A stretch of DNA of 64,000 nucleotides, taken from the IMG/VR virus record IMGVR_UViG_3300049491_000350, positions 18,751-82,750 of that record, one strand, 5' to 3'. Each line of letters opens with the position of its first letter. Position 1 is the stretch's first letter. Positions 1 to 64,000 of this stretch are shown piece after piece. The position numbers were made by a program, and so were the translations under genes. Below the pieces are notes generated by a model. That model was not told the DNA's origin. It did not search any database and saw nothing but the letters and a program-made list of their open reading frames with translations. The stretch comes from a virus.

Positions 1-21
1 GCTACTCAAAAGATAGAATTA

Positions 22-2016
22 ATGGGTGGCAAATGGAATGATGTTCCATATATATTTGAGACCCCATCAGTACCAACTGACGAAAAGAAAATATACAACT
101 TCGACAAGAAACGGAAAGACCAGATATGGTCTATCCCTGACGACATAAAAAGATTCAGGGAGATGTCTGTCGGGGAGAAGAAATTATTTGTTGAGCAGGA
201 GAGGGAGAGATGGATAAATGGATTCTGGTTATTCATTGACGGAGAGCCTACCTACATAACAGGTATGCACTATGACCATCTGGTGTACCAGACGTTTGAA
301 TTTGGCAAGGCTGATTATCTTGATAGCCAGAGGCACGATTTCTATTTCAGGGATTATTGCAGGAGGGATAAATATTCATACGGTGAGTTATGGATGAAGC
401 CGAGGCGTTACGGGATGACTGCGGAGGAGATAACCGAGAATCAATATATAGCACTATCTGCGGAGAACATGCAGGTTGGGCTTGTGTCTAATGAAAACAA
501 AAAGACAATTGATTCTATTTTCAGACCAATCGTTGATTCGTACATCAAGCGGCCTAAGTATATCAGGGCAAGGATATACATGCCTAATGGCAAGAAGCCC
601 AGAAAGGAAATGTTGTTTCAGGGGAACGTGATTAAAAACTACGATTCCGATGACCTGTACATGGATACAAATGGCGACCTTAATGGATGGATAATACCGA
701 AGGCTACCACAGTTACAGCGTTTGATGCGATGAAACTGCATAAGCTAACTGCTGATGAAGTTTGGAAATGGATTATATGTAACCCAGAGGAGTTCTGGGG
801 CGCACACAAGAAGTGCCTTGAAGATGGTGGGCGCATCATAGGCAAAGCATCTTTCCTGTCAACAATGGGCGATAGCGATGACTACGCTGATGCTATTGAG
901 GCAGGTGTACGCATGTGGCACGGCAGCGACCCGTCAGAAAGGGATGCCAACGGAAGGACAAAGACTGGATTGTACAGGTACTTTATTGATGCTATATATT
1001 CCCTCCGGGAGTTCAAGAATGAATTTGGCAAAATAAATATTGACCAAGCTGAAACATTCCTTGAGAATGAGTTTGCTAAACTCGACCCTAACAGCAAAGA
1101 GTATGTGTTTGAGAAAAGGCGTATGCCGAGGAAGCCTGATGACGCTTTGATGGGCGCAGATGTTTCAAAAATATTTGACAACCCACGCATACCAAAAAGG
1201 CTTGAGATTATAAAGAAGTTATCGCCTGCTGATAAGCCTTATGTATTTGGCAATTGCAACGAATTGAATAATGGCAGGGTAGAATGGGAGCCGACCCCAA
1301 AGGGTATTTGGAAAATGGCTACACTTCCAATGATGGACGCTGTTAGGAAAATAGATGCCAGCAACAGGTATAAAAAAATAGGTGAGCTATTCTTCAAGCC
1401 AGTTAACCCGGAAGGCTGTGGCGGATACGATTCAATAAACTTTGCTGACGTTGATACAACCTCTGGCAACAAGTCAAGGGCTGCTGCAATATTCAGGCAG
1501 AAGTTTGATTACTATGGAAATGGAGGAGCTAACAGGTATGTATCATTAATGGTGCAACGTCCTGATGAGCCAGACGATGCTCATTACGAAGTAATAAAAA
1601 TGTGCAGGTTTTTGGGATACCCTGTAATGATAGACCGTGCTGCATTGACTGGAATCAAAAAGAAGTTCAAGGAGCATGGCATGGGCGACTTTCTTATGAA
1701 GAACCCGAAGGATGGAATCATGGGCATGTGGGCGGACAACCAAAAGCGTTTCACTAAGGATGGTGTAAATAAAGTGTACGGGTACTTTAAGAACCCACAA
1801 AGCGAACATGACTTTGATGCGATAGAAGAACAGCCTTTTGAAGAACTGTTTGAAGATATGATTCCATTTAAAATACACAAGACAACAAAGTTTGACGTTG
1901 CTATGGCCGACATATTGCTTGAGTATGGAATGGAGCAGATAATAGAAACATCGCTTCGTGATTCTGCCGCAAGCGGCATTTATAAAAACAACCCTTTGTT
2001 TGGCAAGCGGAATTAA
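22..2016 (+). CDS. terL: Terminase large subunit (packaging ATPase-nuclease)
   Basis: This 664-aa protein should drive DNA into the procapsid and cut the concatemer. The ATPase part has a variant Walker A (KPRRYGMT, residues 126-133, Met where the usual Lys of GKT/S would be), a Walker B with catalytic acid (TADE, 243-246) and a coupling motif STMGD (280-284). The C-terminal RNase H-like nuclease shows ADVDTTSG (475-482) and a late Asp pair near 625-629. The length is normal for TerL. ATG at 22 is the first start in the frame; the true start could lie upstream of the window only if another codon is used. The stop TAA lies inside a TAAAATATTTTA palindrome. No small terminase subunit is recognisable next to it. 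Confidence 0.9.
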   Translation: MGGKWNDVPYIFETPSVPTDEKKIYNFDKKRKDQIWSIPDDIKRFREMSVGEKKLFVEQERERWINGFWLFIDGEPTYITGMHYDHLVYQTFEFGKADYLDSQRHDFYFRDYCRRDKYSYGELWMKPRRYGMTAEEITENQYIALSAENMQVGLVSNENKKTIDSIFRPIVDSYIKRPKYIRARIYMPNGKKPRKEMLFQGNVIKNYDSDDLYMDTNGDLNGWIIPKATTVTAFDAMKLHKLTADEVWKWIICNPEEFWGAHKKCLEDGGRIIGKASFLSTMGDSDDYADAIEAGVRMWHGSDPSERDANGRTKTGLYRYFIDAIYSLREFKNEFGKINIDQAETFLENEFAKLDPNSKEYVFEKRRMPRKPDDALMGADVSKIFDNPRIPKRLEIIKKLSPADKPYVFGNCNELNNGRVEWEPTPKGIWKMATLPMMDAVRKIDASNRYKKIGELFFKPVNPEGCGGYDSINFADVDTTSGNKSRAAAIFRQKFDYYGNGGANRYVSLMVQRPDEPDDAHYEVIKMCRFLGYPVMIDRAALTGIKKKFKEHGMGDFLMKNPKDGIMGMWADNQKRFTKDGVNKVYGYFKNPQSEHDFDAIEEQPFEELFEDMIPFKIHKTTKFDVAMADILLEYGMEQIIETSLRDSAASGIYKNNPLFGKRN

Positions 2017-2025
2017 AATATTTTA
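2014..2025. repeat. Boundary palindrome TAAAATATTTTA (copy 1)
   Basis: Perfect 12-bp palindrome. It contains the stop codon of the terminase gene and lies 22 nt before the GroES-like start. Confidence 0.85.
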
Positions 2026-2047
2026 ATAATCATAAAAAACAAAAACA

Positions 2048-2335
2048 ATGGCAAAGAACAAGAAAAAGATTTTAACTCCTTATGGAGACAGAGTATTGAT
2101 AATACCAGAGGACAAGCTGGTTAAAACAGCAGGTGGTATTTATATACCAGAAACAGTTGTGCAGAAGCCAAGCACAGGGAAGGTGTTTAAGATTGGCGAA
2201 GATGTAAGCAAGACTAAGGTTGGCGACAATGTTATGTTTGGCAAAGAGGCTGGCATTGCTATGGAAGTGGACGGTGCAAAATATTTACTCATGCGTGAGG
2301 GCGAAATATTTATGAAGTATGAAGAAGAAGCATGA
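2048..2335 (+). CDS. GroES-like co-chaperonin (Cpn10 fold)
   Basis: 95 aa, the usual Cpn10 length. It begins with a PYGDRVLIIPED segment (residues 11-22) and has a mobile-loop-like stretch TAGGIYIPE (27-35), equivalent to the AGGI loop with which GroES docks on GroEL. KVGDNVMF (58-65) and YLLMREGEIF (79-88) follow, as in GroES. It probably pairs with the host GroEL to fold the major capsid or another virion protein. It lies between terminase and portal, and the next gene is a second, longer GroES-like protein. The fold call is from motifs I recognise; use of host GroEL is inferred from known phage co-chaperonins such as T4 gp31. Confidence 0.85.
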   Translation: MAKNKKKILTPYGDRVLIIPEDKLVKTAGGIYIPETVVQKPSTGKVFKIGEDVSKTKVGDNVMFGKEAGIAMEVDGAKYLLMREGEIFMKYEEEA

Positions 2336-2336
2336 A

Positions 2337-3047
2337 ATGAATCCGGGCAAGATACTTGTCAGGATTAACAAGAAGGAGAAGTCCGCAATGTTTGAAAAAG
2401 AGATACACTGCGATGATGGCACTACTGTAAATCTCATCACCAGTATTGAGGCTTCTGAAAACTCCGAAGCTCAATACACCCAATCAATACACGCAGGCGA
2501 TGTGATTGCTGTTGCGGGAGATATTGACTGGATAAAGGTGGGAGACAGGGCTATGCTTGATTACATTGCCGATGTTGATGGAGATGTGGTGGCTTACAAA
2601 GACATCAACAAGGATAAGTATATCTGCATAGAAGTAAATGCAAAGTATCACGACAGCGACTTCCTTATACCTGCTGACAGGAACAGGAGCTATGACAAAT
2701 ACCTATTCAAAAAAGGAGACCTTGATACATCTTCTATGCTTATTGCCATAATGAGAGACGGCGTGTTGATTCCGAATTTCCCATACGTTATCTTAGCGTA
2801 CAGGAATTTAAAGTCAATCGTATCGCAAGCTGGCATTATGACAATAGAAGTGGAGGAGACGGTGATAGAGAGGGTTGTAATAGCAACACATTCAAGAAGC
2901 AGGTTGAAGGTAGGAGACCATGTTATAATTGAGGCAGAGAGTATGTTTGACAGAAAAACTGATGGCAAGATGGTGTCTGTTGTGTTTGAGCATGATGTGC
3001 TGGCAACCGTTGTAACAGAAGTAAATCTGATTGAAACACTGGATTAA
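2337..3047 (+). CDS. Long GroES-like protein, probably two Cpn10-type domains
   Basis: 236 aa from ATG 2337, just past the upstream TGA; an alternative ATG at 2319 would overlap the upstream gene by 17 nt. The N-terminal half resembles Cpn10: PGKILVRINKKE at the start, then GDVIAVAGDIDWIKVGDRAMLDY. The C-terminal half has a second similar pattern, ILAYRNL, then RLKVGDHVIIEAES and a final beta strand. I read this as a tandem or duplicated GroES-like fold without a clear mobile loop in either half. It directly follows the short GroES-like gene, so the pair may form a phage-specific chaperonin lid. Function is inferred only. Confidence 0.6.
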   Translation: MNPGKILVRINKKEKSAMFEKEIHCDDGTTVNLITSIEASENSEAQYTQSIHAGDVIAVAGDIDWIKVGDRAMLDYIADVDGDVVAYKDINKDKYICIEVNAKYHDSDFLIPADRNRSYDKYLFKKGDLDTSSMLIAIMRDGVLIPNFPYVILAYRNLKSIVSQAGIMTIEVEETVIERVVIATHSRSRLKVGDHVIIEAESMFDRKTDGKMVSVVFEHDVLATVVTEVNLIETLD

Positions 3048-3069
3048 AGCATGAGCGGTTAGTAGCCCC

Positions 3070-3112
3070 AGCCAGTCGTAAAAGCCATTAAAGCTGATGC
3101 GGCTGGCTTTTT
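3070..3112 (+). terminator. Intrinsic terminator after the co-chaperonin genes
   Basis: A 9-bp stem (AGCCAGTCG with CGGCTGGCT, one G-T pair), a 21-nt loop, and a run of five T. It sits between the GroES-like gene and the portal, so it may partly separate terminase/chaperonin transcription from the head genes. Confidence 0.7.
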
Positions 3113-3115
3113 GTT

Positions 3116-3127
3116 TAAAATATTTTA
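3116..3127. repeat. Boundary palindrome TAAAATATTTTA (copy 2)
   Basis: Perfect palindrome directly after the terminator T-run and 24 nt before the portal start. Confidence 0.85.
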
Positions 3128-3151
3128 TATTTTCGTACCAAACTTTTTTAT

Positions 3152-5608
3152 ATGGCACAAGAAACCCTCGGTAAAAACTCAAGGTATTTATATTGGGATA
3201 CGTTGCACTTTATTGCTAACAGGCAGAAGGATAAACGTTGGATGGCAGAATGTATCCTGTTTGCTAAACACAACTCCTCTTTCCTTGTTGACCCTGTGGA
3301 GGCCGAGAAGAAAAGGAAGATTAACATTGGTAAGCTGGATGCGGATGCCTATAAAAAAATAATTGACCCGGTTATGCCAGACGGGAGCGGAGGAACGGCA
3401 GAATACTTTGCTGCTGATTTTGAAAAGGCTAATCCCATCTTTGTCCATCTGGATAATATACTGGAAGCACGGATGGAGAAAATACCTTTAAGTATATATG
3501 TTAAAGCTGCCGATGAAAAGTCGAAGCATAAAATGCAGAAAGAGAACGATAAGATTCTCACGAAGAAATACTTTACGATGTTCGTAAATGAAATGAATGC
3601 CAAGATAGGTATTCCGCAGCTTGGCAAGGGGCAAGACCCATACAAGTATGTAAACCAAATGAAGGGCGGAGGAAAAGGCAATATGCCTATTACAATGCTT
3701 GACAGCATTAAATATGCCATCAATGATAACGAGGATTTAGCATTATTCAATGAGTACATCTATAAAGACGGCGTGGAGATTGCGATGGAGCTTGGCATTG
3801 ATTACTACATGAATCAAAACAGCTATCCAAGAATATATGAAAAAGGAGTGATTGACATTAAAAACTTTAATGTTGGGCTATGCAGGTACTACACATCTAA
3901 AACTACTGGAAGGCCAGTTATAGAATACCTTGACCCGGCTACTGTAAGGACTTCCCCGTTCTCTAAAAAAGATTTATCTGATATTGTGTACTGGTTCATA
4001 GAGTACGATGTAACCTTTGGTGATTTTGTAAGAATGTTTGGAGCTAAAATAAAAGAAGATTGCGAAGCCACCAATCAGCAATATGACGAAGTGTTGAAAG
4101 ATATATTTGACATGAACAGGATGCACAATGGCGTACTTGGTTTAAGGTGGGATACAGCAAGCAACAGTGAGCGCAGCAATTCAAAAATAAGGATAGGGTA
4201 CATAGAGACAGAGACGCAGGACATGGAAGTGTATTCTGACAGGGAAGTGCGTGGCAATAGCAGATACAGGAAAGAGGCAATTGATTATAAGGTTAGCAAG
4301 GATTCCCGTAAGCGTTATGGTACTAAGAGGGAGGAATCTTATTACAACTGCTGGTACAGGGCTTATTACATACCATTGAACTCCGGGGCAAATGCTGTTC
4401 AAACAAGCGACTTTGATTTACAGGCTAAATATGTTTTTGATTTCGGGAAGGTGCAAGACCAGCAAAGGGAAGGCGATGATTACAGGTATTCAAAATGCAC
4501 ACTTGTAGGATGGAAGTCTGACAGGATGAGCTTCTTGGACATAATGGATTCCTACCTTCCAAAAATAAACCTTCTTTGGTTTCACTTCCAGAACAACATC
4601 GCTAATGCGATGCCGCATGGCGCAACGTTTGCAGACGAGATGATTAACCTGATGATGCAGGCAACTGACGATGCTAACAAGAATGGGAAGGATGGGAAGT
4701 TTGAAACATTGAGGAGGTTAAAACAAACTGGATACGCCATATCAAAAATGTTTAATGATGATGGCAAACTGATTAACGATGGCAAGCCTTTCGTTGAAGT
4801 TAAAACAGGCCATCTGGCATCTGCGGCGGAGAACCTTATGCTGATGCAGCAGTTGTATAACATGACCACACAATCGCTTGCTATGAGCGATATATCAGAA
4901 GGGTTATCACCGAAGCCCAGAGTATCGCTGGGCGCATTGCAATTATCCAACAATGCTTCTTATAATGGTTCATTCTTTGTAGAGAAAGGATGCACAGCTT
5001 TAACCGTTGGCGTACAGGAGAGGCTCATGTATTACATCAAAGAGATTATAGACGAGGGCGATTTCCGTGCAGAGGACTTCACAAACATTGTTGGTTTGGC
5101 AAACTCTCTGGCGATGGAATCAGTTAAAGATATTCCTCTGCATGAGCTTGCGCTCCTGACGTACTCTATACCTACTGACGAAGAAAAGCAACGTGTTGTT
5201 ATGCTGGCAGAAAAACTGGCTTCTGCTGGGCTGCTTGACCCTAATGATGTGCTATTCATATCAAGGATAGATAACCTTAAATACGCAGAGGCTATTATGC
5301 GTATCCGTTATAAATCAAAATTGAGGGAGCAACAGGAAAGGGAAGCCATGCAGCATCAATACAAGATGGAGGAAAAGAATGCAGACCTGCAAATTGAACT
5401 GGCTAAAATTGACAAGAAGAACGAAGGGATGCTTGAGGTTCAACAACTCATCAAAGGCTTTGATGTCAGGATACAGCAGTTGATATTGCAGGCTAAAGAT
5501 GTTACCCAATCAAGGCACATTGAACAAAGGGGCAACAACAAAGAGCATGAGACAATTTTAAAGCATGAATTAGACAAGAAAAAGGAAGGTGAAAAATCTT
5601 TGGCGTAA
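3152..5608 (+). CDS. Portal protein
   Basis: 818 aa. The dodecameric portal forms the DNA channel at one head vertex. Evidence is its place one operon step after terminase, its large size (typical of podovirus portals) and a central segment of portal character around residues 230-300, where a predicted conserved pair of hydrophobic strands surrounds EYLDPATVRTSPFSKKD. The C-terminus (about residues 700-818) is highly charged, rich in Glu, Lys and Gln, and predicted coiled coil, as in portals with a barrel or crown. No clear frameshift. I did not find a separate head-maturation protease next to it. The stop is followed by a hairpin and a terminator shared with the inverted gene pair. Confidence 0.75.
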   Translation: MAQETLGKNSRYLYWDTLHFIANRQKDKRWMAECILFAKHNSSFLVDPVEAEKKRKINIGKLDADAYKKIIDPVMPDGSGGTAEYFAADFEKANPIFVHLDNILEARMEKIPLSIYVKAADEKSKHKMQKENDKILTKKYFTMFVNEMNAKIGIPQLGKGQDPYKYVNQMKGGGKGNMPITMLDSIKYAINDNEDLALFNEYIYKDGVEIAMELGIDYYMNQNSYPRIYEKGVIDIKNFNVGLCRYYTSKTTGRPVIEYLDPATVRTSPFSKKDLSDIVYWFIEYDVTFGDFVRMFGAKIKEDCEATNQQYDEVLKDIFDMNRMHNGVLGLRWDTASNSERSNSKIRIGYIETETQDMEVYSDREVRGNSRYRKEAIDYKVSKDSRKRYGTKREESYYNCWYRAYYIPLNSGANAVQTSDFDLQAKYVFDFGKVQDQQREGDDYRYSKCTLVGWKSDRMSFLDIMDSYLPKINLLWFHFQNNIANAMPHGATFADEMINLMMQATDDANKNGKDGKFETLRRLKQTGYAISKMFNDDGKLINDGKPFVEVKTGHLASAAENLMLMQQLYNMTTQSLAMSDISEGLSPKPRVSLGALQLSNNASYNGSFFVEKGCTALTVGVQERLMYYIKEIIDEGDFRAEDFTNIVGLANSLAMESVKDIPLHELALLTYSIPTDEEKQRVVMLAEKLASAGLLDPNDVLFISRIDNLKYAEAIMRIRYKSKLREQQEREAMQHQYKMEEKNADLQIELAKIDKKNEGMLEVQQLIKGFDVRIQQLILQAKDVTQSRHIEQRGNNKEHETILKHELDKKKEGEKSLA

Positions 5609-5634
5609 TCAATAATACGCCTATATTTGCAACC
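5602..5634 (+). promoter_or_regulatory. Possible Bacteroidota-type promoter at the portal 3' end
   Basis: TTG, 19 nt, then TATATTTG fits the Bacteroidota consensus TTG-N17-23-TANNTTTG. A second TANNTTTG match, TACTTTTG, follows at about 5637. The spacer contains a perfect 6-bp inverted repeat (GGCGTA...TACGCC). Transcription would run only about 50 nt before the terminator at 5670-5690, so it might make a short RNA or be fortuitous. Confidence 0.25.
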
Positions 5635-5669
5635 TGTACTTTTGTACAATATATTTTGTTTTAGATAAG

Positions 5670-5690
5670 CCCCGGATAACCTCTGGGGTT
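5670..5690. terminator. Bidirectional terminator between convergent genes
   Basis: Stem CCCCGGA/TCTGGGG with one G-T pair and a 5-nt loop, followed by TTTATTTAT on the plus strand. It lies between the portal stop (5608) and the stop of the minus-strand gene at 5690, where a shared terminator is expected. Confidence 0.6.
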
Positions 5691-6292
5691 TATTTATGTT
5701 TAAGGATGAACTGTTCGTGAGACATGAAATCAATATTCTCTGTTATCTTGTGCTTCCCTTCCTGTTCAAGTATGGTATCAAGATTAACAAACTCCGTTTT
5801 AATTTCTTTCCAGAGCTTCTCTCCTTCCTTTCTTTTATTTACGGCCTCTGTAATGCACCTGCCAATATCAAGTGTATCTTTTGAAGTTCCCATCTGCGGC
5901 ATGTTCATTACGGTGCTGTGGTATTCAAAGCACCGTACTATTGTTTTCCATCGCCAGTCTTTTTGATAGTCGAGAAACCATGATATTACTTGATTCGCTG
6001 CATCATCCTTCCCTTTAACGATATTGGCATACCGCTCTACTGACATACATGATAAACCAGCAATGGTTTGCATTATCTTGGTTTTGTTTTCAATCCTGTC
6101 TTTATGAATCTGTATCCATTCAGACCGTCTATCGTATGACAGTATTATGAATGCAAGGGCTACGTTCGGGTTATAGCCCTTGTCCTTTATGTTATAGAGC
6201 GGCTCTACATCTTCATACACGTTCATTAGCTCAAGCTCGTCAACCCAGCTTGATGAAAGCAATTTTATTTTGCTTATGATAAAGTCAATCAT
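5690..6292 (-). CDS. Unknown 200-aa protein of the inverted head-region island
   Basis: I do not recognise this protein. It is mostly helical, rich in Lys, Glu, Ile and Trp, with no signal peptide or membrane segment. It is the second gene of a two-gene minus-strand unit: its ATG overlaps the TGA of the 90-aa gene (ATGA, 6289-6292), so the two are probably translationally coupled. The unit is inserted between portal and scaffold and is the only minus-strand gene pair in the structural block, so it probably has its own promoter in 6562-6665. A regulatory or small-terminase role is possible but not shown. Confidence 0.7.
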   Translation of the reverse strand: MIDFIISKIKLLSSSWVDELELMNVYEDVEPLYNIKDKGYNPNVALAFIILSYDRRSEWIQIHKDRIENKTKIMQTIAGLSCMSVERYANIVKGKDDAANQVISWFLDYQKDWRWKTIVRCFEYHSTVMNMPQMGTSKDTLDIGRCITEAVNKRKEGEKLWKEIKTEFVNLDTILEQEGKHKITENIDFMSHEQFILKHK

Positions 6293-6561
6293 TTTACAGC
6301 TTTCTTTTTTCTGGATGATATATTGCCGCCAGAGGCGGTTCTTTTTGTGGACAGGATTGATTTAGGGATAACAATTTCATTGCTTCCGCACTTCTGGCAA
6401 GGCAACCCTTGCAATGCAATTATCTTTGGGATACTAAGGCCTGTACGCACGGATACTTCGGCAGCTTTTGCCATCTCCGTTTCGCTAAGGCTAATGGATA
6501 GCTGGTTTGCTTTCCGTATGGCTATGTCGCCAATATAGTAAAGAATAGGGTTGCCCTTCAT
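6289..6561 (-). CDS. Small protein with helix-turn-helix-like segment and CxxC pair
   Basis: 90 aa. A helical region (residues 20-50, SLSETEMAKAAEVSVRTG then LSIPKIIALQG) could be a helix-turn-helix. It is followed by one CQKC pair (56-59) and a basic tail. Only one CxxC is present, so a complete zinc site would need a partner. It is divergent from the scaffold gene at 6666, and the 104-bp gap (6562-6665) carries a 23-nt element (6565-6587) nearly identical to one at 36212. That makes it a candidate local regulator, but the function is inference. Confidence 0.6.
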   Translation of the reverse strand: MKGNPILYYIGDIAIRKANQLSISLSETEMAKAAEVSVRTGLSIPKIIALQGLPCQKCGSNEIVIPKSILSTKRTASGGNISSRKKKAVK

Positions 6562-6564
6562 GTT

Positions 6565-6587
6565 ATTATAAATGAAATCCTTTATAA
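6565..6587. promoter_or_regulatory. 23-nt element shared with 36212-36234
   Basis: ATTATAAATGAAATC, C, TTTATAA: 22 of 23 bases match the element downstream of the 3170-aa gene. Here it is an imperfect inverted repeat directly upstream of the minus-strand start at 6561, in the divergent promoter region. Confidence 0.4.
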
Positions 6588-6640
6588 ATTTTATTGTACG
6601 AATATAGTCATTTGGGTTTTATTATTTTATTTTGGCTTCA

Positions 6641-6652
6641 TAAAATATTTTA
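6641..6652. repeat. Boundary palindrome TAAAATATTTTA (copy 3)
   Basis: Perfect palindrome, 13 nt before the scaffold ATG. ACGGAGAA, a Shine-Dalgarno-like stretch, lies between it and the start. Confidence 0.85.
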
Positions 6653-6665
6653 AAACGGAGAAACT

Positions 6666-7862
6666 ATGGACTTTTTAAATCAAGACAAGCTGGATGAGCA
6701 GGATAAATTGCCTGATGACCAGCACCAACAGCAGCCTCCTGACGGTGAAGAAAAGCCTGATGGTGAAGAAAAACCAGATGGCGAAGAAAAGCCTGACGGT
6801 GAAGAAAAACCAGATGGCGAAGAAAAGCCTGACGGCGAACAGAAACCTGACGGCGAACAAAAGCCTGACGGTGAGCAGAAGCCTGACGGCGAACAAAAGC
6901 CTGATGGTGAGCAGAAGCCCGGCGATGATAAGGATAAGAAGGACGATGTGCCAGTAGATGAAAAAGCTGCCGAAGCGAAACTGCTTAAAAAATTAGGCGT
7001 ATCCTCAATTGAGGAGTTGCGGCAAAAAATCAACCCGGAAACAGAGGAGCAGAAAAAAGAGCGTACAGAAAATTTCGTGGCTGCGGTAAACAAATACGCT
7101 GTTGAGAAAAAATATTTTACAAACGAGCAATTGGCTACTCTTGCAAACCTTAAAAAGGTTGCGCCAGAGCAACAGGTATATAATGACTTTGCTGAAAAGT
7201 TCAAAGCAAAGCATAAAGACAGGCAAGATGAACTTCAACAGCCTAAGCCAGTTACAGAAGAAGAAGTAAAGGCTGCATTCAATTCTACATTCCACATAGA
7301 TTCTGACGATGCGGAATTAAAAGAGTTAGGCCAAGAGATGATTAAAACGAAGGCTAAGAAAATCTCTGGCGGCTTGGAGGAAAAGTTCAATGAGGTAGAG
7401 AATGAATTTAAAGAGGTAACTTTTAAAAGGCAGAAATCACAACAATTCTTTTCATTCATTAAAGAATTTGTTAAGGATAAATTGCCCAAAGAATTTACCT
7501 ACGGCGAAAAGGATAATGCTCTTTCATATAAATTTGACGACAACAAAATCACTGCCAAAGACATGGAGAATTTGGAGAAGCTGTTTGTCAATAATGATGA
7601 CTTCAATCAGTTTATTGAGGAAGGTGGAAGCCAAAAGCTGCTTTCATCTTTTGAAGATAAAATGAAGAAGTATTTGTACATCACACACCACGAAAGTATT
7701 GTGAACACTGTTGGCAACCTGCGGTACGAACAGGGGTTGAAAGCTGGAAAGGTAGGAGCAAAAGCTCCTTTCTCTAAAGACGGACAAAAAATTGAACCTC
7801 TGGAAGTTGAAGGTGAATTGACGGAAATCGAAAAGAAGGAATTGAAAGAATCATTAAGCTAA
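6666..7862 (+). CDS. Probable capsid scaffolding protein with acidic repeat
   Basis: 398 aa, very acidic and lysine-rich, without membrane segments. The N-terminal 100 residues are dominated by ten copies of DGE(E/Q)KP, then a helical charged region (about 100-400) that is predicted coiled coil. Its position directly before the major capsid protein, its composition and its length fit a scaffolding protein that guides procapsid assembly and is then lost. The start is preceded by ACGGAGAA 5 nt upstream, one of the few clear ribosome-binding-like sites in the window. No protease domain is visible. The role is inferred from position and composition. Confidence 0.65.
   Translation: MDFLNQDKLDEQDKLPDDQHQQQPPDGEEKPDGEEKPDGEEKPDGEEKPDGEEKPDGEQKPDGEQKPDGEQKPDGEQKPDGEQKPGDDKDKKDDVPVDEKAAEAKLLKKLGVSSIEELRQKINPETEEQKKERTENFVAAVNKYAVEKKYFTNEQLATLANLKKVAPEQQVYNDFAEKFKAKHKDRQDELQQPKPVTEEEVKAAFNSTFHIDSDDAELKELGQEMIKTKAKKISGGLEEKFNEVENEFKEVTFKRQKSQQFFSFIKEFVKDKLPKEFTYGEKDNALSYKFDDNKITAKDMENLEKLFVNNDDFNQFIEEGGSQKLLSSFEDKMKKYLYITHHESIVNTVGNLRYEQGLKAGKVGAKAPFSKDGQKIEPLEVEGELTEIEKKELKESLS
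6741..6920 (+). repeat. Ten 18-nt tandem repeats inside the scaffold-like gene
   Basis: Each unit encodes DGEEKP (five copies) then DGEQKP (five copies). Units differ at synonymous positions in an alternating way (GAC/GAT, CCT/CCA), which suggests expansion by duplicating two-unit blocks. The array is in frame, so a change in copy number would lengthen or shorten the tail of the protein without a frameshift. Confidence 0.9.
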
Positions 7863-7896
7863 AACAATTTTAAATCACAAAACTTATTTAAAAGTT

Positions 7897-9333
7897 ATGA
7901 ACGGAAGTCAATTCAAGTGCGGTAATTCTACCTTCTCTATTGACCAGTGTATAAATGGTCAAACACCGCTAACATATTATGATGCCCTTGCACAGGTAGG
8001 CTTACAGAGGAGCTTACGTGAAGGTACTGTGCTTTGCTATTGGGATACAGGCGTAGAAGGCTTGTTCTCTCAAATGGCTGCTGTATTGGGGCAGGACAAA
8101 AGGGTAGTAAAAGCAAACCCATTTTATTGGACGGAATCATGCAGTGATTTTGCTATTACTGTATGCGTAAAAAAATCAGAAGATGCTGTGCCAGACCCCG
8201 GCGATTCTGTAACTGTTTCACTTGATGATTCTTCAATGAGTGCAAATGGTAAAAATTCAATCCCTACTGGCGGATACCGTGCTTACATCAAAGAGCTTAA
8301 AGGTAAAGGCGTAAACATTCTTTCTGTTGATAAAACAGTAATGGGTGGCCATACCATACAGCTTGAGCCATTGAACGGAGAAGTGTTAGACCTTACTGCT
8401 CTTGATAAATATACATTGCTGGTAGATACGCTACGCATGTACAAAAAAGGCGACACTGAATGTATCGTTACAGAAGGCTTCGTGCAGAACCCACCAGCCC
8501 TGCGTAAAGGCTATGTGCAGAAATTTGAAAAAGGCTACTGCATACACGAAGATGAAATTGACGGGTACGCATACAACGTTGAGTTCCGGGTGAATAAAGG
8601 CATTGACCCACTAACCAAAAAGAAAGTGGATTACTGGCATGTTCCGCAGGTAACAAACAAACTGCTTACTGACTGGATTGACAGCCGCAACATCAATACA
8701 ATGTTTGGTGTGCGTGATGACGTTAAGCAGGAAGGGTTTGATGGTATGGTTACTACCGCAGAAGCACAGGGTATGTTCAGCCGCAACTATGACCCGGCAT
8801 CAGGCGTATCCCTTAAAGCTCACTTGATGGGCATGATTAAATCTATCAGGAAAACAAACGGTTGTACAGACATGATGTTCCTGCATGATTTCAATTGGGG
8901 TATGGACTGGTCAGAAGGCATCGCTCAAATGGTTAAAGATTACGGCCAGAACCTGAACTTCTCTTTGTTTGGTAATGGTGGCAAGGGAACGCAAAACTTT
9001 GAGTTCTTCCAGTTTAAGGACTTCAAAGCGTTTAACTATCAATTCAGGACATTCCAGATTGATATGTTTGACAACATGCGTTATGGCAACTTCCTTAGCG
9101 ACTTCGCTATTGTAATGCCTGCCTGTAAGTTCAAAGACACTAACGGCAAAGTAGTGCCTCCTGTAACTTATACAAACATCGCTGCCGCAGAAGAAGCCGC
9201 ACAGAAAAAAATATGGAGCTACAATGAAATGGAAAGGGGTTGCCGTGTGGTGAATGTATTCGCCAAAGATTCTTACGGCCTTGAAATTCACTGTGCTTCT
9301 AAGCTGGGTGTAATGAGGAAAGTGAAATGCTAA
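7897..9333 (+). CDS. Probable major capsid protein
   Basis: 478 aa. Position directly after the scaffold-like gene, length, and mixed alpha/beta composition with many aromatic residues fit an HK97-fold major capsid protein. A stretch GFDGMVTTAEAQGMF (about residues 284-298) followed by a helix, and the C-terminal beta-rich region with IVMPACKFKD, look like the spine helix and P-domain region of such proteins. There is no N-terminal delta domain; the scaffold is a separate gene. Cysteines at several positions (8, 18, 82 and others) are notable. The stop TAA lies inside a TAAAATATTTTA palindrome. Confidence 0.7.
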   Translation: MNGSQFKCGNSTFSIDQCINGQTPLTYYDALAQVGLQRSLREGTVLCYWDTGVEGLFSQMAAVLGQDKRVVKANPFYWTESCSDFAITVCVKKSEDAVPDPGDSVTVSLDDSSMSANGKNSIPTGGYRAYIKELKGKGVNILSVDKTVMGGHTIQLEPLNGEVLDLTALDKYTLLVDTLRMYKKGDTECIVTEGFVQNPPALRKGYVQKFEKGYCIHEDEIDGYAYNVEFRVNKGIDPLTKKKVDYWHVPQVTNKLLTDWIDSRNINTMFGVRDDVKQEGFDGMVTTAEAQGMFSRNYDPASGVSLKAHLMGMIKSIRKTNGCTDMMFLHDFNWGMDWSEGIAQMVKDYGQNLNFSLFGNGGKGTQNFEFFQFKDFKAFNYQFRTFQIDMFDNMRYGNFLSDFAIVMPACKFKDTNGKVVPPVTYTNIAAAEEAAQKKIWSYNEMERGCRVVNVFAKDSYGLEIHCASKLGVMRKVKC

Positions 9334-9342
9334 AATATTTTA
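9331..9342. repeat. Boundary palindrome TAAAATATTTTA (copy 4)
   Basis: Perfect palindrome that contains the capsid gene stop codon and lies 34 nt before the next start. A CGGAGAAA stretch follows it. Confidence 0.85.
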
Positions 9343-9376
9343 TTAATTAACGGAGAAATACAAAAGTTTAAAAATT

Positions 9377-10309
9377 ATGAGTAACAAATATTATTCAATC
9401 CTTGTAGGTGGCAAAAAGCCGCAAGAAGTGGAGGTCGGTTTTCTGGACAAGAACACCGGCCTTCCTAAAGGCAAAACAGATAAAGCGACAATCGCTATTG
9501 GTTCAGTGTCCATACCAAACTATTCAAGCGTATGGGCAAAGCTGGAAGAAAAGCAAGGCAAGCTGACTGGCGAAATAGAGTTTCTTACATGGGGTGCAGC
9601 AGGCGGAAGTGCCACAGAAATAAGGTACTTGCCCAATTGCAAATCATTAAGCAAACAATATCAGGAACAGGTTGCCAAGCTCAACCCCGGAGAGAACGAC
9701 ATGGAGATTATTTTGAAGATTGGTGTAAATGATTTTAACAGGGATACGCAAGGCGGCCTTATTAAGATGCTGGAACACCATTCTTTGAACAGCGACAACA
9801 GCAGCAGAGACCCTCTCAACGAAAACATTATTTTTAGTAACCATGACCCTAAAAGCAGGGTTGCTAAGAAAACAACTGAAATCAGCGAAAGGAACACGGC
9901 TACTGGTATTGTTCTCCTTGCTAAGGAAGATGCTCAAACCCTGTTGGTATTGGCTGAAATATTCGGCCTTGACCCTAAGCGTCAGAGCGGCGACTTAGAA
10001 GAAGAATTGTTGACAAGGGCTGATGAGAAATCTAAAACCTTTAACCTTGTATTATCAAATGCAAAATCTAAGGCAAGGCAATTGCTCGACAAAGCTGCAA
10101 GCTATAACCTGCTTGATGCTAAAACCGCACAAGGGGAGATTCATTATACAGACGGCAGCAAACGTGAGAAACTTTTTGTAGGTATTGACGAAGAAGCAAA
10201 AGATAAGTTTGCGTTTGTAGTTGACAGTTATCTATCTCCTGCAACATTCAATGCTTTTAAAATCCTTGACAAAAAGGTAAAGAGCTACGAAAAAGACAGG
10301 ATGGAGTAA
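9377..10309 (+). CDS. Unknown head-region protein, 310 aa
   Basis: Not recognised. A beta-rich N-terminus (residues 1-110, with GEIEFLTWGAAGGSATEIRYLP) is followed by a charged helical part (about 170-280) containing AKEDAQTLLVLAEIFGLDP. No signal peptide, membrane segment or catalytic motif. It lies directly after the capsid gene and is probably co-transcribed with it, so it is likely a head-decoration, connector or accessory capsid protein. This role is inferred from position only. Confidence 0.75.
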   Translation: MSNKYYSILVGGKKPQEVEVGFLDKNTGLPKGKTDKATIAIGSVSIPNYSSVWAKLEEKQGKLTGEIEFLTWGAAGGSATEIRYLPNCKSLSKQYQEQVAKLNPGENDMEIILKIGVNDFNRDTQGGLIKMLEHHSLNSDNSSRDPLNENIIFSNHDPKSRVAKKTTEISERNTATGIVLLAKEDAQTLLVLAEIFGLDPKRQSGDLEEELLTRADEKSKTFNLVLSNAKSKARQLLDKAASYNLLDAKTAQGEIHYTDGSKREKLFVGIDEEAKDKFAFVVDSYLSPATFNAFKILDKKVKSYEKDRME

Positions 10310-10348
10310 AACAATTTTATCTCACAACAATTTTAAATAGTTAAAGCA

Positions 10349-10897
10349 ATGGCTGTAATAAAAGTAAAAAAACTCTGGGAAGATGGTGAGTTAGTTGGCG
10401 CATGTAATATCCTTGTTGGCATGGACTGCGCTACCTTTAATATGGGTTCTTTGCGTCCTGTATGGGTGCAAAGGAAAGCTGGCTGCTGCGGAAATGGCGG
10501 CACTACCACCATCACATTCAAAAACCCAAATGATGCGAATGCCCTATCCGGCGTTTGGGTTGAATCAAACGGAAGGGGCATAGTTCTGGACGCAGTTGAT
10601 GTGGCCGCAGTAGTTGACAAATGCAACCTGTGTTGCGGTGAGGACACTACTGTTGAAGCTCAATTTGATGGAGTTATCCCTGCTATTGACGAAGGTGCGG
10701 ATGCTACATTCTGCGTTACCCGTTCTGATGACGGAAGTTATCTGGCCGTTAACCAGACTTACCTTGACTATCTTGGTAAGTACACAACAATGGTACATAA
10801 ATCAAACGCAGGCGGCGTTAGCAAATACGAAATCAAAGCCAAAGTTAAGCCAGTGGGCGTTGGTGCTGATGTCGTTGCTACCGGGGTTTGTGCATAA
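10349..10897 (+). CDS. Unknown Cys-rich 182-aa protein after the capsid genes
   Basis: Not recognised. It is beta-rich with Cys pairs: CCGNGG near residue 50 and CNLCCGED near residue 93, plus single Cys elsewhere. The CNLCC motif could bind metal or form disulfides in the virion. The compact beta-sandwich character fits a head-decoration or fibre-type protein. An intrinsic terminator 50 nt after its stop ends the head module here. Confidence 0.65.
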   Translation: MAVIKVKKLWEDGELVGACNILVGMDCATFNMGSLRPVWVQRKAGCCGNGGTTTITFKNPNDANALSGVWVESNGRGIVLDAVDVAAVVDKCNLCCGEDTTVEAQFDGVIPAIDEGADATFCVTRSDDGSYLAVNQTYLDYLGKYTTMVHKSNAGGVSKYEIKAKVKPVGVGADVVATGVCA

Positions 10898-10947
10898 GGT
10901 TTTAAAAAAGCCGCTCGGTAAAAACGAGTAGTATTCTCCGTTAATGA

Positions 10948-10984
10948 GGGCATTGGTCAATTTATTGCGCCAGTGCCCTTTTTT
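10948..10984 (+). terminator. Intrinsic terminator ending the head module
   Basis: A 9-bp stem (GGGCATTGG with CCAGTGCCC, one T-G pair), a 13-nt loop and six T. The gap 10898-11006 holds this terminator and a palindrome and no gene. Confidence 0.85.
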
Positions 10985-10988
10985 ACTT

Positions 10989-11000
10989 TAAAATATTTTA
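10989..11000. repeat. Boundary palindrome TAAAATATTTTA (copy 5)
   Basis: Perfect palindrome between the terminator and the ATG at 11007 (6-nt gap). Confidence 0.85.
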
Positions 11001-11006
11001 CAACTG

Positions 11007-14000
11007 ATGGAAAATATAAAAATGATAGCCAACTCGCCCAACATAGCGCAGTTTGGATTTTCAACAACATTCAATCTTGAGAACAGGACTATTGAGTTAT
11101 CAATAGGAAGCGGCCTTACTGTTTTCAAAGGGAGCGGCGCAACTGTTACTAAAATTTATTTTGAAGTAAAAGACCCGTCCGGGCTACGCCTCGCTGTTAT
11201 AAACTATGACGAGCCTCCGCACATAGACCCAACGGTTAAAGACTTCTTTGTTATTGACCTCCCAAATGGATTTGCTCAATTCGGATACTTTTTAATAAAG
11301 GGTGTTATAAAAGATGCTGATGGAAAAGTGTACCCTGTTGAGTTCAAAAAAAATGTATGCAAGCCGAAAGGGTTTAAAAAAGATTGCGTGGCTGGCAAGT
11401 TTGACGTAGTGCCAAACTGCGACATGCCTAAAATATCTTTTTATGAAGTAACAGATTTTTCATACGGCGGAAAAAGCCCTATTGAAACTGTTAAGGATGG
11501 GGTTGTTTACTATCCAAAAGGAACGCTTGCAGATGTACCATTTTCGTTTACCCCATTTGAAATTGCTGGTAGCGGAAAAGTATATACAGGCGGATATACT
11601 GTAAGAAATAAAACAATTGCAACATACGACTTAGGCGACATGGTGTATGTTGTAGTTTCATATAAAACATCAAAAGATTTCTCTGTTGAATGCAACTCTA
11701 ATTTATGCAGGGTTCTTTGCTGCATCATGGAGCTTGAAGAAAAGTACCGCAATAACGGCGGAACAGAAATAGGCAGGGATGCAAAGCGCAAGCTGGATGA
11801 GATAAGTGTTCCGCTATACATTGCTACTGCAAGGGAGCGTTGCGGAAAATCAGCAGAAGATTATATCGCACAGATTGAAAAAATAATAGGGTGCGATTGC
11901 GGTTGCGGAAGTGAAAGCGTTGAGCCTAAGCTGTTGCTTGGTTCTGGAAGTGGGTCAACTATCAGCGTGGAAGGAGAATGCGCCACTACGGTTACGCCGC
12001 AGGTCTCTGGTGATACTATGAGGTATGTTGTTAAAACAAAATCAACTACCATAGGAGACAACAATAAAGACTTGTCTTATTATGTTACAACTGTCGCAGG
12101 GCAATGCAACACTGATTACACTCTATGGTTCAATTATCCTATCCTTGCGGAAACGATACTGAATACCATCAGGACAGACGAAGCCTTGTCAAACATATTC
12201 AACCAGATTGTAAATGCTGCATCAGGGATTGACTTATCAGGCCTTGACGGCAAGTGTATCTTAAAAGACTTTAACAAGTGCGACTATACGCTTATTGAAG
12301 TTGTTGATGGCAGGGTGATAGATATGACAGGCGTAATAATTGACGGCCAGGTTTATAACGCTGGGGCAATTTCATTCGACCAGCCAGTAGGTGCTATTAA
12401 AGAGTTCCTCTCGTCTCTTGACCTCGGAGATTTTCAAGTTACATGGGATAACAGCACAAAGTCAATCATGGTTACTTCGCATAACAACACCCATACAGTA
12501 AACGCATTGTTGCTGCATGAAGATGTTAAAGGTGGAGGGGAAAATAGCTATTCAAAAGCATTTGTAAAATCTTGTAAAACATTTGCAGATTTTCTGCAAG
12601 CTGTTATTGATTATGTATGTTCTCTTACTATTGCAAAAATAGCATTAGGGGAGAAGATGATATTGTGCAAGATTGTTGGTGGCGAATTAAAACAGATTCC
12701 ATACGAAGGAGATGTTTCATTGCTTGAATATATTAAAGGCCAGAATGAAGCCCTGTGTGCGCTGGCAACTACAATACAAACATTAAAGGGTTTGGATTGC
12801 ACGACAATGAAAACAATCTTCCCGGCAACATCAAAAAAGGTTATTGAGGGAGATGTATTGTATGGCACTAAAGAAGCTGCCTGCGCTGGCGTTACTTATA
12901 AAGAGATAGCGGATAAGATATTGCATGTGATATTCAGCGATACCGAATTGAAGGAATATTTCTGCGCTCAAATTGCTACCTGCGGACAGCCCGGTTGCAC
13001 ACCTGTAAGTAATATCAGTGTTCAGCTTATACAGGCAAATGACGAAGGGGAATTTTCTGCTGAATTTGCTGAATCATTTAACGTCATCAATGGCGGCAGT
13101 GATTTCGGAATACTTATCAATGCGTTTGGCCTTGGGGATGCTACTGCATTCACCATTGGTTACAGGCTGTATGGAAGCGGAGACCCATTTGTTTACATCG
13201 AGCCAGAGCCTACCGCATTGCCATTCCTTATCACCAATGTTCCTAACGGTAGGTATGAAATATCTATTGCTAAGAAATGCGCCAATGGGGTGTATTCTAA
13301 CCCGATATTCGGCACATCTGCTGGTTGCCCTGTACCAATATCATTTGCTGCACAGGCTGGCACAGACAACGACTTCCTTATCACGTATCAACTTGCACCG
13401 GGTCAGACTACCTATGATGTTGAACTTGTATCTCCTAATGGCGGCATAACTGTTATTGAAGGCTCTGATGGCAATTCAGCCGCAGGCATATCAATACCAG
13501 CACCAATCATACTTAATGGCGAATGGACGCTTAGGCTGCGTGGTAAATGCGTTGCTGATATTCCGAGCCTGTGGAGCGATTGGAGCAACCCTATTGGCAT
13601 CTTTGTTAACACACAGGATATTTGCCCACAAGTGTTGTCAGCCAGTTTCACTAACATAACACCAACTGGTGCGGTTATCACTGCTGCTGTTCCAAACAAT
13701 CAGCCATCAACAATAGGTTACACATTGTTATTGACCAAAGCTGGCGCAGGCCCTCTATACTATACGCAAGCTGGTTATATCTGGAATGTAAACAATCTGG
13801 AAGCGAACACTCTTTACAGCGTGTACATAGTAACTAACTGTGCAGGCGGACTGTCATCAAGCCCTAAAGTTGTTGGCTCGTTCACTACGGCAGAATCAAC
13901 TGTTGTATCAGGGGGAAGCGCATCAAACGGATTCAATCCTTCTAATGGAGCGTTTACCATTTCTGTTGATACAGATATGAAGTTGCAAATATTTAATACG

Positions 14001-14195
14001 ATGGGTCAGAATGGTGCTGCTGCAACTATTGTAATAACGGATACGGTTGGTGGAGGAACAACAACTCAATCTGTTGACAACTCTACTGCCAATCCAAAAT
14101 CTGTAACGTTTAATATGCCAGCAGGCTCTTACACATTTGTATTGTCTGTATCAATACCTTCGGGAACATCATTTGCTACATTCATACAAGCATAA
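11007..14195 (+). CDS. Large virion protein with fibronectin-III-like C-terminal domains
   Basis: 1062 aa. The N-terminal region (residues 1-230) is beta-rich. The middle contains paired Cys such as CDCGCGSES near residue 295. The C-terminal part contains two fibronectin type III-like domains, about residues 775-865 and 872-965, the second with the pattern SASFTNITPTGAVITAA then NNLEANTLYSVYIVTNCAG. It ends in a beta-sandwich (970-1062) ending in a strand pair. No signal peptide. FN3 domains on virions are thought to bind glycans, so this is probably a head fibre or tail surface protein. It opens the next transcription unit after the terminator at 10948. Confidence 0.7.
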   Translation: MENIKMIANSPNIAQFGFSTTFNLENRTIELSIGSGLTVFKGSGATVTKIYFEVKDPSGLRLAVINYDEPPHIDPTVKDFFVIDLPNGFAQFGYFLIKGVIKDADGKVYPVEFKKNVCKPKGFKKDCVAGKFDVVPNCDMPKISFYEVTDFSYGGKSPIETVKDGVVYYPKGTLADVPFSFTPFEIAGSGKVYTGGYTVRNKTIATYDLGDMVYVVVSYKTSKDFSVECNSNLCRVLCCIMELEEKYRNNGGTEIGRDAKRKLDEISVPLYIATARERCGKSAEDYIAQIEKIIGCDCGCGSESVEPKLLLGSGSGSTISVEGECATTVTPQVSGDTMRYVVKTKSTTIGDNNKDLSYYVTTVAGQCNTDYTLWFNYPILAETILNTIRTDEALSNIFNQIVNAASGIDLSGLDGKCILKDFNKCDYTLIEVVDGRVIDMTGVIIDGQVYNAGAISFDQPVGAIKEFLSSLDLGDFQVTWDNSTKSIMVTSHNNTHTVNALLLHEDVKGGGENSYSKAFVKSCKTFADFLQAVIDYVCSLTIAKIALGEKMILCKIVGGELKQIPYEGDVSLLEYIKGQNEALCALATTIQTLKGLDCTTMKTIFPATSKKVIEGDVLYGTKEAACAGVTYKEIADKILHVIFSDTELKEYFCAQIATCGQPGCTPVSNISVQLIQANDEGEFSAEFAESFNVINGGSDFGILINAFGLGDATAFTIGYRLYGSGDPFVYIEPEPTALPFLITNVPNGRYEISIAKKCANGVYSNPIFGTSAGCPVPISFAAQAGTDNDFLITYQLAPGQTTYDVELVSPNGGITVIEGSDGNSAAGISIPAPIILNGEWTLRLRGKCVADIPSLWSDWSNPIGIFVNTQDICPQVLSASFTNITPTGAVITAAVPNNQPSTIGYTLLLTKAGAGPLYYTQAGYIWNVNNLEANTLYSVYIVTNCAGGLSSSPKVVGSFTTAESTVVSGGSASNGFNPSNGAFTISVDTDMKLQIFNTMGQNGAAATIVITDTVGGGTTTQSVDNSTANPKSVTFNMPAGSYTFVLSVSIPSGTSFATFIQA

Positions 14196-14202
14196 ATAAA
14201 CT

Positions 14203-14982
14203 ATGGCGCAGAAAATTATAACAATGGGTAGGGTGCTGAAATCTGTTCTTGCTTCGGCAAACAAAGAACAGAATCAGCACTATCCACCTCATATATTCAA
14301 CGAACACTTTGTACTTGTTACAAAGTGGTTGTTGGATGAGATTGCCAAGATATTCCCGACCCAACAGACAATCGTTGATTTGGCAAGGTCGTTCTTGAAA
14401 ACTGCTGACAAGCAGGTAAAGAACGGCCTTATACCATTTCCTGACGATTACAGGAATCTTCTTAGTGTAAGCATTTTTTCTTCTGATGATTTCAAGACTG
14501 CCTGCGATTGTACTAAACAAGATGGTGATGGCGATGAGTGCAGCGAATTTGAAAATGACCCAATAGCGCCTACTGACAAACAGATTGAAAGTAAAATTGC
14601 AGAGCGCAGGGCAAGAAGCAAAAGAGTTAAGATTGTAGATATAGATGAATGGGATTATCTTACGCAGCACGTCTATAAAAAACCAACGCTACAAAAGCCA
14701 ATAGCTTGTATATTTGAAGGCGAAGGAATAAGGATTTGCCCATTTGATGTACCAAGCGTTGAGGTTAGGTTCTTGAGAAATCCAAAGGATTACGTTTACA
14801 ACTATGACACACTCCCTGACGATACTTATGTGTTCAATACAGTAGGGAGTGAGGAGAGCGAATGGTTTGACAATGCGGCAACTCAATTATACAAAGGCGT
14901 TGCAACATTATACGCAATGTACGTGAAGGATACAGAGATGAGGGATTACAACATAGAGCTTAAAAATTCAGGCATTTTTTAA
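14203..14982 (+). CDS. Unknown 259-aa connector/tail-region protein
   Basis: Not recognised. Mixed helical and beta protein: the N-terminus has HYPPHIFNEHFVLVTKWLLDEIAKIF (a long helix), an acidic Asp/Glu patch (about residues 100-125), and a C-terminal beta part ending in a helix with TQLYKGVATLYAMYVKDTEM. It starts 8 nt after the 1062-aa gene and so belongs to the same unit. A head-to-tail adaptor role is plausible from position only. Confidence 0.7.
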   Translation: MAQKIITMGRVLKSVLASANKEQNQHYPPHIFNEHFVLVTKWLLDEIAKIFPTQQTIVDLARSFLKTADKQVKNGLIPFPDDYRNLLSVSIFSSDDFKTACDCTKQDGDGDECSEFENDPIAPTDKQIESKIAERRARSKRVKIVDIDEWDYLTQHVYKKPTLQKPIACIFEGEGIRICPFDVPSVEVRFLRNPKDYVYNYDTLPDDTYVFNTVGSEESEWFDNAATQLYKGVATLYAMYVKDTEMRDYNIELKNSGIF

Positions 14983-14989
14983 ACACTTT

Positions 14990-15001
14990 TAAAATATTTT
15001 A
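14990..15001. repeat. Boundary palindrome TAAAATATTTTA (copy 6)
   Basis: Perfect palindrome 5 nt before the ATG at 15007. Confidence 0.85.
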
Positions 15002-15006
15002 CAATT

Positions 15007-15243
15007 ATGAAAAAGAATCCAATCAGCTTCAACATTCAATCAGAATACCTGAAAGGAAAAGTAGAGGAGGAAGAAAAGGCAGAAGCCAAAGACGAAAGAC
15101 AAAACCTGAACATCTCTATCCGCCAGATAGAAAACGGGTGGATAATTCGTGAAAGCTGGGATGAGCCTTGCGATGACGGGTGTGGAACAAGGTGGAAGGA
15201 AAGGGAAATGTATTCAGCAACCAATCCAGTGGAGGTAAAATAA
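15007..15243 (+). CDS. Small acidic unknown protein, 78 aa
   Basis: Not recognised. The N-terminal half is a charged helix (KGKVEEEEKAEAKDERQN); the C-terminal half is short and beta-like with CDDGCGTRW (about residues 57-65). It is followed 2 nt later by the membrane protein at 15246 and is preceded by a boundary palindrome. The very short gap suggests coupling to the next gene. No function assigned. Confidence 0.65.
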   Translation: MKKNPISFNIQSEYLKGKVEEEEKAEAKDERQNLNISIRQIENGWIIRESWDEPCDDGCGTRWKEREMYSATNPVEVK

Positions 15244-15245
15244 CT

Positions 15246-15854
15246 ATGGCAACAACTATCATCATTGTCTGTGTTTGCTTTTTGCTGGCACAGGCATTGT
15301 TCATTAACGGCGTGGAAATGGCATCATCAGGAAAGACGGAGATACTGCCTGACGGAAGCCACAAGGATTCAGAGATGATTCTTTACCCTATCGCCAAAGA
15401 AGTGAACAAAACTAAAGAGCGCAATGTATTGTACACTAACGAGCGTCTTTATGCGCTGATGAACAATATCTCAAACGTGTATGCGGCTATTGACTGCAAG
15501 CCAGACAAGATAGGCATTGACCACATATACTTTGCCAGCCCGGACAAACGTGCCATATTCAGGCAACTGATTTCAAAAATCGAAAAGGATTTTAATTTGT
15601 CTGTGTCAAACGTAGAAGGCGAAGGCGACTTTTATTTTTCTATCATCGAAAAGACGCATGTGTACTCAAAGTATTTGCGTATGCCTACATTCGGCTGTAT
15701 TAAATGTATGCCGAGTTTCTGGGGAAGCCTTACCTACTGGCCTTTCATTTCAATAGCGTTCCCGTCAATAGAGTACAAGTTGCTTTTGTGGGTATGCGAT
15801 ATTGTTATACTTGTACCAATCTGTTATTTCATTCACAAGAAACTGGATAAATGA
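15246..15854 (+). CDS. Unknown membrane protein with N- and C-terminal TM segments
   Basis: 202 aa from ATG 15246, chosen because it lies 2 nt after the upstream stop and starts the hydrophobic segment; the open frame extends upstream to 15180. A first membrane helix covers residues about 2-22 (ATTIIIVCVCFLLAQALF), a soluble middle part follows, and a second pair of hydrophobic segments lies at about 150-195 (WPFISIAF and YKLLLWVCDIVILVPICYF). It is unusual inside a structural block. Its stop overlaps the next ATG. Role unknown. Confidence 0.7.
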   Translation: MATTIIIVCVCFLLAQALFINGVEMASSGKTEILPDGSHKDSEMILYPIAKEVNKTKERNVLYTNERLYALMNNISNVYAAIDCKPDKIGIDHIYFASPDKRAIFRQLISKIEKDFNLSVSNVEGEGDFYFSIIEKTHVYSKYLRMPTFGCIKCMPSFWGSLTYWPFISIAFPSIEYKLLLWVCDIVILVPICYFIHKKLDK

Positions 15855-16504
15855 AAATAATCGTTATAGCCGCCGTATGTGAATCTGTTTACTACAACGG
15901 CAGGATAAAAACAGGAAGCAGGAAACTCGATATAGATGACTTTGAGCAGCTTGCAATAGCTGCTCATGGGTCTATAATGAGGAAGTTGTATTACGACCTG
16001 AAAAAGGCTGGCGGCGAAGCATTGTATTTCTCCGATTCAATTGATTACAAAACATTCAAAGTAAAAACAAGGGGCAAGGATAAATACTTTGAGATAGAAG
16101 AACAATTGGTAAACATGCCTTACGGCATGTCTATATTCGGCATATTCCCTGTTAATGAAAAAGGGGTCAGGACAGACAAGGACATCAGGTTTTTAAAAGC
16201 GCAGTATGGCCAAGACTGGCTTTACGATGGCGAAGATTTTGATGACGTTCCATTTTATATAAAGAAAGGTAAAAGGGTATGGCTATACAATTGCGACTTC
16301 TTAAAACAAGACGAGGAGGTAGAGGTAGAAGGGTTGTTTAACGAAGATGACATTGATATTCCTAATGACGTAGCCTTTGAGGTTATAAACACCATTCTCG
16401 GAACGACCTTAAAGGTTGCAGGATTCCCTATTGACCCAACCAATGACAACAATCCAAACTCTCTTGAGATAAGAAAAAAACTTGCAGACCCAGCTTCTGT
16501 ATAA
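15851..16504 (+). CDS. Unknown 217-aa protein, translationally coupled
   Basis: Not recognised. The ATG overlaps the TGA of the membrane gene (ATGA). Acidic protein with a beta-rich start (MKIIVIAAVCESVYYNGR) and an acidic central loop with EEVEVEGLFNEDDIDIPND. The hydrophobic start is short and is more likely a buried strand than a signal peptide. Its position in the tail module suggests a virion or assembly function; nothing in the sequence decides this. Confidence 0.7.
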   Translation: MKIIVIAAVCESVYYNGRIKTGSRKLDIDDFEQLAIAAHGSIMRKLYYDLKKAGGEALYFSDSIDYKTFKVKTRGKDKYFEIEEQLVNMPYGMSIFGIFPVNEKGVRTDKDIRFLKAQYGQDWLYDGEDFDDVPFYIKKGKRVWLYNCDFLKQDEEVEVEGLFNEDDIDIPNDVAFEVINTILGTTLKVAGFPIDPTNDNNPNSLEIRKKLADPASV

Positions 16505-16508
16505 AAAA

Positions 16509-16520
16509 TAAAATATTTTA
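16509..16520. repeat. Boundary palindrome TAAAATATTTTA (copy 7)
   Basis: Perfect palindrome with a 2-nt gap to the ATG at 16523. Confidence 0.85.
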
Positions 16521-16522
16521 TA

Positions 16523-16705
16523 ATGGCAAAGAAAACATTTAACATTGAAGAAGAATACGCAGGACAGTCTGGACAATCTGCTGCGGAAGAACAGCCAGCA
16601 GCAGAGGAGATAACAATTTCATCTGAACAGGTTACTGAAATGAGAGCCTTGAAGGATGCAGGTGATATGGAAGGGCTGGGCAACTATATTGCTAATATCA
16701 TTTAA
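16523..16705 (+). CDS. Small acidic unknown protein, 60 aa
   Basis: Not recognised. Gln-, Ala- and Glu-rich N-terminus (GQSGQSAAEEQPAAEE), then an amphipathic helix (SSEQVTEMRALKDAGDMEG). Start and length fit a real small gene: it follows a boundary palindrome by 2 nt and ends 10 nt before the next start. Possibly a small virion or chaperone-like assembly factor. Confidence 0.6.
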   Translation: MAKKTFNIEEEYAGQSGQSAAEEQPAAEEITISSEQVTEMRALKDAGDMEGLGNYIANII

Positions 16706-16715
16706 AACAAACACC

Positions 16716-17726
16716 ATGTCAGAAGTACCGAGCTTATCTAATATGATGAAGATGGAGGATGCCATCAAGGGCATATTGCAGCGTGAAGGCGATGCAATGG
16801 GCGTAAACCTGCTTAGGTACAGGAGCGTTGCAAAAGATGTATTCCGCACTCTGAACCTTAGCAAAATACGCCAGACAAAAAGGGTTTGGCTCACCGTTGA
16901 CAAGAGGACAAACTCTGTAAAAGTTCCTCCATACTATATGTTCTTTTCTTCCCTTACTATTCAGGATGACTGCGGACGGTGGATACCGTTAGTAATAAAT
17001 TCTAACATCGTAAGAGATGTGGTTGATATTTCACAGGACAAAAATTGCCATTGCGAATGCGGTTGTAATTCTTCTGCCTGTGGACAGATTCAAAACTACG
17101 AGCTTGTTGAGGAAAAGGTTATGGCAAAAATGCCAGACGGCACACAAAAAGAGTTTGATACATACACAAGGAAAAAAATAAATAAGGATGGCTCTATGGT
17201 AATAGAGAAGTCGTTTCCCAAAGCTATGTACGATGGAGGAGAATGGGTTGATACGGCTATTGCTGTTGAAGAAGAATTTTTGTGTAAGCTGGAAGTGAAA
17301 GAATGCGGATGCCTTAAAGAAACAAAAGGCAACATGGATAAAATACATGAGTGCTGTGGAGATGCTTTCTTTAGTGTTGAATGCGGAGGCACTTGCTGTA
17401 CCCCACAGAGCAGCCTTACATTTAACATTAGCGAAACAGGAGACAGGTTTGACTTCCCATCTGGCTTTCATTATCCAAAGGTGTTGCTGCGGTTCTTTTA
17501 TGACGCTCCGCTTAAAGAATTAATGATACCAGTTGTGGCAAAGAAGGCTATCATGCTTGGCATAAAAGCAGAGATAGCAGAGTTTGATGGAACGGAATCA
17601 TTAGGGAGGATTGATTTCTATAAAAAGTCTTACAATCAGGAGGCGGAAAAACTTCACCAGTTGCTTCAAAGGTTTTCTTTACGCAACTTCTATGAATATG
17701 TTTTAGGTCATAAAAAAATGTTGTAA
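16716..17726 (+). CDS. Unknown 336-aa tail-module protein with Cys clusters
   Basis: 336 aa from ATG 16716; the open frame extends back to 16656, but that start would overlap the 60-aa gene. The N-terminal helical part has LSKIRQTKRVWLTVDKR. The centre is notable for Cys: HCECGCNSSACGQ (about residues 111-123) and further CGCLKE and ECCGDAFFSVECGGTCC (about 205-230). This density suggests metal binding or disulfides. The C-terminus is helical and the last codons meet the next ATG at 17727 directly. Probably a tail or connector protein. Confidence 0.7.
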   Translation: MSEVPSLSNMMKMEDAIKGILQREGDAMGVNLLRYRSVAKDVFRTLNLSKIRQTKRVWLTVDKRTNSVKVPPYYMFFSSLTIQDDCGRWIPLVINSNIVRDVVDISQDKNCHCECGCNSSACGQIQNYELVEEKVMAKMPDGTQKEFDTYTRKKINKDGSMVIEKSFPKAMYDGGEWVDTAIAVEEEFLCKLEVKECGCLKETKGNMDKIHECCGDAFFSVECGGTCCTPQSSLTFNISETGDRFDFPSGFHYPKVLLRFFYDAPLKELMIPVVAKKAIMLGIKAEIAEFDGTESLGRIDFYKKSYNQEAEKLHQLLQRFSLRNFYEYVLGHKKML

Positions 17727-20700
17727 ATGGGTCAGGTAATAAAAGTATTTAAACCATCGTATGTAAACACAGATGCTGATGCTATGTCATTAAAGCCTGT
17801 GGAATCTCCCTTTATAAAAGACTATACAGTTGAGGTTAATGATAACGGTGAGTTGCCTTCTAATACTGGCAATGATGTAAAGGTTGGCGGCAATATGAAT
17901 GTCGGCACACCTCTTTCTGCCAATATTAAATTATGCACCCCGGAACTGCCAGATGGATTCAATAAGATTGTTGGCTCTGGCGAATTTACAGAAACCAATG
18001 AATTATATGTTTGCTTCTACAACTCTAAGGGCAAGCATGGCGTGTACCTGATAGATGGCAATACAATGCGTTGCAGGAAAATAATATTTGACGCAAACCT
18101 CAACTTCTCTCTTGACCCGGCATTTGCCATCCCTGCACACAAGATGAGCTTGCGTGTGGTGTATGACGAACAAAATGGGGAATTGAGGAGTATTGTAGAA
18201 AAGCATTTAATCTTTACAGATAGTAACAACTGGCAACGCTGGATAAACGTGGAGGCCGCAATTAAAACAGATGGATTTAACGAGGTTCTTTTCCCATACT
18301 GGAAAACAAGGCTTCCTCATTTTGACAGGGCTGAATATATAGACTATATCACAAGGCCTCCAATGCACTGCCCATCTGTTATACCAGTTCCATTTTCGGA
18401 TACTGATAAGGGTAAGATAAATAAGCTGCTGAATGAAAGTGTTCAATTTGCTTATGACTTTATATACACAGATGGAAGGCCTACATCTGTATCTCAATAT
18501 AGCTTGCCATTCTCTGTAACATCTTCGTCCTGTAACCCTAACAGTGCGAACTTGAGCAGGTGCGTTGATATTGTCCTGTATGCAGGCTCTCCTATGGTTG
18601 AGAAGATACGTTTATATATGAGGCCTTGCGGAGGCGAATGGGTTCTGTATGATACAATAGAAAGATTCAGCACCTGTGGCGATAACGACCCGGCACTTAT
18701 TGGCAATGAATACTGGAAGCGCACAGGGCAATGGGCTGACGTTGGTTACGACCCGGTTAAGAATACAATCAAGTACAGGTGGTGCGGCGACAAAGAGTTC
18801 CAGATTGCAGATAAAGAACATTTGAAAAGGCTTCAAAACGATATGCCTATCAAATCAATTGCAATGACACCTGCTGGCGATGCAATCCTTCTATGCAACA
18901 ACCTGTATGGGTATGAGAACCTATCATGTTCTGTTACAGATAAGATTGCATTAAGCACCATACCTGATGACGCTACTGCTGGCTGTAAAGTTGACATGGT
19001 TAAAATAACTGTCTATTCGTATATGGGTAGCGGTGATTACTTCCATTCACAGGCGGTGTACAAGCGTGGTGCTGCTTCAACCAGCAGGGATTTTGGTGGG
19101 TTCTTCCTTGACTATTCAAGAAGTGGCACTACCGTTAACGAGGAGTTCTCTCTTAATCAAGGTGCAGTAGATTACTTCGGCATGAAGCTGAACAATAAAG
19201 ACGGGCATATCCTTTATCTGGCAGGCACACCTTACTATGCGATTGGCAAACAATGTATAGTAACTGCTGCTGGTGTTATAAGAGAGTTTGGTATCCCGGA
19301 CTTCAATAGCAACGAGGAGTTTAATTTTGTAAAAGCATGGGTACAAGGCGGAGGCTTTTTTGTAGAGAAATATGAGTTTACTGTACCTAAAGGAAAATAT
19401 ATAGCCCGGATGGCTGGGCATTCATCAATGCCAGATGACGATTACTCAAAGACATCTACATGGGTGATGGGAATAGCTGATAGCAGGATACGGACACAAG
19501 GCGGTGCGATTGTAAATTTCTATCAGGCTAAAAAGAGTTATAGCAAAGAGATTGAAATAGATGCAACTAACGGCAACGTTGACCTGTGGGGTACTGGCGC
19601 AGATTTATTTTATATCTTCTGCCCATATTATTTTGATAGCGGCGCATTATTCAATGTAGCTGGCGATGCTGAAAGATGGAGGTTTAATGAAGGGTATGTC
19701 AACGAGGACAATCAGAACAAGATAGGAGTAGAGCTTCTTCGCTATGGTAACAATCATGGCCAATTTTTCAGGGATGGATTTTTTACTGACCACAACGGAT
19801 TCTTTTTTGCGTTTGTCGGCAGGGGCGAAGCAAGGTATGCAGAGGTTGATTTCCGGGGTACGCTTAATTGCAAGACTACAAACAATGTTTTGTTTTCATC
19901 AAAGAATGGCTCGTCTCCCGGAGGTTTATTCAGTTGGGGTGCTGATTCTGTCTATGTAAAATACAATGCTACCATAAAGGATAACAACGCTGGTATTATA
20001 GGCGATTGCAACCGGGTACTGGTAAAGGGCAAGATAACTGATTGCGATGGCGTGAACGGGCTTGCTGGGGTCGCTGTAACCATTACCAGAGGTGCTACGG
20101 CTTACACTGGCAGCGATGGAACATTTGAGCTTATAGTGCATAACAGCTATGAGGCAATAAGGAAAGATAAGATATATGTAAATGCTGGCGGCGAATGCTT
20201 GTTTTATACATGCGACTGTAAAGCCCCGGAGCTTTACCCTTACGACAGCTCCCTATCTCCATGCGTTGCGTGTAACGTAAGGAACTACCCTACATCAATA
20301 GACGCAAAATTCAAGCTGGTAGTAGGCAGGAACAAAGCGTTGAAAGGCGGTGGCAGGTATGGCGTAGGAATGGTAGCATGGGATTTGGGCGGCAGGGGAA
20401 CATTCGTTAACAGGATAAATTATGTTGACATACCAACCTTCCTTCAAACAAATTCTTATGCTCCGCAAAAAATAAAAGCATCGTTTCCGGCTTCTCTTGG
20501 ACTGCCAAAGGGAACTGCATACGTTTCATTTTTCAGGACACCGAACCTGAATTTCAGGTCATACCTGCAATGGGTAGGAGACGGAATAAAATTCCTTGAC
20601 ACAAAGGGCGATGAGGTTACAACTAAGGGAGGTTTGATTCGTGCCAAGATTACGATTCAATCTCTTTTAGATTTCAACGTAGATAATAACTTCGCAACGA

Positions 20701-22436
20701 CTGCGAAGTACCAGATAAACAAGGGCGATATTATCAGGATATATGATGATGGTGATGGAACTTCATTTAACCCTACTGCTACTGACGGGTACATGGACTA
20801 TCCGATACTCGGAACTAACTATAACGAATCAGTGCAGACACAGATTAACGTGCAGGCTAATGGCTCAAACATTACATTCAACCCGGAGCAGCAGACCGAT
20901 GGCAAATCAATCATAATCGGCTATGACAAAAGGCTTGAGAGCTTACGTGATAAGTGTGGCTTCTGGATAGAGGTAATAAGGCCAAAGGAAATTTCCGAAA
21001 GGGAGATGTATTGTGAAATGTGTGGTATGTACCCTGTTCAGGATGGAGAGCTTATGGGTGGCATCAGAGAGATAATATTTGACACTTGGGATACATACTA
21101 CCAGAACAGGTACATCAAGATTAAAGACTGCTCTGGCAAGGCATTCAACCATCCGTTTGAAGGGGCATCCATTACCGACTTCTGGGGAGAGAATTGTACC
21201 TCTTGCGGCAGGCTGCACACCACAGATGCACAGGCAGAGCAACGCTGGTATCCTGACGATGTAATCAAGTCTGACGAGTTTGTTAACGAAGGAAGGGTTA
21301 ATGGCCTTGCTACATTCAGGGAGCGTAACAGGAAACAATTTAAAGGTCAGGATTGGGGTGGCATAGTTGCGGCAAAAGCAGCAATGAATATCGTTGCATT
21401 CATTTGTCAAAATGATTGGTTCTTGACAGGCTATGACTTGAATTATGTAAAGTCAACTTCGGATGGAAGGATAATAGCAACAAACCTTGAGAACAATCTT
21501 GATAGCCCATATCAAAAAGTGGGAGATAATTACGGTTGCGAATACGAGCATACATCATCTATTGTTTACCACGATGGAAAGATATTCTGGGCTGATTCAA
21601 AAAACAGGGCGGTTATATTGATGGATTTCAAATCAGCTAATGCAATATCTGAAATAGACAACTCATCTTATTTCAGTGCCAAGTTCACAACCATCACTAA
21701 ATACAACAAGAACCTGTCTCCTGCAAACTACAAGAACAGGCTATTTGATTTGATAGCTGGGATTGACCACGCAAGGAATGAATACTACCTTACATTCAGG
21801 AGAAGGAACATTGACAGGCAGATGCCGATAAACTTTGTAAACCTTGAAAGGAAAATAGCCCTTGACAAAAGTGAAACATTTGTATTTTCTATCAACAACA
21901 GCAAATGGACAAGATGGGCTACGATTATCCCAGAATTTTACGGAAGCCTTAAACACGCTAAGGAAGGCAAACTGATGATTGTATTTAATAACGGAATGGC
22001 ATGGGGTCATAATCTATTCCCGGCAACATTATTTAATACATTCTTTGGGTTCAGAGTTCCAGCCATGTGCGTTGTTGTAGAAAGCGACCCGGACAACAAA
22101 AACAAAATATACCAGTCTGTCGAGGTTGAATCCAACAGCGTAAGGTGGTATGTTGACGAGGTGGTTACGCCAGAGCCTTTCAGCTATTCCTATATCCCTG
22201 TAAAATATTTTAAAAAGAAAGAAAATATACAGTACGCATCAGTGCTTAGGGATATGAGCAGCTATCCAAGCGATGAGGATTTGCGGCTTAACAGGTCAAT
22301 GCTTTTGGATGGCAAAAGAATGTTTGGCCAATTCGGCAGGTTTAGGTTTTTAGTGTACATTGATGACGCAGATAAATATTTTGAAGTGGGCGCATTTAAT
22401 ATAAGAAATACTTTCTCTGAAAAAACAGGCAAATAA
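17727..22436 (+). CDS. Giant tail protein, propeller-like N-terminus
   Basis: 1569 aa. Residues about 1-170 resemble the large podovirus tail-hub/stabiliser proteins: NGELPSNTGNDVKVGG and GTPLSANIKL, then an acidic loop and WQRWINVEA (in such proteins a WxDxxNxPRxIN-like motif). Residues about 760-803 hold a carboxypeptidase-regulatory-like domain (KGKITDCDGVNGLAGVAVTI, then GSDGTFELIV), often found in secreted and virion proteins. The rest is beta-rich with Trp and Gly. A TAAAATATTTTA in its C-terminal coding part (22201-22212) looks coincidental. Role: tail structure; identity is my inference. Confidence 0.65.
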   Translation: MGQVIKVFKPSYVNTDADAMSLKPVESPFIKDYTVEVNDNGELPSNTGNDVKVGGNMNVGTPLSANIKLCTPELPDGFNKIVGSGEFTETNELYVCFYNSKGKHGVYLIDGNTMRCRKIIFDANLNFSLDPAFAIPAHKMSLRVVYDEQNGELRSIVEKHLIFTDSNNWQRWINVEAAIKTDGFNEVLFPYWKTRLPHFDRAEYIDYITRPPMHCPSVIPVPFSDTDKGKINKLLNESVQFAYDFIYTDGRPTSVSQYSLPFSVTSSSCNPNSANLSRCVDIVLYAGSPMVEKIRLYMRPCGGEWVLYDTIERFSTCGDNDPALIGNEYWKRTGQWADVGYDPVKNTIKYRWCGDKEFQIADKEHLKRLQNDMPIKSIAMTPAGDAILLCNNLYGYENLSCSVTDKIALSTIPDDATAGCKVDMVKITVYSYMGSGDYFHSQAVYKRGAASTSRDFGGFFLDYSRSGTTVNEEFSLNQGAVDYFGMKLNNKDGHILYLAGTPYYAIGKQCIVTAAGVIREFGIPDFNSNEEFNFVKAWVQGGGFFVEKYEFTVPKGKYIARMAGHSSMPDDDYSKTSTWVMGIADSRIRTQGGAIVNFYQAKKSYSKEIEIDATNGNVDLWGTGADLFYIFCPYYFDSGALFNVAGDAERWRFNEGYVNEDNQNKIGVELLRYGNNHGQFFRDGFFTDHNGFFFAFVGRGEARYAEVDFRGTLNCKTTNNVLFSSKNGSSPGGLFSWGADSVYVKYNATIKDNNAGIIGDCNRVLVKGKITDCDGVNGLAGVAVTITRGATAYTGSDGTFELIVHNSYEAIRKDKIYVNAGGECLFYTCDCKAPELYPYDSSLSPCVACNVRNYPTSIDAKFKLVVGRNKALKGGGRYGVGMVAWDLGGRGTFVNRINYVDIPTFLQTNSYAPQKIKASFPASLGLPKGTAYVSFFRTPNLNFRSYLQWVGDGIKFLDTKGDEVTTKGGLIRAKITIQSLLDFNVDNNFATTAKYQINKGDIIRIYDDGDGTSFNPTATDGYMDYPILGTNYNESVQTQINVQANGSNITFNPEQQTDGKSIIIGYDKRLESLRDKCGFWIEVIRPKEISEREMYCEMCGMYPVQDGELMGGIREIIFDTWDTYYQNRYIKIKDCSGKAFNHPFEGASITDFWGENCTSCGRLHTTDAQAEQRWYPDDVIKSDEFVNEGRVNGLATFRERNRKQFKGQDWGGIVAAKAAMNIVAFICQNDWFLTGYDLNYVKSTSDGRIIATNLENNLDSPYQKVGDNYGCEYEHTSSIVYHDGKIFWADSKNRAVILMDFKSANAISEIDNSSYFSAKFTTITKYNKNLSPANYKNRLFDLIAGIDHARNEYYLTFRRRNIDRQMPINFVNLERKIALDKSETFVFSINNSKWTRWATIIPEFYGSLKHAKEGKLMIVFNNGMAWGHNLFPATLFNTFFGFRVPAMCVVVESDPDNKNKIYQSVEVESNSVRWYVDEVVTPEPFSYSYIPVKYFKKKENIQYASVLRDMSSYPSDEDLRLNRSMLLDGKRMFGQFGRFRFLVYIDDADKYFEVGAFNIRNTFSEKTGK

Positions 22437-22438
22437 AA

Positions 22439-22768
22439 ATGGAACTGATACTTGAGAACGATATTGCAAGGGTGATAACAGCCACATACTGCGACAGGAA
22501 AGACTTGTTCTATTCTGGCAAACTTAGTACGCCAACAAAAATTGACAGGCTCGTTAAGGCTGCATTGAAGCTGGCAACAGATTGTCAGGTGTATAAGATA
22601 GAAGATGCAAGCGTATTTGCTGGGTTTGCTATTGTTGACTTAAATTTGGGCAGCAAGAAAGCAATAGTAATGCGTAGGGTATTCAAAGACAGGGAGCAGG
22701 AGGTGTCGAAGATAATAAGCCAGCTATTGTTAACCATATCAATATCAACTGATGACGAAGGACTTTAA
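22439..22768 (+). CDS. Unknown 109-aa protein in the tail module
   Basis: Not recognised. It starts 2 nt after the giant tail gene. Small alpha/beta protein; the core LATDCQVYKIEDASVFAGFAIVDLN has alternating strand and helix. Its end overlaps the start of the next gene by 17 nt, so it is probably translationally coupled. No function assigned. Confidence 0.65.
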   Translation: MELILENDIARVITATYCDRKDLFYSGKLSTPTKIDRLVKAALKLATDCQVYKIEDASVFAGFAIVDLNLGSKKAIVMRRVFKDREQEVSKIISQLLLTISISTDDEGL

Positions 22769-23594
22769 TCTTGAGAACGTACTTGAGGGCAAAACCGGGG
22801 ATGATTATTCCATCTCTGGCAATATTGTGTCTTACAAAGGCAAGCCCGTATGCAGGATGGGGTCAGAGTATTCTGTGTTTAGCTTTGGCAGCAACTTTGA
22901 AAACGAAGTGTTTAAGTTAAACGCTTTTGCAGAGGTGCTACCAACACAAGTAATCGCAGTGCCAGAGCAAATGTTTTCATACCCAGAATCAATTTATGAC
23001 AATGCTGAAATATGCGGAGACTGCTGGGTTAAAGCGTTTGAAAAATACAGGGCTGAATCTGCGGCTGGGAATAAGAAATCATTTTACTATCTGGAATGCC
23101 TGCTCGATAATTACTTCCTTTTTTACAAAGCATTTAAAATTGCAGTGCCAGACAAAGCAAGGCAGTTTATAGTAAGCAATAATTTACAGTCAATAAAAGA
23201 AAAATGCTTTAGTGTAAACATGGCAAAGCACCAAACATTTATTGAAAAATCTCTTGAAGATTGGAGGGTTGGAAAAGGAAGGCCTGTGTTGCCAAACAAG
23301 ACTGGTAAAGAGTACCTGCGGTTCAATCCTTCCAACAACACATACGAGAGCCTTACGGGCGTTATAGTTGACAAGGTTATATTTGAATCGCTATACAAAA
23401 GGTATCTTGATGGGGAGCGCAAATTAAGTGTGGCGCATACGGTACATGCTAACAACGAAGCAGGTGAGCTAAAGGCAATAGAATCAGCATCTGATGTCGT
23501 GGTATCAGACGATGGCTCTATCACTATTAACTGCATGGTTATATCAAAGGAGGAAATCATTAACGCAATAAATAACGGAAAGAATGCTAATTGA
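22752..23594 (+). CDS. Unknown 280-aa protein in the tail module
   Basis: Not recognised. It overlaps the upstream gene by 17 nt and the downstream gene by 11 nt, so it lies in a tight translational chain. Alpha-helical in the middle (LLDNYFLFYKAFKIAVPDKARQF); Cys at CGDCW (about residues 88-92). The C-terminus is beta-like and acidic. No membrane segment or signal peptide. Likely a virion or assembly protein. Confidence 0.65.
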   Translation: MTKDFNLENVLEGKTGDDYSISGNIVSYKGKPVCRMGSEYSVFSFGSNFENEVFKLNAFAEVLPTQVIAVPEQMFSYPESIYDNAEICGDCWVKAFEKYRAESAAGNKKSFYYLECLLDNYFLFYKAFKIAVPDKARQFIVSNNLQSIKEKCFSVNMAKHQTFIEKSLEDWRVGKGRPVLPNKTGKEYLRFNPSNNTYESLTGVIVDKVIFESLYKRYLDGERKLSVAHTVHANNEAGELKAIESASDVVVSDDGSITINCMVISKEEIINAINNGKNAN

Positions 23595-23901
23595 CGAAAG
23601 GCCGCAGGCTTTAGCCTCGCAACAAATAAGTGTAGGACAGGAGAAGCACCCTGCTACATATCTTGGCAGTAAAACAATCCCTCCACAATGCAAGTTGTGG
23701 GAGTTTAATAAAAAGGCTTTAACGCTTGCGCTTGCTACATTTGAATATTCAGAAAAGAATATCGAAACAAAAAAGATAAGCAGGAAGCTGATAGTTAAAA
23801 AGGATTGCATTTACACCTATGCAATAAACAAGAAGAATGCGGAGCGGAAAATAGAAAAAGAGTTATCAAGATTAAAAGCCGTAGCCAACAATGGAGTTTA
23901 A
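23584..23901 (+). CDS. Unknown basic 105-aa protein
   Basis: Not recognised. Small, with a Lys-rich C-terminal helix (KKNAERKIEKELSRLKAV) and a middle ACSL-like helical segment. It overlaps its neighbours by 11 nt on both sides. Possibly a small virion component. Function unknown. Confidence 0.6.
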   Translation: MLIDERPQALASQQISVGQEKHPATYLGSKTIPPQCKLWEFNKKALTLALATFEYSEKNIETKKISRKLIVKKDCIYTYAINKKNAERKIEKELSRLKAVANNGV

Positions 23902-24346
23902 AAGGGTTTATGACAGGACACAAATATGGGTCGCACTGCATACGATATACAGTGGCGATACCGACTTTGTTCAGAACCTGCATAAAACCAAAAGCAAAAG
24001 CGCATACGGCGCAGCTAATGACAGCCTTAATAATATCAGCACAGACACGGAGTTTTATCTTGCTTATTCTGGCAGGCAGGTGGCTGGCTTTTTTGCTATA
24101 AACAAAACGTACCCCATAATGATGTACGTGATAGAAGGGTTTCATGTAATACCAGAATGCAGGGATGCAAAGTTCCTTAGCCAGTATTGGGCAGACGCAA
24201 AATTATTGATGGAAGGGAAGCCTACTGGCGTATGTATTTACAGCAAGAATGAGACAGCGATTAAACATTTGAAAAAAAACGGGTTTGAAGATATAAGAGA
24301 AATGGTGCATGATGGAATTTCTCACGTACTTTTGATTCATTCATAA
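23891..24346 (+). CDS. GNAT-like acetyltransferase candidate
   Basis: 151 aa. The arrangement of strands and helices, with TEFYLAYSGRQVAGFFAINKT, then YVIEGFHVIPECRD, and a C-terminal KNETAIKHLKKNGFEDIREMV, is like the GNAT N-acetyltransferase fold: the last part matches the typical N-x-x-A-x-x-x-Y/L-x-K-x-G-F pattern. The acetyl-CoA loop (R/Q-x-x-G-x-G/A) is not clear, so activity is uncertain. It sits between virion genes. Phages of this kind often carry a GNAT-like gene among virion proteins; the acceptor is unknown. Confidence 0.5.
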   Translation: MEFKRVYDRTQIWVALHTIYSGDTDFVQNLHKTKSKSAYGAANDSLNNISTDTEFYLAYSGRQVAGFFAINKTYPIMMYVIEGFHVIPECRDAKFLSQYWADAKLLMEGKPTGVCIYSKNETAIKHLKKNGFEDIREMVHDGISHVLLIHS

Positions 24347-24355
24347 AATATTTTA
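24344..24355. repeat. Boundary palindrome TAAAATATTTTA (copy 8)
   Basis: Perfect palindrome that includes the stop of the GNAT-like gene and lies 2 nt before the ATG at 24358. Confidence 0.85.
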
Positions 24356-24357
24356 CA

Positions 24358-25149
24358 ATGCCACTAATAGCAAGTGCAGTCATAGGAGGTGTTAGCAGTC
24401 TTTTCAAGATTGGCTCTGGTATAGGCCAGCTTAACAAAGCAAACCAGCTTGAAAAAACCAACAAGCGTCCTGTGTTCAATATACAGGACGAATACTTCAA
24501 CAACCAAAGCATGTCTCAAAGCATGGCACAGCATGGCCTTACTGACAAGGCTATGGACTTCTACACCACCGAATCATGGAGAGGGCTTGGCAAAGGCGTT
24601 GACAGTACATTACAGGCTGGTGGCGGCATTAATTCCATTCAGGGTATGTATGATGATTACCAGCGTGGATTGCAGGAGGTGGCAGCTAAGGATGCTGAAC
24701 GGCAGACAACCAATATACAGTACCTTATTGAAAGGAACAAGGACTTGGCTGGCCAGAAAACGCAGAAGTGGGCTATTGATGAATACGAGCCTTATAAAGA
24801 CAAAGCAAAGGCTGCTGCCGCAGCAAGGGCTGCTGGCAACCAGAACATCTCCACAGGGCTGTCAGAAGGCATGGGAGTGGCTACATCTATGTTTACAGGA
24901 GGGCAGAACGCAGATATGTTTAAGATGGGCGGAGGTGCTGCCGCTTCTGCTGCTGCACCAGCAGGTGAGCAGGTGGCAACTAATACGACACCGGGCATGA
25001 TTCAGTATGGTGGGCAGACAGGAACTGGCGGATGGAATACCCTGACCCCAGAACAGCAGGCTTTAAGGCTGGCTATTGCACAGGGAACTCCTAATTACAA
25101 AGACATGGATATTGAAGATTTCTATAAACTTCAATACGGCGACTACTAA
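24358..25149 (+). CDS. Probable internal virion protein, 263 aa
   Basis: Starts with a Gly-rich hydrophobic stretch (MPLIASAVIGGVSSLFKIG), then helical Gln-rich segments and an Ala/Gly-rich C-terminal part (AAAAARAAGNQNIST and GGGAAASAAAPAGEQ). This pattern, a short hydrophobic Gly/Ala start then low-complexity helices, is typical of small podovirus internal virion proteins that form part of the ejection channel. It opens the three-gene run 24358-36211 (263, 500 and 3170 aa), the usual size progression of ejection proteins. The family call is by analogy. Confidence 0.6.
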   Translation: MPLIASAVIGGVSSLFKIGSGIGQLNKANQLEKTNKRPVFNIQDEYFNNQSMSQSMAQHGLTDKAMDFYTTESWRGLGKGVDSTLQAGGGINSIQGMYDDYQRGLQEVAAKDAERQTTNIQYLIERNKDLAGQKTQKWAIDEYEPYKDKAKAAAAARAAGNQNISTGLSEGMGVATSMFTGGQNADMFKMGGGAAASAAAPAGEQVATNTTPGMIQYGGQTGTGGWNTLTPEQQALRLAIAQGTPNYKDMDIEDFYKLQYGDY

Positions 25150-25171
25150 CAAATAAAACCATTTTATTTAT

Positions 25172-26674
25172 ATGGCAAACGAACCATCATTAGGCGAAAT
25201 AACCGGCATCAAGGGAGATGCCGATTTGGCTTATGGCACTGCTGGTGTCGGCGGTACTGACGTTGTGTTCAATTGGAACAAAGGCATTGACCTTTTAAAC
25301 AACGCTACACTGGCCAAGCAACAGAATGACAGGTGGAAGTATGAGCAGTTCCAGAAGAACCTTGCTGATAACTTTAAAGGGTTTAATGACCTTGATGTTA
25401 ATGGCGTGATGGAAAAAGATTACGACAAAATCATTGATGACTACAAAGGCCTTGCAGGCGAAATGGCTGAAAATATCGGAGTGCTAAGAAACCCTGCCAG
25501 CAACCCGGAGTTATATGCTGACCTCAAAAGAAAAGAGGCGGAGCTTCGTGGTAAAATATCACAATCAAAACAGGATTTGTCGTACAGGACACAGCACAAG
25601 AATTTCCTTATGGCTCATCCTGATTTCAATACCGACTTTAATAAGGGTGCAATAAGTTCTTTTGAGAATGCGCCTTTGGGTGAAAGGCAATTGTTTACGT
25701 TTGACACTCCTTATGTATTCGATGTTAACGAGCCTATTAAGCTGGCTACGTCTGTTGCCATGCAGAAAAGCAAAGAGGAGGCTGTTAAGCGTGGCATTGC
25801 CCCGGACAAGACAGAGGAGTGGCTTACAACAGCAGAAGGGGTGGAATACAACAGGCAGGCATTTAAGGATGCGTACAAAGAGTATATCAATAACCAGAGA
25901 GACCGTTCCAATTCTGGAAAGACATTGCGTGATGTGGCAATGACTACATGGGATAAATTGCCAGCAAATTTGAAAGGGAATAATTTTGACGAATGGGTAG
26001 ATAATGTCGCAGGCAAATTCATTCCTCAAAACAATTATTTCAATTCTATGGAGGAATCCAAATATGGATTGCAGGATGAGGAGCTTGATATGAAATGGAA
26101 GATTGCTAAACTTAACGATGGAACTGAAAGGTATAAAGCGAACCTTCCGCATAAATACGAGGAGAAGCAGCTTGATGCGCTTGGCAGGTCGTACAATGAA
26201 GCATTGACTTCGGCATTTACCACAGGCGGCGTTAATGTTGGATACCTGAATAATATCTATGGAGACGATTCAGAAGTTTCTGTGAAGGCAGGAACTGAAA
26301 TACCAGACCTTAACAACCCTCTTGCTAAGACAACAACATCTGTTGAGACGAAAGTTCCAAAGAGAATTATAACAGGAAGCAGCAGGGATAAAGATGGAAA
26401 CCTTGTTGTTGATTACCTTGATTACTCAAGCGGCAAACCCGAAGCTGGTAAAATCATCAGGAATAAAGAGCAGGGCAGGGTTGATTTTTATAGCCTCGGT
26501 GGAAAAAAATATGCAACTACGGTAGAGGACAGGGCTTCTAAATGGAGGAAACAAAAAGGCTTTAAAGAAGGAAGCCCGGATACTGACGAGATGAACAAAT
26601 TCTTTAAGTTTTCAGACCAAGCAAAAGGCAAGTATGTATATGCGAAGGGTGTCCTTACTTATGTAACCGAATAA
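25172..26674 (+). CDS. Probable second internal virion protein, 500 aa
   Basis: Mostly helical, charged, with coiled-coil-like stretches (KLRKEAELRGKISQSKQDLSY-type around residues 110-145) and a beta-rich C-terminus with YLDYSSGKPEAGKIIRN. No signal peptide or membrane segment. It lies directly before the 3170-aa multidomain protein and is probably its partner in an ejected complex. The stop is followed by a gap of 24 nt and then the boundary palindrome. Confidence 0.55.
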   Translation: MANEPSLGEITGIKGDADLAYGTAGVGGTDVVFNWNKGIDLLNNATLAKQQNDRWKYEQFQKNLADNFKGFNDLDVNGVMEKDYDKIIDDYKGLAGEMAENIGVLRNPASNPELYADLKRKEAELRGKISQSKQDLSYRTQHKNFLMAHPDFNTDFNKGAISSFENAPLGERQLFTFDTPYVFDVNEPIKLATSVAMQKSKEEAVKRGIAPDKTEEWLTTAEGVEYNRQAFKDAYKEYINNQRDRSNSGKTLRDVAMTTWDKLPANLKGNNFDEWVDNVAGKFIPQNNYFNSMEESKYGLQDEELDMKWKIAKLNDGTERYKANLPHKYEEKQLDALGRSYNEALTSAFTTGGVNVGYLNNIYGDDSEVSVKAGTEIPDLNNPLAKTTTSVETKVPKRIITGSSRDKDGNLVVDYLDYSSGKPEAGKIIRNKEQGRVDFYSLGGKKYATTVEDRASKWRKQKGFKEGSPDTDEMNKFFKFSDQAKGKYVYAKGVLTYVTE

Positions 26675-26687
26675 TAAAACTGCATTA

Positions 26688-26699
26688 TAAAATATTTTA
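26688..26699. repeat. Boundary palindrome TAAAATATTTTA (copy 9)
   Basis: Perfect palindrome whose last A is the A of the ATG at 26699. Confidence 0.85.
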
Positions 26700-29600
26700 T
26701 GGACGAGAAATTACAAAGCATATACGACTTTATGAAAAGTCAGGGAGTTGAAGGGCTTCCTGAATTTCAACAGTTCAAAACTGACTTTGCTGCTAACCCG
26801 GAGACACAGAGAAGCACCCTTGATTTTATGAAATCAAAAGGGGTTGAAGGGTTGCCTGATATAGGCCAGTTCTCTAATGACATCGGCGTAAAAAAAAAAG
26901 ATGGTGGCACAGATTTATCAAATGGGGATTCTATGGAGGGTACTCAAAAGGATACTGCTACATCGGGGTCAGAAGAATCAGGAAGTAATACCTTTGATTT
27001 TTACAAGGCTATTGACCCGATGGGTTTTATGAGAGGAGGGCTTGAGCTTGATTACGATGGCGTGAAAATACCTGTTACATCTTTTGATATACCACAGCCA
27101 CCTGACAGCCGACCATACCCTGAAAGGCTTGGGCAATTCGATACAGGCGAATACAACAAAGCATTTGTTGGCGAAATACAAAACTACCTTACGGATGATA
27201 AGTACATAGGTTCTCCTGAAAGGCAAAAAGCGCAGGAATATGTACAAAACATCAGATTGAAAAATGCGTACAGGAATGACGCATTTTCTTTTAGCGATGT
27301 GAGCATGGCGGAAGCGCAGCGTTTTGCAGACAGGTACGGAGTGGAGCTTGGCACTGAACTTAACGGCGATTACTTTCAGAAAGTAAAAGCGTTAAAGGAT
27401 AAGGTGAACGCAGATACAAAAGAGCAATACACAGAGCATCGTGTTCAAGGTAGAAGCGATTTGCCTTATGAGGTGTTTAATGACAATGGATATAAAAACG
27501 ATGCAGATAACAATACGATAAACAATTTATTTGAAAGGCTTTCTTCTAAGATGGCTGACAGGGGAACTGCTGACGATGCGAAAGATGTGGTGGTGCAGTA
27601 TGCAGACCAGCGCACAATATTTGAAAAGGGCATGGATTACGCAAGCCCGGTTTATGGTGCTGCCAGTTCTGCCGTAAACAACGCTTTGCTTTTTGGCTCA
27701 AAGAAAATAGATGCAAATTTCATAACAGGGTTGAACCAGCGAAAACTTGCAGACCCTGTTGAGTATGCAAGGATTGCAAAACAGATTGCTAACGGAGAGC
27801 CAGTTGCTTCCAATGATTACTTCCGGCTTACTAATGTAGGCTTGTCAATAAACAATTCTGATAACCTTGAAGGCCTTTCAACCGGGAAGCAAACTATTGA
27901 AGATTTCATCTCCAACCACAGGGGCATCATGCAGCAATCTTCCGACCTGCTCTTAAATACAAAAGATGTATTGAAGTCTGCTATTGCTGATGAGCTTGGC
28001 AGCAGGCTTGATGAAAAGGCAGAGAAGGAATCATTGCTTGGCAACAATGTAACAGGGTCGTATATGTACAGCGATGAAGAAATCAATGCGGCATTGCCAG
28101 CCGCACTTCAATCTATTGGCGTAAACAAGGATGACCCAAGAGTGGTTGATGCTATCAATTCAATCAAAGGAGACGAAGGATGGATGGTTGGCATGAATGG
28201 CGTTAAAAAGGGTGGGCTTGTACGTGAGCTATTTAAAGGTGCGGCACAACCTTTCAGGGGCATCGCTGCATGGGGCGATTCTTTTGGAAAGCCATTATCG
28301 CAGGAATACAACGAAGCCAAGAACCAGCAGTTAAGCACATATACGGAGCAACGGCCTGAATCAATGAAAGGAACAGTGCTTAATACATTGAGTGATGCGG
28401 TATATGGGTTAGGGCAGTTTGCATCGCAGGCAGGCCTTGCTTATGCAGGCGGCGAAATTGTTGGTGGCATTGGAGCTTTGGCAGGTGGTGTTGGCGAAGC
28501 TGGTGCTGCCGCAGCTACCGAAACTGCTGCCGCCAGAGGCGCATTGTCCGGGCTTGATGCTGCGGCAGAATCTATTGCCGCAGATGCAGTATCTGCTGGG
28601 AGCAAGATTGGAAACTACCTCCTGCGTAACCGTGAGGCTATATCAACATTTGCAACAGGCTATCTTCAATCATACGACAGCAACCTTAAAACAACTTTAC
28701 AGATGACAGAAGATGATGCTTCTGCAAAGTTGGGGGCGCAGTTCCTTGCTGCAATGGAGGGAGCAAGCGAATTGATTTTACCTGATGTTAAATTAGGCCG
28801 TGAAATAATAGGCGGTTTCAAAAAGGAAGCGATACCCGGACTTCTAAAAAACATTTCTGAAAATATTTTAAAAAAGGGAGTAGATAAAAATGCTTGGGCT
28901 AAAGTTGGTGAATATGCAGGCAAAAGATTATTGAGTGCAGCAGCCACTACCGGGCAGGAAATTGCGGAGGAAGAAATTACGCAGCTTGCAAATTATGCAA
29001 CTAACGTTGTGCTTAACCCTAAGCAGGCAGGCAACCGTGATTTAGGGGATGAATTATTTAAGACTGCTGTATCAACGGCGGTATCCATGTCTATACCAGC
29101 ATTCCTCCGTAGCGGCGGTGGCAACCATAATACAGGGCTTGATAATAATAAAGCTGCTCTTGTCCTTGCTTCTGCAAACCTGACAACCATTCAGGATTAC
29201 ATAAACACTGCCGTTAGTAAAGGCATGATGAACCCGGATGAGGCTTCTGCTAAAATGCAAATAGTTAACACGGCTCATTCTATTGCTTCTCAAATGCCAG
29301 CAAATAAGAATGACGGAACTAAAATGAATATAACTGAACGGGCAGAATATTTATACAGCAGGACAAAGGAGGCTGCTCTTGCAGATGCAATAACCAAAAC
29401 TACTGATGATGTTTTAAAAGAAAGGTACAAGAAGGAAATAGCCGAGGAACAGGCTTTAAGAAAAGGCCTTATTGAGAAAACAGAAACAAGGTTTGATGGC
29501 AAATACCTTTCTGATAAAGAGCGCAATATTTTTGTCAATAAGCAATCAGAGCTTGCACGGATTGATACACGGCTGGCTGAAAACCCGGATGATAAAACAC

Positions 29601-32600
29601 TGGTGCGCCAGCGCAATTCTTTGCGTTCCGATATTTACCGCATACGTGATGGCAATTACTTCGGCGCAGTAAATAATATATCAAGGCGTATGGGTGTCCA
29701 GTACAATGGCATGGAGAGGGATGAGTACAACCGGGTAGTAGAACCTGCGGCTAATAATGCTGGCAGGTTTTCAACGTTCAATATAAAAGATGGCGATGAA
29801 ATTGTTTTGCCAAACAATGAGAAGATGACTGTCGTTAGCGCAGATGAAAACAGGATAGTAATGGATGATGGCTCTGGCAAAAACGATTTGATTTTTGACG
29901 GCAAATCAGAATTTGAAAATGTTTTTATACCTACCTTTTTTTCTGGCAACAAACAGTTTGCCCAGCTTAACCCAACTATACATGCACAGGCTGTACAGTT
30001 CAGGAAGAAACTGCTTAATGAGCCTAACGCTGACGTACATAATATTGCTGTTAATTATGTACGGAACAATGGCATTGCCAACGATATTGATACAAGGCCA
30101 GTTACTTCCCTTAACGAAAAAGAATCTGCGGATAGAGCCAAAAGATTTGAGCAGGTTGTACATGCGCCAAAGGAGAAGGCTACAATAGATTCATACGAAG
30201 CCCTTAAAAAAGAAACGCTTGCACAATGGAATGCGATTACGGATGCAGGTTATAACCTTGAGCTATGGAGTGGCAAGGGAGAGCCTTATTCTTCTTCTAA
30301 GGCAATGACCGATGACGTTAGGGAGAATAAACATTTATGGATACTGCCTACACTGAATGAGTTTGGCAGCAATGAAGATTTTGATGCCAGCGAAAACCCA
30401 TTGCTTGAAAAGACAGGCATGGTTGCCAGTGGCATGGAGCTTACTTATAACGATGTGTTCCGGGGCGTACATGATTTCTTTGGCCATGCCCATATTGGAA
30501 ACCAGTTTGGTGCTATTGGTGAGGAGAACGCATGGAGGTCTCACTCTCAAATGTATTCCCCTCTGGCAAGGAAAGCTATGACGATGGAGACCCGGATGCA
30601 AAACTCATGGGTGAATTTCAGTGGAGAGAATGTTGCAGCATTGAACTTGTTCAAAGAAGCTGCAACGCTGGAAAAACAGTCAAAGGATAAGAGCGGCAAT
30701 ATTATTGACCGTGATAAATATGAGCAGTCTATTGCGCTTAAAAAGGAAGCACAGTTGAAATTTAAGTTTGCAGACCAGAAGGTAGCTGTGGCATCCGATG
30801 AAGATGTGCAGATGAGAGGTGCTTACGATAATGTACAGGAAGGGCTTGACCAGCCATCAAGTATAACCCAATACAAGAAAGGTGAAACTGTTTCACTTGC
30901 AGACTTACAAAACGAGTGGCCTGTAACTAACGAAGGGATGGTTGATATGTTCCAGTGGGGCAAGTCTCAAGATGTACAGATTGGATTCCGGGCAATGCGC
31001 CAGACCGATGGCATTGCCTTTTACAATCCTTTAAGCGATGAGATATACTTCAACGTTAGCCATCCTGAATTTAAGAGCCTGACAGTTGCAGATACACAGG
31101 AGTTCTTGGCACATGAGCTTATCCATAAAGCTGCCCACTATTCTTTTGAAAACAACCCGGAGCTTGCTGGTGAGTTCAATAAGGATGCAGGCAAGGTGAT
31201 TGCCTTCTTGAAGCAGCAGGATATAACCAAACTTGATGCCACCACACAGAAGTACATCTCGTTCATGCTTGAAGATAACGCAGACCCACAAGAGCTTATC
31301 ACGTATGGTATGACTAATCCTTATATAGCGCAATGGTTTGCATCTCTTGAATACAATGCCAGCGAACAGGGGCAAAAAAGCGGTAGCGTATGGCAGTGGA
31401 TGAAAGAAAAAATATTACGCTTTGTAAGCAATATAGTTAAAGGTAAAAGCGTTTTAGATGAGACAGCCAGACTGCTTGATAAATATGTGAAGTTTGGGCT
31501 TCAAACAAGAATGAGTGAACGTGAACAATTGCATAGCCAGATATTAGAACAGTTGAATAACTCAACTGTTCCCGACACTATGAAGATTGGCATTCGCAGT
31601 GCGCCAGCAGAAGATGTAATCAATTTCATTTACGAACAGGCTACCAATACTACTAACGCAGATGGGCAATTGTATAGCGGCAGGGAAGCTCTTGAGCAGC
31701 AGTTTGGAAAGGAACTTGTTGATAGGGTAGTTGATTATAAGCAGCGTGAAATATCTGCACCACTGGCTGCTAACAAACCTCTGGAAGGCAAACCTGAAAG
31801 GCTCGACAATGAAAGCGCATTTGATTATGCCAAGAGGGTACGTGAATGGTACAACAAAGCAAGGCAGGACAAAGAGCTTGATTCAAAAGACAGGCGCAAG
31901 GCGCAGGTTGAATCCATAGAGGAACGTGATTACCTTGCCCACATACGGGATGGGGTAGCCCTGTTGAAAATCAATGCAGGCATAAGCATAGAAGATTTCA
32001 ACAAGCAATTGAATATCCCTGCGGATAATCTTGAGACCTATATAGCATCGCTGCAACAGTTGACAGAAGATAAAGAGGATGCTGCTGCAAACAAAAATGC
32101 GAAGGCTGTACTTGATGCTTTGCGCCAGCAATACCCGGAGAGGGTAACTATGACAGAGGTAGAGCTTCTCCGTAAGCAATACAATGCCTACAACAATGGA
32201 TACCGCAAGGCAATGAATACTGCCAGAAAAAACCTGTCTAAGGCTACCAAAGAGTTCAACGAAAATTATAAACTGCTAAAGGCATACAAGAATGCAGAGC
32301 GGCAGCAGATGGCTGCTGACCTTAAAGGTAAATCTGCGGCTGAAAGAAACGAGTTGATAAAAAAGAAAAATGAGGAACGCAGGCAAAAAGTCTTAGCTCT
32401 TAAAGATAAGATGGAGCAGGCGAAGAAAGATTATGAGCAGAAGGTTGCTGACATCAAAGACAGGAATAAATACTTCCGAGATAAGGTTGCTGATATTCTT
32501 ACTGACCTGTACAAGTCTGGCGCACTGAAAGGAGTAACATTCACTGAACAAGAATTATTGCAACTTGCCGCTACTGCTGGCAACGTATATACGAACAAGA

Positions 32601-35600
32601 CATTTAAAAAACTGCAACAGGTAATAGACAAGCTGATAAACAAAGCTGACTATTATAATAAACTTACTGATGCAAGGAAAGCCCAGAGAGAAGCAAAGCG
32701 TATAGTTAAGAGCGGCGTGGTTACACAGAATGACATAGCTGTTATTAAAGAACTAACTGGCATGAATGTGTCTGACGTAACTGATTTGGATAAGTACCTA
32801 AGCATACTGAAAGACTTTAACGACAGCAGGGTTGTAAAGACTTCGCCTATTCGCCAGTACACTAACGATGCTATATCTGATTTCATTACAACAGAAAAAG
32901 ACGCACAGCTTGGCAATTACAGGCAGGAGATAAAAGACGAAATGGATGACCTTAAATCATCTCTCGATTATACTGTTGCATCTCAAACAGTTTCCATTAC
33001 TGCGCCAGATGGAGTTGATATTGAAAAAGAAATAAACGGCATTATCGCTTCCAATGAAATGTCTTTTGGTGAAAAGAGAAAAGCGATTGGCGAAATTGAC
33101 AATGCTGTTGCTGGCCTGTCATCAAAAATAAGTGAGACCCTTGACGGCATCAATACAGATGCCATTGTATTTGACGATATAAGGAACTCTGCTGACGATA
33201 CAACCTCTCCACAACACGAAGGGCTGATTACTGCGCTTGAAGATGTGATGGCTGCACAGCAGGCTATAATTGATTTAGACGACACTTCCCTGACAGATGA
33301 ACAACGGTATAAATTAAAAGTATTGAAAGATGTGGTGCTTGACGGCATGGATGCAAATGAGCTTCGTTTGTTTTCCAATGTTCTTAATAATTACATTGAC
33401 AACAATGACGATAGCGGATTTGATTATATCGAATCAATTTATCTGGCACAGGAGAGCGTAAGGGAAATGACAGACTACATGCTGGATAACCATATTGTTT
33501 TAAAGGACAACGCATACGATGGAAAGGTGCTGGGTAAAACATTTGAATCGCTGTCAAGCGTGGAGCAGGTGTTCCTTCACATAGCAAACTCTGGTGCAGT
33601 GTTCACATCAAAGTTATTTAATTGGGCTGGCGTAAACAAGTTTCAACAGCAGGCGCAAAAAGCGTACAATCATTATCGTGAACAATTTCAAACACCACTT
33701 GAGGAGATATTGAACAGGAACAAAAAGGAAATGGATATACATGCCAATACCCGGATGCAGGTGTTCAGCATATTAAACCAGTCTATTCAAAATTCCAGCT
33801 TATTGGAAAAGAATAAAGAGTTGCTGAAAAGGATTGATGAAATGTATTCTGATATTGGCATAAAGCGTCAGGGCAATAATCAGGAAAAGGCCGAAGCTGA
33901 AATAGAATACGCACAAGTTGAATCCCTTCGCTTGCTTGTTGCAGACAGGGCAGGTATTGATTGGGCAGATGCAGACCAGCGCAAGCTGCTTACTAAAGAA
34001 ATCTTTGATAATTCAACTGGCGAATATTTAGACCCAGCAGAGAAAGAGGTGTACGCACTGGTTCAGAAATTCTATGGCGATACCAAGCAGACATTCCAGC
34101 AGACAATGAACGGATTACTGAATGAGAAGTTTGAGGCTTGGGATAATTACAGCCCTGATTCATTCAGGAATCTTAATGGCGGCGTAGTTGCAGTGGATGA
34201 GAACTCATGGAAGGGTTCAGCATTTGCTGCTCAACAGAACGGGTACACGCTTACTGGCGGAGCAACAAACCAGCGTGTCAAGGGAAACAGGGTGCGGCTT
34301 GCAAAGGTTGGCGATAACCAGAGGGTGTTCAGGATGGATTATCTTGGCCTCAATGGTAAGAACATAATGTCTATGCTGCATGACGTGTACACTGCTAAAG
34401 AGCGCATGGTTATGTATAACGTATTGAAGTCAGAGGACTTCATCAAAAACGTTGGAACATCGAACCATGAGACGATGAAGAAAACAATTACTCGCCACGT
34501 AAACAATGAGGTTGGATTACAGAAGCTGGAACAGGATGCGGTTAGTAAGAATATAAGGGCTGTTGCAAATGAAGTTGGGCAACTTGCCACCAAGCGTCAG
34601 CTATATTCATTCTCTGCATTCGTTAAGCAAAGCATATCCGCATACTCAAATACGGCAGTGTACATGGCATTGAACGGCAGCATGGATTCTTTTCTTGAAG
34701 GTGTACGTGCTGCGGCAAATGACTTGGATGCAAATGAATTGCTGCATGGCCAGCAGGTAGGAAGGAGGGGAGAGACAAAGGCAGGCCTCAATATCTTTAA
34801 TGATTTCAATAAAGAGAAAGAGCTTGCAGCGCAGGATAAAGATAAATCTGTTTTCAAAAAATACTACGACAAGGTGGTGCATGGTGAAAACAAATACACT
34901 GGCGAAAGGGCAAAGCGTATGGGGTACTTCATTGAGAAGGGCGATGTGGTTGCCGCCAGAGGTTCTTGGCTTGCCTATTACGCACAACACCTTGTTAAGA
35001 ATGGCGTGGTTACAAACGCTTCTGATATTGATTGGGCTAACGAGAACCAGAACCCTAATCAGGAGGCTGTGTCATACGCACAGATAATGACCAGTAATGC
35101 AATGAACGTAAATGCAAACTCATCACGCAGCGAATTTCAGCAAAGCACTTCTGGTGGTCTGGTGTTTGTTAAGGCGATGCTTGCTGCATTCAGTTCATTC
35201 CAATTTAATAAAAGCGTCAGCCTGTTCAACAACTTGCGCTCCCTATCTAAAGGAAGCTATGCCACTATTCTTGATTCTAATGGGCAGGAGCAAATCATTA
35301 AGGCATCGGAAGAACAGCGCAAAGATGAAATCAATACATCTTACAAAACATTACTGGCATCGCTATCCGAAGAAATGATTTTCAATGCAGCGAAGCTGGG
35401 CATAGGGTACACGCTGTATAAAACAATTCCATTCCTGCTTGGCTCACTGTTTGGAGGAGACGATGATGAAACAAAAAAGAGAAAGAAAATAATCAGCCAA
35501 GAAGGGGAGCAATCTTATTGGGATAACGCAGGCATTAAATGGTGGACAAATGTATTCAATGGGTTTGCGTTATCAATAATACCAGACATCGCACAGAAGC

Positions 35601-36211
35601 AATTGAACTCCGGGGTTAACGAAATCGCTAAGGCTTCTGGCGGAGATAAAATATTTTACGAACCGAAACAAAAAAGCGGACAGTCATCACTAATGGGTTC
35701 ATTTCAGGCAGCAGCACAAGATGTGCCAGAGGACGTATCGAGGCTGTACGAATATTTATTTAAGCACACAGCCAGCGATGGAAGCCCTGTTACTGTGTCA
35801 AGCAAAGACAAAGGGATGGCATTGCTGGGCTTATTGAGCGATGGTGCAGGCTTTACTGGATATGGAGACGCAGACCTTAACAGGGTGCTACATGCCCACA
35901 TCAAACAGGCGCAGGTAGATAACGATGCAAATTTCAAGAAGCCTTATACTATCCTTATGAACGACCCGGACAAGGGGCGTGTGGTAACAGTGAACAAAGA
36001 GAAGATAGAATTGACTGATGACCAGACCGATTTCTTTAATGATAAAAGGAAGGAGTATTTTGACAAGATGCCTAAGACTGTCATAGACGCAATGGATAAA
36101 AACGAGACCGTTAAGCAACGAATGAATACAGCCGCCACTACGTTTGCGAAAGCTGCAACCATGCTCAAGTATGGGGAGCAGATACGGGAAGCCATAAAGA
36201 AAGCGAAGTAA
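26699..36211 (+). CDS. Giant 3170-aa multidomain (polyvalent-type) internal virion protein
   Basis: The N-terminus has two copies of a short repeat (YDFMKSQGVEGLPEFQQF-type, residues 7-26 and 41-60). An Ala/Gly-rich hydrophobic region lies at about 564-620. At 1252-1305 is a DVFRGVHDFFGHAHIG segment followed by ENAWRSHSQMYSPLAR-type residues, a domain I recognise from giant phage ejection/polyvalent proteins. A zincin-type HELIH (1472-1476) marks a metallopeptidase domain. A long coiled coil covers about 1820-1925, and a hydrophobic segment with FLLGSLFGGDDDE lies near 2914. Such proteins are carried in the head and injected ahead of the DNA, where they protect it or process host proteins. 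No vRNAP motif (DFDGD) was seen. Note the absence of a Cys-based autoprocessing site. Confidence 0.75.
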   Translation: MDEKLQSIYDFMKSQGVEGLPEFQQFKTDFAANPETQRSTLDFMKSKGVEGLPDIGQFSNDIGVKKKDGGTDLSNGDSMEGTQKDTATSGSEESGSNTFDFYKAIDPMGFMRGGLELDYDGVKIPVTSFDIPQPPDSRPYPERLGQFDTGEYNKAFVGEIQNYLTDDKYIGSPERQKAQEYVQNIRLKNAYRNDAFSFSDVSMAEAQRFADRYGVELGTELNGDYFQKVKALKDKVNADTKEQYTEHRVQGRSDLPYEVFNDNGYKNDADNNTINNLFERLSSKMADRGTADDAKDVVVQYADQRTIFEKGMDYASPVYGAASSAVNNALLFGSKKIDANFITGLNQRKLADPVEYARIAKQIANGEPVASNDYFRLTNVGLSINNSDNLEGLSTGKQTIEDFISNHRGIMQQSSDLLLNTKDVLKSAIADELGSRLDEKAEKESLLGNNVTGSYMYSDEEINAALPAALQSIGVNKDDPRVVDAINSIKGDEGWMVGMNGVKKGGLVRELFKGAAQPFRGIAAWGDSFGKPLSQEYNEAKNQQLSTYTEQRPESMKGTVLNTLSDAVYGLGQFASQAGLAYAGGEIVGGIGALAGGVGEAGAAAATETAAARGALSGLDAAAESIAADAVSAGSKIGNYLLRNREAISTFATGYLQSYDSNLKTTLQMTEDDASAKLGAQFLAAMEGASELILPDVKLGREIIGGFKKEAIPGLLKNISENILKKGVDKNAWAKVGEYAGKRLLSAAATTGQEIAEEEITQLANYATNVVLNPKQAGNRDLGDELFKTAVSTAVSMSIPAFLRSGGGNHNTGLDNNKAALVLASANLTTIQDYINTAVSKGMMNPDEASAKMQIVNTAHSIASQMPANKNDGTKMNITERAEYLYSRTKEAALADAITKTTDDVLKERYKKEIAEEQALRKGLIEKTETRFDGKYLSDKERNIFVNKQSELARIDTRLAENPDDKTLVRQRNSLRSDIYRIRDGNYFGAVNNISRRMGVQYNGMERDEYNRVVEPAANNAGRFSTFNIKDGDEIVLPNNEKMTVVSADENRIVMDDGSGKNDLIFDGKSEFENVFIPTFFSGNKQFAQLNPTIHAQAVQFRKKLLNEPNADVHNIAVNYVRNNGIANDIDTRPVTSLNEKESADRAKRFEQVVHAPKEKATIDSYEALKKETLAQWNAITDAGYNLELWSGKGEPYSSSKAMTDDVRENKHLWILPTLNEFGSNEDFDASENPLLEKTGMVASGMELTYNDVFRGVHDFFGHAHIGNQFGAIGEENAWRSHSQMYSPLARKAMTMETRMQNSWVNFSGENVAALNLFKEAATLEKQSKDKSGNIIDRDKYEQSIALKKEAQLKFKFADQKVAVASDEDVQMRGAYDNVQEGLDQPSSITQYKKGETVSLADLQNEWPVTNEGMVDMFQWGKSQDVQIGFRAMRQTDGIAFYNPLSDEIYFNVSHPEFKSLTVADTQEFLAHELIHKAAHYSFENNPELAGEFNKDAGKVIAFLKQQDITKLDATTQKYISFMLEDNADPQELITYGMTNPYIAQWFASLEYNASEQGQKSGSVWQWMKEKILRFVSNIVKGKSVLDETARLLDKYVKFGLQTRMSEREQLHSQILEQLNNSTVPDTMKIGIRSAPAEDVINFIYEQATNTTNADGQLYSGREALEQQFGKELVDRVVDYKQREISAPLAANKPLEGKPERLDNESAFDYAKRVREWYNKARQDKELDSKDRRKAQVESIEERDYLAHIRDGVALLKINAGISIEDFNKQLNIPADNLETYIASLQQLTEDKEDAAANKNAKAVLDALRQQYPERVTMTEVELLRKQYNAYNNGYRKAMNTARKNLSKATKEFNENYKLLKAYKNAERQQMAADLKGKSAAERNELIKKKNEERRQKVLALKDKMEQAKKDYEQKVADIKDRNKYFRDKVADILTDLYKSGALKGVTFTEQELLQLAATAGNVYTNKTFKKLQQVIDKLINKADYYNKLTDARKAQREAKRIVKSGVVTQNDIAVIKELTGMNVSDVTDLDKYLSILKDFNDSRVVKTSPIRQYTNDAISDFITTEKDAQLGNYRQEIKDEMDDLKSSLDYTVASQTVSITAPDGVDIEKEINGIIASNEMSFGEKRKAIGEIDNAVAGLSSKISETLDGINTDAIVFDDIRNSADDTTSPQHEGLITALEDVMAAQQAIIDLDDTSLTDEQRYKLKVLKDVVLDGMDANELRLFSNVLNNYIDNNDDSGFDYIESIYLAQESVREMTDYMLDNHIVLKDNAYDGKVLGKTFESLSSVEQVFLHIANSGAVFTSKLFNWAGVNKFQQQAQKAYNHYREQFQTPLEEILNRNKKEMDIHANTRMQVFSILNQSIQNSSLLEKNKELLKRIDEMYSDIGIKRQGNNQEKAEAEIEYAQVESLRLLVADRAGIDWADADQRKLLTKEIFDNSTGEYLDPAEKEVYALVQKFYGDTKQTFQQTMNGLLNEKFEAWDNYSPDSFRNLNGGVVAVDENSWKGSAFAAQQNGYTLTGGATNQRVKGNRVRLAKVGDNQRVFRMDYLGLNGKNIMSMLHDVYTAKERMVMYNVLKSEDFIKNVGTSNHETMKKTITRHVNNEVGLQKLEQDAVSKNIRAVANEVGQLATKRQLYSFSAFVKQSISAYSNTAVYMALNGSMDSFLEGVRAAANDLDANELLHGQQVGRRGETKAGLNIFNDFNKEKELAAQDKDKSVFKKYYDKVVHGENKYTGERAKRMGYFIEKGDVVAARGSWLAYYAQHLVKNGVVTNASDIDWANENQNPNQEAVSYAQIMTSNAMNVNANSSRSEFQQSTSGGLVFVKAMLAAFSSFQFNKSVSLFNNLRSLSKGSYATILDSNGQEQIIKASEEQRKDEINTSYKTLLASLSEEMIFNAAKLGIGYTLYKTIPFLLGSLFGGDDDETKKRKKIISQEGEQSYWDNAGIKWWTNVFNGFALSIIPDIAQKQLNSGVNEIAKASGGDKIFYEPKQKSGQSSLMGSFQAAAQDVPEDVSRLYEYLFKHTASDGSPVTVSSKDKGMALLGLLSDGAGFTGYGDADLNRVLHAHIKQAQVDNDANFKKPYTILMNDPDKGRVVTVNKEKIELTDDQTDFFNDKRKEYFDKMPKTVIDAMDKNETVKQRMNTAATTFAKAATMLKYGEQIREAIKKAK

Positions 36212-36236
36212 ATTATAAATGAAATCATTTATAATT
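36211..36236. promoter_or_regulatory. Perfect 12-bp inverted repeat after the giant gene
   Basis: AATTATAAATGA and TCATTTATAATT separated by 2 nt. It overlaps the last base of the stop codon. Bases 36212-36234 match the element at 6565-6587 in 22 of 23 positions, so this is a shared intergenic element rather than random AT sequence. Confidence 0.5.
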
Positions 36237-36242
36237 CCGAGA

Positions 36243-36274
36243 AGCCTGCTTGTATTAACTACGGCAGGCTTTTA
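36243..36274 (+). terminator. Intrinsic terminator after the giant virion gene
   Basis: Stem AGCCTGC/GCAGGCT (7 bp), 14-nt loop, then TTTTATTTT. It separates the virion-ejection genes from the endolysin and fibre genes. Confidence 0.8.
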
Positions 36275-36287
36275 TTTTGCATTAAAA

Positions 36288-36299
36288 TAAAATATTTTA
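36288..36299. repeat. Boundary palindrome TAAAATATTTTA (copy 10)
   Basis: Perfect palindrome with a 2-nt gap to the ATG at 36302. Confidence 0.85.
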
Positions 36300-36301
36300 T
36301 T

Positions 36302-36775
36302 ATGGCAGACATTACAAAAGGGGCGAAGATATTGGGTATCGCCTCAAAAGAAGTTGGATATACTGAAATCCCTGCTAACACTAACAAGACAAAATACGGA
36401 AAGTGGTTTGGCTTTGATGGTGTTGCATGGTGCGGCATATTCGTTAGCTGGTGTTATTTCATGGCTGGATTCCCGTTGCCTAATATCGGGTTTTCAAAAG
36501 GCTATGCAGGATGCCAGACTGCGGTTGCTTTCTTTAGAAAGAAAGGCTGGATTGTAACAGACCCACAGGAGGGCGACATTGTTTTCTTTGACTGGAATAA
36601 CGATGGCAGGTATGACCACACAGGATTGTTTAAAAAACGACTGGATGAAAGCCATTTCTCAACCTACGAAGGCAACACTTCCTTGACTAACCAGAGCAAT
36701 GGCGGTCAGGTCATGGAAAGAAAAAGAACGTTTGGCGCAGGCGTGGTATTTGTCCGCATACCTAATTCAAAATAA
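36302..36775 (+). CDS. CHAP-domain endolysin (amidase/peptidase)
   Basis: 157 aa, a single CHAP domain of the NlpC/P60-like Cys-His type. Catalytic Cys44 lies in AWCGIFVSWCY, His106 in RYDHTGLF, and Glu123/Asn125 in YEGNTSL, in the order and spacing expected for the catalytic triad. It cleaves peptidoglycan cross-links or the amide bond of the stem peptide. No signal peptide or membrane segment, so it needs a holin or other export, which the downstream small membrane genes could supply. The length is typical of a minimal CHAP endolysin. Confidence 0.88.
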   Translation: MADITKGAKILGIASKEVGYTEIPANTNKTKYGKWFGFDGVAWCGIFVSWCYFMAGFPLPNIGFSKGYAGCQTAVAFFRKKGWIVTDPQEGDIVFFDWNNDGRYDHTGLFKKRLDESHFSTYEGNTSLTNQSNGGQVMERKRTFGAGVVFVRIPNSK

Positions 36776-36788
36776 TCCCTTTAAATAA

Positions 36789-37091
36789 ATGGCAATGAAA
36801 CTGAAAACATTTGAGTACACGATTCTTGACGGAGAATTACTGCCATGTTCTAAAGAGATTGTAATAGACCTTGATAAAACAGATATAGTAGGCATCAGGA
36901 AAGGGAGCGTATTGAGCGGCGTTCAGTACATAGAAAAGACTGCACTGTTTATTGTGTTCAATGACCATTCATACGGCAACGAAGCAATTAATACCTCTGA
37001 CTTTATTGACACATCAAACCAATGCTGCGGTGCTAAAGATGCAGGGTCTCAAGATTTTGACGACACCGACTTTAATGACGATTTTAATTAA
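36789..37091 (+). CDS. Unknown 100-aa acidic protein
   Basis: Not recognised. Beta-rich N-terminus (TFEYTILDGELLPCSKEIVIDLD), then an acidic C-terminal tail with FDDTDFNDDFN. The open frame in the +1 phase over its end is the 5' extension of the next gene and is not coding. It lies in the fibre region and may be a small virion component or chaperone. No function assigned. Confidence 0.6.
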   Translation: MAMKLKTFEYTILDGELLPCSKEIVIDLDKTDIVGIRKGSVLSGVQYIEKTALFIVFNDHSYGNEAINTSDFIDTSNQCCGAKDAGSQDFDDTDFNDDFN

Positions 37092-37113
37092 CGAATTAAC
37101 AAACAAAAAAACG

Positions 37114-38280
37114 ATGAAACAGATTCTAATTGCAACACTTATTTTAACAAGCGTATTTTCTTTTGGGCAAACCCCAACGGCTACACTAAATGATGCAAAG
37201 ACTTATATCAATGCTAATATAAAAAGCAATGGGCTTAACAGTATCACTGGCGCAAAGCTCAATACAGCTATGACTAAGTTGAGCAACGCTGTAATGGGTA
37301 CTGTTGATTCTCTTGGTACGGAGGTTAAAGCTGTTGGCATAGACGTTAGCTCTATATCCTCAACTGTTAGTACGCATACGGGGCAGATTTCAACTATCAA
37401 CGGACAAATCTCTACAATCAATTCTTCAATAGCATCACTTATTCCACTGCCATCGCAGTCCGGGCAGAGCGGAAAGTACCTTTCAACTGATGGAAGTAAT
37501 TTGAGTTGGCAGGCTGCAAGTGGCGGCGTTCCATACACAGGAGCGACAGGCGATGTGAATTTAGGCAGCAATAATTTTACTGCCGCAATTGGAACTTTTA
37601 ATAATTTCATCAACACTTCCGGCGGCATTATCGTAGGAAATAACTTTAATATAATCCCTGACGGAGGAGGGCTTATGAGATGGGCAACTGGCAGTGGTGC
37701 TATAGTTCAAAATTTTAGTGGGGTTGGCTTCCCTACAAAAACAGTTACATGGCAAAACCAAAGCGGTACGGTTGCGGTAGTAGGAACAACAGTAAATACA
37801 TTCCTTAATACTCCTACCAGTGCGAATCTATTAGCTGCGCTTACGACAAAGACAGGAACAGGCAACGCTGTGTTCGGTACGCTTCCAACTCTTGCAGGCT
37901 TCAATACTCCGCAGGCAGGAACAACGGCAACTGATGGATGGAATTTGGGTACAGGGCAAGCAATATTTAGAAGCACCGCTACAGCTATTACTATTACAGG
38001 CTCAAAACTGATGTTTGATTTTACAAATACAACGGCAGGTACTACTGGCAATCAAACAATTAATAAGCCAAGCGGCAGTGTAAATATTGCTACTGGCGGT
38101 TCTTCTATAACTGTTACTAATAGCTTAGTTAATGCTGCATCAAAAGTGTTCGCAACTATTGCAACCACAGGCATGACAATTTCGGTGGCAAGCATTTCTA
38201 AAAATTCAGGTTCTTTTACAGTTACCCTGACAGGGGTAACGAGTTCGGAGACTATCATTGATTTTTTTGTCATCAATTAA
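37114..38280 (+). CDS. Fibre/adhesin-like protein with Sec signal peptide
   Basis: 388 aa from ATG 37114; the open frame starts at 36952 but overlaps the previous gene, and this ATG begins a clear signal peptide (MKQILIATLILTSVFSFGQ, probable SPase I cut near residue 18). An alpha-helical start (about 20-60, ending in SITGAKLNTAMTKLSNAV) has the same pattern as the gene at 39029, a shared N-terminal module. The rest is beta-rich and Gly/Ser/Thr-rich (GNQTINKPSG), as in fibres and collar adhesins. A signal peptide on such a protein is unusual, because virion proteins assemble in the cytoplasm. Its role could be at the infected-cell surface. Confidence 0.7.
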   Translation: MKQILIATLILTSVFSFGQTPTATLNDAKTYINANIKSNGLNSITGAKLNTAMTKLSNAVMGTVDSLGTEVKAVGIDVSSISSTVSTHTGQISTINGQISTINSSIASLIPLPSQSGQSGKYLSTDGSNLSWQAASGGVPYTGATGDVNLGSNNFTAAIGTFNNFINTSGGIIVGNNFNIIPDGGGLMRWATGSGAIVQNFSGVGFPTKTVTWQNQSGTVAVVGTTVNTFLNTPTSANLLAALTTKTGTGNAVFGTLPTLAGFNTPQAGTTATDGWNLGTGQAIFRSTATAITITGSKLMFDFTNTTAGTTGNQTINKPSGSVNIATGGSSITVTNSLVNAASKVFATIATTGMTISVASISKNSGSFTVTLTGVTSSETIIDFFVIN

Positions 38281-38289
38281 AATATTTTA
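38278..38289. repeat. Boundary palindrome TAAAATATTTTA (copy 11)
   Basis: Perfect palindrome that includes the stop of the gene at 37114 and lies 19 nt before the ATG at 38309. Confidence 0.85.
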
Positions 38290-38308
38290 AAATTTAAACA
38301 AACGCAAA

Positions 38309-39022
38309 ATGAAAACAGTAAAGTTTCAACAGACAACAGTTATCACCGACAATGAAACAGGTGAAGAAATTTCAAGAGATGTAGTTGAGCGTTGCTATGA
38401 CGTTCATGTTCAAATGAACAAGGCTAATACAATGCCTTACGCCAAACTTGTATCCATTGCCTGCAACAATGCTGGTGAAGGAGGCGGCAATAACAATGAG
38501 CCACCAAATGACAATGGCGGCGGCAACAACAACCCTCCTCCTGATGCACCATTGCCAGCCATAGAGCTTGCTTATGAGTTTGTGCTTGACCCGGCATGTG
38601 ATTACACAAACAGGTTTCCAAATTTAAGGGTGGGCAATGCTATCCCAATCAGCAATGCTTCTGGCAACGGACTTGAGTGGACACCAGATGGCAGGTACAC
38701 AGGTTTATTAAGTGCTGGTGCGACAGAAAATACAACAGACCAAGAAGGCCTGACTGGTACTAAAACAATCGAGAGGGTTGACGACCCTAACGCTTATGTT
38801 GCTGTTTTGATGTCGCCAAAAAGGTTTGTTAACCAGTACGACCCGAATGCTTTGGACGGCCGCACACCTGTTGGGAATGCTGATTACAGGCCTGTTGAAA
38901 TACTCGAAGATGGCGTGTTGGCAACAGACTGGACTTATATAGAGGAAGGTAACAATGTTGTTTACTGGAAAAAATTTCCTAATGACATTGTTAGCATCCC
39001 ATCATTAACATTCAATGTTTAA
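38309..39022 (+). CDS. Unknown protein with Pro/Asn/Gly linker, 237 aa
   Basis: N-terminal region (residues 1-50) is alpha/beta with DVVERCYDVHVQMNKAN; a low-complexity linker GGGNNNEPPNDNGG (about 58-80) leads to a beta-rich C-terminal domain (85-237) ending in a strand, TFNV. No signal peptide, unlike its neighbours. The linker separates a small anchor from a beta domain, as in head or tail fibres. Identity not recognised. Confidence 0.65.
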   Translation: MKTVKFQQTTVITDNETGEEISRDVVERCYDVHVQMNKANTMPYAKLVSIACNNAGEGGGNNNEPPNDNGGGNNNPPPDAPLPAIELAYEFVLDPACDYTNRFPNLRVGNAIPISNASGNGLEWTPDGRYTGLLSAGATENTTDQEGLTGTKTIERVDDPNAYVAVLMSPKRFVNQYDPNALDGRTPVGNADYRPVEILEDGVLATDWTYIEEGNNVVYWKKFPNDIVSIPSLTFNV

Positions 39023-39028
39023 TTGATT

Positions 39029-40420
39029 ATGAAAAAGTTAAAATGTTTTATTTCAGCAGTGCTGCTCTTATTGAGCAGCACCTGCTTTTCACAAACTCCA
39101 ACGGAGCTTATTGATTCGATGGAACGGCAGGTGAATAACGACATCGTATTTAATACCACTGGTGCAATTACATCTGCCAAAGTAAACCTTGCCTTTGCAA
39201 ATGTCGCAAGGGCATTAAGGGCTTTAAGGGATACCAGTAACGGCGTAACCTATCCTATTGGCGTGGATGAAAACGGCGACCTGTTTATATATCAAAGCTG
39301 GGTTGATAGCCTCTTTGCTGATGCGAACCCGGCAACTAACACAGGCATTGTACAGTTCTCTGGTTTGTATCTTGGCAACGATACTTTGTACGCTAATATG
39401 GCCTCGCCATTGATATACAAAATTAATGGCAGCACATTCATCCGTTCAACAGAATGGAACACGGTTGTAACCGGGGCATCCCCAAGCCATTACAGGACAG
39501 ATATTATTTACATCAATGCGCTTGAGGAAATAGTTTACGAGGCTGGCGTAGAGAATACTGATGCTGGGCTTGCGGTTGCGCCTACACCGCCATCTGATGT
39601 CGTAGTGCTTGGTTACATGAGTGTGTTTGAGGAATCGCTGCTTGTTATTCCTGTTCCCCCATTGTACCAGCGAAATGGAGTTTTGTATGTTGATGGCAAT
39701 GCTAATGTTGTAACAGACAGTACAGATTTTACTTATCAAAACACCTCTACATTTTCTGACTTAGAGATAGGAAAGAAATTTGCTTTTTCAAATCAGACAA
39801 GGTTTGGGTTGCATGGCGGAAGGGCAAAGATAATTGGCTCTGCATTTGGGATGCAGATAAATGTTGGTAGCGGAGAGAGTGGTGTGCCAGACCCATCGAA
39901 GCATATTGTATTTGGCAACAGGGGTACAGTCTTTGGTGAATTTGGTTGCTCTGTTAACGCAGCACCATTTTATAACTGGTTCAAGTTAACAGATACTGCC
40001 ACCGTTTTTGCTTTAAAGAAAAAAGATGTTGTTACAGACTTGGCAACAGCAGATGCGGTGTGGCACAATGATACTTTAAAGTCAAGGCCAATAACCTATC
40101 ACAAATGGGTAGGGCTTGTATCGCAGACAGGTACTGCTGACCCGGTAGCTATCACTTTAGAGAATACATTCCCGGCAGGCTTTGAGCCGCAATGGCATAG
40201 GGTAGGGCTGGGCAATTACGATGCAACAAACCTGTCAGGAGTAGCAGCTAAGAGGGTGGTATTTGTATCGCCGCTTGAATCAGGCAATCGTGTGTCTGTT
40301 TACAATCAGGTAAACAATAAGGTAATATTCTCTACGTGGACAGAGGCAAGCAGCTACGCAACAACGTGGTCTGACGGGCTGCTTACCAATTGGAGCGTAA
40401 CCATAATACAATACTTCTAA
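39029..40420 (+). CDS. Fibre/adhesin-like protein with Sec signal peptide (2)
   Basis: 463 aa from ATG 39029 (an ATG at 39023 is two codons earlier). The start is a clear signal peptide, MKKLKCFISAVLLLLSSTC then FSQ, with probable cleavage after residue ~20. Residues 22-60 (SMERQVNNDIVFNTTGAITSAKVNLAFANVARAL) resemble the N-terminal module of the protein at 37114. The rest is a beta-rich, Trp- and Tyr-containing receptor-binding-like domain. Position after another signal-bearing fibre gene and before the tailspike-like gene is consistent with a receptor-binding module. The stop is inside a boundary palindrome. Confidence 0.7.
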   Translation: MKKLKCFISAVLLLLSSTCFSQTPTELIDSMERQVNNDIVFNTTGAITSAKVNLAFANVARALRALRDTSNGVTYPIGVDENGDLFIYQSWVDSLFADANPATNTGIVQFSGLYLGNDTLYANMASPLIYKINGSTFIRSTEWNTVVTGASPSHYRTDIIYINALEEIVYEAGVENTDAGLAVAPTPPSDVVVLGYMSVFEESLLVIPVPPLYQRNGVLYVDGNANVVTDSTDFTYQNTSTFSDLEIGKKFAFSNQTRFGLHGGRAKIIGSAFGMQINVGSGESGVPDPSKHIVFGNRGTVFGEFGCSVNAAPFYNWFKLTDTATVFALKKKDVVTDLATADAVWHNDTLKSRPITYHKWVGLVSQTGTADPVAITLENTFPAGFEPQWHRVGLGNYDATNLSGVAAKRVVFVSPLESGNRVSVYNQVNNKVIFSTWTEASSYATTWSDGLLTNWSVTIIQYF

Positions 40421-40429
40421 AATATTTTA
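40418..40429. repeat. Boundary palindrome TAAAATATTTTA (copy 12)
   Basis: Perfect palindrome with the stop of the gene at 39029 inside it, 26 nt before the ATG at 40456. Confidence 0.85.
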
Positions 40430-40455
40430 TAATCAAACAAAAAAGGAGAATTTTT

Positions 40456-43400
40456 ATGAAACAACTAAGGCTATGGAGTTTAGCTCCGCTTATTATGATT
40501 GCGGTGTTTCTGTCCGGGCTGACAACAGCATCGGCACAAGCACCGTATTTGTCCTGTGATTCGTTCTGGGCTGCGAACAACAAGACGTGCAGTGGACGGC
40601 TCAACTTTAATTCAAGTGGTTTATCATCAGCTACCACAGGGATGAAACTGATTGACACATTAAGTGAAAGGTGGATACGCAGTTATGTTGACAGAAGCCT
40701 GCCGAAGATTGGATTGAATTACAGGGATGAGTTCAAGCAAGTGAAGGTTGAGATACCTGACAGCGCAGTGGCGCAAAAGTTTTTTATGTTTGACTACTAC
40801 GCAGTTGACTATGCTTATGACAGCAGGAACTCATTGTGGTGTCAGTTCAAATACGGAGACTATTATCCGCAGCTTTCATTAGGTGTGCGCCCCATAAGTG
40901 GCGCATTGTGGCTTTGTATTGTAAGGCAATACGACACAGCAACCGCAGGTACACACGTACCAAAGGTTTCTATTATCACACCCGTACAACCTATCGTATC
41001 AAACCAAAAGCAGAATATAATTTTTGAAGTAAACTGGCAGAGCAACTATACCGGGTATGTTAAATTATATATTGACGGCGTTTTAAAAGCAACAGTCAAT
41101 GGCCCGAATATGGATAAGTCATACAATATGTCTCAAAGGTCTTACCCTCCATTCAGGCTTGGCAACTATCAGTTTACATGGGGCGATATAGCAACAGCAC
41201 CAGCCATTACAAAACGCACTGTATTATTCAGGCATGTAGTTATTGGTGGGCAGAATATGAACATCAATCAATTGCTCCCTACGCCATCAGTACCTTCTGC
41301 ATTGCAGTTAAATACATCTTCCATTACTACTGCATCATACAGGCAAGGCGGCGTACAGGCATCTGGAACAGTGTTCAACATCAAGGGCAGCAACCTTACT
41401 AGCTTCCCCGGCAATGTAACAATAACCGGAAGCACCCACTATGAAGTATCTGCAACATCTGCAACTACCGGGTTCAGCACCAGCGTAACAGTACCATACA
41501 CATCTGCAACGCTTGCACAAAAGAATCTATGGGTGAGGTTGAAGTCTGGATTATCCAGCAGTGTATATAATGCGGAAACAATATCATTTGCAAATGTTGA
41601 TACAACAATATACTTGACCGTTAATGGGCAGGTGCTTGCTGCAAGCGGCACAAACTATTACATATCTAATGCAGGTAGCGATGTTGCTGCTGGCACATCT
41701 ACCGGAACTGCATGGCAAACTATTAGTAAACTGAATGCTATGTCTGGTGCGTTCTCGTCAGGAGACAGCATCTTCTTCCATCGTGGCGAAACATACTTTG
41801 GTGCTGTGAATGTAGGCAGCAGCAATTTGTATTTTGGTGCTTATGGTTTAGGAACAAGGCCTGTAATTTCTGGCTTCGTAACTGCTGGCTCATGGGTTGC
41901 TGATGTAATGACTGGCGTATGGAAAACACCAGTGAATGCAAAAAACAATTTGATTATGGTAACTAAGGATGGCAAGCCGCAGCAGATAGGCAGATACCCT
42001 AATGCTGATGCAACCAATCATGGATACCTTACGTTTGAGGGCTTCAACACTGGCTACATAATTGACAGCCAGTTGACATCTGCTACCAACTGGACAGGCG
42101 CAGAGCTTCTGTTAAGGGGCAATGACTGGAATATTGACCGCACTATCATTACGTCTCATTCTGGAAACAGATTGAATTACAGGGTAGGTAGGGGCGTTAG
42201 TTCATGGATAACACCATTGTTATCTATTGTAAAAGCCAATTACGGATACTTCATACAGAACGACAAGCGTACACTTGATAAGGCAGGCGAATGGTGGTAT
42301 GACAGCACTGGAAAATACATCTATATGTACTCTGGCGTATCTGCGCCATCTGGCGTTAAAGTTTCTGTGATTGATACGCTGATGAATTGCAGAAACAAAA
42401 ACAATATAACTATTTCGGATATTGATTTTGACGGTGCTAATATGTCTGCTATTTATTTAAAGGATGCCAGTACGCTTACTGTTAAGAACAGCAACATCAC
42501 AAACTGCGGAGCTAAAGGTGTTCATGTTTATAATACATCTGACGTTCTTGTTCAGGCTGTATCGTGTAATAACATTTTAAGCAATAGCATTTATGTCAAC
42601 TCAAAAACTAAAAACAATGTAGCTATCAGGGCTTGCGCTATTAAAAACAATGCGCCACTGGTAGGCATGGGTAGTTACTTTGAATACAACGACAACAAAG
42701 CAATCGTTGGCGTAACAAACAATTTAACTATTGAGGACAACTCTGTTGACAGCACCGGGCTTAACGGTATTGACTGGAACGGCTCAAACGTTTTGATTCA
42801 GCATAACACCGTAAAGAATTTCTGCCTTGAACTGCATGATAACGGAGGCATATATACTTACTTTGATATTAATGGTGGAAGCACCAACATTGCTCTTACA
42901 AACAGGGTGATAAAAGAAAATACTGTGTTGTATGGGTATGGCAATTTCAATGGCACTCCCAGAGGAACTAACAGCGATGCAGCAGATGGAGGCGCAGGTG
43001 TTGCAGGCATCTATCTTGATGGCATAACAGCTAACGTTTCTGTGGTAGATAACAACATTGGTTTTGTTGGCAAGAATGGTATCCATACCAATAACCCAAT
43101 GAACATAACCATCACTGGCAATGTAATATGGGCTGCAAGGAACTACATATCATTCATGGTGTGGCCTTATGGTGTTGTTGGAAACCTGCGGATAACAGGC
43201 AACGTCCTGTTCCCAAGAAACGACAGTGAGAATTTGTATTACTATACCAATGCAAAATACTCTCCGCCTCTTGGATTGAATTTGCAGAACCTTGCATTCA
43301 TAGACAGCAATTACTATTCCCTTTACAATGAGGCTGGTTTTGTTACAGAATTTTCTAATGCTGGCAATATTATAAAGTCATCTCCTTTGAGTTATGATTC

Positions 43401-44139
43401 TTGGAGGGCGACAACCGGGTTCGATGCAAACAGTTATACATCTGTACGGAAGCCTTCATACAAAGTAACCAGTATGGTAAGCGCAAACAAAGCATCCAAT
43501 GCAGGAACATTTAATTCTAACATTACCGGGTACACTGTTTATGGAACAAGCACCACTGGCTTATGGGATAATACCAACAAGATAAATGGTGGCAGCTTGA
43601 AATTCAATTTCACTGCGCCTCAAGCAGGAAGGTTTAGTTTTGTGCATTCGCCTGTTGGCGCAATAAGCAGTGCTAAAAAGTACCTGCTTAGGTACACAAC
43701 GCTTGGTACAGGCTCTGGCATTACTAATGCTTATATCAGGAGGACAGCTTCTCCATACGAGAGCCTTACCCCTGTACAGAGAGGGGTATTCGGTGCTGTT
43801 GTAAAGACGCATGAGTTTTTATTCACTGCACCAACTACCGTTACAGCAGGCAGTATTGTGATTGCTATTGACCAGTCGAGCGGAGCTACTTACCTTGACA
43901 ACATTCAGTTCTACGAAGTGAATGCAACGCTCCTTGATGTACTCTCTGAAATCAGGTATGAGTACAATGATACAGGCGCAGAAAAAGTAATCACGACCTC
44001 AAGGAAATACATAACGGCAGCAGGCGAATCTATTAACGGAAAGATTACCATGCCACCGTACTCAAGTATGATGTTCATTGATAACGGAGCAGCTACTTCG
44101 ACAGCTACAAGCGGCAGGATTTTTAACAAGTATCAGTAA
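40456..44139 (+). CDS. Tailspike-like or secreted glycan-active protein, beta-helix
   Basis: 1227 aa from ATG 40456, preceded by AAAAGGAGAA 5 nt upstream; the earlier ATG at 40390 would overlap the previous gene. Residues 1-26 are a Sec signal peptide (ending TTASA/Q). Residues about 25-275 resemble the jelly-roll heparinase-I-like lyase fold (VNWQSNYTGYVKLYIDGVLKA, LGNYQFTW). Residues 279-396 are an Ig-like domain typical of Bacteroidota secreted proteins (SGTVFNIKGSNLTSFPGNVTI, LWVRLKSGL). Residues 401-~900 form a parallel beta-helix (YYISNAGSDVAAG; repeated NITISDIDFDG, NNLTIEDNSVD). A C-terminal carbohydrate-module-like region and a final MPPYSSMMFIDNG strand follow. It probably degrades a capsule or other host glycan. 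Confidence 0.75.
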   Translation: MKQLRLWSLAPLIMIAVFLSGLTTASAQAPYLSCDSFWAANNKTCSGRLNFNSSGLSSATTGMKLIDTLSERWIRSYVDRSLPKIGLNYRDEFKQVKVEIPDSAVAQKFFMFDYYAVDYAYDSRNSLWCQFKYGDYYPQLSLGVRPISGALWLCIVRQYDTATAGTHVPKVSIITPVQPIVSNQKQNIIFEVNWQSNYTGYVKLYIDGVLKATVNGPNMDKSYNMSQRSYPPFRLGNYQFTWGDIATAPAITKRTVLFRHVVIGGQNMNINQLLPTPSVPSALQLNTSSITTASYRQGGVQASGTVFNIKGSNLTSFPGNVTITGSTHYEVSATSATTGFSTSVTVPYTSATLAQKNLWVRLKSGLSSSVYNAETISFANVDTTIYLTVNGQVLAASGTNYYISNAGSDVAAGTSTGTAWQTISKLNAMSGAFSSGDSIFFHRGETYFGAVNVGSSNLYFGAYGLGTRPVISGFVTAGSWVADVMTGVWKTPVNAKNNLIMVTKDGKPQQIGRYPNADATNHGYLTFEGFNTGYIIDSQLTSATNWTGAELLLRGNDWNIDRTIITSHSGNRLNYRVGRGVSSWITPLLSIVKANYGYFIQNDKRTLDKAGEWWYDSTGKYIYMYSGVSAPSGVKVSVIDTLMNCRNKNNITISDIDFDGANMSAIYLKDASTLTVKNSNITNCGAKGVHVYNTSDVLVQAVSCNNILSNSIYVNSKTKNNVAIRACAIKNNAPLVGMGSYFEYNDNKAIVGVTNNLTIEDNSVDSTGLNGIDWNGSNVLIQHNTVKNFCLELHDNGGIYTYFDINGGSTNIALTNRVIKENTVLYGYGNFNGTPRGTNSDAADGGAGVAGIYLDGITANVSVVDNNIGFVGKNGIHTNNPMNITITGNVIWAARNYISFMVWPYGVVGNLRITGNVLFPRNDSENLYYYTNAKYSPPLGLNLQNLAFIDSNYYSLYNEAGFVTEFSNAGNIIKSSPLSYDSWRATTGFDANSYTSVRKPSYKVTSMVSANKASNAGTFNSNITGYTVYGTSTTGLWDNTNKINGGSLKFNFTAPQAGRFSFVHSPVGAISSAKKYLLRYTTLGTGSGITNAYIRRTASPYESLTPVQRGVFGAVVKTHEFLFTAPTTVTAGSIVIAIDQSSGATYLDNIQFYEVNATLLDVLSEIRYEYNDTGAEKVITTSRKYITAAGESINGKITMPPYSSMMFIDNGAATSTATSGRIFNKYQ

Positions 44140-44159
44140 ACCAAAAAAAACAAAGACTT

Positions 44160-44429
44160 ATGAACCGCTTTAGTTTGCAATTGCGTGATTGGCTGAAAGG
44201 TTTAATCATCGCCGTAGGTACACCAGTGTTGTATTTAATGCAAGAGTTGATTCCAAACTGGAATCTTACTCCAATCGAAAAGGCTGCGCTGTCAGCATTT
44301 GTAACTTACATGCTGAAAAACCTTTTCACTGATGATGTAAAGGCTGCAAAGAAAACACTGGTTAAGGCAAAGGAAATCGAGAAAAAGGCAGAGGAAAAGC
44401 AGCAGCAGAAAAATGATTACCCAGAGTAA
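44160..44429 (+). CDS. Small membrane protein, holin/anchor candidate (89 aa)
   Basis: One hydrophobic segment (GLIIAVGTPVLYLMQEL, about residues 14-30) preceded by positive charges, then a second weaker segment, and a Lys/Glu-rich cytoplasmic tail (KAKEIEKKAEEKQQQKND). Size, a single or double TM and a charged tail fit a small holin or holin-like protein, and it is in the first position of a run of small membrane genes. Exact class cannot be decided from sequence. Confidence 0.55.
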   Translation: MNRFSLQLRDWLKGLIIAVGTPVLYLMQELIPNWNLTPIEKAALSAFVTYMLKNLFTDDVKAAKKTLVKAKEIEKKAEEKQQQKNDYPE

Positions 44430-44501
44430 CAACCTGACACTGGCTCTCCGATGAGAAGCCCAACAAAGAGTAAATTATTAAAGACCAATGAACAACATTT
44501 G

Positions 44502-44513
44502 GAAAATATTTTA
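44502..44513. repeat. Boundary palindrome (copy 13, one mismatch)
   Basis: GAAAATATTTTA, differing from the consensus only in the first base. Its last A is the A of the ATG at 44513. Confidence 0.7.
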
Positions 44514-44890
44514 TGAATGCAAACGACAAAATTTTAGCAGGATTGATTTTACTTTCTTTCTGCTGTTCGTTGGTCGCTCTTTTTTTTGGAAAGAACAACG
44601 ACTTCAAGACCGGGTTAAAAATGTTATTCGGAGGGTTCTTCTTTGGGTGTGTTTCTGCCTACGTTGTACATGATGGTACATTTTTTGAATGGATTAAGCG
44701 GCTTGTAGTTTTGCTGACAAGCATGTTTGGCAAGCCACTGTACGATAAGATTAGCATAAGGATTGGAGCTTGGCTTGATAAGATAGTAACAGCAAAGGTT
44801 GATTCGGTTTCTACCTCTATTAAATCTGAACCGCAAGATGAAACAAAAACACTAAACAAAACATCAAGCAATGACACTTCTAATAGTTAA
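44513..44890 (+). CDS. Small membrane protein, holin candidate (125 aa)
   Basis: Two TM segments (LAGLILLSFCCSLVALFFG, about 8-26, and LKMLFGGFFFGCVSAYVVH, 36-53), a third hydrophobic stretch, and an amphipathic region. The C-terminal tail is charged and disordered (KSEPQDETKTLN, TSSNDTSNS). This fits a phage holin. It overlaps the next gene by 20 nt. Another frame of this region is open from 44488 but is a shadow. Confidence 0.6.
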   Translation: MNANDKILAGLILLSFCCSLVALFFGKNNDFKTGLKMLFGGFFFGCVSAYVVHDGTFFEWIKRLVVLLTSMFGKPLYDKISIRIGAWLDKIVTAKVDSVSTSIKSEPQDETKTLNKTSSNDTSNS

Positions 44891-45287
44891 CGGCATATTT
44901 TTCTTGGTATGCTCCCTCTTTGGAATGTACAGCATGTACAAAAACGATTGCATCATAACAAACAGATGGCTGTTCCTGACGGGATGGTTTTTGTTTGTTT
45001 GTACCATCAGCCTGTCTGCTATCAACTTCCTAAATTATTTTACAGCGCAGGGTATAATCAGTTTTAGTTTTGCTACACTTGGCATAGGGCTACGTGCAAG
45101 CGTGTCTGACTATGTTACAGGTGGGGCAACAATATTATTTGCATTGTATTTATTTTCGCTCCGTAAAAAATGTATGAATGCAGAGTACCTTCCGAGGACA
45201 TTCAGGATATGGATAACAAGGTGGTGGCACTCATTCAAATACAGGCGGCAGCAGAGGAATACAAAACAACTTGAGTTTAAATTTTAA
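44871..45287 (+). CDS. Small membrane protein, 138 aa
   Basis: Four hydrophobic segments over about residues 2-100 (IVNGIFFLVCSLFGMYSMY, WLFLTGWFLFVCTISLSAI, IISFSFATLGIGLRA, GGATILFALYLFSL), then a basic C-terminal tail rich in Arg and Trp (RIWITRWWHSFKYRRQQR). Not recognised, but a polytopic membrane protein among lysis genes could be a holin, pinholin or antiholin. The start overlaps the upstream gene. Confidence 0.6.
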   Translation: MTLLIVNGIFFLVCSLFGMYSMYKNDCIITNRWLFLTGWFLFVCTISLSAINFLNYFTAQGIISFSFATLGIGLRASVSDYVTGGATILFALYLFSLRKKCMNAEYLPRTFRIWITRWWHSFKYRRQQRNTKQLEFKF

Positions 45288-45307
45288 TCACTAATAAAAA
45301 ACAGTTT

Positions 45308-45550
45308 ATGAAAAAGAGAATCTTCATTTTTGCCATTTTACTTATGGCTACGGCAACTACATTTTTAACAGGCTGCTCACCCAGCTATCAATCAGGCGGC
45401 TGGATTATACCAGTGGGCTTGATTGGCTTTAGTGGGTTCAGCTTCTACAAGTATTCAAAGGACAAGGAAAACAAAGCGGCCTTGTACGTTGGCATTGCCC
45501 TGCTTGTAGCTTTCGCCATAGTATTGCTCATGTTTAGAAACGATGGTTAA
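45308..45550 (+). CDS. Small lipoprotein-like membrane protein
   Basis: 80 aa. Lipoprotein signal: MKKRIFIFAILLMATATTFLTGCSPSY, with a lipobox LTGC at residues 20-23. A second hydrophobic segment (about 58-76, ALYVGIALLVAFAIVLLMF) means it may be a lipid-anchored protein with a C-terminal TM. A small outer- or inner-membrane lipoprotein beside holin and endolysin fits an outer-membrane spanin component. It lacks an obvious Pro-rich linker. Confidence 0.6.
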   Translation: MKKRIFIFAILLMATATTFLTGCSPSYQSGGWIIPVGLIGFSGFSFYKYSKDKENKAALYVGIALLVAFAIVLLMFRNDG

Positions 45551-45959
45551 TATGCTGTACTACGCACAACTATACATGCTGCTTATCGCCTTCGCATTAG
45601 GCGCAAGGGATGGAATCAATTACTCCATTTTCAAAGTACCGCAGCAGATGGAATACCTTAAACTGAAAGGCATGTTAAATGCTTGGCATTTTTGTGGAGG
45701 TGTTATTTATCTGCTGGCTTGCCTGCCTGCAATCGCTCTGGTTAACTGGCTACTGGTTATACCATGCCTGCTTGTTCGTGTTTCCATATACGACATAGCG
45801 CACAACCTATTTGCGAAATTCCCGGCTGGGCATCTGGGTACAGAAGCCAAAAGTGATAAGCTGTTTGTGAAACTGTTTGGGAAGGAAGGGGCAATCAAGA
45901 AGGCGGTTGCTTTTATTCTTATCCTTATTACCTTAAACATTGTTTACATCTTAACATGA
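45543..45959 (+). CDS. Small polytopic membrane protein, 138 aa
   Basis: ATG at 45543 overlaps the previous stop; ATG 45552, just past the stop, is equally possible. Hydrophobic segments at about 5-20, 45-75 (AWHFCGGVIYLLACLPAIALVNWLL) and 118-137 (AVAFILILITLNIVYIL). Not recognised. Part of the membrane-protein run and overlaps the start of the next gene, so it is probably co-translated with it. Confidence 0.6.
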   Translation: MVNMLYYAQLYMLLIAFALGARDGINYSIFKVPQQMEYLKLKGMLNAWHFCGGVIYLLACLPAIALVNWLLVIPCLLVRVSIYDIAHNLFAKFPAGHLGTEAKSDKLFVKLFGKEGAIKKAVAFILILITLNIVYILT

Positions 45960-46798
45960 TAAAGAACATCAACAACGTTTTGACAATAGCCCTTTTTGCT
46001 TTCGCAATCTGGGCTTTGTTGTCAATGCGCTCATGCTGGAACAACAGCAACAGAGCGGACAATCTTGATGCTGCTATTGCAGCACAGAACGACACCATCA
46101 AATACTGGAAGAACAAGTATGGAGACAGCATTGCCAGCAGGCAGGTGGTCAGGATAGGGAGCAGCGATGCAGACAAGTTCCTCAACAGGGATTCCCTTGC
46201 CAATAAGTTCAACACCAGCAAAGATGATATTGAGGCCTTCTATCAAGTAGCAACCACTGGCTCTGCCACCATACCGCAGGCAGGGCAACCAGAGATTCGG
46301 TACGTGTACCCGGATGATTACATCGCCCCGGACAGAGATAAGCCTGCTGACACGCCCAGAATGTGCCTTAGCGACAGTTTTATCAGCCCGTATTACAGGG
46401 TTTTTGCAAATGTCTGCGCTGGCGGAGGTGGGTATGTGAGCATAAAAGCCTACGATACCATCTCATTGTTGCAGAAACGGGGCAAGGTGGGCAGTTTGTT
46501 CAACAGGCGGCACATAACGCAGGTTGACGTAATGAACTCAAATAAGGACGTAAAAGTGGCATCCGTGAAGGGGTATGTCATAAATGATGACCCCGGAGCT
46601 AAAGCCGTAGAGATATACGGCCAGTCCGGGGTCATGTTCTTAGGCGGTATTAACCAGCCGTCTTTGCCTTACATAGGGGCTGGGGCAGAGTTCCAGTTTG
46701 GCAGGCTGTCCATAGCAGCAAGCTGGAACAAGAGCATGGTTGCCCCGGCAAATAACTTTGTAGATTTAAAAGCAAGGTTCAGGCTCATAAGATTCTAA
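45956..46798 (+). CDS. Membrane-anchored protein, possible i-spanin-like
   Basis: 280 aa. N-terminal TM (about residues 8-25, LTIALFAFAIWALLSMRSC), then a helical coiled-coil-like region (30-90, DAAIAAQNDTIKYWKNKYGDSIASR), then a beta-rich domain with VYPDDYIAPDRDK. The short TM, coiled coil and periplasmic part fit an inner-membrane spanin or a periplasmic anchored protein, and the lipoprotein at 45308 could be its partner. No spanin homology could be tested. It is the last plus-strand gene before the terminator at 46821. Confidence 0.55.
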   Translation: MIKNINNVLTIALFAFAIWALLSMRSCWNNSNRADNLDAAIAAQNDTIKYWKNKYGDSIASRQVVRIGSSDADKFLNRDSLANKFNTSKDDIEAFYQVATTGSATIPQAGQPEIRYVYPDDYIAPDRDKPADTPRMCLSDSFISPYYRVFANVCAGGGGYVSIKAYDTISLLQKRGKVGSLFNRRHITQVDVMNSNKDVKVASVKGYVINDDPGAKAVEIYGQSGVMFLGGINQPSLPYIGAGAEFQFGRLSIAASWNKSMVAPANNFVDLKARFRLIRF

Positions 46799-46820
46799 TG
46801 GTTGAATGATTTGTTTCGTG

Positions 46821-46850
46821 AAAGCGGCAGGTTTTACTTGCCGCTTTTTT
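46821..46850. terminator. Bidirectional terminator between the two transcription blocks
   Basis: AAAGCGGCA/TGCCGCTTT (9 bp) around a 9-nt loop, with T or A tracts on both sides. It lies between the end of the plus-strand block (46798) and the last gene of the minus-strand block, whose stop codon lies within it. Confidence 0.85.
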
Positions 46851-47286
46851 CTTCTTCTACTGGCACTGAAAGCAGTTCGTTAACATGATTAACCACCTCC
46901 TGCATTTCCTCCATGTCAGCATAATCGCCATCCTCTTTGAACTCTATGCCTTCATAGTTTACATGCAGCTTAACGAAAAACATATTCAATACAATAAGCA
47001 AAAGTTCTTTTACATTTTTGATGCCCATTGATATGCCGCTTGCTCCACCAAAATTTACATACTCATTGCCGAATGATACAAGTTTGGAATCAGCTTCTGC
47101 ATGTACGGCTATAACATAGGTGCGCTTGTAGTGTACCTCAAAAGACATTGAATGCTCAAGCGTAGTTTCTTTAAACTCTTTTAGTTTCATGCCAAGCAAT
47201 TCAAATATTGCCTTCACATCATTTTGTGAATTGTCGCATATCCTGCTGGATAGAATTTTTTCTGCGGATTCTTTTGTTAGTTTCAT
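46834..47286 (-). CDS. Unknown 150-aa early protein
   Basis: Not recognised. Alpha/beta protein with LVSFGNEYVNFGGASGISMGIKNVKELLLIVLNMFFVKL in the middle; the segment is hydrophobic but not a clear TM. The N-terminus is Lys-rich and the C-terminus acidic. It is the last gene of the minus-strand block and reads into the shared terminator. Confidence 0.6.
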   Translation of the reverse strand: MKLTKESAEKILSSRICDNSQNDVKAIFELLGMKLKEFKETTLEHSMSFEVHYKRTYVIAVHAEADSKLVSFGNEYVNFGGASGISMGIKNVKELLLIVLNMFFVKLHVNYEGIEFKEDGDYADMEEMQEVVNHVNELLSVPVEEEKSGK

Positions 47287-47312
47287 AAATTGTTTGCGTT
47301 TATTGATGATTG

Positions 47313-47816
47313 TTATTTTTCTTTTTTGTCTTTTGGTTTCAGCTTCATGTATTCGCTCTCAACAATTTCAACAATGTCTGGCAGTGGTTTGTATTTGCAG
47401 CCTGTTGTAACTTCCATTAAAATCTGTTTGTCTCCCCATGCAATTCCCACTGTGCTTACCCATGCAATGCCGCCGTCTGATGATACAGTTTGCGGAGCTT
47501 TGAAGTTTACTATCTTGTTAAGCTCATCGTATTCTATTGTAGGCAATACGTTTATAATTTCCCATGCAGCCTTTGTTGTAGATTTAGGAGCGTACAAGTT
47601 CTGCCATGTATTTCCTACTTGCTTCCATCCATCTGGCTTCTCTTTATATTCTATTGCAGAAATGCCGCCAGCTAATTTGCCTTGAGCTTTAGCATAACGC
47701 TGGCCATTCAATTTCCCGACAGCAGCATTCGCTTGTTTATTAACTCCCTCTACTTTCTTTTTAAGTTCCATCAATTTTTTAAAAGTCTCTGTGCCTTTTG
47801 AAATTTTGTAATACAT
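47313..47816 (-). CDS. Unknown 167-aa early protein
   Basis: Not recognised. N-terminal helical region with KGTETFKKLMELKKKVEGVNKQANAAVG, then a beta-rich part (GISAIEYKEKPDGWKQVGNTW, GDKQILMEVTTGCKYKP) and a Lys-rich tail. No membrane segment or signal. The gaps around it are short (26 and 11 nt). Function unknown. Confidence 0.6.
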   Translation of the reverse strand: MYYKISKGTETFKKLMELKKKVEGVNKQANAAVGKLNGQRYAKAQGKLAGGISAIEYKEKPDGWKQVGNTWQNLYAPKSTTKAAWEIINVLPTIEYDELNKIVNFKAPQTVSSDGGIAWVSTVGIAWGDKQILMEVTTGCKYKPLPDIVEIVESEYMKLKPKDKKEK

Positions 47817-47827
47817 AGTGTTTTATT

Positions 47828-48169
47828 TTATGGTGAATAGATAATTGGTTCTTCGCAAAAAGGGCATTCGGATAGCTGTATGCAATGATTGCGTGAAAAG
47901 CTCCACTCGGTTACAACAGGCAGAAGTTCTGCTGGAAGCTCCCTGAAATCAGCAATCTCATCCGCAGGTATCAATCCTTCGATGTCGTACAGCACTCCAT
48001 CAATAAGAGAAGCAATATGCCCATCTTCGTTGTCTATGTATGGCTTGGCATCAGGATACATAGCTTTCAGGAGTAAGTAAAACTGATAGCAGCTACCTTG
48101 AGAAAAGATATACTTGATGTAGATGTCTGTTTCCCTTAGTGTATTGATGAATGTTAGTATTGGAATCAT
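47828..48169 (-). CDS. Unknown 113-aa early protein with C-terminal CxxC
   Basis: I chose the start MIPILTF at 48169, one base after the upstream stop, instead of the far upstream ATG at 48220 that overlaps the previous gene. Helical, acidic, with CPFCEEP near the C-terminus. One CxxC only; an additional Cys pair is not close by. Function unknown. Confidence 0.55.
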   Translation of the reverse strand: MIPILTFINTLRETDIYIKYIFSQGSCYQFYLLLKAMYPDAKPYIDNEDGHIASLIDGVLYDIEGLIPADEIADFRELPAELLPVVTEWSFSRNHCIQLSECPFCEEPIIYSP

Positions 48170-48170
48170 T

Positions 48171-48674
48171 TTAACAATATCCTTTATGTTTTTCGCTTTT
48201 AAGTTCATTGCTGTCAACAAATACAGAGCAGTCTGGAATATAACACCAGCAAATCATTTTCATTGCCATGTTTCCAAATATTATCCACTGGCTTTCTTCA
48301 AAATCATAATATCCCAATTGAGCAAATGTGTTATCTTCTTCATTGTATATCATAACTGTTTTTGAAAATGTTTCGTTTAGTTCTTGCGCTGGGAAGTGTT
48401 GCATGTTAAAGAACTGAACTGTCATAAAAGATTCCAAGCATCTTTTATTCCATGTATCTATTGTATCTGAAACTACTTTATCTATTGCGAAGCCTGCAAC
48501 CGAAGTTCTGCTGAACCCGGTTATGGATGGGTGTAGTTTACATTTTTTCCCTTCACATTTAATATGCACATCAAAAGTGGTAGAGCCAGTTCCAGACTGT
48601 ATGGCGTTGCCCTTTAATAGTTTTGGCTTGCATCCGCAGAACGGGCAGCGTAATAGCGTGTTTTGTTTTTCCAT
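48171..48674 (-). CDS. Lar-like restriction-alleviation-type zinc-ribbon protein
   Basis: 167 aa. N-terminal zinc-ribbon pattern: CPFCGCKP (residues 10-17), later CEGKKC, and then a DTWNKRC segment, which is the order of the Lar restriction-alleviation family (CPFCG, Cys pair, then AI..WN.R). Lar-like phage proteins are thought to modulate host Type I restriction; in most phages this is only by family. The C-terminal half (about 75-167) is an additional helical/beta part that standard Lar proteins lack. Confidence 0.6.
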   Translation of the reverse strand: MEKQNTLLRCPFCGCKPKLLKGNAIQSGTGSTTFDVHIKCEGKKCKLHPSITGFSRTSVAGFAIDKVVSDTIDTWNKRCLESFMTVQFFNMQHFPAQELNETFSKTVMIYNEEDNTFAQLGYYDFEESQWIIFGNMAMKMICWCYIPDCSVFVDSNELKSEKHKGYC

Positions 48675-48684
48675 ATATTTTAAA

Positions 48685-48948
48685 TTAAAAAATGTCTAAT
48701 CCTTTTTGAATAGCTCTTGCATGTAAAGTTTGCATAGCAAAAACACTAACAGTTACATCAGGAACTTTGCCAGAGCCAAATTCGCTTTGCAGCAGTACCA
48801 TGCCGATGGAGTTAAGCTCACCCCATTTAAGCTCTGCCAGTTCCCTCCACTTAAAAAAAATCATATCTAATGTAGCGATAGGGTGCAGTTGTTTTTCAAG
48901 CATCTTTTGTTCGCTTGGTTTTAGCACATCATATAGCCTTGCTTTCAT
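48685..48948 (-). CDS. Unknown 87-aa early protein
   Basis: Not recognised. Helical, with hydrophobic stretches in SIGMVLLQSEFGSGKVPDVTVSVFAMQTLHARAIQKG. No TM or signal. The start overlaps the end of the upstream small zinc-ribbon gene by 20 nt, so translation is probably coupled. Function unknown. Confidence 0.55.
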   Translation of the reverse strand: MKARLYDVLKPSEQKMLEKQLHPIATLDMIFFKWRELAELKWGELNSIGMVLLQSEFGSGKVPDVTVSVFAMQTLHARAIQKGLDIF

Positions 48949-49093
48949 CTGTTTCAGTTTTTGTTTTTATAATTATAGGTTCTTCAATATCATGCCCTGC
49001 ATAGTGGCAATCCCAGCAGCACTTATGTTCTATTTCAATAGCCATCAGTAGCCTGCAATTGCAGTAGGGGCAATATGGTTCTGGTTTACTCAT
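48929..49093 (-). CDS. Small zinc-ribbon protein, 54 aa
   Basis: From ATG 49093 (MSKPEPYCPYCNCR); the frame opens earlier with a GTG at 49135, but that would overlap the upstream gene. CPYCNC at residues 8-13 and CCWDCH at about 25-30 form a two-Cys-pair zinc ribbon. Such small zinc ribbons are common in phage early regions and are usually DNA- or protein-binding. It overlaps its upstream neighbour by 4 nt (ATGA). Confidence 0.6.
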   Translation of the reverse strand: MSKPEPYCPYCNCRLLMAIEIEHKCCWDCHYAGHDIEEPIIIKTKTETDESKAI

Positions 49094-49266
49094 TTCATTT
49101 CTGTTGCGTTGCGATAATCTAATGGAACAATCCACCAGTAATTTTCAACCTTGCCAGCCCATTGCCCAGCACGTATATGCAGGTATATGTTTGACAGGTG
49201 CGGCTCAATGCCGTCAATGTTATTAGTTTTAACTGGAATCTCCTTTGCGTAAAATATTTTACTCAT
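49090..49266 (-). CDS. Small protein, 58 aa, directly after the primase
   Basis: The ATG overlaps the TGA of the primase gene (ATGA), and its TGA overlaps the next ATG. Read by hand; the length is 58 codons. It begins MSKIFYAKEIPVK and includes a Trp-rich stretch ENYWWIVPLDYR. The boundary palindrome (49250-49261) is inside codons 2-6. Tight overlaps at both ends make it a good coding candidate despite its length. Function unknown. Confidence 0.6.
   Translation of the reverse strand: MSKIFYAKEIPVKTNNIDGIEPHLSNIYLHIRAGQWAGKVENYWWIVPLDYRNATEMK
49250..49261. repeat. Boundary palindrome TAAAATATTTTA (copy 14, inside codons 2-6)
   Basis: Perfect palindrome, but 2 nt downstream of the ATG of the 58-aa gene and 2 nt upstream of the primase stop. 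It shows that the element is not simply a ribosome-binding site. Confidence 0.8.
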
Positions 49267-51122
49267 AGCTGAAAGTTTGTGAGGCCAAGATTATCTACAA
49301 TGTTTCTTATTTGAGTTTTTAATGTAGTGTCAATGTGTGCAATAATATCTGGTGTCCATTCAGCACTCGTCTTATCAACTTTATTATGCAGCATGTACAA
49401 CTGCATCTTCAAGTAGGCAATCCTGTACAAGCCTACGCCCATCTGCACCTGATACCTGAAATCTCCATCCGCTTGCGTTTGCCTTGCTGTTTCCCATTGC
49501 AGCGATATAAGGTCATCTTCAATGGCAGCAGATGAAGCGAATGCTGACATCTCTGCATCATCAGATGAAACGAATCTATCAATCGGCGGAAATTCATTGT
49601 TCAATAACGCTTCTGTATATGCCTGTATTATTGCTGTCGCAACTCGACCCGGCGTGTAGAAGTCGTCAGGCTTTGCTTCAAAGTTTTGAATTATATAAGA
49701 GCATACATAAGATTCCCCAATGTAATATTTATCGCCAAACTTTAAGAGCAGCCTTGCCATTTCCTTCTCACGCTGGGCAAGCATTGTCTCCTTTGGCTTT
49801 TCTTCCTGAACAGGAGCGGTTGCCGCAGGGGGTTTTATCATGCTGGATTTAACAGCTATTACATACCTGCTGATTATATCCTGCGATATAGAAAACAACG
49901 TACCTATGCGTTCCATGTAGTGCTTGCGCCTGAAAAAATTATCATCCGCAATAAGCATCACCATTCTGAATAGATTTTTCAGGAACTCATCTTTTGCAGT
50001 TTGCGGAAGCGGCTGGTTGCTGTCATACATGAACTGGATAAAATCTTTTTTATTCTGTTCAAAATATTTAACAGCTTCATCTTTGCCCATTGCTTTTATA
50101 AAGCTGTCCGGGTCATGCTCCTCTGGTAACTGAATCACTTTGATACTCATGTCCTCTGCCAGAGCGATTTCAATGCCCCGGACAATCGCTTTATAACCTG
50201 CATCATCGCCATCATATAAGAAGGTAAGGTTCTTTGTGAACCGTTTAATAAGCCGCACTTGGTTATCCGTTAATGATGTGCCAGAGCTTGCTACTACATT
50301 CATTATGCCTTCCTGATACAGCGATGTTACGTCTGTATATCCTTCAACAATAAATGCCTCATCCAGTTTTACTATCTCTGCTTTCGCCTGATACAACCCA
50401 TACAGTGTGCTGCCTTTGTGGTACACTTCATTCTCTGGGCTATTGATGTACTTTGGTACATTCTTATCCGTTACCATTGTCCTGCCACCAAAGCCTATAA
50501 CCTTTCCGCTAAGGTTTTGTATGGGAAATATCACACGGCATAGGTACACATCGTTATAGCTCTGGTTGCGTTCCTTTATAAGCCCAGCAGCCAAAGCGAT
50601 GTCAATGCTGTATTTGCTTTCAATCAGTGCATTGTAAAGCCCTTTGTCATTGTCGCCAGTATAGCCGATAGAAAATGCGTCTATTGATAACTGATTGATG
50701 CCACGCTCTACAAGGTAAGCATCACCAACGCTGTCTTTAAGGTTCTTCTTAAAGAACTCATTCGCAAATTTGTTTATGATAAAAATACTGTCAGCCTTTG
50801 AGGCCTTCTCTCTGTCCTCCTCGCTTTTAAAAATCTCAACTATTTCAATATTATACTTTGCGGCAATCCATTTAAGTGCGTCTGGGTATGAATACTTCTC
50901 ATGCTCCATTACAAACGTGATAGCATTGCCAGCCTTGCCGCATCCAAAACATTTATATATCTGCTTGCTTGGCGACACAGTAAAGCTGCCACTCTTTTCA
51001 TTGTGGAAAGGGCAGCAACCAATGTAGTTTGTGCCTTTCTTTTTTAGAGACAGGAAAGAGGAGACAATATCAATTATCTCCATCTTGTCATGTACAAGTT
51101 GTATATCTTGTTTTGAAATCAT
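49263..51122 (-). CDS. dnaG: DnaG-type DNA primase
   Basis: 619 aa. N-terminal zinc-binding domain of the CHC2 type: CCPFH (residues 36-40), then CFGCG (58-62), followed by a helix. A Toprim fold follows, with the catalytic Glu in VEGYTD (259-264) and the DxD in LYDGDDAG (302-309). It synthesises short RNA primers for DNA replication. The C-terminal 250 residues lack helicase motifs, so helicase would be separate; none was seen in this window. The overall size matches bacterial DnaG. It shares a 4-nt overlap with a 58-aa gene. Confidence 0.9.
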   Translation of the reverse strand: MISKQDIQLVHDKMEIIDIVSSFLSLKKKGTNYIGCCPFHNEKSGSFTVSPSKQIYKCFGCGKAGNAITFVMEHEKYSYPDALKWIAAKYNIEIVEIFKSEEDREKASKADSIFIINKFANEFFKKNLKDSVGDAYLVERGINQLSIDAFSIGYTGDNDKGLYNALIESKYSIDIALAAGLIKERNQSYNDVYLCRVIFPIQNLSGKVIGFGGRTMVTDKNVPKYINSPENEVYHKGSTLYGLYQAKAEIVKLDEAFIVEGYTDVTSLYQEGIMNVVASSGTSLTDNQVRLIKRFTKNLTFLYDGDDAGYKAIVRGIEIALAEDMSIKVIQLPEEHDPDSFIKAMGKDEAVKYFEQNKKDFIQFMYDSNQPLPQTAKDEFLKNLFRMVMLIADDNFFRRKHYMERIGTLFSISQDIISRYVIAVKSSMIKPPAATAPVQEEKPKETMLAQREKEMARLLLKFGDKYYIGESYVCSYIIQNFEAKPDDFYTPGRVATAIIQAYTEALLNNEFPPIDRFVSSDDAEMSAFASSAAIEDDLISLQWETARQTQADGDFRYQVQMGVGLYRIAYLKMQLYMLHNKVDKTSAEWTPDIIAHIDTTLKTQIRNIVDNLGLTNFQL

Positions 51123-51128
51123 AGGTAA

Positions 51129-51641
51129 TTAGTTTGATGAGTTAAGCTCACTGCGGATTAGTGTACCAATTGTATCACGAAGATGCAATGGCACTCTCTC
51201 AAGGCTTATAATTTCAAGTGGAACGATGCCCGGAGTTTCCCTCGTAAGCAGTGTTAAAATATGGTAGCTCACGCCATCAGTGTCTTTAACACTGCTGGAA
51301 TGCTTTAATATAAAGTTCCTGTCGCTGGAATCAGCAATAACAAGATGCGCTGGCGTTATTGTTTTAATTGCTTCCGCAGGCACTTCGCTGTCTGGCACAG
51401 GGATAGCCTTTCCAGTAATCATTACAATGTAATGATGCCCCAGCACCATACCAGTAATCTGTTCCATAAAGATTACGATTTCGCCATTGAGCAAATAATG
51501 GCAATGGGATTTGAACTTATACTCCTGCGCTGTCTTTGCTATATCAGCAACAACAGCTTCCTTGCTCTCAAAATATTCTTCGTAGGTCGTAATCTCGTAT
51601 CCGGGTTTGTCGCTGGATACAGTGTAATTCATTTTGTACAT
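51129..51641 (-). CDS. Unknown 170-aa early protein
   Basis: Not recognised. Beta-rich with ITGMVLGHHYIVMITGKAIPVPDSEVP and a C-terminal helical segment LERVPLHLRDTIGTLIRS. It lies 6 nt upstream of the primase start and is probably co-transcribed. No domain or catalytic motif seen. A replication accessory is possible by position. Confidence 0.6.
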   Translation of the reverse strand: MYKMNYTVSSDKPGYEITTYEEYFESKEAVVADIAKTAQEYKFKSHCHYLLNGEIVIFMEQITGMVLGHHYIVMITGKAIPVPDSEVPAEAIKTITPAHLVIADSSDRNFILKHSSSVKDTDGVSYHILTLLTRETPGIVPLEIISLERVPLHLRDTIGTLIRSELNSSN

Positions 51642-51661
51642 ATTGTTTTGTTTTTTTTGTT

Positions 51662-52465
51662 TTATTGTAAAAGTTTTAAGTCGCCTTTATTGCCGATAGA
51701 TTTATTCTCAATGGTTTTTATAAGAAGCTCCGTATCCATAGCCATTGATTTTATTTTTTCATTCATCATACATATTGATTTAATCAGATTCACAAAAAAG
51801 GCTGCACGCTCCTCTGTGTATAGCATTTCTTTAAGGTCTTTACTATTGCTTCCGAATCCATCTTGCGGCAAGGCCATAGAGCAGACCTGTTCAAGCCAGT
51901 ATAGGTTTGCAGCTTTCTTCTTGTCTTTTACATAGCTGCTACCAAAAGGGGAAAATTTATCATACTCCACTTTTGTTTTACCGCTTAGGTATCTGTAAGT
52001 TTTCTTAACACAAGGGTTAACGTATATCTGTACACCATAAGCAGTCGGTTTCTGGGCATGGGTCTGAATAGTTCCCTCAATCCATTTCTCGCCACCAAAT
52101 TCATCAGTCATATTAGGAACTATATCTCCGTCTTTGGTCAAGGCGTAGGTGCATTGCGTTTGAATAAGATACCGTATGACTACAATATCCTCTATGCACT
52201 CACGGCTCATAAATTCTTTAGCGATATTTGACACCTCTCTAATAAGCCCTTCCTTTGTATTGCTTACAAGATAACCATCATTACCCATCCTGTTTTTGCT
52301 CATATCAATGCCAGCATTCTTAAACATCTGCACAATATCGCTTGACAGAGTTGTTGCAAAGAACCCTTCCTTGTCAACCGAAATGTCAAATTTTATTTTA
52401 AGTGCATCCTCCTTCCTTCCACCGGGGTCTTTAATTTCTATGATTTCCGTACTCAATCTTGCCAT
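51662..52465 (-). CDS. Unknown 267-aa early protein
   Basis: Not recognised. Mixed alpha/beta, with a Lys/Asp-rich centre. It has GGEKWIEGTIQTHAQKPTAYGVQIYVNPCVKKTYRYLSG, which looks like a beta-barrel strand set. A boundary palindrome lies 2 nt before its start. It lies between the primase-side gene and the topoisomerase-like gene, so a role in DNA replication or repair is plausible. No motif decides this. Confidence 0.6.
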   Translation of the reverse strand: MARLSTEIIEIKDPGGRKEDALKIKFDISVDKEGFFATTLSSDIVQMFKNAGIDMSKNRMGNDGYLVSNTKEGLIREVSNIAKEFMSRECIEDIVVIRYLIQTQCTYALTKDGDIVPNMTDEFGGEKWIEGTIQTHAQKPTAYGVQIYVNPCVKKTYRYLSGKTKVEYDKFSPFGSSYVKDKKKAANLYWLEQVCSMALPQDGFGSNSKDLKEMLYTEERAAFFVNLIKSICMMNEKIKSMAMDTELLIKTIENKSIGNKGDLKLLQ

Positions 52466-52467
52466 TG

Positions 52468-52479
52468 TAAAATATTTTA
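52468..52479. repeat. Boundary palindrome TAAAATATTTTA (copy 15)
   Basis: Perfect palindrome containing the stop of the topoisomerase-like gene and lying 2 nt before the ATG at 52465 (minus strand). Confidence 0.85.
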
Positions 52480-53514
52480 TAACTGTTTTGTAAGCTCTTT
52501 TAATTTATCAACGTCTTTCTTTTCTGAACTGCAAACGTTTTTATACAACTTAACATCAATCATTGATGTGATTGAATCTTCCAGTATCTTATTCAAAATC
52601 TCTGGCTTTAGCGCATCAACTTCCCAGCTTTGCCCACCATGCTTTTTTATAAAATCTTTTGCTCTGGGGTCAGACTTCTTTGCTGGGTTAGGCGGAGGAT
52701 TATAGGTATCAATCTGCGCTCTCGTCAAAGCAACAGCGACAACACGGAAATTATCTTTAACGTATTGTTCAGCCCAATCGCTTGCAGCAAGGTCTAAGCA
52801 TTCCCAAGTATCAAGCCCTTGATTGTAGTAAGGGTTAATGTATTCATTCGCTGTCTCATTGTCATCAGCATCTTCGCTATCAACAAGCTCTTTGAATTTT
52901 TCAAGTATAGGTTTTGATGAGCAAAGAAATTCAGAGATGCGGTCTTTAATATCACGTATCATATCAATGCCAGACGGGTCGTAGTCTCCGAGATATATAA
53001 TTGTAATAGATTGCCCCTCCTTGATAGCCCGGATAAACCTGTTGTAAGAATCATACATTGCAGACACGCTGCTGTATCCACGATTAACGAGTATGGGTAC
53101 ATGGTATTTGCTTGTAACTCTTTTTAGTACACCAGACAAGGCATCCTTCTCTACCCACACTTCAACATATCTTTTCTGCCCTTTCATTCTTGGCTTCTGG
53201 TATTGGTTTATAACGGATTCCATTATATCCTGTGGCGAATCCCATGATGGCGGAGTGCTTGGCCTACGCAACCTGTCCTCTATTGCATCCCAATCAACGA
53301 TACCACCCATGCGGCCTTCTTTTAGCAGGGTTGACAGCTTTGCATATTCCGCCTGCTTGTTTGGAATAATATCTCTCGACACAAGCTGGTAATACAACTG
53401 CCTTAAAGTAAGCACGTACCCACCAGCCTTATACTCCTCAATAATCTCATTGATTTTTATTAGCCTGAACTTGTTGTCTTTTGAAAGTTTTACTTCTCTG
53501 AATTTCAGCTTCAT
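52477..53514 (-). CDS. Topoisomerase VI A/Spo11-like Toprim protein
   Basis: 345 aa. Residues 35-45 (LTLRQLYYQLV) look like the Spo11/Topo VI A tyrosine motif, with Tyr41 or Tyr42 as candidate nucleophile. The Toprim domain has a conserved Glu (VEKDAL, 121-126) and LGDYDPSG (175-182), the metal-binding acidic pair Asp177/Asp179. Topo VI makes double-strand cuts with a B subunit; no B subunit is visible in this window. So it could be a stand-alone nuclease or recombination-type protein. Such Toprim proteins occur in other phages with unproved function. Confidence 0.7.
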   Translation of the reverse strand: MKLKFREVKLSKDNKFRLIKINEIIEEYKAGGYVLTLRQLYYQLVSRDIIPNKQAEYAKLSTLLKEGRMGGIVDWDAIEDRLRRPSTPPSWDSPQDIMESVINQYQKPRMKGQKRYVEVWVEKDALSGVLKRVTSKYHVPILVNRGYSSVSAMYDSYNRFIRAIKEGQSITIIYLGDYDPSGIDMIRDIKDRISEFLCSSKPILEKFKELVDSEDADDNETANEYINPYYNQGLDTWECLDLAASDWAEQYVKDNFRVVAVALTRAQIDTYNPPPNPAKKSDPRAKDFIKKHGGQSWEVDALKPEILNKILEDSITSMIDVKLYKNVCSSEKKDVDKLKELTKQL

Positions 53515-53524
53515 GTTAATGGTT

Positions 53525-53743
53525 TTAGTTTTTTATTTCTTCAAAAGGAATTGCTTCAAACGCATTTGTATTTATCTCCCTGCCAGTGGCAATGAATTTC
53601 TTTTTGGTACTTTCGCTTACTATAAGCGTAGCAGTTACTTTTTGGTTTTGTGCCTGCTTCTCATCTTTCATCAAATCCTTTAAAAGCTCGTCAAATTTTT
53701 GTCGGAACTCAAAACTCCAATAGGTATCGAAAGGTTCAGGCAT
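53525..53743 (-). CDS. Unknown 72-aa early protein
   Basis: Not recognised. Helical, highly charged with KFDELLKDLMKDEKQAQNQKV, then a beta stretch TATLIVSES. No TM. Its end lies 10 nt from the topoisomerase-like gene's start, so it is probably co-transcribed. Function unknown. Confidence 0.55.
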   Translation of the reverse strand: MPEPFDTYWSFEFRQKFDELLKDLMKDEKQAQNQKVTATLIVSESTKKKFIATGREINTNAFEAIPFEEIKN

Positions 53744-53747
53744 GTTG

Positions 53748-53858
53748 TTAGTTTTTCTTTTTAAAAATTATGCAGGCTACAAGATAGATAGGTGCAGTAA
53801 CGCATACAGCCATAACTATAAGGTATAAGCCAGTGAATATATTAATGAGTTGTTTCAT
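53748..53858 (-). CDS. Small membrane peptide, 36 aa
   Basis: Read by hand. MKQLINIFTGLYLIVMAVC begins a single hydrophobic segment that covers most of the peptide, then a basic end (KKKN). The ATG lies in the last 17 nt of the upstream gene, and the next gene starts 4 nt after its stop. A single-TM micropeptide; size and position suggest a real gene but it is too short for certainty. Confidence 0.5.
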   Translation of the reverse strand: MKQLINIFTGLYLIVMAVCVTAPIYLVACIIFKKKN

Positions 53859-54621
53859 TCAGGTTATTCTTTACCGTTTCTGATTTTGCATTCCTTGTGT
53901 ACCCATGCTTCTGGTAAGTGTCAATGTACACCAGCCTTGTTTCTGAAAATGCTACGCCACACCTGCGTAATGCAAAGTGCGCTGACACATCGAAGTCTCC
54001 CTCTACCTTAACGGTTGTGTTCCACCTGCTATTGACAACTGTAATAGGGATGGTCATTTGATTAACGAGCTTGCCTTGCTTGCGTGTACCTTTCTTTTCT
54101 CCCGGCTTTAGTACAACCTCGTCGTTCTGTGTGAGCCAGAAAAAGCACAGCAGCCTGTACAGCGTGTCCTCGATAGCACCTACCCTATTGTCGTCAAAAT
54201 TTTCAGACAGTGTTCCATCTTTGTTTGCATAAAAGAAATGAAACTTTACCTCTGCCATATCTTGCAGCATCACATACGACATATAGATACAATTGGAGGC
54301 GACACTCACCCTGAATAGCATGTTTGTTCTGGGGAATATCAACGTTACCTTCTGCTCCTTGATATGATTAAATACAGTCCAGTCGTGATGCCCATTGTCT
54401 TTGCGTTTGAGTTTAATCTTAACCAGTAGCTCCCAGATACTACCTGTTATAAGGTATGCTCTTTGGTTTAAAGGAGAGATGAGTTCTGATGCTGACTTTA
54501 CTTTTGATTCAAGTGGATGACCATTAGAGCCATCGTATGCAGGGAACATTTCTCTTATAATCTCAATGAGAAACATTGGGTCAGTCAGGAATCTTTCAGC
54601 AAGTGGATTGTTTATTTTCAT
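53842..54621 (-). CDS. Unknown 259-aa early protein
   Basis: Not recognised. Beta-rich with a helical start; a C-terminal beta part has VEGDFDVSAHFALRRCGVAFSETRLVYIDTYQKHGYTRN. It is joined to the following 114-aa gene by a 4-nt overlap (54618-54621). Function unknown. Confidence 0.6.
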   Translation of the reverse strand: MKINNPLAERFLTDPMFLIEIIREMFPAYDGSNGHPLESKVKSASELISPLNQRAYLITGSIWELLVKIKLKRKDNGHHDWTVFNHIKEQKVTLIFPRTNMLFRVSVASNCIYMSYVMLQDMAEVKFHFFYANKDGTLSENFDDNRVGAIEDTLYRLLCFFWLTQNDEVVLKPGEKKGTRKQGKLVNQMTIPITVVNSRWNTTVKVEGDFDVSAHFALRRCGVAFSETRLVYIDTYQKHGYTRNAKSETVKNNLNETTH

Positions 54622-54962
54622 TGCTTTGATTTTCTTGTGATAACAATGCAGTAGCCGTAGCCAATGTTTTTATTCATCTGTTTATCATGTACATCATATA
54701 TTTTGACTGGCAACTTTTCACCGGGTACATTGTACCTTTTAGCGTCAACCAGTTCCTTGTTTTCGTGTTCATAAAACATAAACGATTTAGATTTTATCTC
54801 TACGCCGTTTAAAAAATGCTGTACAGACATATCAAAAACAGAAGGGTCTGGCACTGGCTCAAACAAACACTTGTTAAACCAGATTACACTCTGTAATTCT
54901 GTCGCATCAATGATGCGGCCATAGTAACCATATTCACCTGATTCAATAAGCCTGTACAGCAT
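54618..54962 (-). CDS. Unknown 114-aa early protein
   Basis: Not recognised. Beta-rich with YYGRIIDATELQSVIWF and ending in IGYGYCIVITRKSKQ. A boundary palindrome lies 2 nt upstream of its start. Its stop overlaps the next gene (ATGA). Function unknown. Confidence 0.6.
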   Translation of the reverse strand: MLYRLIESGEYGYYGRIIDATELQSVIWFNKCLFEPVPDPSVFDMSVQHFLNGVEIKSKSFMFYEHENKELVDAKRYNVPGEKLPVKIYDVHDKQMNKNIGYGYCIVITRKSKQ

Positions 54963-54964
54963 TG

Positions 54965-54976
54965 TAAAATATTTTA
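54965..54976. repeat. Boundary palindrome TAAAATATTTTA (copy 16)
   Basis: Perfect palindrome 2 nt before the ATG at 54962 (minus strand), and just beyond the stop of the upstream gene. Confidence 0.85.
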
Positions 54977-54977
54977 A

Positions 54978-55391
54978 TTATTGTAAACCTTTGAGGGAGG
55001 CAAAGTATTTTTCCAGTTCTTCATCTTGCTTCTGTGAGATACCTGCTTGCTTGTTCTGTATGTATTCGTACCTTCTTTTAGATTCCTTATTCGCCTCCTC
55101 TTGTAGCTTCATCTCATGCTGGTAGCACAGGACGTTAAATTCATTACGGGTAAGGTTATGCTGGCGCATGTATGCCTGAATTTCCAATTCCCTTTGGTTT
55201 ACATACCCGGTAACACCAATAGGTAACGGGCAATGGCCTCCAATTGGAAGCCACATCAAATTTTCACCTCCGCCATCAGTAAGAAACATATCGCTCCGGC
55301 ACAGTGGGCAGAACTCGTAGTTCTCATCGCCATCGTCCTGTGAGTGAAGCCTTGACCAGTTAACCTTACATTGTTTACAGAAGAAACCCAT
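54978..55391 (-). CDS. Zinc-ribbon protein with coiled-coil tail, 137 aa
   Basis: CKQC at residues 5-8 and CPLC at about 28-31 form a zinc ribbon at the N-terminus. It is followed by a Gly-rich loop and a long charged helix (about 65-137, HEMKLQEEANKESKRRYEYIQNK). Such a zinc-binding plus coiled-coil layout suggests a small DNA- or protein-binding factor. It lies 6 nt downstream of the 39-aa zinc ribbon. Function unknown. Confidence 0.6.
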   Translation of the reverse strand: MGFFCKQCKVNWSRLHSQDDGDENYEFCPLCRSDMFLTDGGGENLMWLPIGGHCPLPIGVTGYVNQRELEIQAYMRQHNLTRNEFNVLCYQHEMKLQEEANKESKRRYEYIQNKQAGISQKQDEELEKYFASLKGLQ

Positions 55392-55397
55392 TGCTTG

Positions 55398-55517
55398 TTA
55401 ATTTATTTTGCCGCAGTAAGGGCATTGCTTTATTGCAGGCTTGCCCTTACTTGCGACAGTGATAGTGAATAGTTTCCTGCACCCTAAACACTTTATCCAT
55501 TTAGCTACCGCAATCAT
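55398..55517 (-). CDS. Zinc-ribbon micropeptide, 39 aa
   Basis: Read by hand. Two Cys pairs, KCLGC and CPYCGK, with a short beta hairpin between (RKLFTITVASKGK), make a complete minimal zinc ribbon. The start overlaps the stop of the ParB-like gene (ATGA, 55514-55517). Four overlapping neighbours make it a convincing small gene. Confidence 0.65.
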   Translation of the reverse strand: MIAVAKWIKCLGCRKLFTITVASKGKPAIKQCPYCGKIN

Positions 55518-56377
55518 GCGTTTTTAAGTAGCTTCTTAATTTCCCTTAACTTCTTGTCAATATTAAAGATGATGTCCATGCCATCAGCATCAGTCTTTTT
55601 ATCAAGCGGTTTTAATTCAGCCAGCACTTCGTCAATCATTGCAATAGGGTCTTTGTCTCCTGCCGCTTTTTTAGCAGTGGCTTTCTTTTTCGCCGCTTTC
55701 TTAACAACAGTTTTTTCTTTTACAACTTTGCCTGCCGCCTTCGCTTCTTTAATTACCTTCTTTCTTTTTTCTGCGGATGGCTCTGCCTTAGCAAGTTTAA
55801 CTGCGGCTGTTGGCTTGATAGTGCCATCGTGTATTGCTTCTTTTTCTTCAATAGAAAGCCCAGCCATAACGATATAGTTATCAACGTGCATACGGCTTAT
55901 GCCTAACTGCTCTGCAATCTGCACTGGCTTGTAACCGATATTAACCAGCCTTTTGCATAGCTCTGCTTTTTCCAGAGGTTCAAGCGGCTTGCTGTCATTG
56001 GAAGTCCACATCTGAATGAGCCTTTGCTCATCAGTAATTTTAACCGGGTTCAGTTCGCATAGAATATGGTTAAATTCATGCCCCCATTTCCTGATGAGTT
56101 CAACAGCAGCAATACGGCGATGCCCGTCAGTAGGTACGAAAGTTCCATCAGCCAGCAAATCACCTTTAATAGGCCTTTCCTGCCCGTTAGCTAACATTGA
56201 TTTGGCAAGCCCTTCAAGGTCTCCCATTTCTGTACGGACGTTCCAGCCAGTACGGATTTTAATTTTCTCAAATTCTACTTTGAATGTTTCCTTACCTCTG
56301 GTAAGGTGTTCCCTTGCACCTGCGCCAGATGTAACATCTGCGGAAGTGAGTTCTTTAATTGCGATTTTTTTGACCAT
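55514..56377 (-). CDS. ParB-like protein
   Basis: 287 aa. ParB/Sulfiredoxin-type N-terminal domain: NGQERPIKGDLL then the GHRR motif (residues 85-88, TDGHRRIAAVELI), which in ParB binds and hydrolyses CTP. A helix-turn-helix lies at about 150-175 (YKPVQIAEQLGISRMHVDNYI). A Lys/Ala-rich low-complexity linker (about 200-240) leads to a C-terminal dimerisation-like helix. Phage ParB-like proteins can regulate or act as nucleases. A bound site is not known; the boundary palindromes are possible targets but this is not shown. Confidence 0.75.
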   Translation of the reverse strand: MVKKIAIKELTSADVTSGAGAREHLTRGKETFKVEFEKIKIRTGWNVRTEMGDLEGLAKSMLANGQERPIKGDLLADGTFVPTDGHRRIAAVELIRKWGHEFNHILCELNPVKITDEQRLIQMWTSNDSKPLEPLEKAELCKRLVNIGYKPVQIAEQLGISRMHVDNYIVMAGLSIEEKEAIHDGTIKPTAAVKLAKAEPSAEKRKKVIKEAKAAGKVVKEKTVVKKAAKKKATAKKAAGDKDPIAMIDEVLAELKPLDKKTDADGMDIIFNIDKKLREIKKLLKNA

Positions 56378-56402
56378 CGTTTTTAAATTTTAATTGTTAT
56401 TA

Positions 56403-56510
56403 TTAAATGTTGAAAAATACTCCGAGTGCAGCACGGACAATAAAGTAAAGTCCGATTAAAATAGTGGCATTGAATTGCCAGCAGGTTTTCTTTTTACTGT
56501 GTACAGGCAT
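56403..56510 (-). CDS. Small membrane peptide, 35 aa
   Basis: Read by hand. Basic start MPVHSKKKTCWQF, then a single hydrophobic segment (ATILIGLYFIVRAALGVFF). It lies in the gap between the ParB-like and AP2 genes. The boundary-palindrome cluster lies 33-82 nt upstream. Coding is likely but unproved. Confidence 0.45.
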   Translation of the reverse strand: MPVHSKKKTCWQFNATILIGLYFIVRAALGVFFNI

Positions 56511-56542
56511 ATATTTTGTTTTTTGTTTTAGCGAAAGTAAAG

Positions 56543-56592
56543 TAAAATATTTTACAAAAAAAATATTTTTGATTTAAAATCAAAATATTTTA
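56543..56592. repeat. Cluster of three boundary palindromes (copy 17 and two near-copies)
   Basis: Copy 17 is perfect at 56543-56554. A core AAAATATTTT at 56560-56569 and a near-copy CAAAATATTTTA at 56581-56592 follow. The last two form an extended inverted repeat, AAAATATTTT then (T)GATTT with AAATC then AAAATATTTT, interrupted by one extra T. The last also includes the stop of the AP2 gene. This is the densest group in the window. Confidence 0.85.
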
Positions 56593-57090
56593 TACGTCAT
56601 TCAGTACGGCGGCAGCACCAAATACCTTTTTAGCCTCTGTATTGTAAGCCTGTGCAGCATCCGCCTCGTTGTCGTAATAGCCAATATGCTTATTGCTTTT
56701 GCTGCGACCCGGCTTAATCATAGCCTTCCATTTGCCAGCATGGTCAACCCATGACACGCCAAGATATTCAGAGGTACAGTTCCGTATCTCCGATTTGCTT
56801 TTGGCACGTTTAGCTTCGCCAGCAGTAACTACCTGCATATTAGCCCTCGTAACATTCAGTGGATTCCTGTCTCCATAAGTGATAGCCTGCTTTTTACGTG
56901 GGGTCATTATCATACGGGCAATGTATTCCCTGACACGCTTGCCCTCATTATTAACATACCTTATAGAAGGATACAATTGACCAGATGAACTTTTAACAAG
57001 TTCAATCTGGTTCTTAGTTATTGACTGTATGGCGGCAAGGTCGGACTTATCAATCCGCAACTCATGCCCATTGATTATTTTCTTTATCAT
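56590..57090 (-). CDS. AP2-domain protein with degenerate HNH-like start
   Basis: 166 aa. The C-terminal part (about residues 106-165, SEYLGVSWVDHAGKWKAMI, then HIGYYDNEADAAQAYNTEAKK) is a good AP2 DNA-binding domain. The N-terminal part has YGDRNPLNVTRANMQVVT, which resembles the last strand-helix of HNH nucleases but lacks the catalytic His pair. Such HNH-AP2 proteins are homing endonuclease relatives; here the nuclease seems lost. A boundary palindrome overlaps its start ATG, and the stop lies in another. Confidence 0.75.
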   Translation of the reverse strand: MIKKIINGHELRIDKSDLAAIQSITKNQIELVKSSSGQLYPSIRYVNNEGKRVREYIARMIMTPRKKQAITYGDRNPLNVTRANMQVVTAGEAKRAKSKSEIRNCTSEYLGVSWVDHAGKWKAMIKPGRSKSNKHIGYYDNEADAAQAYNTEAKKVFGAAAVLNDV

Positions 57091-57101
57091 AAAATATTTT
57101 A
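57090..57101. repeat. Boundary palindrome TAAAATATTTTA (copy 18)
   Basis: Perfect palindrome that includes the stop of the 126-aa gene and whose last A (minus strand) is the A of the AP2 gene ATG. Confidence 0.85.
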
Positions 57102-57479
57102 CGGTTTAACTGGTTGAGCTTTGGTGAATATGACGCTACGGTTCTTGCGTAGCTCATGCAATTCGTTTACTGTCTCGTACTCTGGAAACCACCAGATGCA
57201 AGTGTCGTCAGGTATTACAGGTGCTTGACCACAACATTGAGGTTGAACCTTACACGGCTCTGCAATGATAGGCGCATTAGTTAGTGCGCCTATGTATTCA
57301 GGTTTCAGCAGGGTATAGCCGCCATTCCAATCTTCATATTTCATTAGCTCTGCCCATATCTCATCGTAATGCTTATTGTCATTCAGCATCTCCTTTAGAA
57401 ACGACTTGCCTTCCGGCAGCAGTATTATTTTAAGGTCGCCTGTATTTAGCACCTCAAATGATAAACATTTTTCTGTCAT
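57099..57479 (-). CDS. Unknown 126-aa early protein
   Basis: Not recognised. It has a Cys-containing middle (EPCKVQPQCCGQAPVIPDDTC) and a Trp-rich start (YEDWNGGYTLL). No TM or signal. The upstream PAPS-reductase-like gene ends 4 nt before its start. Function unknown. Confidence 0.6.
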   Translation of the reverse strand: MTEKCLSFEVLNTGDLKIILLPEGKSFLKEMLNDNKHYDEIWAELMKYEDWNGGYTLLKPEYIGALTNAPIIAEPCKVQPQCCGQAPVIPDDTCIWWFPEYETVNELHELRKNRSVIFTKAQPVKP

Positions 57480-57483
57480 AGCT

Positions 57484-58344
57484 TTATTTTTGATTTGGTT
57501 TTAATTCAGTAAGAGACCATCCATCTTTGAAAGTAGCATCGCTTTCAATTTCCATGTCAATAAGAATATCAAGCAACTCCGGGTCATTGTCTGCGCCGTT
57601 CTGCAAGTCATTGAGAGAGCCAAGCACACAGAATTTGCATGACACCCTATCGTTGCCATAAGCGTAAGCAGGGTGAAAATCCCACCAGTTAGGAACTATG
57701 CCATTTTGCTTATACAGCCGCCTTGCCAAAGCCAGAGTTTCAATAGTTTGATTTTTGGTAGCCAGCACGTTTTCCAGAGTGAAATTAAATATGGGATACC
57801 AGTTCAAAAACAGTTTGTACTTAGGCTTATAATTAAGCAAGGCTTCCTCAACAGTCATGCCTTTATAGTAACTGGACGAGTTGCTTCTTATTGATAGAGC
57901 CTGCTTCTTAGCACGTTGTTTACTTTCATCAGACCGTATCCCTTCGCAACTGATAATAAGCGATTCGTTGGTACTGGTGAAGAAAACATTTATCGGCGCA
58001 CGTTTCAAATCGCTGGTGCAGTACCGGGCATTTGATGAACTCCAAAACGGCTTGCCAGTTCCTTGCAGCATTCTCATCCTGCGCTGCCAGTATTCAAGCA
58101 AACCAAGCCCATCCTTCCTTTTAATAACGTGCAAGGGTATATCATACTCATCAGAGCATTTTTGGCACTGTGGCAAACTTTCAGCCCATTCAACCCTGCC
58201 GAGGTCGGCATGTACAAGCCCAGCTATTGAAAACTTATTAGCCACAAGAGCCTGCACCATAGCATCGCCATCCTTGCCACCAGACACGGAGGCGTATAGC
58301 TTTGCGCCTTTCGATTGAGCCAGCCTTATTAACTCTGTTGACAT
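57484..58344 (-). CDS. PAPS-reductase/DndC-like PP-loop protein
   Basis: 286 aa. The PP-loop SGGKDG (residues 21-26) binds the adenylate or phosphate of ATP or PAPS. The further motifs are typical of this group: RYCTSDLKRAPI (108-119), CEGIRSDES (133-141), and CKFC (236-239), a Cys pair that may bind a metal cluster. DndC-type relatives install phosphorothioate in DNA; others in phages have unknown substrate. No DndA, DndD or DndE gene is visible. Its start overlaps the end of the 51-aa gene by 16 nt. Confidence 0.75.
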   Translation of the reverse strand: MSTELIRLAQSKGAKLYASVSGGKDGDAMVQALVANKFSIAGLVHADLGRVEWAESLPQCQKCSDEYDIPLHVIKRKDGLGLLEYWQRRMRMLQGTGKPFWSSSNARYCTSDLKRAPINVFFTSTNESLIISCEGIRSDESKQRAKKQALSIRSNSSSYYKGMTVEEALLNYKPKYKLFLNWYPIFNFTLENVLATKNQTIETLALARRLYKQNGIVPNWWDFHPAYAYGNDRVSCKFCVLGSLNDLQNGADNDPELLDILIDMEIESDATFKDGWSLTELKPNQK

Positions 58345-58484
58345 TGTGTATCCTTTTTAATTTCGCCAGCATTCGATGAATTGCTTTTTGCATTCACAGA
58401 ATAGCTGACTGTGATAACTGCCTTTTGATAACGCTTTACCATGTTTTTAAAGTAGGTAAGTTCCTTTCTTTCTTCTCTTGTCAT
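58329..58484 (-). CDS. Small basic unknown protein, 51 aa
   Basis: From MTREERKEL at 58484. The open frame runs upstream to 58565 through the hammerhead ribozyme, but that extension is non-coding RNA sequence (see the ribozyme entry). Basic, with a Lys-rich helix and a Ser/Asn-rich tail. It overlaps the PP-loop gene by 16 nt, so they are probably coupled. Function unknown. Confidence 0.6.
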   Translation of the reverse strand: MTREERKELTYFKNMVKRYQKAVITVSYSVNAKSNSSNAGEIKKDTQCQQS

Positions 58485-58504
58485 CGTTTGTATGTGCCTG
58501 TTAT

Positions 58505-58519
58505 AGTCTGCACCTGACT
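58505..58519 (-). ncRNA. Leader hairpin E10
   Basis: Stem AGUC/GACU with loop AGGUGCA on the minus strand, followed by AUAACAGGC. It lies between the ribozyme cleavage site and the ATG at 58484. Confidence 0.8.
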
Positions 58520-58522
58520 TTT

Positions 58523-58574
58523 GATTAAGACTGGCTTGCGCCAGTTTCGCCGCATGACGGCTCATCAGTTAATC
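58523..58574 (-). ncRNA. Type I hammerhead ribozyme HHR-E10
   Basis: Minus-strand RNA. Stem I GAUUAA/UUAAUC (6 bp). Core CUGAUGA, stem II GCCG/CGGC with loop UCAUG, core GAAA, stem III closed by a GCAA tetraloop, then GUC and the cleavage site. Predicted cut between C (complement of 58529) and U (complement of 58528). The cut frees the 5' end of the leader of the 51-aa gene. The upstream stop codon (58575-58577) is directly before stem I. Confidence 0.9.
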
Positions 58575-58799
58575 TTAATTAAATTCCAGTTTGTTATTCT
58601 CTGGGTTAAAATACCTTTTAGTTTCGCCACGCAATACGCCGCCTCTGTCTTTCATTGATGCAGTTATTAAATACCTTCCATCAGGCTGCTTCTTAACAGA
58701 GAAGCTACTCATGGTTTGCCCAAAAAATTTCAATGTCTCTTTAGTAAAAAAGAACGGTGCTGTTTCTTTTGTCGCTTCTTTGATTTGATAAATTGTCAT
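58575..58799 (-). CDS. Unknown 74-aa early protein
   Basis: It begins with ATKETAPFFFTKETLKFFGQ, a pattern I have seen in a family of small phage proteins of unknown function (F-F-x-x-x-T-x-K-F-F). The C-terminus is beta-like. A leader hairpin and a ribozyme lie upstream and another ribozyme is directly downstream. Function unknown. Confidence 0.6.
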   Translation of the reverse strand: MTIYQIKEATKETAPFFFTKETLKFFGQTMSSFSVKKQPDGRYLITASMKDRGGVLRGETKRYFNPENNKLEFN

Positions 58800-58819
58800 C
58801 GTTTATGAGTGCCTGTTAT

Positions 58820-58834
58820 AGACTGCACCTGTCT
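58820..58834 (-). ncRNA. Leader hairpin E9
   Basis: Stem AGAC/GUCU (covaries with AGUC/GACU of other copies), loop AGGUGCA, then AUAACAGGC. It is 20 nt before the ATG at 58799. Confidence 0.8.
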
Positions 58835-58837
58835 TTT

Positions 58838-58892
58838 GGTTAAGACTGGCATTGCTGCCAGTTTCGGCTATTGAAGCCATCGTCAGTTAACC
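58838..58892 (-). ncRNA. Variant hammerhead ribozyme HHR-E9
   Basis: Stem I GGUUAA/UUAACC. The core reads CUGACGA (position 7 is variable in hammerheads) but an extra U lies between this core and stem II (GGCU/AGCC, loop UCAAU). GAAA, stem III CUGGCA/UGCCAG with a GCAA loop, then GUC follow. Stems are intact; the extra U may lower or abolish cleavage. The stop codon of the 222-aa gene (58887-58889) lies inside stem I. Confidence 0.75.
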
Positions 58893-59555
58893 TTTTACGG
58901 GGTAAACAAAGCGAATATTATGACCCCATTTGCGTTTGCTATAATCTTCGCCAGATTCATGGAACGAGAAAGTAAAGCCTGCAACATTATCGGAAAGAAG
59001 GCTGTTATTGAACTGGTGTATAATGCTTTTATGTTGTTCTGACCAGTCAATAGTTTTATCGTTTTCATTTATCCAGCCAATTTCCTTACCGTATGAAGTG
59101 AAAACAATAGTGTTAATCAAATCAACCTTAATAGCAATCAAACCTTTGGATATTACAAACGGGTTGCCAATGATAATGCAGTTAAGCGTTTCTGCACCTC
59201 TCCAATTGTTTACGCTTTTGCCAGACTGAATAATGTCAGCAAGTTCCTCCACTGGCATATCATAATGCGAAGCCATGCCTGCAATGCTTATCCAGTTATT
59301 TACAAATTCAATGTAAACCCTCTCTGGCTTTACAGTCCTGATATTCTGTTTGGTTATCTTGTTAGCTTCCTTTTCATCTACATTTTCAAATGTAGAGACA
59401 TTGAACTGGTGAAGCAATTTATTGTCAGTGCGCCTGTATATTGAAAAGATTCCAGCAGTTTCAATACCATAGTTGTAAGTCCTCCGCTTGCCTTTGTAGT
59501 AAGCGTAACGTTCTTTGTTTGAACGGATAATTATTTCCTGTATTTTCTTGTCCAT
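58887..59555 (-). CDS. Unknown 222-aa early protein
   Basis: Not recognised. Alpha/beta with a start rich in Tyr and Lys and a C-terminal beta part with FTFSFHESGEDYSKRKWGHNIRFVYP. Stop TAA at 58887-58889 lies within ribozyme stem I. Upstream is a leader hairpin without ribozyme, plus a perfect boundary palindrome 44 nt from the start. Function unknown. Confidence 0.65.
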   Translation of the reverse strand: MDKKIQEIIIRSNKERYAYYKGKRRTYNYGIETAGIFSIYRRTDNKLLHQFNVSTFENVDEKEANKITKQNIRTVKPERVYIEFVNNWISIAGMASHYDMPVEELADIIQSGKSVNNWRGAETLNCIIIGNPFVISKGLIAIKVDLINTIVFTSYGKEIGWINENDKTIDWSEQHKSIIHQFNNSLLSDNVAGFTFSFHESGEDYSKRKWGHNIRFVYPVKG

Positions 59556-59575
59556 TTTGTTTGAGTGCCTGTTAT

Positions 59576-59590
59576 AGACTGCACCTGTCT
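59576..59590 (-). ncRNA. Leader hairpin E8 (no ribozyme)
   Basis: Stem AGAC/GUCU, loop AGGUGCA, then AUAACAGGCAC. No hammerhead core upstream; instead a perfect palindrome at 59599-59610 precedes it. Confidence 0.75.
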
Positions 59591-60157
59591 TTAGTTTTTA
59601 AAATATTTTACAAAGTATTCTCTGGCTGCTTTTTTGTATTCATCCTCACCACTTTCAAAGTCGCTAACCATCATCGCCAGAGATTCACATTCTGGAGATT
59701 TGCACCAGCCCATTTGAAACTCATTGTACTTTTCAAAGTATTCTTTGTCAGTATCACCCGGCTTTAATGTTATAAAGCCAAGCAGAGACACAAGCGATTC
59801 TATACTGTCCTGTGCAAACATTGTAGATGGCTTAAAGTCTATGCCTTCAAACAATATCTCATCACCTAAGCATACAGTATAGTCAACTTTTTCTCCACCA
59901 ATGTAAACAAGGTAAGCAGAGAGGTTAAGGTCAGGAATCTCTAAGCCACAAAGAAAGTTGTCATCATCCATTATAAATTCCTTTACAGATTCAATTGCAT
60001 CTTCAAACTCAATCCTTGTTTTAGGAGTTCTTTTATGTCCAAATTCTTTGAACAAATCCCATGCAACAGATTCACTTCTTTCATCAATCTGCGTAGTGTC
60101 AATCACCTTATCATTTCCATTAAGGTAAGTAACATTGTAAACGGTTCTATGTTTCAT
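59591..60157 (-). CDS. Unknown 188-aa acidic early protein
   Basis: From MKHRTVYNV at 60157. The frame is open to 60238 through the hammerhead, giving a false N-terminal extension that is identical to that of the 51-aa gene at 58484. Acidic, alpha/beta, with CLGDEILFEGIDF. Its C-terminus, VKYFKN, is encoded by the perfect palindrome at 59599-59610. Function unknown. Confidence 0.65.
   Translation of the reverse strand: MKHRTVYNVTYLNGNDKVIDTTQIDERSESVAWDLFKEFGHKRTPKTRIEFEDAIESVKEFIMDDDNFLCGLEIPDLNLSAYLVYIGGEKVDYTVCLGDEILFEGIDFKPSTMFAQDSIESLVSLLGFITLKPGDTDKEYFEKYNEFQMGWCKSPECESLAMMVSDFESGEDEYKKAAREYFVKYFKN
59599..59610. repeat. Boundary palindrome TAAAATATTTTA (copy 19)
   Basis: Perfect palindrome within the last codons of the 188-aa gene and 44 nt upstream of the next start, at a junction that lacks a ribozyme. 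Confidence 0.7.
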
Positions 60158-60177
60158 GCGTTGTATGTGCCTGTTAT

Positions 60178-60192
60178 AGTCTGCACCTGACT
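60178..60192 (-). ncRNA. Leader hairpin E7
   Basis: Stem AGUC/GACU, loop AGGUGCA, then AUAACAGGC, 20 nt before the ATG at 60157. Confidence 0.8.
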
Positions 60193-60195
60193 TTT

Positions 60196-60247
60196 GATTA
60201 AGACTGGCTTGCGCCAGTTTCGCCGCATGACGGCTCATCAGTTAACC
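60196..60247 (-). ncRNA. Type I hammerhead ribozyme HHR-E7
   Basis: Stem I GGUUAA/UUAAUC (one G-U pair), CUGAUGA, stem II GCCG/CGGC with loop UCAUG, GAAA, stem III CUGGC/GCCAG plus A-U with GCAA tetraloop, GUC. Predicted cut between the complements of 60202 and 60201. Stem II and III sequences match HHR-E10. The stop codon of the 184-aa gene is in stem I. Confidence 0.9.
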
Positions 60248-60796
60248 TTCCTTCTCATCAGTGTGAGGGAAAAACCTGCCATCTCTGGTAAAATAATATT
60301 CGTTTATTATGATAGTTTCCTTTACTGATTCTTCCCCGGTAAGGTAGTCGTATTCATTGCTTAATATAGTAAGGTAGTCTCCTGCAATTTCTTCTTTGAA
60401 CTCATCATCAATAGTATCAACTTCATTGTCAAAATCATACTCATTCTCTGGTGTAACAGTAGTTTTATCTGTGCCATCAGAATACTTTTCAACCAGAGCA
60501 TTGTATGCCAGCCTATGCTTCATTGCAGTTTTGTATGTGTCGCAACTTTCGCCATGCTCTTTAATAATAAGGTCAACAGTGTCAGATGCTGTATTTGACA
60601 GGACAATGCTGCAAAACCTACCTCTATCAATATCAAACCCATTAATCTTAATGCCAACATTTTCAGCATCTGAATAGATGTTTTCATACCATCTGTCATC
60701 TACATTTATGTTTGCAAAATGATTCATTGCAACCTCTTTCGCTTTGTCGTTAAGTTCTTCAAACTTGAAAACTTTTGTTCTTATTGTTTTACTCAT
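60242..60796 (-). CDS. Conserved phage early protein, 184 aa
   Basis: From MSKTIRTKV at 60796; the frame is open to 60886 through the ribozyme, but that part is RNA. It begins TIRTKVFKFEELNDKAKEVAMNHFANINVDDRWYENI, a start I recognise from conserved uncharacterised phage early proteins (a short helix, then a WYE/WxxF motif). The C-terminus is acidic. Stop TAA lies in stem I of the ribozyme. Function unknown. Confidence 0.7.
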   Translation of the reverse strand: MSKTIRTKVFKFEELNDKAKEVAMNHFANINVDDRWYENIYSDAENVGIKINGFDIDRGRFCSIVLSNTASDTVDLIIKEHGESCDTYKTAMKHRLAYNALVEKYSDGTDKTTVTPENEYDFDNEVDTIDDEFKEEIAGDYLTILSNEYDYLTGEESVKETIIINEYYFTRDGRFFPHTDEKEG

Positions 60797-60817
60797 AACA
60801 TTATTGCAGCCTGTTAT

Positions 60818-60832
60818 AGTGTGCGCCTCACT
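60818..60832 (-). ncRNA. Leader hairpin E6
   Basis: Stem AGUG/CACU with loop AGGCGCA: both stem positions and one loop base differ from other copies while pairing is kept. 21 nt before the ATG at 60796. Confidence 0.8.
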
Positions 60833-60835
60833 TTT

Positions 60836-60895
60836 GGTTAATACGCTGCTGCAATTACAGCAGCGTTTCAGGTATTGAACCCTCATCAGTTAACC
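60836..60895 (-). ncRNA. Type I hammerhead ribozyme HHR-E6
   Basis: Stem I GGUUAA/UUAACC (perfect), CUGAUGA, stem II GGGU/ACCU (one G-U pair) with loop UCAAU, GAAA, a long 9-bp stem III ACGCUGCUG/CAGCAGCGU with a 6-nt loop. The cleavage triplet is GUA instead of GUC, which hammerheads tolerate (NUH). The stop codon of the 140-aa gene is in the CUGAUGA core (60886-60888). Confidence 0.85.
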
Positions 60896-61308
60896 TCGCC
60901 GTCTTTTTTGAAGCATAACTTTCCGTAAGCAGATGCAATATTGAAAAAGTGCGTTTCCTCGGTAGGGTGTATTGTAATTTCAGTTAAACTTTTACCGGGA
61001 GTGCCAATTTTAATACTGTCAACAGTAATGTAAGAACGCTTTGAATATTCTGAAATAGCCTGCTTTAACAATACAGCATAATCATTTGGAAGGTGCATAG
61101 TTGCAGGCTTAGTCCATATCGCTTTTTCTTTTTCCTGACCATGCTGCATTCCCATTTCAAAAATATCTGTTTGAGAAAAATCTCCGTTATCCGTTACGGA
61201 TATTTTGCCGTCATTAATTTCAGTTTCGCAAGCCAGATGGTTTTCAAGAAATTCCTTTGCGCCATCAGCGTTTTTGCCTAACTGTCTTTGGTCTAATAAT
61301 ATTTTCAT
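60886..61308 (-). CDS. Unknown 140-aa early protein
   Basis: Not recognised. Alpha/beta with an acidic middle. It contains KPATMHLPNDYAVLLKQAISEYSKRSYITVDSIKIGTPGK. The stop TGA is formed by the CUGAUGA core of the ribozyme. Upstream is a leader hairpin and a ribozyme. Function unknown. Confidence 0.65.
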   Translation of the reverse strand: MKILLDQRQLGKNADGAKEFLENHLACETEINDGKISVTDNGDFSQTDIFEMGMQHGQEKEKAIWTKPATMHLPNDYAVLLKQAISEYSKRSYITVDSIKIGTPGKSLTEITIHPTEETHFFNIASAYGKLCFKKDGEVN

Positions 61309-61328
61309 ACACTATGTGTGCCTGTTAT

Positions 61329-61343
61329 AGTCTGCACCTGACT
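61329..61343 (-). ncRNA. Leader hairpin E5
   Basis: Stem AGUC/GACU, loop AGGUGCA, then AUAACAGGCACAC, 20 nt before the ATG at 61308. Confidence 0.8.
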
Positions 61344-61346
61344 TTT

Positions 61347-61400
61347 GATTAAGACTGGCATTGCTGCCAGTTTCGGGTACTGAACCCTCATCAGTTAATC
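61347..61400 (-). ncRNA. Type I hammerhead ribozyme HHR-E5
   Basis: Stem I GAUUAA/UUAAUC, CUGAUGA, stem II GGGU/ACCC with loop UCAGU, GAAA, stem III CUGGCA/UGCCAG plus A-U with GCAA tetraloop, GUC. The whole stem II differs from HHR-E10 (GCCG/CGGC) while pairing is kept. Predicted cut between the complements of 61353 and 61352. The stop codon of the lipoprotein gene is in stem I. Confidence 0.9.
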
Positions 61401-61655
61401 TTCCCACATCATTTGCTCTAATGTATCATAATCAGCATCTGGCTTTACAAAGTGCAGGCAGTCTATAATGTGGCAGTCAGTTCCTTCTTCACAGCCAGTA
61501 TAGTTTGTTATTGCCTGCATGTATATTTCAGGAACGTTTGGAATGCCTTTGTAAGGGCAATGTTGAAACGGGCAGCAATGCCCTGCTATTTCGATTTTAT
61601 TACAGCCAGCCAGCATAATGCAGGCAACTATAATGATTTTAATTTTGCTTCTCAT
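61395..61655 (-). CDS. Small lipoprotein, 86 aa
   Basis: ATG 61655 chosen because it begins a lipoprotein signal: MRSKIKIIIVACIMLAGC with lipobox LAGC at residues 15-18; a further ATG at 61688 would put 11 residues before it. The mature part is Cys-rich (HCCPFQHCPYK, CEEGTDCHIIDC). Overlaps the upstream gene by 17 nt and has no leader hairpin. A surface-exposed phage lipoprotein could block superinfection; this is inference. Confidence 0.65.
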   Translation of the reverse strand: MRSKIKIIIVACIMLAGCNKIEIAGHCCPFQHCPYKGIPNVPEIYMQAITNYTGCEEGTDCHIIDCLHFVKPDADYDTLEQMMWED

Positions 61656-61962
61656 TTTCGATGTTGGTTTTATTTGTGTTATACTCATCAGTTGTAATTA
61701 ACCCCATGTCAAAATTGTCCTGATTCTCTTTAAGCCTTGCAGCTTTGTTCCCATCTGCTTCTGCTTTTTGCATTGCTACATATAAGTCAGCAATTTCTGC
61801 CATGCGTTTAAGTTCCTTCCGGGCAATCTCTTTTCCTTTTTCGTTGCCATCTTGCAATACAGTAAGGTAGTAAGGCAGAATGCCTACCCATGTTGGGGTG
61901 CAATCAATAACCCCAACAACCTTGCCTTTAATAACAGTTGTTTCTTGTTTTTTACTTTTCAT
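61639..61962 (-). CDS. Unknown 107-aa early protein
   Basis: Not recognised. Beta start (VIKGKVVGVIDCTPTWVG) followed by a long charged helix (about 45-80, ARKELKRMAEIADLYVAMQKAEAD). Its stop lies within the lipoprotein gene's start region. It is preceded by a leader hairpin without ribozyme. Function unknown. Confidence 0.6.
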   Translation of the reverse strand: MKSKKQETTVIKGKVVGVIDCTPTWVGILPYYLTVLQDGNEKGKEIARKELKRMAEIADLYVAMQKAEADGNKAARLKENQDNFDMGLITTDEYNTNKTNIENEKQN

Positions 61963-61982
61963 CGTTTATGAGTGCCTGTTAT

Positions 61983-61997
61983 AGACTGCACCTGTCT
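61983..61997 (-). ncRNA. Leader hairpin E4 (no ribozyme)
   Basis: Stem AGAC/GUCU, loop AGGUGCA, then AUAACAGGC. Upstream is AAUAUUAAACCAAAAG, an AT-rich stretch that resembles the boundary palindrome in 9 of 12 bases, and no hammerhead core. Confidence 0.7.
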
Positions 61998-62003
61998 TTT
62001 GGT

Positions 62004-62288
62004 TTAATATTTTAATTCAGAAGTAATGTATCTGCATTCTTTTTCCAGCATTGAAATAAGAGATTCAAGTTGCCTTTCTTTTCTTTCAGCCAGCCTATAT
62101 AGCTCATCGGATTCATTAAACATTGAAAGGGTTAAATAGTGTCCTGCATTGTTATTGTACAAACCTTCGGCTAAAAGAATGCAGTCAATTACATGCTGGA
62201 AAAACTGTACAGCATTGCCATTTATTTCATCTTCATAAATGAATGCTCTGTTAAAAGCCTCCATCTGTATTTTTATTACTGACAACAT
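62004..62288 (-). CDS. Unknown 94-aa early protein
   Basis: Not recognised. Helical and acidic with FFQHVIDCILLAEGLYNNNAGHYLTLSMFNESDE. A leader hairpin and full ribozyme lie upstream. Its stop is followed by the ribozyme-free leader E4. Function unknown. Confidence 0.65.
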   Translation of the reverse strand: MLSVIKIQMEAFNRAFIYEDEINGNAVQFFQHVIDCILLAEGLYNNNAGHYLTLSMFNESDELYRLAERKERQLESLISMLEKECRYITSELKY

Positions 62289-62309
62289 ATATTTTCAGCA
62301 GCCTGTTAT

Positions 62310-62324
62310 AGTGTGCGCCTCACT
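62310..62324 (-). ncRNA. Leader hairpin E3
   Basis: Stem AGUG/CACU, loop AGGCGCA, then AUAACAGGC, 21 nt before the ATG at 62288. Confidence 0.8.
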
Positions 62325-62327
62325 TTT

Positions 62328-62387
62328 GGTTAAGACACTGCTGCAATGCCAGCAGTGTTTCGCCGTTTCACGGCTCATCAGTTAACC
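62328..62387 (-). ncRNA. Type I hammerhead ribozyme HHR-E3
   Basis: Stem I GGUUAA/UUAACC, CUGAUGA, stem II GCCG/CGGC with loop UGAAA, GAAA, a 9-bp stem III ACACUGCUG/CAGCAGUGU with a 6-nt loop, GUC. Predicted cut between the complements of 62334 and 62333. The stop codon of the 318-aa gene is in stem I. Confidence 0.9.
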
Positions 62388-63338
62388 TTTTTTATTCCAG
62401 CCTAACAAGCCAGCAATGTATTCAATTTCGCTTACTGGTATGTGATGGCAACCCACTTCCAAAACGTCTTTAGTAGCTTTATTAACGTTGTATTCCAGCA
62501 TCTTGAAATTGCAATCTCCATCACAGCCGCCAGCAGCAACTATTCTGTTATAAAAGGCATAGTAACGCTTTGCAACATCGGTAGGAATATCTACCCCTTT
62601 GAATGTATTAACAACGTTACCGGATAGGCGCAAATAGGTTGTATTTTCATACCTTACTTGATTATAGTAAAACTCAAAATTTGTTTTCATTGCGCCTTTT
62701 ATAGATTCGGAAAACTCTGTTTTTGATTGCCCACTTTTCCAGCTATCAATAAACGATTGAAATACCTTTTTGCCAGCCTTCATCTTTTTGTCAAACGCTT
62801 TTGCTTGTGCAATCTTTTCTGCCTCCGCCGCCTTGTTTGCTTTGTCCATTGCCTCTTTAAATTCGCCAGCATTTGAAAAGCTAATTTCAGCCTGTTGTTT
62901 TGCCGATATTTCAATATTAAAAAATGCAGTGTATTTATTCAATAGTTCTTTTTGTGCATCTATTTGAGCCATGTAAATGGCAGGCTTACGAGCCGTTGTT
63001 AATTTGTTCTTTGCAATTGATACAATGTTAAAAATAAAGGAGGCAACATTGTTTGCATGGTAATTCCTTGCTGCCTCATCAGGATTCATGCAGTAGATTA
63101 TATCAAGATGAGACACTGCACTTTTTACCAGAGAGATATGACCGGAAGTTGTATTGCTGTAAGTACGTGTTGTAAACAATACAATGCCATTGTAATGGAC
63201 TGCAATAGGGAAGTGCCTGCCATAGCTGTAAATGGTATCACCATCGAAATAAAAATTGCCATGTGCAACCCTGCCTTCATCCTGCACTTTGTTTGCCCAA
63301 AAATGTGCAACCTGATTTGTTCCTAATATTCTTTTCAT
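62382..63338 (-). CDS. Unknown 318-aa early protein
   Basis: Not recognised, though its start, AHFWANKVQDEGRVAHGNFYFDG, resembles uncharacterised early proteins of large phages. A beta-rich N-terminus (residues 1-75), a Lys/Ala-rich helical centre (about 145-205, AMDKANKAAEAEKIAQAKAFDKK), and a Cys-containing C-terminus (CDGDCNF). No signal or TM. Stop lies in ribozyme stem I. Largest gene of the ribozyme region. Confidence 0.65.
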   Translation of the reverse strand: MKRILGTNQVAHFWANKVQDEGRVAHGNFYFDGDTIYSYGRHFPIAVHYNGIVLFTTRTYSNTTSGHISLVKSAVSHLDIIYCMNPDEAARNYHANNVASFIFNIVSIAKNKLTTARKPAIYMAQIDAQKELLNKYTAFFNIEISAKQQAEISFSNAGEFKEAMDKANKAAEAEKIAQAKAFDKKMKAGKKVFQSFIDSWKSGQSKTEFSESIKGAMKTNFEFYYNQVRYENTTYLRLSGNVVNTFKGVDIPTDVAKRYYAFYNRIVAAGGCDGDCNFKMLEYNVNKATKDVLEVGCHHIPVSEIEYIAGLLGWNKKG

Positions 63339-63358
63339 AATTGTTGTGCGCCTGTTAT

Positions 63359-63373
63359 AGTCTGCGGCTGACT
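63359..63373 (-). ncRNA. Leader hairpin E2
   Basis: Stem AGUC/GACU, loop AGCCGCA, then AUAACAGGCGC, 20 nt before the ATG at 63338. Confidence 0.8.
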
Positions 63374-63376
63374 TTT

Positions 63377-63436
63377 GGTTAAGACACTACTGCAATGCCA
63401 GCAGTGTTTCGCCGTTTCACGGCTCATCAGTTAACC
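63377..63436 (-). ncRNA. Type I hammerhead ribozyme HHR-E2
   Basis: Stem I GGUUAA/UUAACC, CUGAUGA, stem II GCCG/CGGC with loop UGAAA, GAAA, a long stem III ACACUGCUG with CAGUAGUGU (one G-U pair, otherwise as HHR-E3), GUC. The stop codon of the 91-aa gene is in stem I. Confidence 0.9.
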
Positions 63437-63706
63437 TTTAATTTCTTCTCTCATTCTTTTAATCATTTGCAGTTCTGTATTAATGCAGCGTACATGGTGA
63501 AGCGTATAAATTTCGCCATGCAGCCATCCATTGCCGTTAGTAGCTTCCTTAACATCATTTAAAAATGATTCGGTTTGTTTAATAGCTCTCGTCATGTAAG
63601 CCTTTTTGCTTGCAATTGTTTTGTAGTCGCTAAGAATTTCGAGAGTGATTTTTTTTGTTTCACTTAGCGGAGTGATACGAGCTAAGTAGTTTTTAGAAGT
63701 TGACAT
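63431..63706 (-). CDS. Unknown 91-aa early protein, first of the array
   Basis: Not recognised. Helical, basic, with LETKKITLEILSDYK-type start and AYMTRAIKQTESFLNDVKEA. First gene of the minus-strand block visible in the window, preceded by hairpin E1 (no ribozyme) and a likely promoter region. Its stop lies in stem I of HHR-E2. Function unknown. Confidence 0.65.
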   Translation of the reverse strand: MSTSKNYLARITPLSETKKITLEILSDYKTIASKKAYMTRAIKQTESFLNDVKEATNGNGWLHGEIYTLHHVRCINTELQMIKRMREEIKG

Positions 63707-63726
63707 ATTTTTTGCCCGTCTGTTAT

Positions 63727-63741
63727 AGTCTGCGGCTGACT
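63727..63741 (-). ncRNA. Leader hairpin E1 (no ribozyme)
   Basis: Stem AGUC/GACU, loop AGCCGCA, with AUAACAG on both sides. First copy at the upstream end of the array. It is 20 nt before the ATG at 63706. Confidence 0.75.
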
Positions 63742-63796
63742 GTTATATTAAGAAAAAACACATATCAAATAGAGTGCGTTCCCTGAATCCGATATG

Positions 63797-63824
63797 CAAT
63801 ATTAGGACTATTCTTTTAATCAAA
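63797..63824 (-). promoter_or_regulatory. Weak early promoter candidate
   Basis: On the minus strand: TTTG, 16 nt, then TAATATTG, which matches the Bacteroidota -7 consensus TANNTTTG in all but one base. The spacer is at the short end of the known range. It would transcribe the whole ribozyme array. Confidence 0.25.
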
Positions 63825-63834
63825 CAATAAAAAG

Positions 63835-63843
63835 TTATCCACA
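63835..63843 (+). promoter_or_regulatory. DnaA-box-like 9-mer TTATCCACA
   Basis: Exact match to the consensus DnaA box, in a non-coding region beside GC-rich repeats. A single box is not an origin on its own. Confidence 0.3.
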
Positions 63844-64000
63844 TAGCAGCAAAGCCACACATTTGCGCCAGCCACCTTATCAAACAAAAGGAGTGCAGAG
63901 CAGCCAGCATAGCAGCAGCCAGCGTAGCCAGTAGCATCAGCAGCAGGCAGGCAGCAGCCTGCCAGCAGCAGCAGTTCCCCGGCAATCGTTCCGGGCAATC

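What the first reader, a model, noticed from the sequence alone, without database searches (positions are those of the whole stretch)
58523..63436. Tandem hammerhead ribozymes punctuate an early phage operon
Seven copies of a type I hammerhead lie between genes on the coding strand, at 58523-58574, 58838-58892, 60196-60247, 60836-60895, 61347-61400, 62328-62387 and 63377-63436. Seen directly: CUGAUGA, stem II, GAAA, stem III, and GUC or GUA in the right order in each (the 58838 copy has a variant core). Compensatory changes support the fold: stem I GGUUAA/UUAACC versus GAUUAA/UUAAUC; stem II GCCG/CGGC versus GGGU/ACCC; stem III CUGGC/GCCAG versus CUGGCA/UGCCAG versus the 9-bp ACACUGCUG/CAGCAGUGU. 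Known: single or paired hammerheads occur in bacteria and phages. New here, as far as I can tell, is a dense array with one in most junctions of one operon, with stop codons built into the ribozyme. Inferred: the transcript cuts itself into gene-sized mRNAs with defined ends.
Basis: partly seen in the sequence, partly recalled or inferred. Interest (0 to 1): 0.95.

Follow-up and report, generated by a model that had tools for sequence, protein, structure and literature searches.

The report
Self-cutting RNAs between phage genes
In this virus of (probably) Bacteroidota bacteria, seven small self-cleaving RNAs (hammerhead ribozymes) sit between the genes of one operon, each exactly 44-45 bases ahead of the next start codon, so one long transcript can cut itself into separate mRNAs with preset ends; the same kind of array recurs in many uncultured viruses and, as single copies, in cultured phages where it can be tested.

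Summary
All seven minus-strand type I hammerheads are at the stated coordinates (7 pattern matches, 0.02 expected), and they are the only ones in the 82.7-kb viral record. Rfam's own models miss them (best: RAGATH-1-hammerhead, 34.8 bits against a cutoff of 56.3). A model built from 53 relatives scores every copy 59-68 bits, and all three stems show strong compensatory change. What is new, as far as I could check, is a large hammerhead subclass of (probably) Bacteroidota phages: stem I GGUUAA/UUAACC, stop codon often inside the ribozyme, cut about 22 nt before the next AUG. Arrays reach nine copies, and in one virus 8 of 9 junctions carry one. Cultured Flavobacterium Elemovirus phages carry one copy each, so in-vivo cleavage can be tested. 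No cleavage has been shown for any copy here. One copy (58838) has an extra core nucleotide and may be slow. New variant of a known kind.

The parts
63377..63436 (-). hammerhead 1 (type I); predicted cut between 63383 and 63382; upstream stop UAA in stem I
   Evidence: (62.6 bits)
62328..62387 (-). hammerhead 2; predicted cut 62334/62333
   Evidence: (64.7 bits)
61347..61400 (-). hammerhead 3; predicted cut 61353/61352
   Evidence: (68.2 bits)
60836..60895 (-). hammerhead 4 (cleavage nucleotide A: GUA); predicted cut 60842/60841; upstream stop UGA lies in the core
   Evidence: (62.4 bits)
60196..60247 (-). hammerhead 5; predicted cut 60202/60201
   Evidence: (59.5 bits)
58838..58892 (-). hammerhead 6; CUGACGA plus one inserted U between A9 and stem II; may be slow or inactive
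   Evidence: 60.1 bits, insertion shown
58523..58574 (-). hammerhead 7; stop codon of the upstream gene abuts it
   Evidence: (60.6 bits)
63716..63741 (-). hairpin leader of the first gene (no hammerhead)
63348..63373 (-). hairpin leader after hammerhead 1
62299..62324 (-). hairpin leader after hammerhead 2 (stem GUG/CAC, compensatory)
61972..61997 (-). hairpin-pseudoknot leader without hammerhead
61318..61343 (-). hairpin-pseudoknot leader after hammerhead 3
60807..60832 (-). hairpin leader after hammerhead 4
60167..60192 (-). hairpin-pseudoknot leader after hammerhead 5
59565..59590 (-). hairpin-pseudoknot leader without hammerhead
58809..58834 (-). hairpin-pseudoknot leader after hammerhead 6
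58494..58519 (-). hairpin-pseudoknot leader after hammerhead 7
63431..63706 (-). gene A (91 aa), no family match
62382..63338 (-). gene B (318 aa), phrog_7247, unknown function
62004..62288 (-). gene C (94 aa)
61639..61962 (-). gene D (107 aa), phrog_22670, unknown function
61395..61655 (-). gene E, overlaps gene D, lipoprotein-like start; start codon chosen by eye
60886..61308 (-). gene F (140 aa)
60242..60796 (-). gene G (184 aa), phrog_5162, unknown function; homologues follow the same leader in other viruses
59591..60157 (-). gene H (188 aa)
58887..59555 (-). gene I (222 aa), phrog_26669, unknown function
58575..58799 (-). gene J (74 aa)
58329..58484 (-). gene K (51 aa)

Best explanation
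This is an array of seven type I hammerhead ribozymes in the junctions of one phage operon, each joined to a hairpin-pseudoknot leader. On the transcript each ribozyme folds behind the polymerase and cuts itself after the GUC or GUA of stem III. The upstream mRNA then ends just after its stop codon in two hairpins (stems II and III) with a 2',3'-cyclic phosphate. The downstream mRNA begins with a 5'-hydroxyl, UUAACC or UUAAUC, then the leader, then AUG 44-45 nt from the cut. The function proposed is to turn a polycistronic transcript into one- or two-gene mRNAs with a short, G-poor leader suited to initiation without Shine-Dalgarno pairing, and with both ends less open to decay. Shown here: presence, structure, covariation, position, recurrence. 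From general knowledge: hammerhead chemistry and end groups. Inferred: that these copies cleave in the infected cell, and the effect on translation and stability.
For: Seven intact motifs against 0.02 expected, only in this operon. Covariation in all three stems over 53 sequences. Flank-only test: 186 stem-I-flanked elements have the intact CUGANGA core and GAAA; only two have a mutated core (U4 to C) in an otherwise intact hammerhead; many loci were fetched by a pattern that includes the core, so this is partly ascertained. Conserved contacts beyond the core: A 5' of stem I 97%, A 3' of it 86%, loop II U-N-A-N-U with U1 100% and A3 90%, as expected for loop II-stem I docking. Of 194 sites in related loci, 189 have a start codon downstream, median 22 nt from the cut (quartiles 21-26); a start within 40 nt in 92% vs 25% at random positions; the upstream stop inside the ribozyme in 44% vs 6.5%. 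In the window the distance is 44-45 nt in all seven. Leaders are 5% G. No junction terminators on the coding strand by the simple scan. Downstream genes are mostly unrelated, so the element, not a gene family, is what recurs. Perreault 2011 saw comparable clusters cleave in vitro and in E. coli.
Against: No cleavage data for any copy. Rfam models do not recognise them at the curated cutoff. Copy 58838 has an inserted U in the core. Stem I is only 6 A/U-rich pairs, and in native context secondary-structure prediction gives it near-zero probability in three copies (61347, 60196, 58523), though tertiary contacts and co-transcriptional folding are ignored there. Three of ten junctions lack a ribozyme. 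A-rich leaders are general in these viruses (44% A without a ribozyme, 52% with), so A-richness alone does not argue for a leader-making role.
Confidence: 0.7

Rival explanations
1. The ribozymes cleave, but mainly to control amounts: cleavage removes or gates linkage between genes. Because the upstream stop codon lies in stem I or the core, a terminating ribosome would cover the ribozyme, so cleavage would report on translation of the upstream gene.
For: Stop codon inside the ribozyme in 6 of 7 window copies and 44% of 194 sites. Stem I is marginal in context, so timing could matter.
Against: More than half of related sites have the stop just upstream rather than inside, so overlap may only save space. 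The distance to the downstream AUG is the tighter constraint.
Confidence: 0.2
2. The junction units are a cassette that spread by duplication or recombination within this phage; the copies are passengers or recombination hot spots and the ribozymes matter little.
For: Copies in the window are very alike (58523 and 60196 are 99% identical over 80 bases); related viruses carry different numbers; gene content is variable.
Against: Core and pairing kept across diverse viruses with many compensatory changes, cut-to-AUG distance kept, one orientation only.
Confidence: 0.1
3. The conserved junction block (CTATAACAGGC before each start codon) is a DNA element, a phage promoter with a TATAAC -10 box, and each gene is transcribed on its own; the hammerhead trims read-through.
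For: Nine exact copies upstream of start codons; TATAAC resembles a -10 box.
Against: The flanking stem changes in a compensatory way (GUC/GAC, GAC/GUC, GUG/CAC) and the loop co-varies with the tail (NNGC/GCNN), which RNA structure explains and a promoter does not. The Bacteroidota promoter pattern I tried is not enriched.
Confidence: 0.08
4. Hammerhead-like folds that have lost activity and serve only as stable 3' hairpins.
For: Rfam sub-threshold; one window copy with a core insertion; decayed relative in L129 (21 bits).
Against: Near-absolute retention of the catalytic core, of GAAA and of the NUH cleavage triplet, which hairpins alone do not need.
Confidence: 0.06

Closest known systems
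Clustered hammerheads in prophages (Perreault et al. 2011, PMC3088659: C. scindens, A. caulinodans, A. tumefaciens triple around ardA)
   Same: Several hammerheads flanking single genes in phage-derived operons; same proposed role; observed to cleave in vitro, one cluster also in E. coli
   Different: Text describes small clusters (three named examples, one a triple); here up to 7-9, in lytic-type viral contigs with a terminase related to Bacteroidota phages, uniform type I with fixed stem I and fixed cut-to-AUG distance. Their Dataset S1 could not be opened, so overlap with it is untested
RAGATH-1-hammerhead (RF03152)
   Same: Type I architecture with open short stem I; best (sub-threshold) Rfam match; its 5' hairpin AGUC..GACUAUAA resembles the leader here
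   Different: 34.8 bits vs cutoff 56.3; in the window the similar hairpin lies after the ribozyme, in the next gene's leader, not before it
Single hammerheads in cultured phages (Flavobacterium Elemovirus, Pelagibacter Jormungand, Methylophilales MEP301; found here)
   Same: Same architecture between small genes; elemo cut about 30 nt before an AUG
   Different: One per genome, no pseudoknot leader
Theta ribozymes of gut phages (PMC10879173)
   Same: Self-cleaving RNAs of phages acting on transcripts
   Different: HDV-like fold, linked to tRNAs; the main text does not mention hammerheads

Membership tests
Hammerhead ribozyme, type I | Core CUGANGA ... GAAA ... NUH in order | tested here: met
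   7 of 7 copies; 58838 has one extra U after A9
Hammerhead ribozyme, type I | Three stems, stem I open at the ends | tested here: met
   Predicted fold and covariation
Hammerhead ribozyme, type I | Loop II-stem I tertiary contact for fast cleavage | tested here: inconclusive
   Conserved A flanks of stem I and loop II U-N-A-N-U suggest it; not proven
Hammerhead ribozyme, type I | Self-cleavage at the NUH site | not testable with these tools
   needs transcription assay
Hammerhead ribozyme, type I | Match to an Rfam hammerhead model at the curated score | tested here: not met
   a database cutoff rather than a biochemical definition of the class
RAGATH-1-hammerhead (RF03152) | Gathering score 56.3 bits | tested here: not met
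   34.8 and 28.6 bits
RAGATH-1-hammerhead (RF03152) | Conserved hairpin just 5' of the ribozyme | tested here: not met
   Five of seven copies give no match; in the two that do, the aligned 5' hairpin is poor; similar hairpin is downstream
Prophage hammerhead clusters (Perreault 2011) | Two or more hammerheads flanking genes on one transcript of a phage | tested here: met
   Seven on one strand of one operon; co-transcription inferred

The most novel reading that the evidence does not exclude
A general, ribozyme-based mRNA maturation system of Bacteroidota phages: nearly every gene of an operon carries its own ribozyme-plus-leader cassette, cleavage is timed by the ribosome ending on the stop codon inside the ribozyme, and the new 5'-OH end is protected or regulated by a pseudoknot that a phage protein (perhaps the phrog_5162 product, whose gene follows this leader in most relatives) recognises.
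Probability: 0.15. Interest if true: 0.88.

Novelty: new variant of a known kind. Interest (0 to 1): 0.66.

Why it matters
What hammerheads do in bacterial viruses has been open since clusters were reported in 2011. The fixed distance from cut to start codon in some 190 sites, arrays covering up to 8 of 9 junctions, and the same architecture in cultured Flavobacterium phages turn that into a direct test: map 5'-OH ends and compare wild-type with core-dead ribozymes. If true, a virus would make separate mRNAs by RNA catalysis alone, without internal promoters or nucleases, in hosts that start translation without Shine-Dalgarno pairing. It also shows that current Rfam cutoffs miss a large hammerhead subclass.

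Tried and rejected
Rfam at gathering level on the window and on 21 related loci: no hammerhead hit. DNA similarity of the region to phage records: none. Short ribozyme query to plasmids: none. Bacteroidota genomes as carriers: 0 of 296 besides the known Mucilaginibacter, so this is a feature of viruses more than of host chromosomes. Phages with a related terminase but no match: Cellulophaga Calle_1 and phi46:3, Tenacibaculum Gundel_1, ctfjg026. Primase as a marker of the carrier clade: not shared. Gene G as an RNA-binding autoregulator: fair model (pLDDT 84.6) but no fold match (best E 0.87) and no sequence match, so left as speculation. Bacteroidota promoter pattern: not enriched. The hairpin pattern AAGTCAG..AGACTATAAC also caught unrelated coding sequence and a different tandem-hairpin family; only true stems were used. 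Automatic junction counts were wrong for the window because ATGs inside ribozymes were taken as starts; I counted those by eye. Weinberg 2015, which I take to be the RAGATH source, is not in the library.
Full report
What was checked. The window is bases 18,751-82,750 of an 82,750-base linear viral record. On the minus strand I read the region directly and searched for the hammerhead pattern: seven matches, all in the reported region, against 0.02 expected. A model built from 53 hammerheads of this and related viruses gives the same seven, 59.5-68.2 bits, and nothing else above 15 bits in the window; the rest of the record has none.

Rfam. No family reaches its cutoff anywhere in the window. 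In a permissive search the best is RAGATH-1-hammerhead at 34.8 bits (cutoff 56.3), then Hammerhead_3 at 20.3. But 12 loci of other viruses that are full of the same motif also give no Rfam hit, while their alignment shows decisive covariation: 94.8% of cells paired, 231 two-sided changes against 74.5 in shuffles, score 0.575 against 0.126, collapsing when partners are slid by one column. So the models, not the motif, fall short.

Anatomy of a unit. Stem I is six pairs, GGUUAA/UUAACC or GAUUAA/UUAAUC; then CUGAUGA, a 4-5 pair stem II, GAAA, stem III of 6-11 pairs, U, C (once A), then the 3' strand of stem I. In 217 sequences the base just 5' of stem I is A in 97% and just 3' is A in 86%; loop II is U-N-A-N-U (U1 100%, A3 90%, U5 83%). 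That conservation outside the core suggests a docking contact between loop II and the end of stem I, which fast hammerheads need. The upstream gene's stop codon is in stem I or the core in six copies and abuts the seventh. The predicted cut lies 44-45 nt before the next AUG in all seven (the script took gene K's start one base early, so its printed 43 is 44).

The second module. Directly after the ribozyme comes AAAAGUC-AGGUGCA-GAC-UAUAACAG-GCAC and variants, present at nine of the ten A-K junctions (all but the overlapping D/E) and before gene A, including two junctions without a ribozyme. The stem varies in a compensatory way and loop bases NNGC pair with tail bases GCNN. Over 17 sequences 94.8% of cells pair, 12 two-sided cells against 3.3 in shuffles, and slid versions fail. 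Six of ten window copies and the relatives form the four-pair tail helix (two relatives by one G-U pair); four window copies form it only in part. It is therefore a hairpin-pseudoknot leader. In most relatives the gene behind this leader is the homologue of gene G (phrog_5162), so the window probably copied one gene's leader to its neighbours. Its structure model matched no solved fold, so a regulator role is only a guess.

Recurrence. With the model, 48 of 50 records tested have matches, 20 have three or more and five have five or more; all copies in a record lie on one strand, nearly always within a few kilobases. Nine copies occur in G003 and in a metagenome contig (L134), eight in G028, where 8 of 9 junctions have one. 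In 194 sites, the downstream start codon is at a median of 22 nt from the cut, and leaders are A-rich and G-poor. Genes without a ribozyme in these viruses also have A-rich leaders, less so (44 vs 52% A, 13 vs 5% G). Downstream genes are mostly unrelated to each other.

Hosts. The window's terminase matches 87 phage records, nearly all named after Flavobacteriia (Flavobacterium, Cellulophaga, Tenacibaculum, Maribacter), and 25 of 35 tested carrier records have a relative of it. Mucilaginibacter genomes hold single copies; 296 other Bacteroidota genomes hold none. The host is thus probably a member of Bacteroidota; this is inference. Cultured Flavobacterium Elemovirus phages carry one copy each. 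elemoE has a compensatory stem II change and elemoF a broken stem II, a natural test pair. Pelagibacter phage Jormungand has one a few genes from ardA and Methylophilales phage MEP301 has one.

Mechanism. From known hammerhead chemistry, cleavage leaves a 2',3'-cyclic phosphate on the upstream RNA, which then ends in stems II and III shortly after its stop codon, and a 5'-OH on the downstream RNA. The fixed position relative to AUG makes setting the downstream 5' end the best-supported role; 3'-end protection and decoupling of genes may come along. The simple scans show no terminator in the junctions on the coding strand and no enrichment of the promoter pattern tried. Weak points: no cleavage data, an inserted U in one copy, and low predicted probability of stem I in context in three copies.

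Comparison with what is known. Gene-flanking hammerhead clusters in prophages, the mRNA-processing idea and cleavage in vitro and in E. coli were published in 2011 (PMC3088659). Searches of the open library found no report of hammerheads in Bacteroidota phages, but most subscription papers and the 2011 dataset were out of reach. I therefore call it a new variant of a known kind: a coherent subclass with array density, stop-codon overlap, fixed cut-to-AUG spacing and, in this virus, a pseudoknot leader cassette.

Noticed in passing
L142, L146, L149, L159, L163, L171, L176, L177, L187, L193, L200: Other viral contigs carry tandem short hairpins of the form nnnCAGRGAAGnnnUAUAACCGCA just before start codons, with changing stems; resembles the leader here and the RAGATH-1 hairpin, but has no hammerhead and no Rfam match in the loci tested.
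   Followed up: partly
L216:2997-3057 (Pelagibacter phage Jormungand): Hammerhead of this subclass a few genes downstream of two ardA anti-restriction genes; Perreault 2011 saw hammerheads next to ardA in Agrobacterium and Legionella.
   Followed up: partly
L214:7997-8054 (Flavobacterium phage elemoB): The annotated start of gp69 (L214 8035) lies inside the ribozyme; the real start is probably an ATG about 40 bases downstream.
   Followed up: no
L250 (elemoF): Hammerhead with a broken stem II, a natural mutant of the elemo ribozyme.
   Followed up: partly
L134 and L136: Contigs binned as Aliivibrio and Streptomycetaceae are phage-like hammerhead arrays (9 and at least 4 copies), probably mis-binned.
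   Followed up: partly
L012, L052, L112, L134: Some ribozymes in these viruses are followed at once by a tiny GNRA hairpin (GGCGAAAGCC or GUCGAAAGAC) at the start of the 3' product: a second, unrelated kind of 5' hairpin leader.
   Followed up: no
window 57484-58344 (-): PAPS-reductase-like protein (PF01507) directly after the ribozyme array.
   Followed up: no
window 26699-36211 (+): Very large open reading frame of 3170 codons among the structural genes.
   Followed up: no
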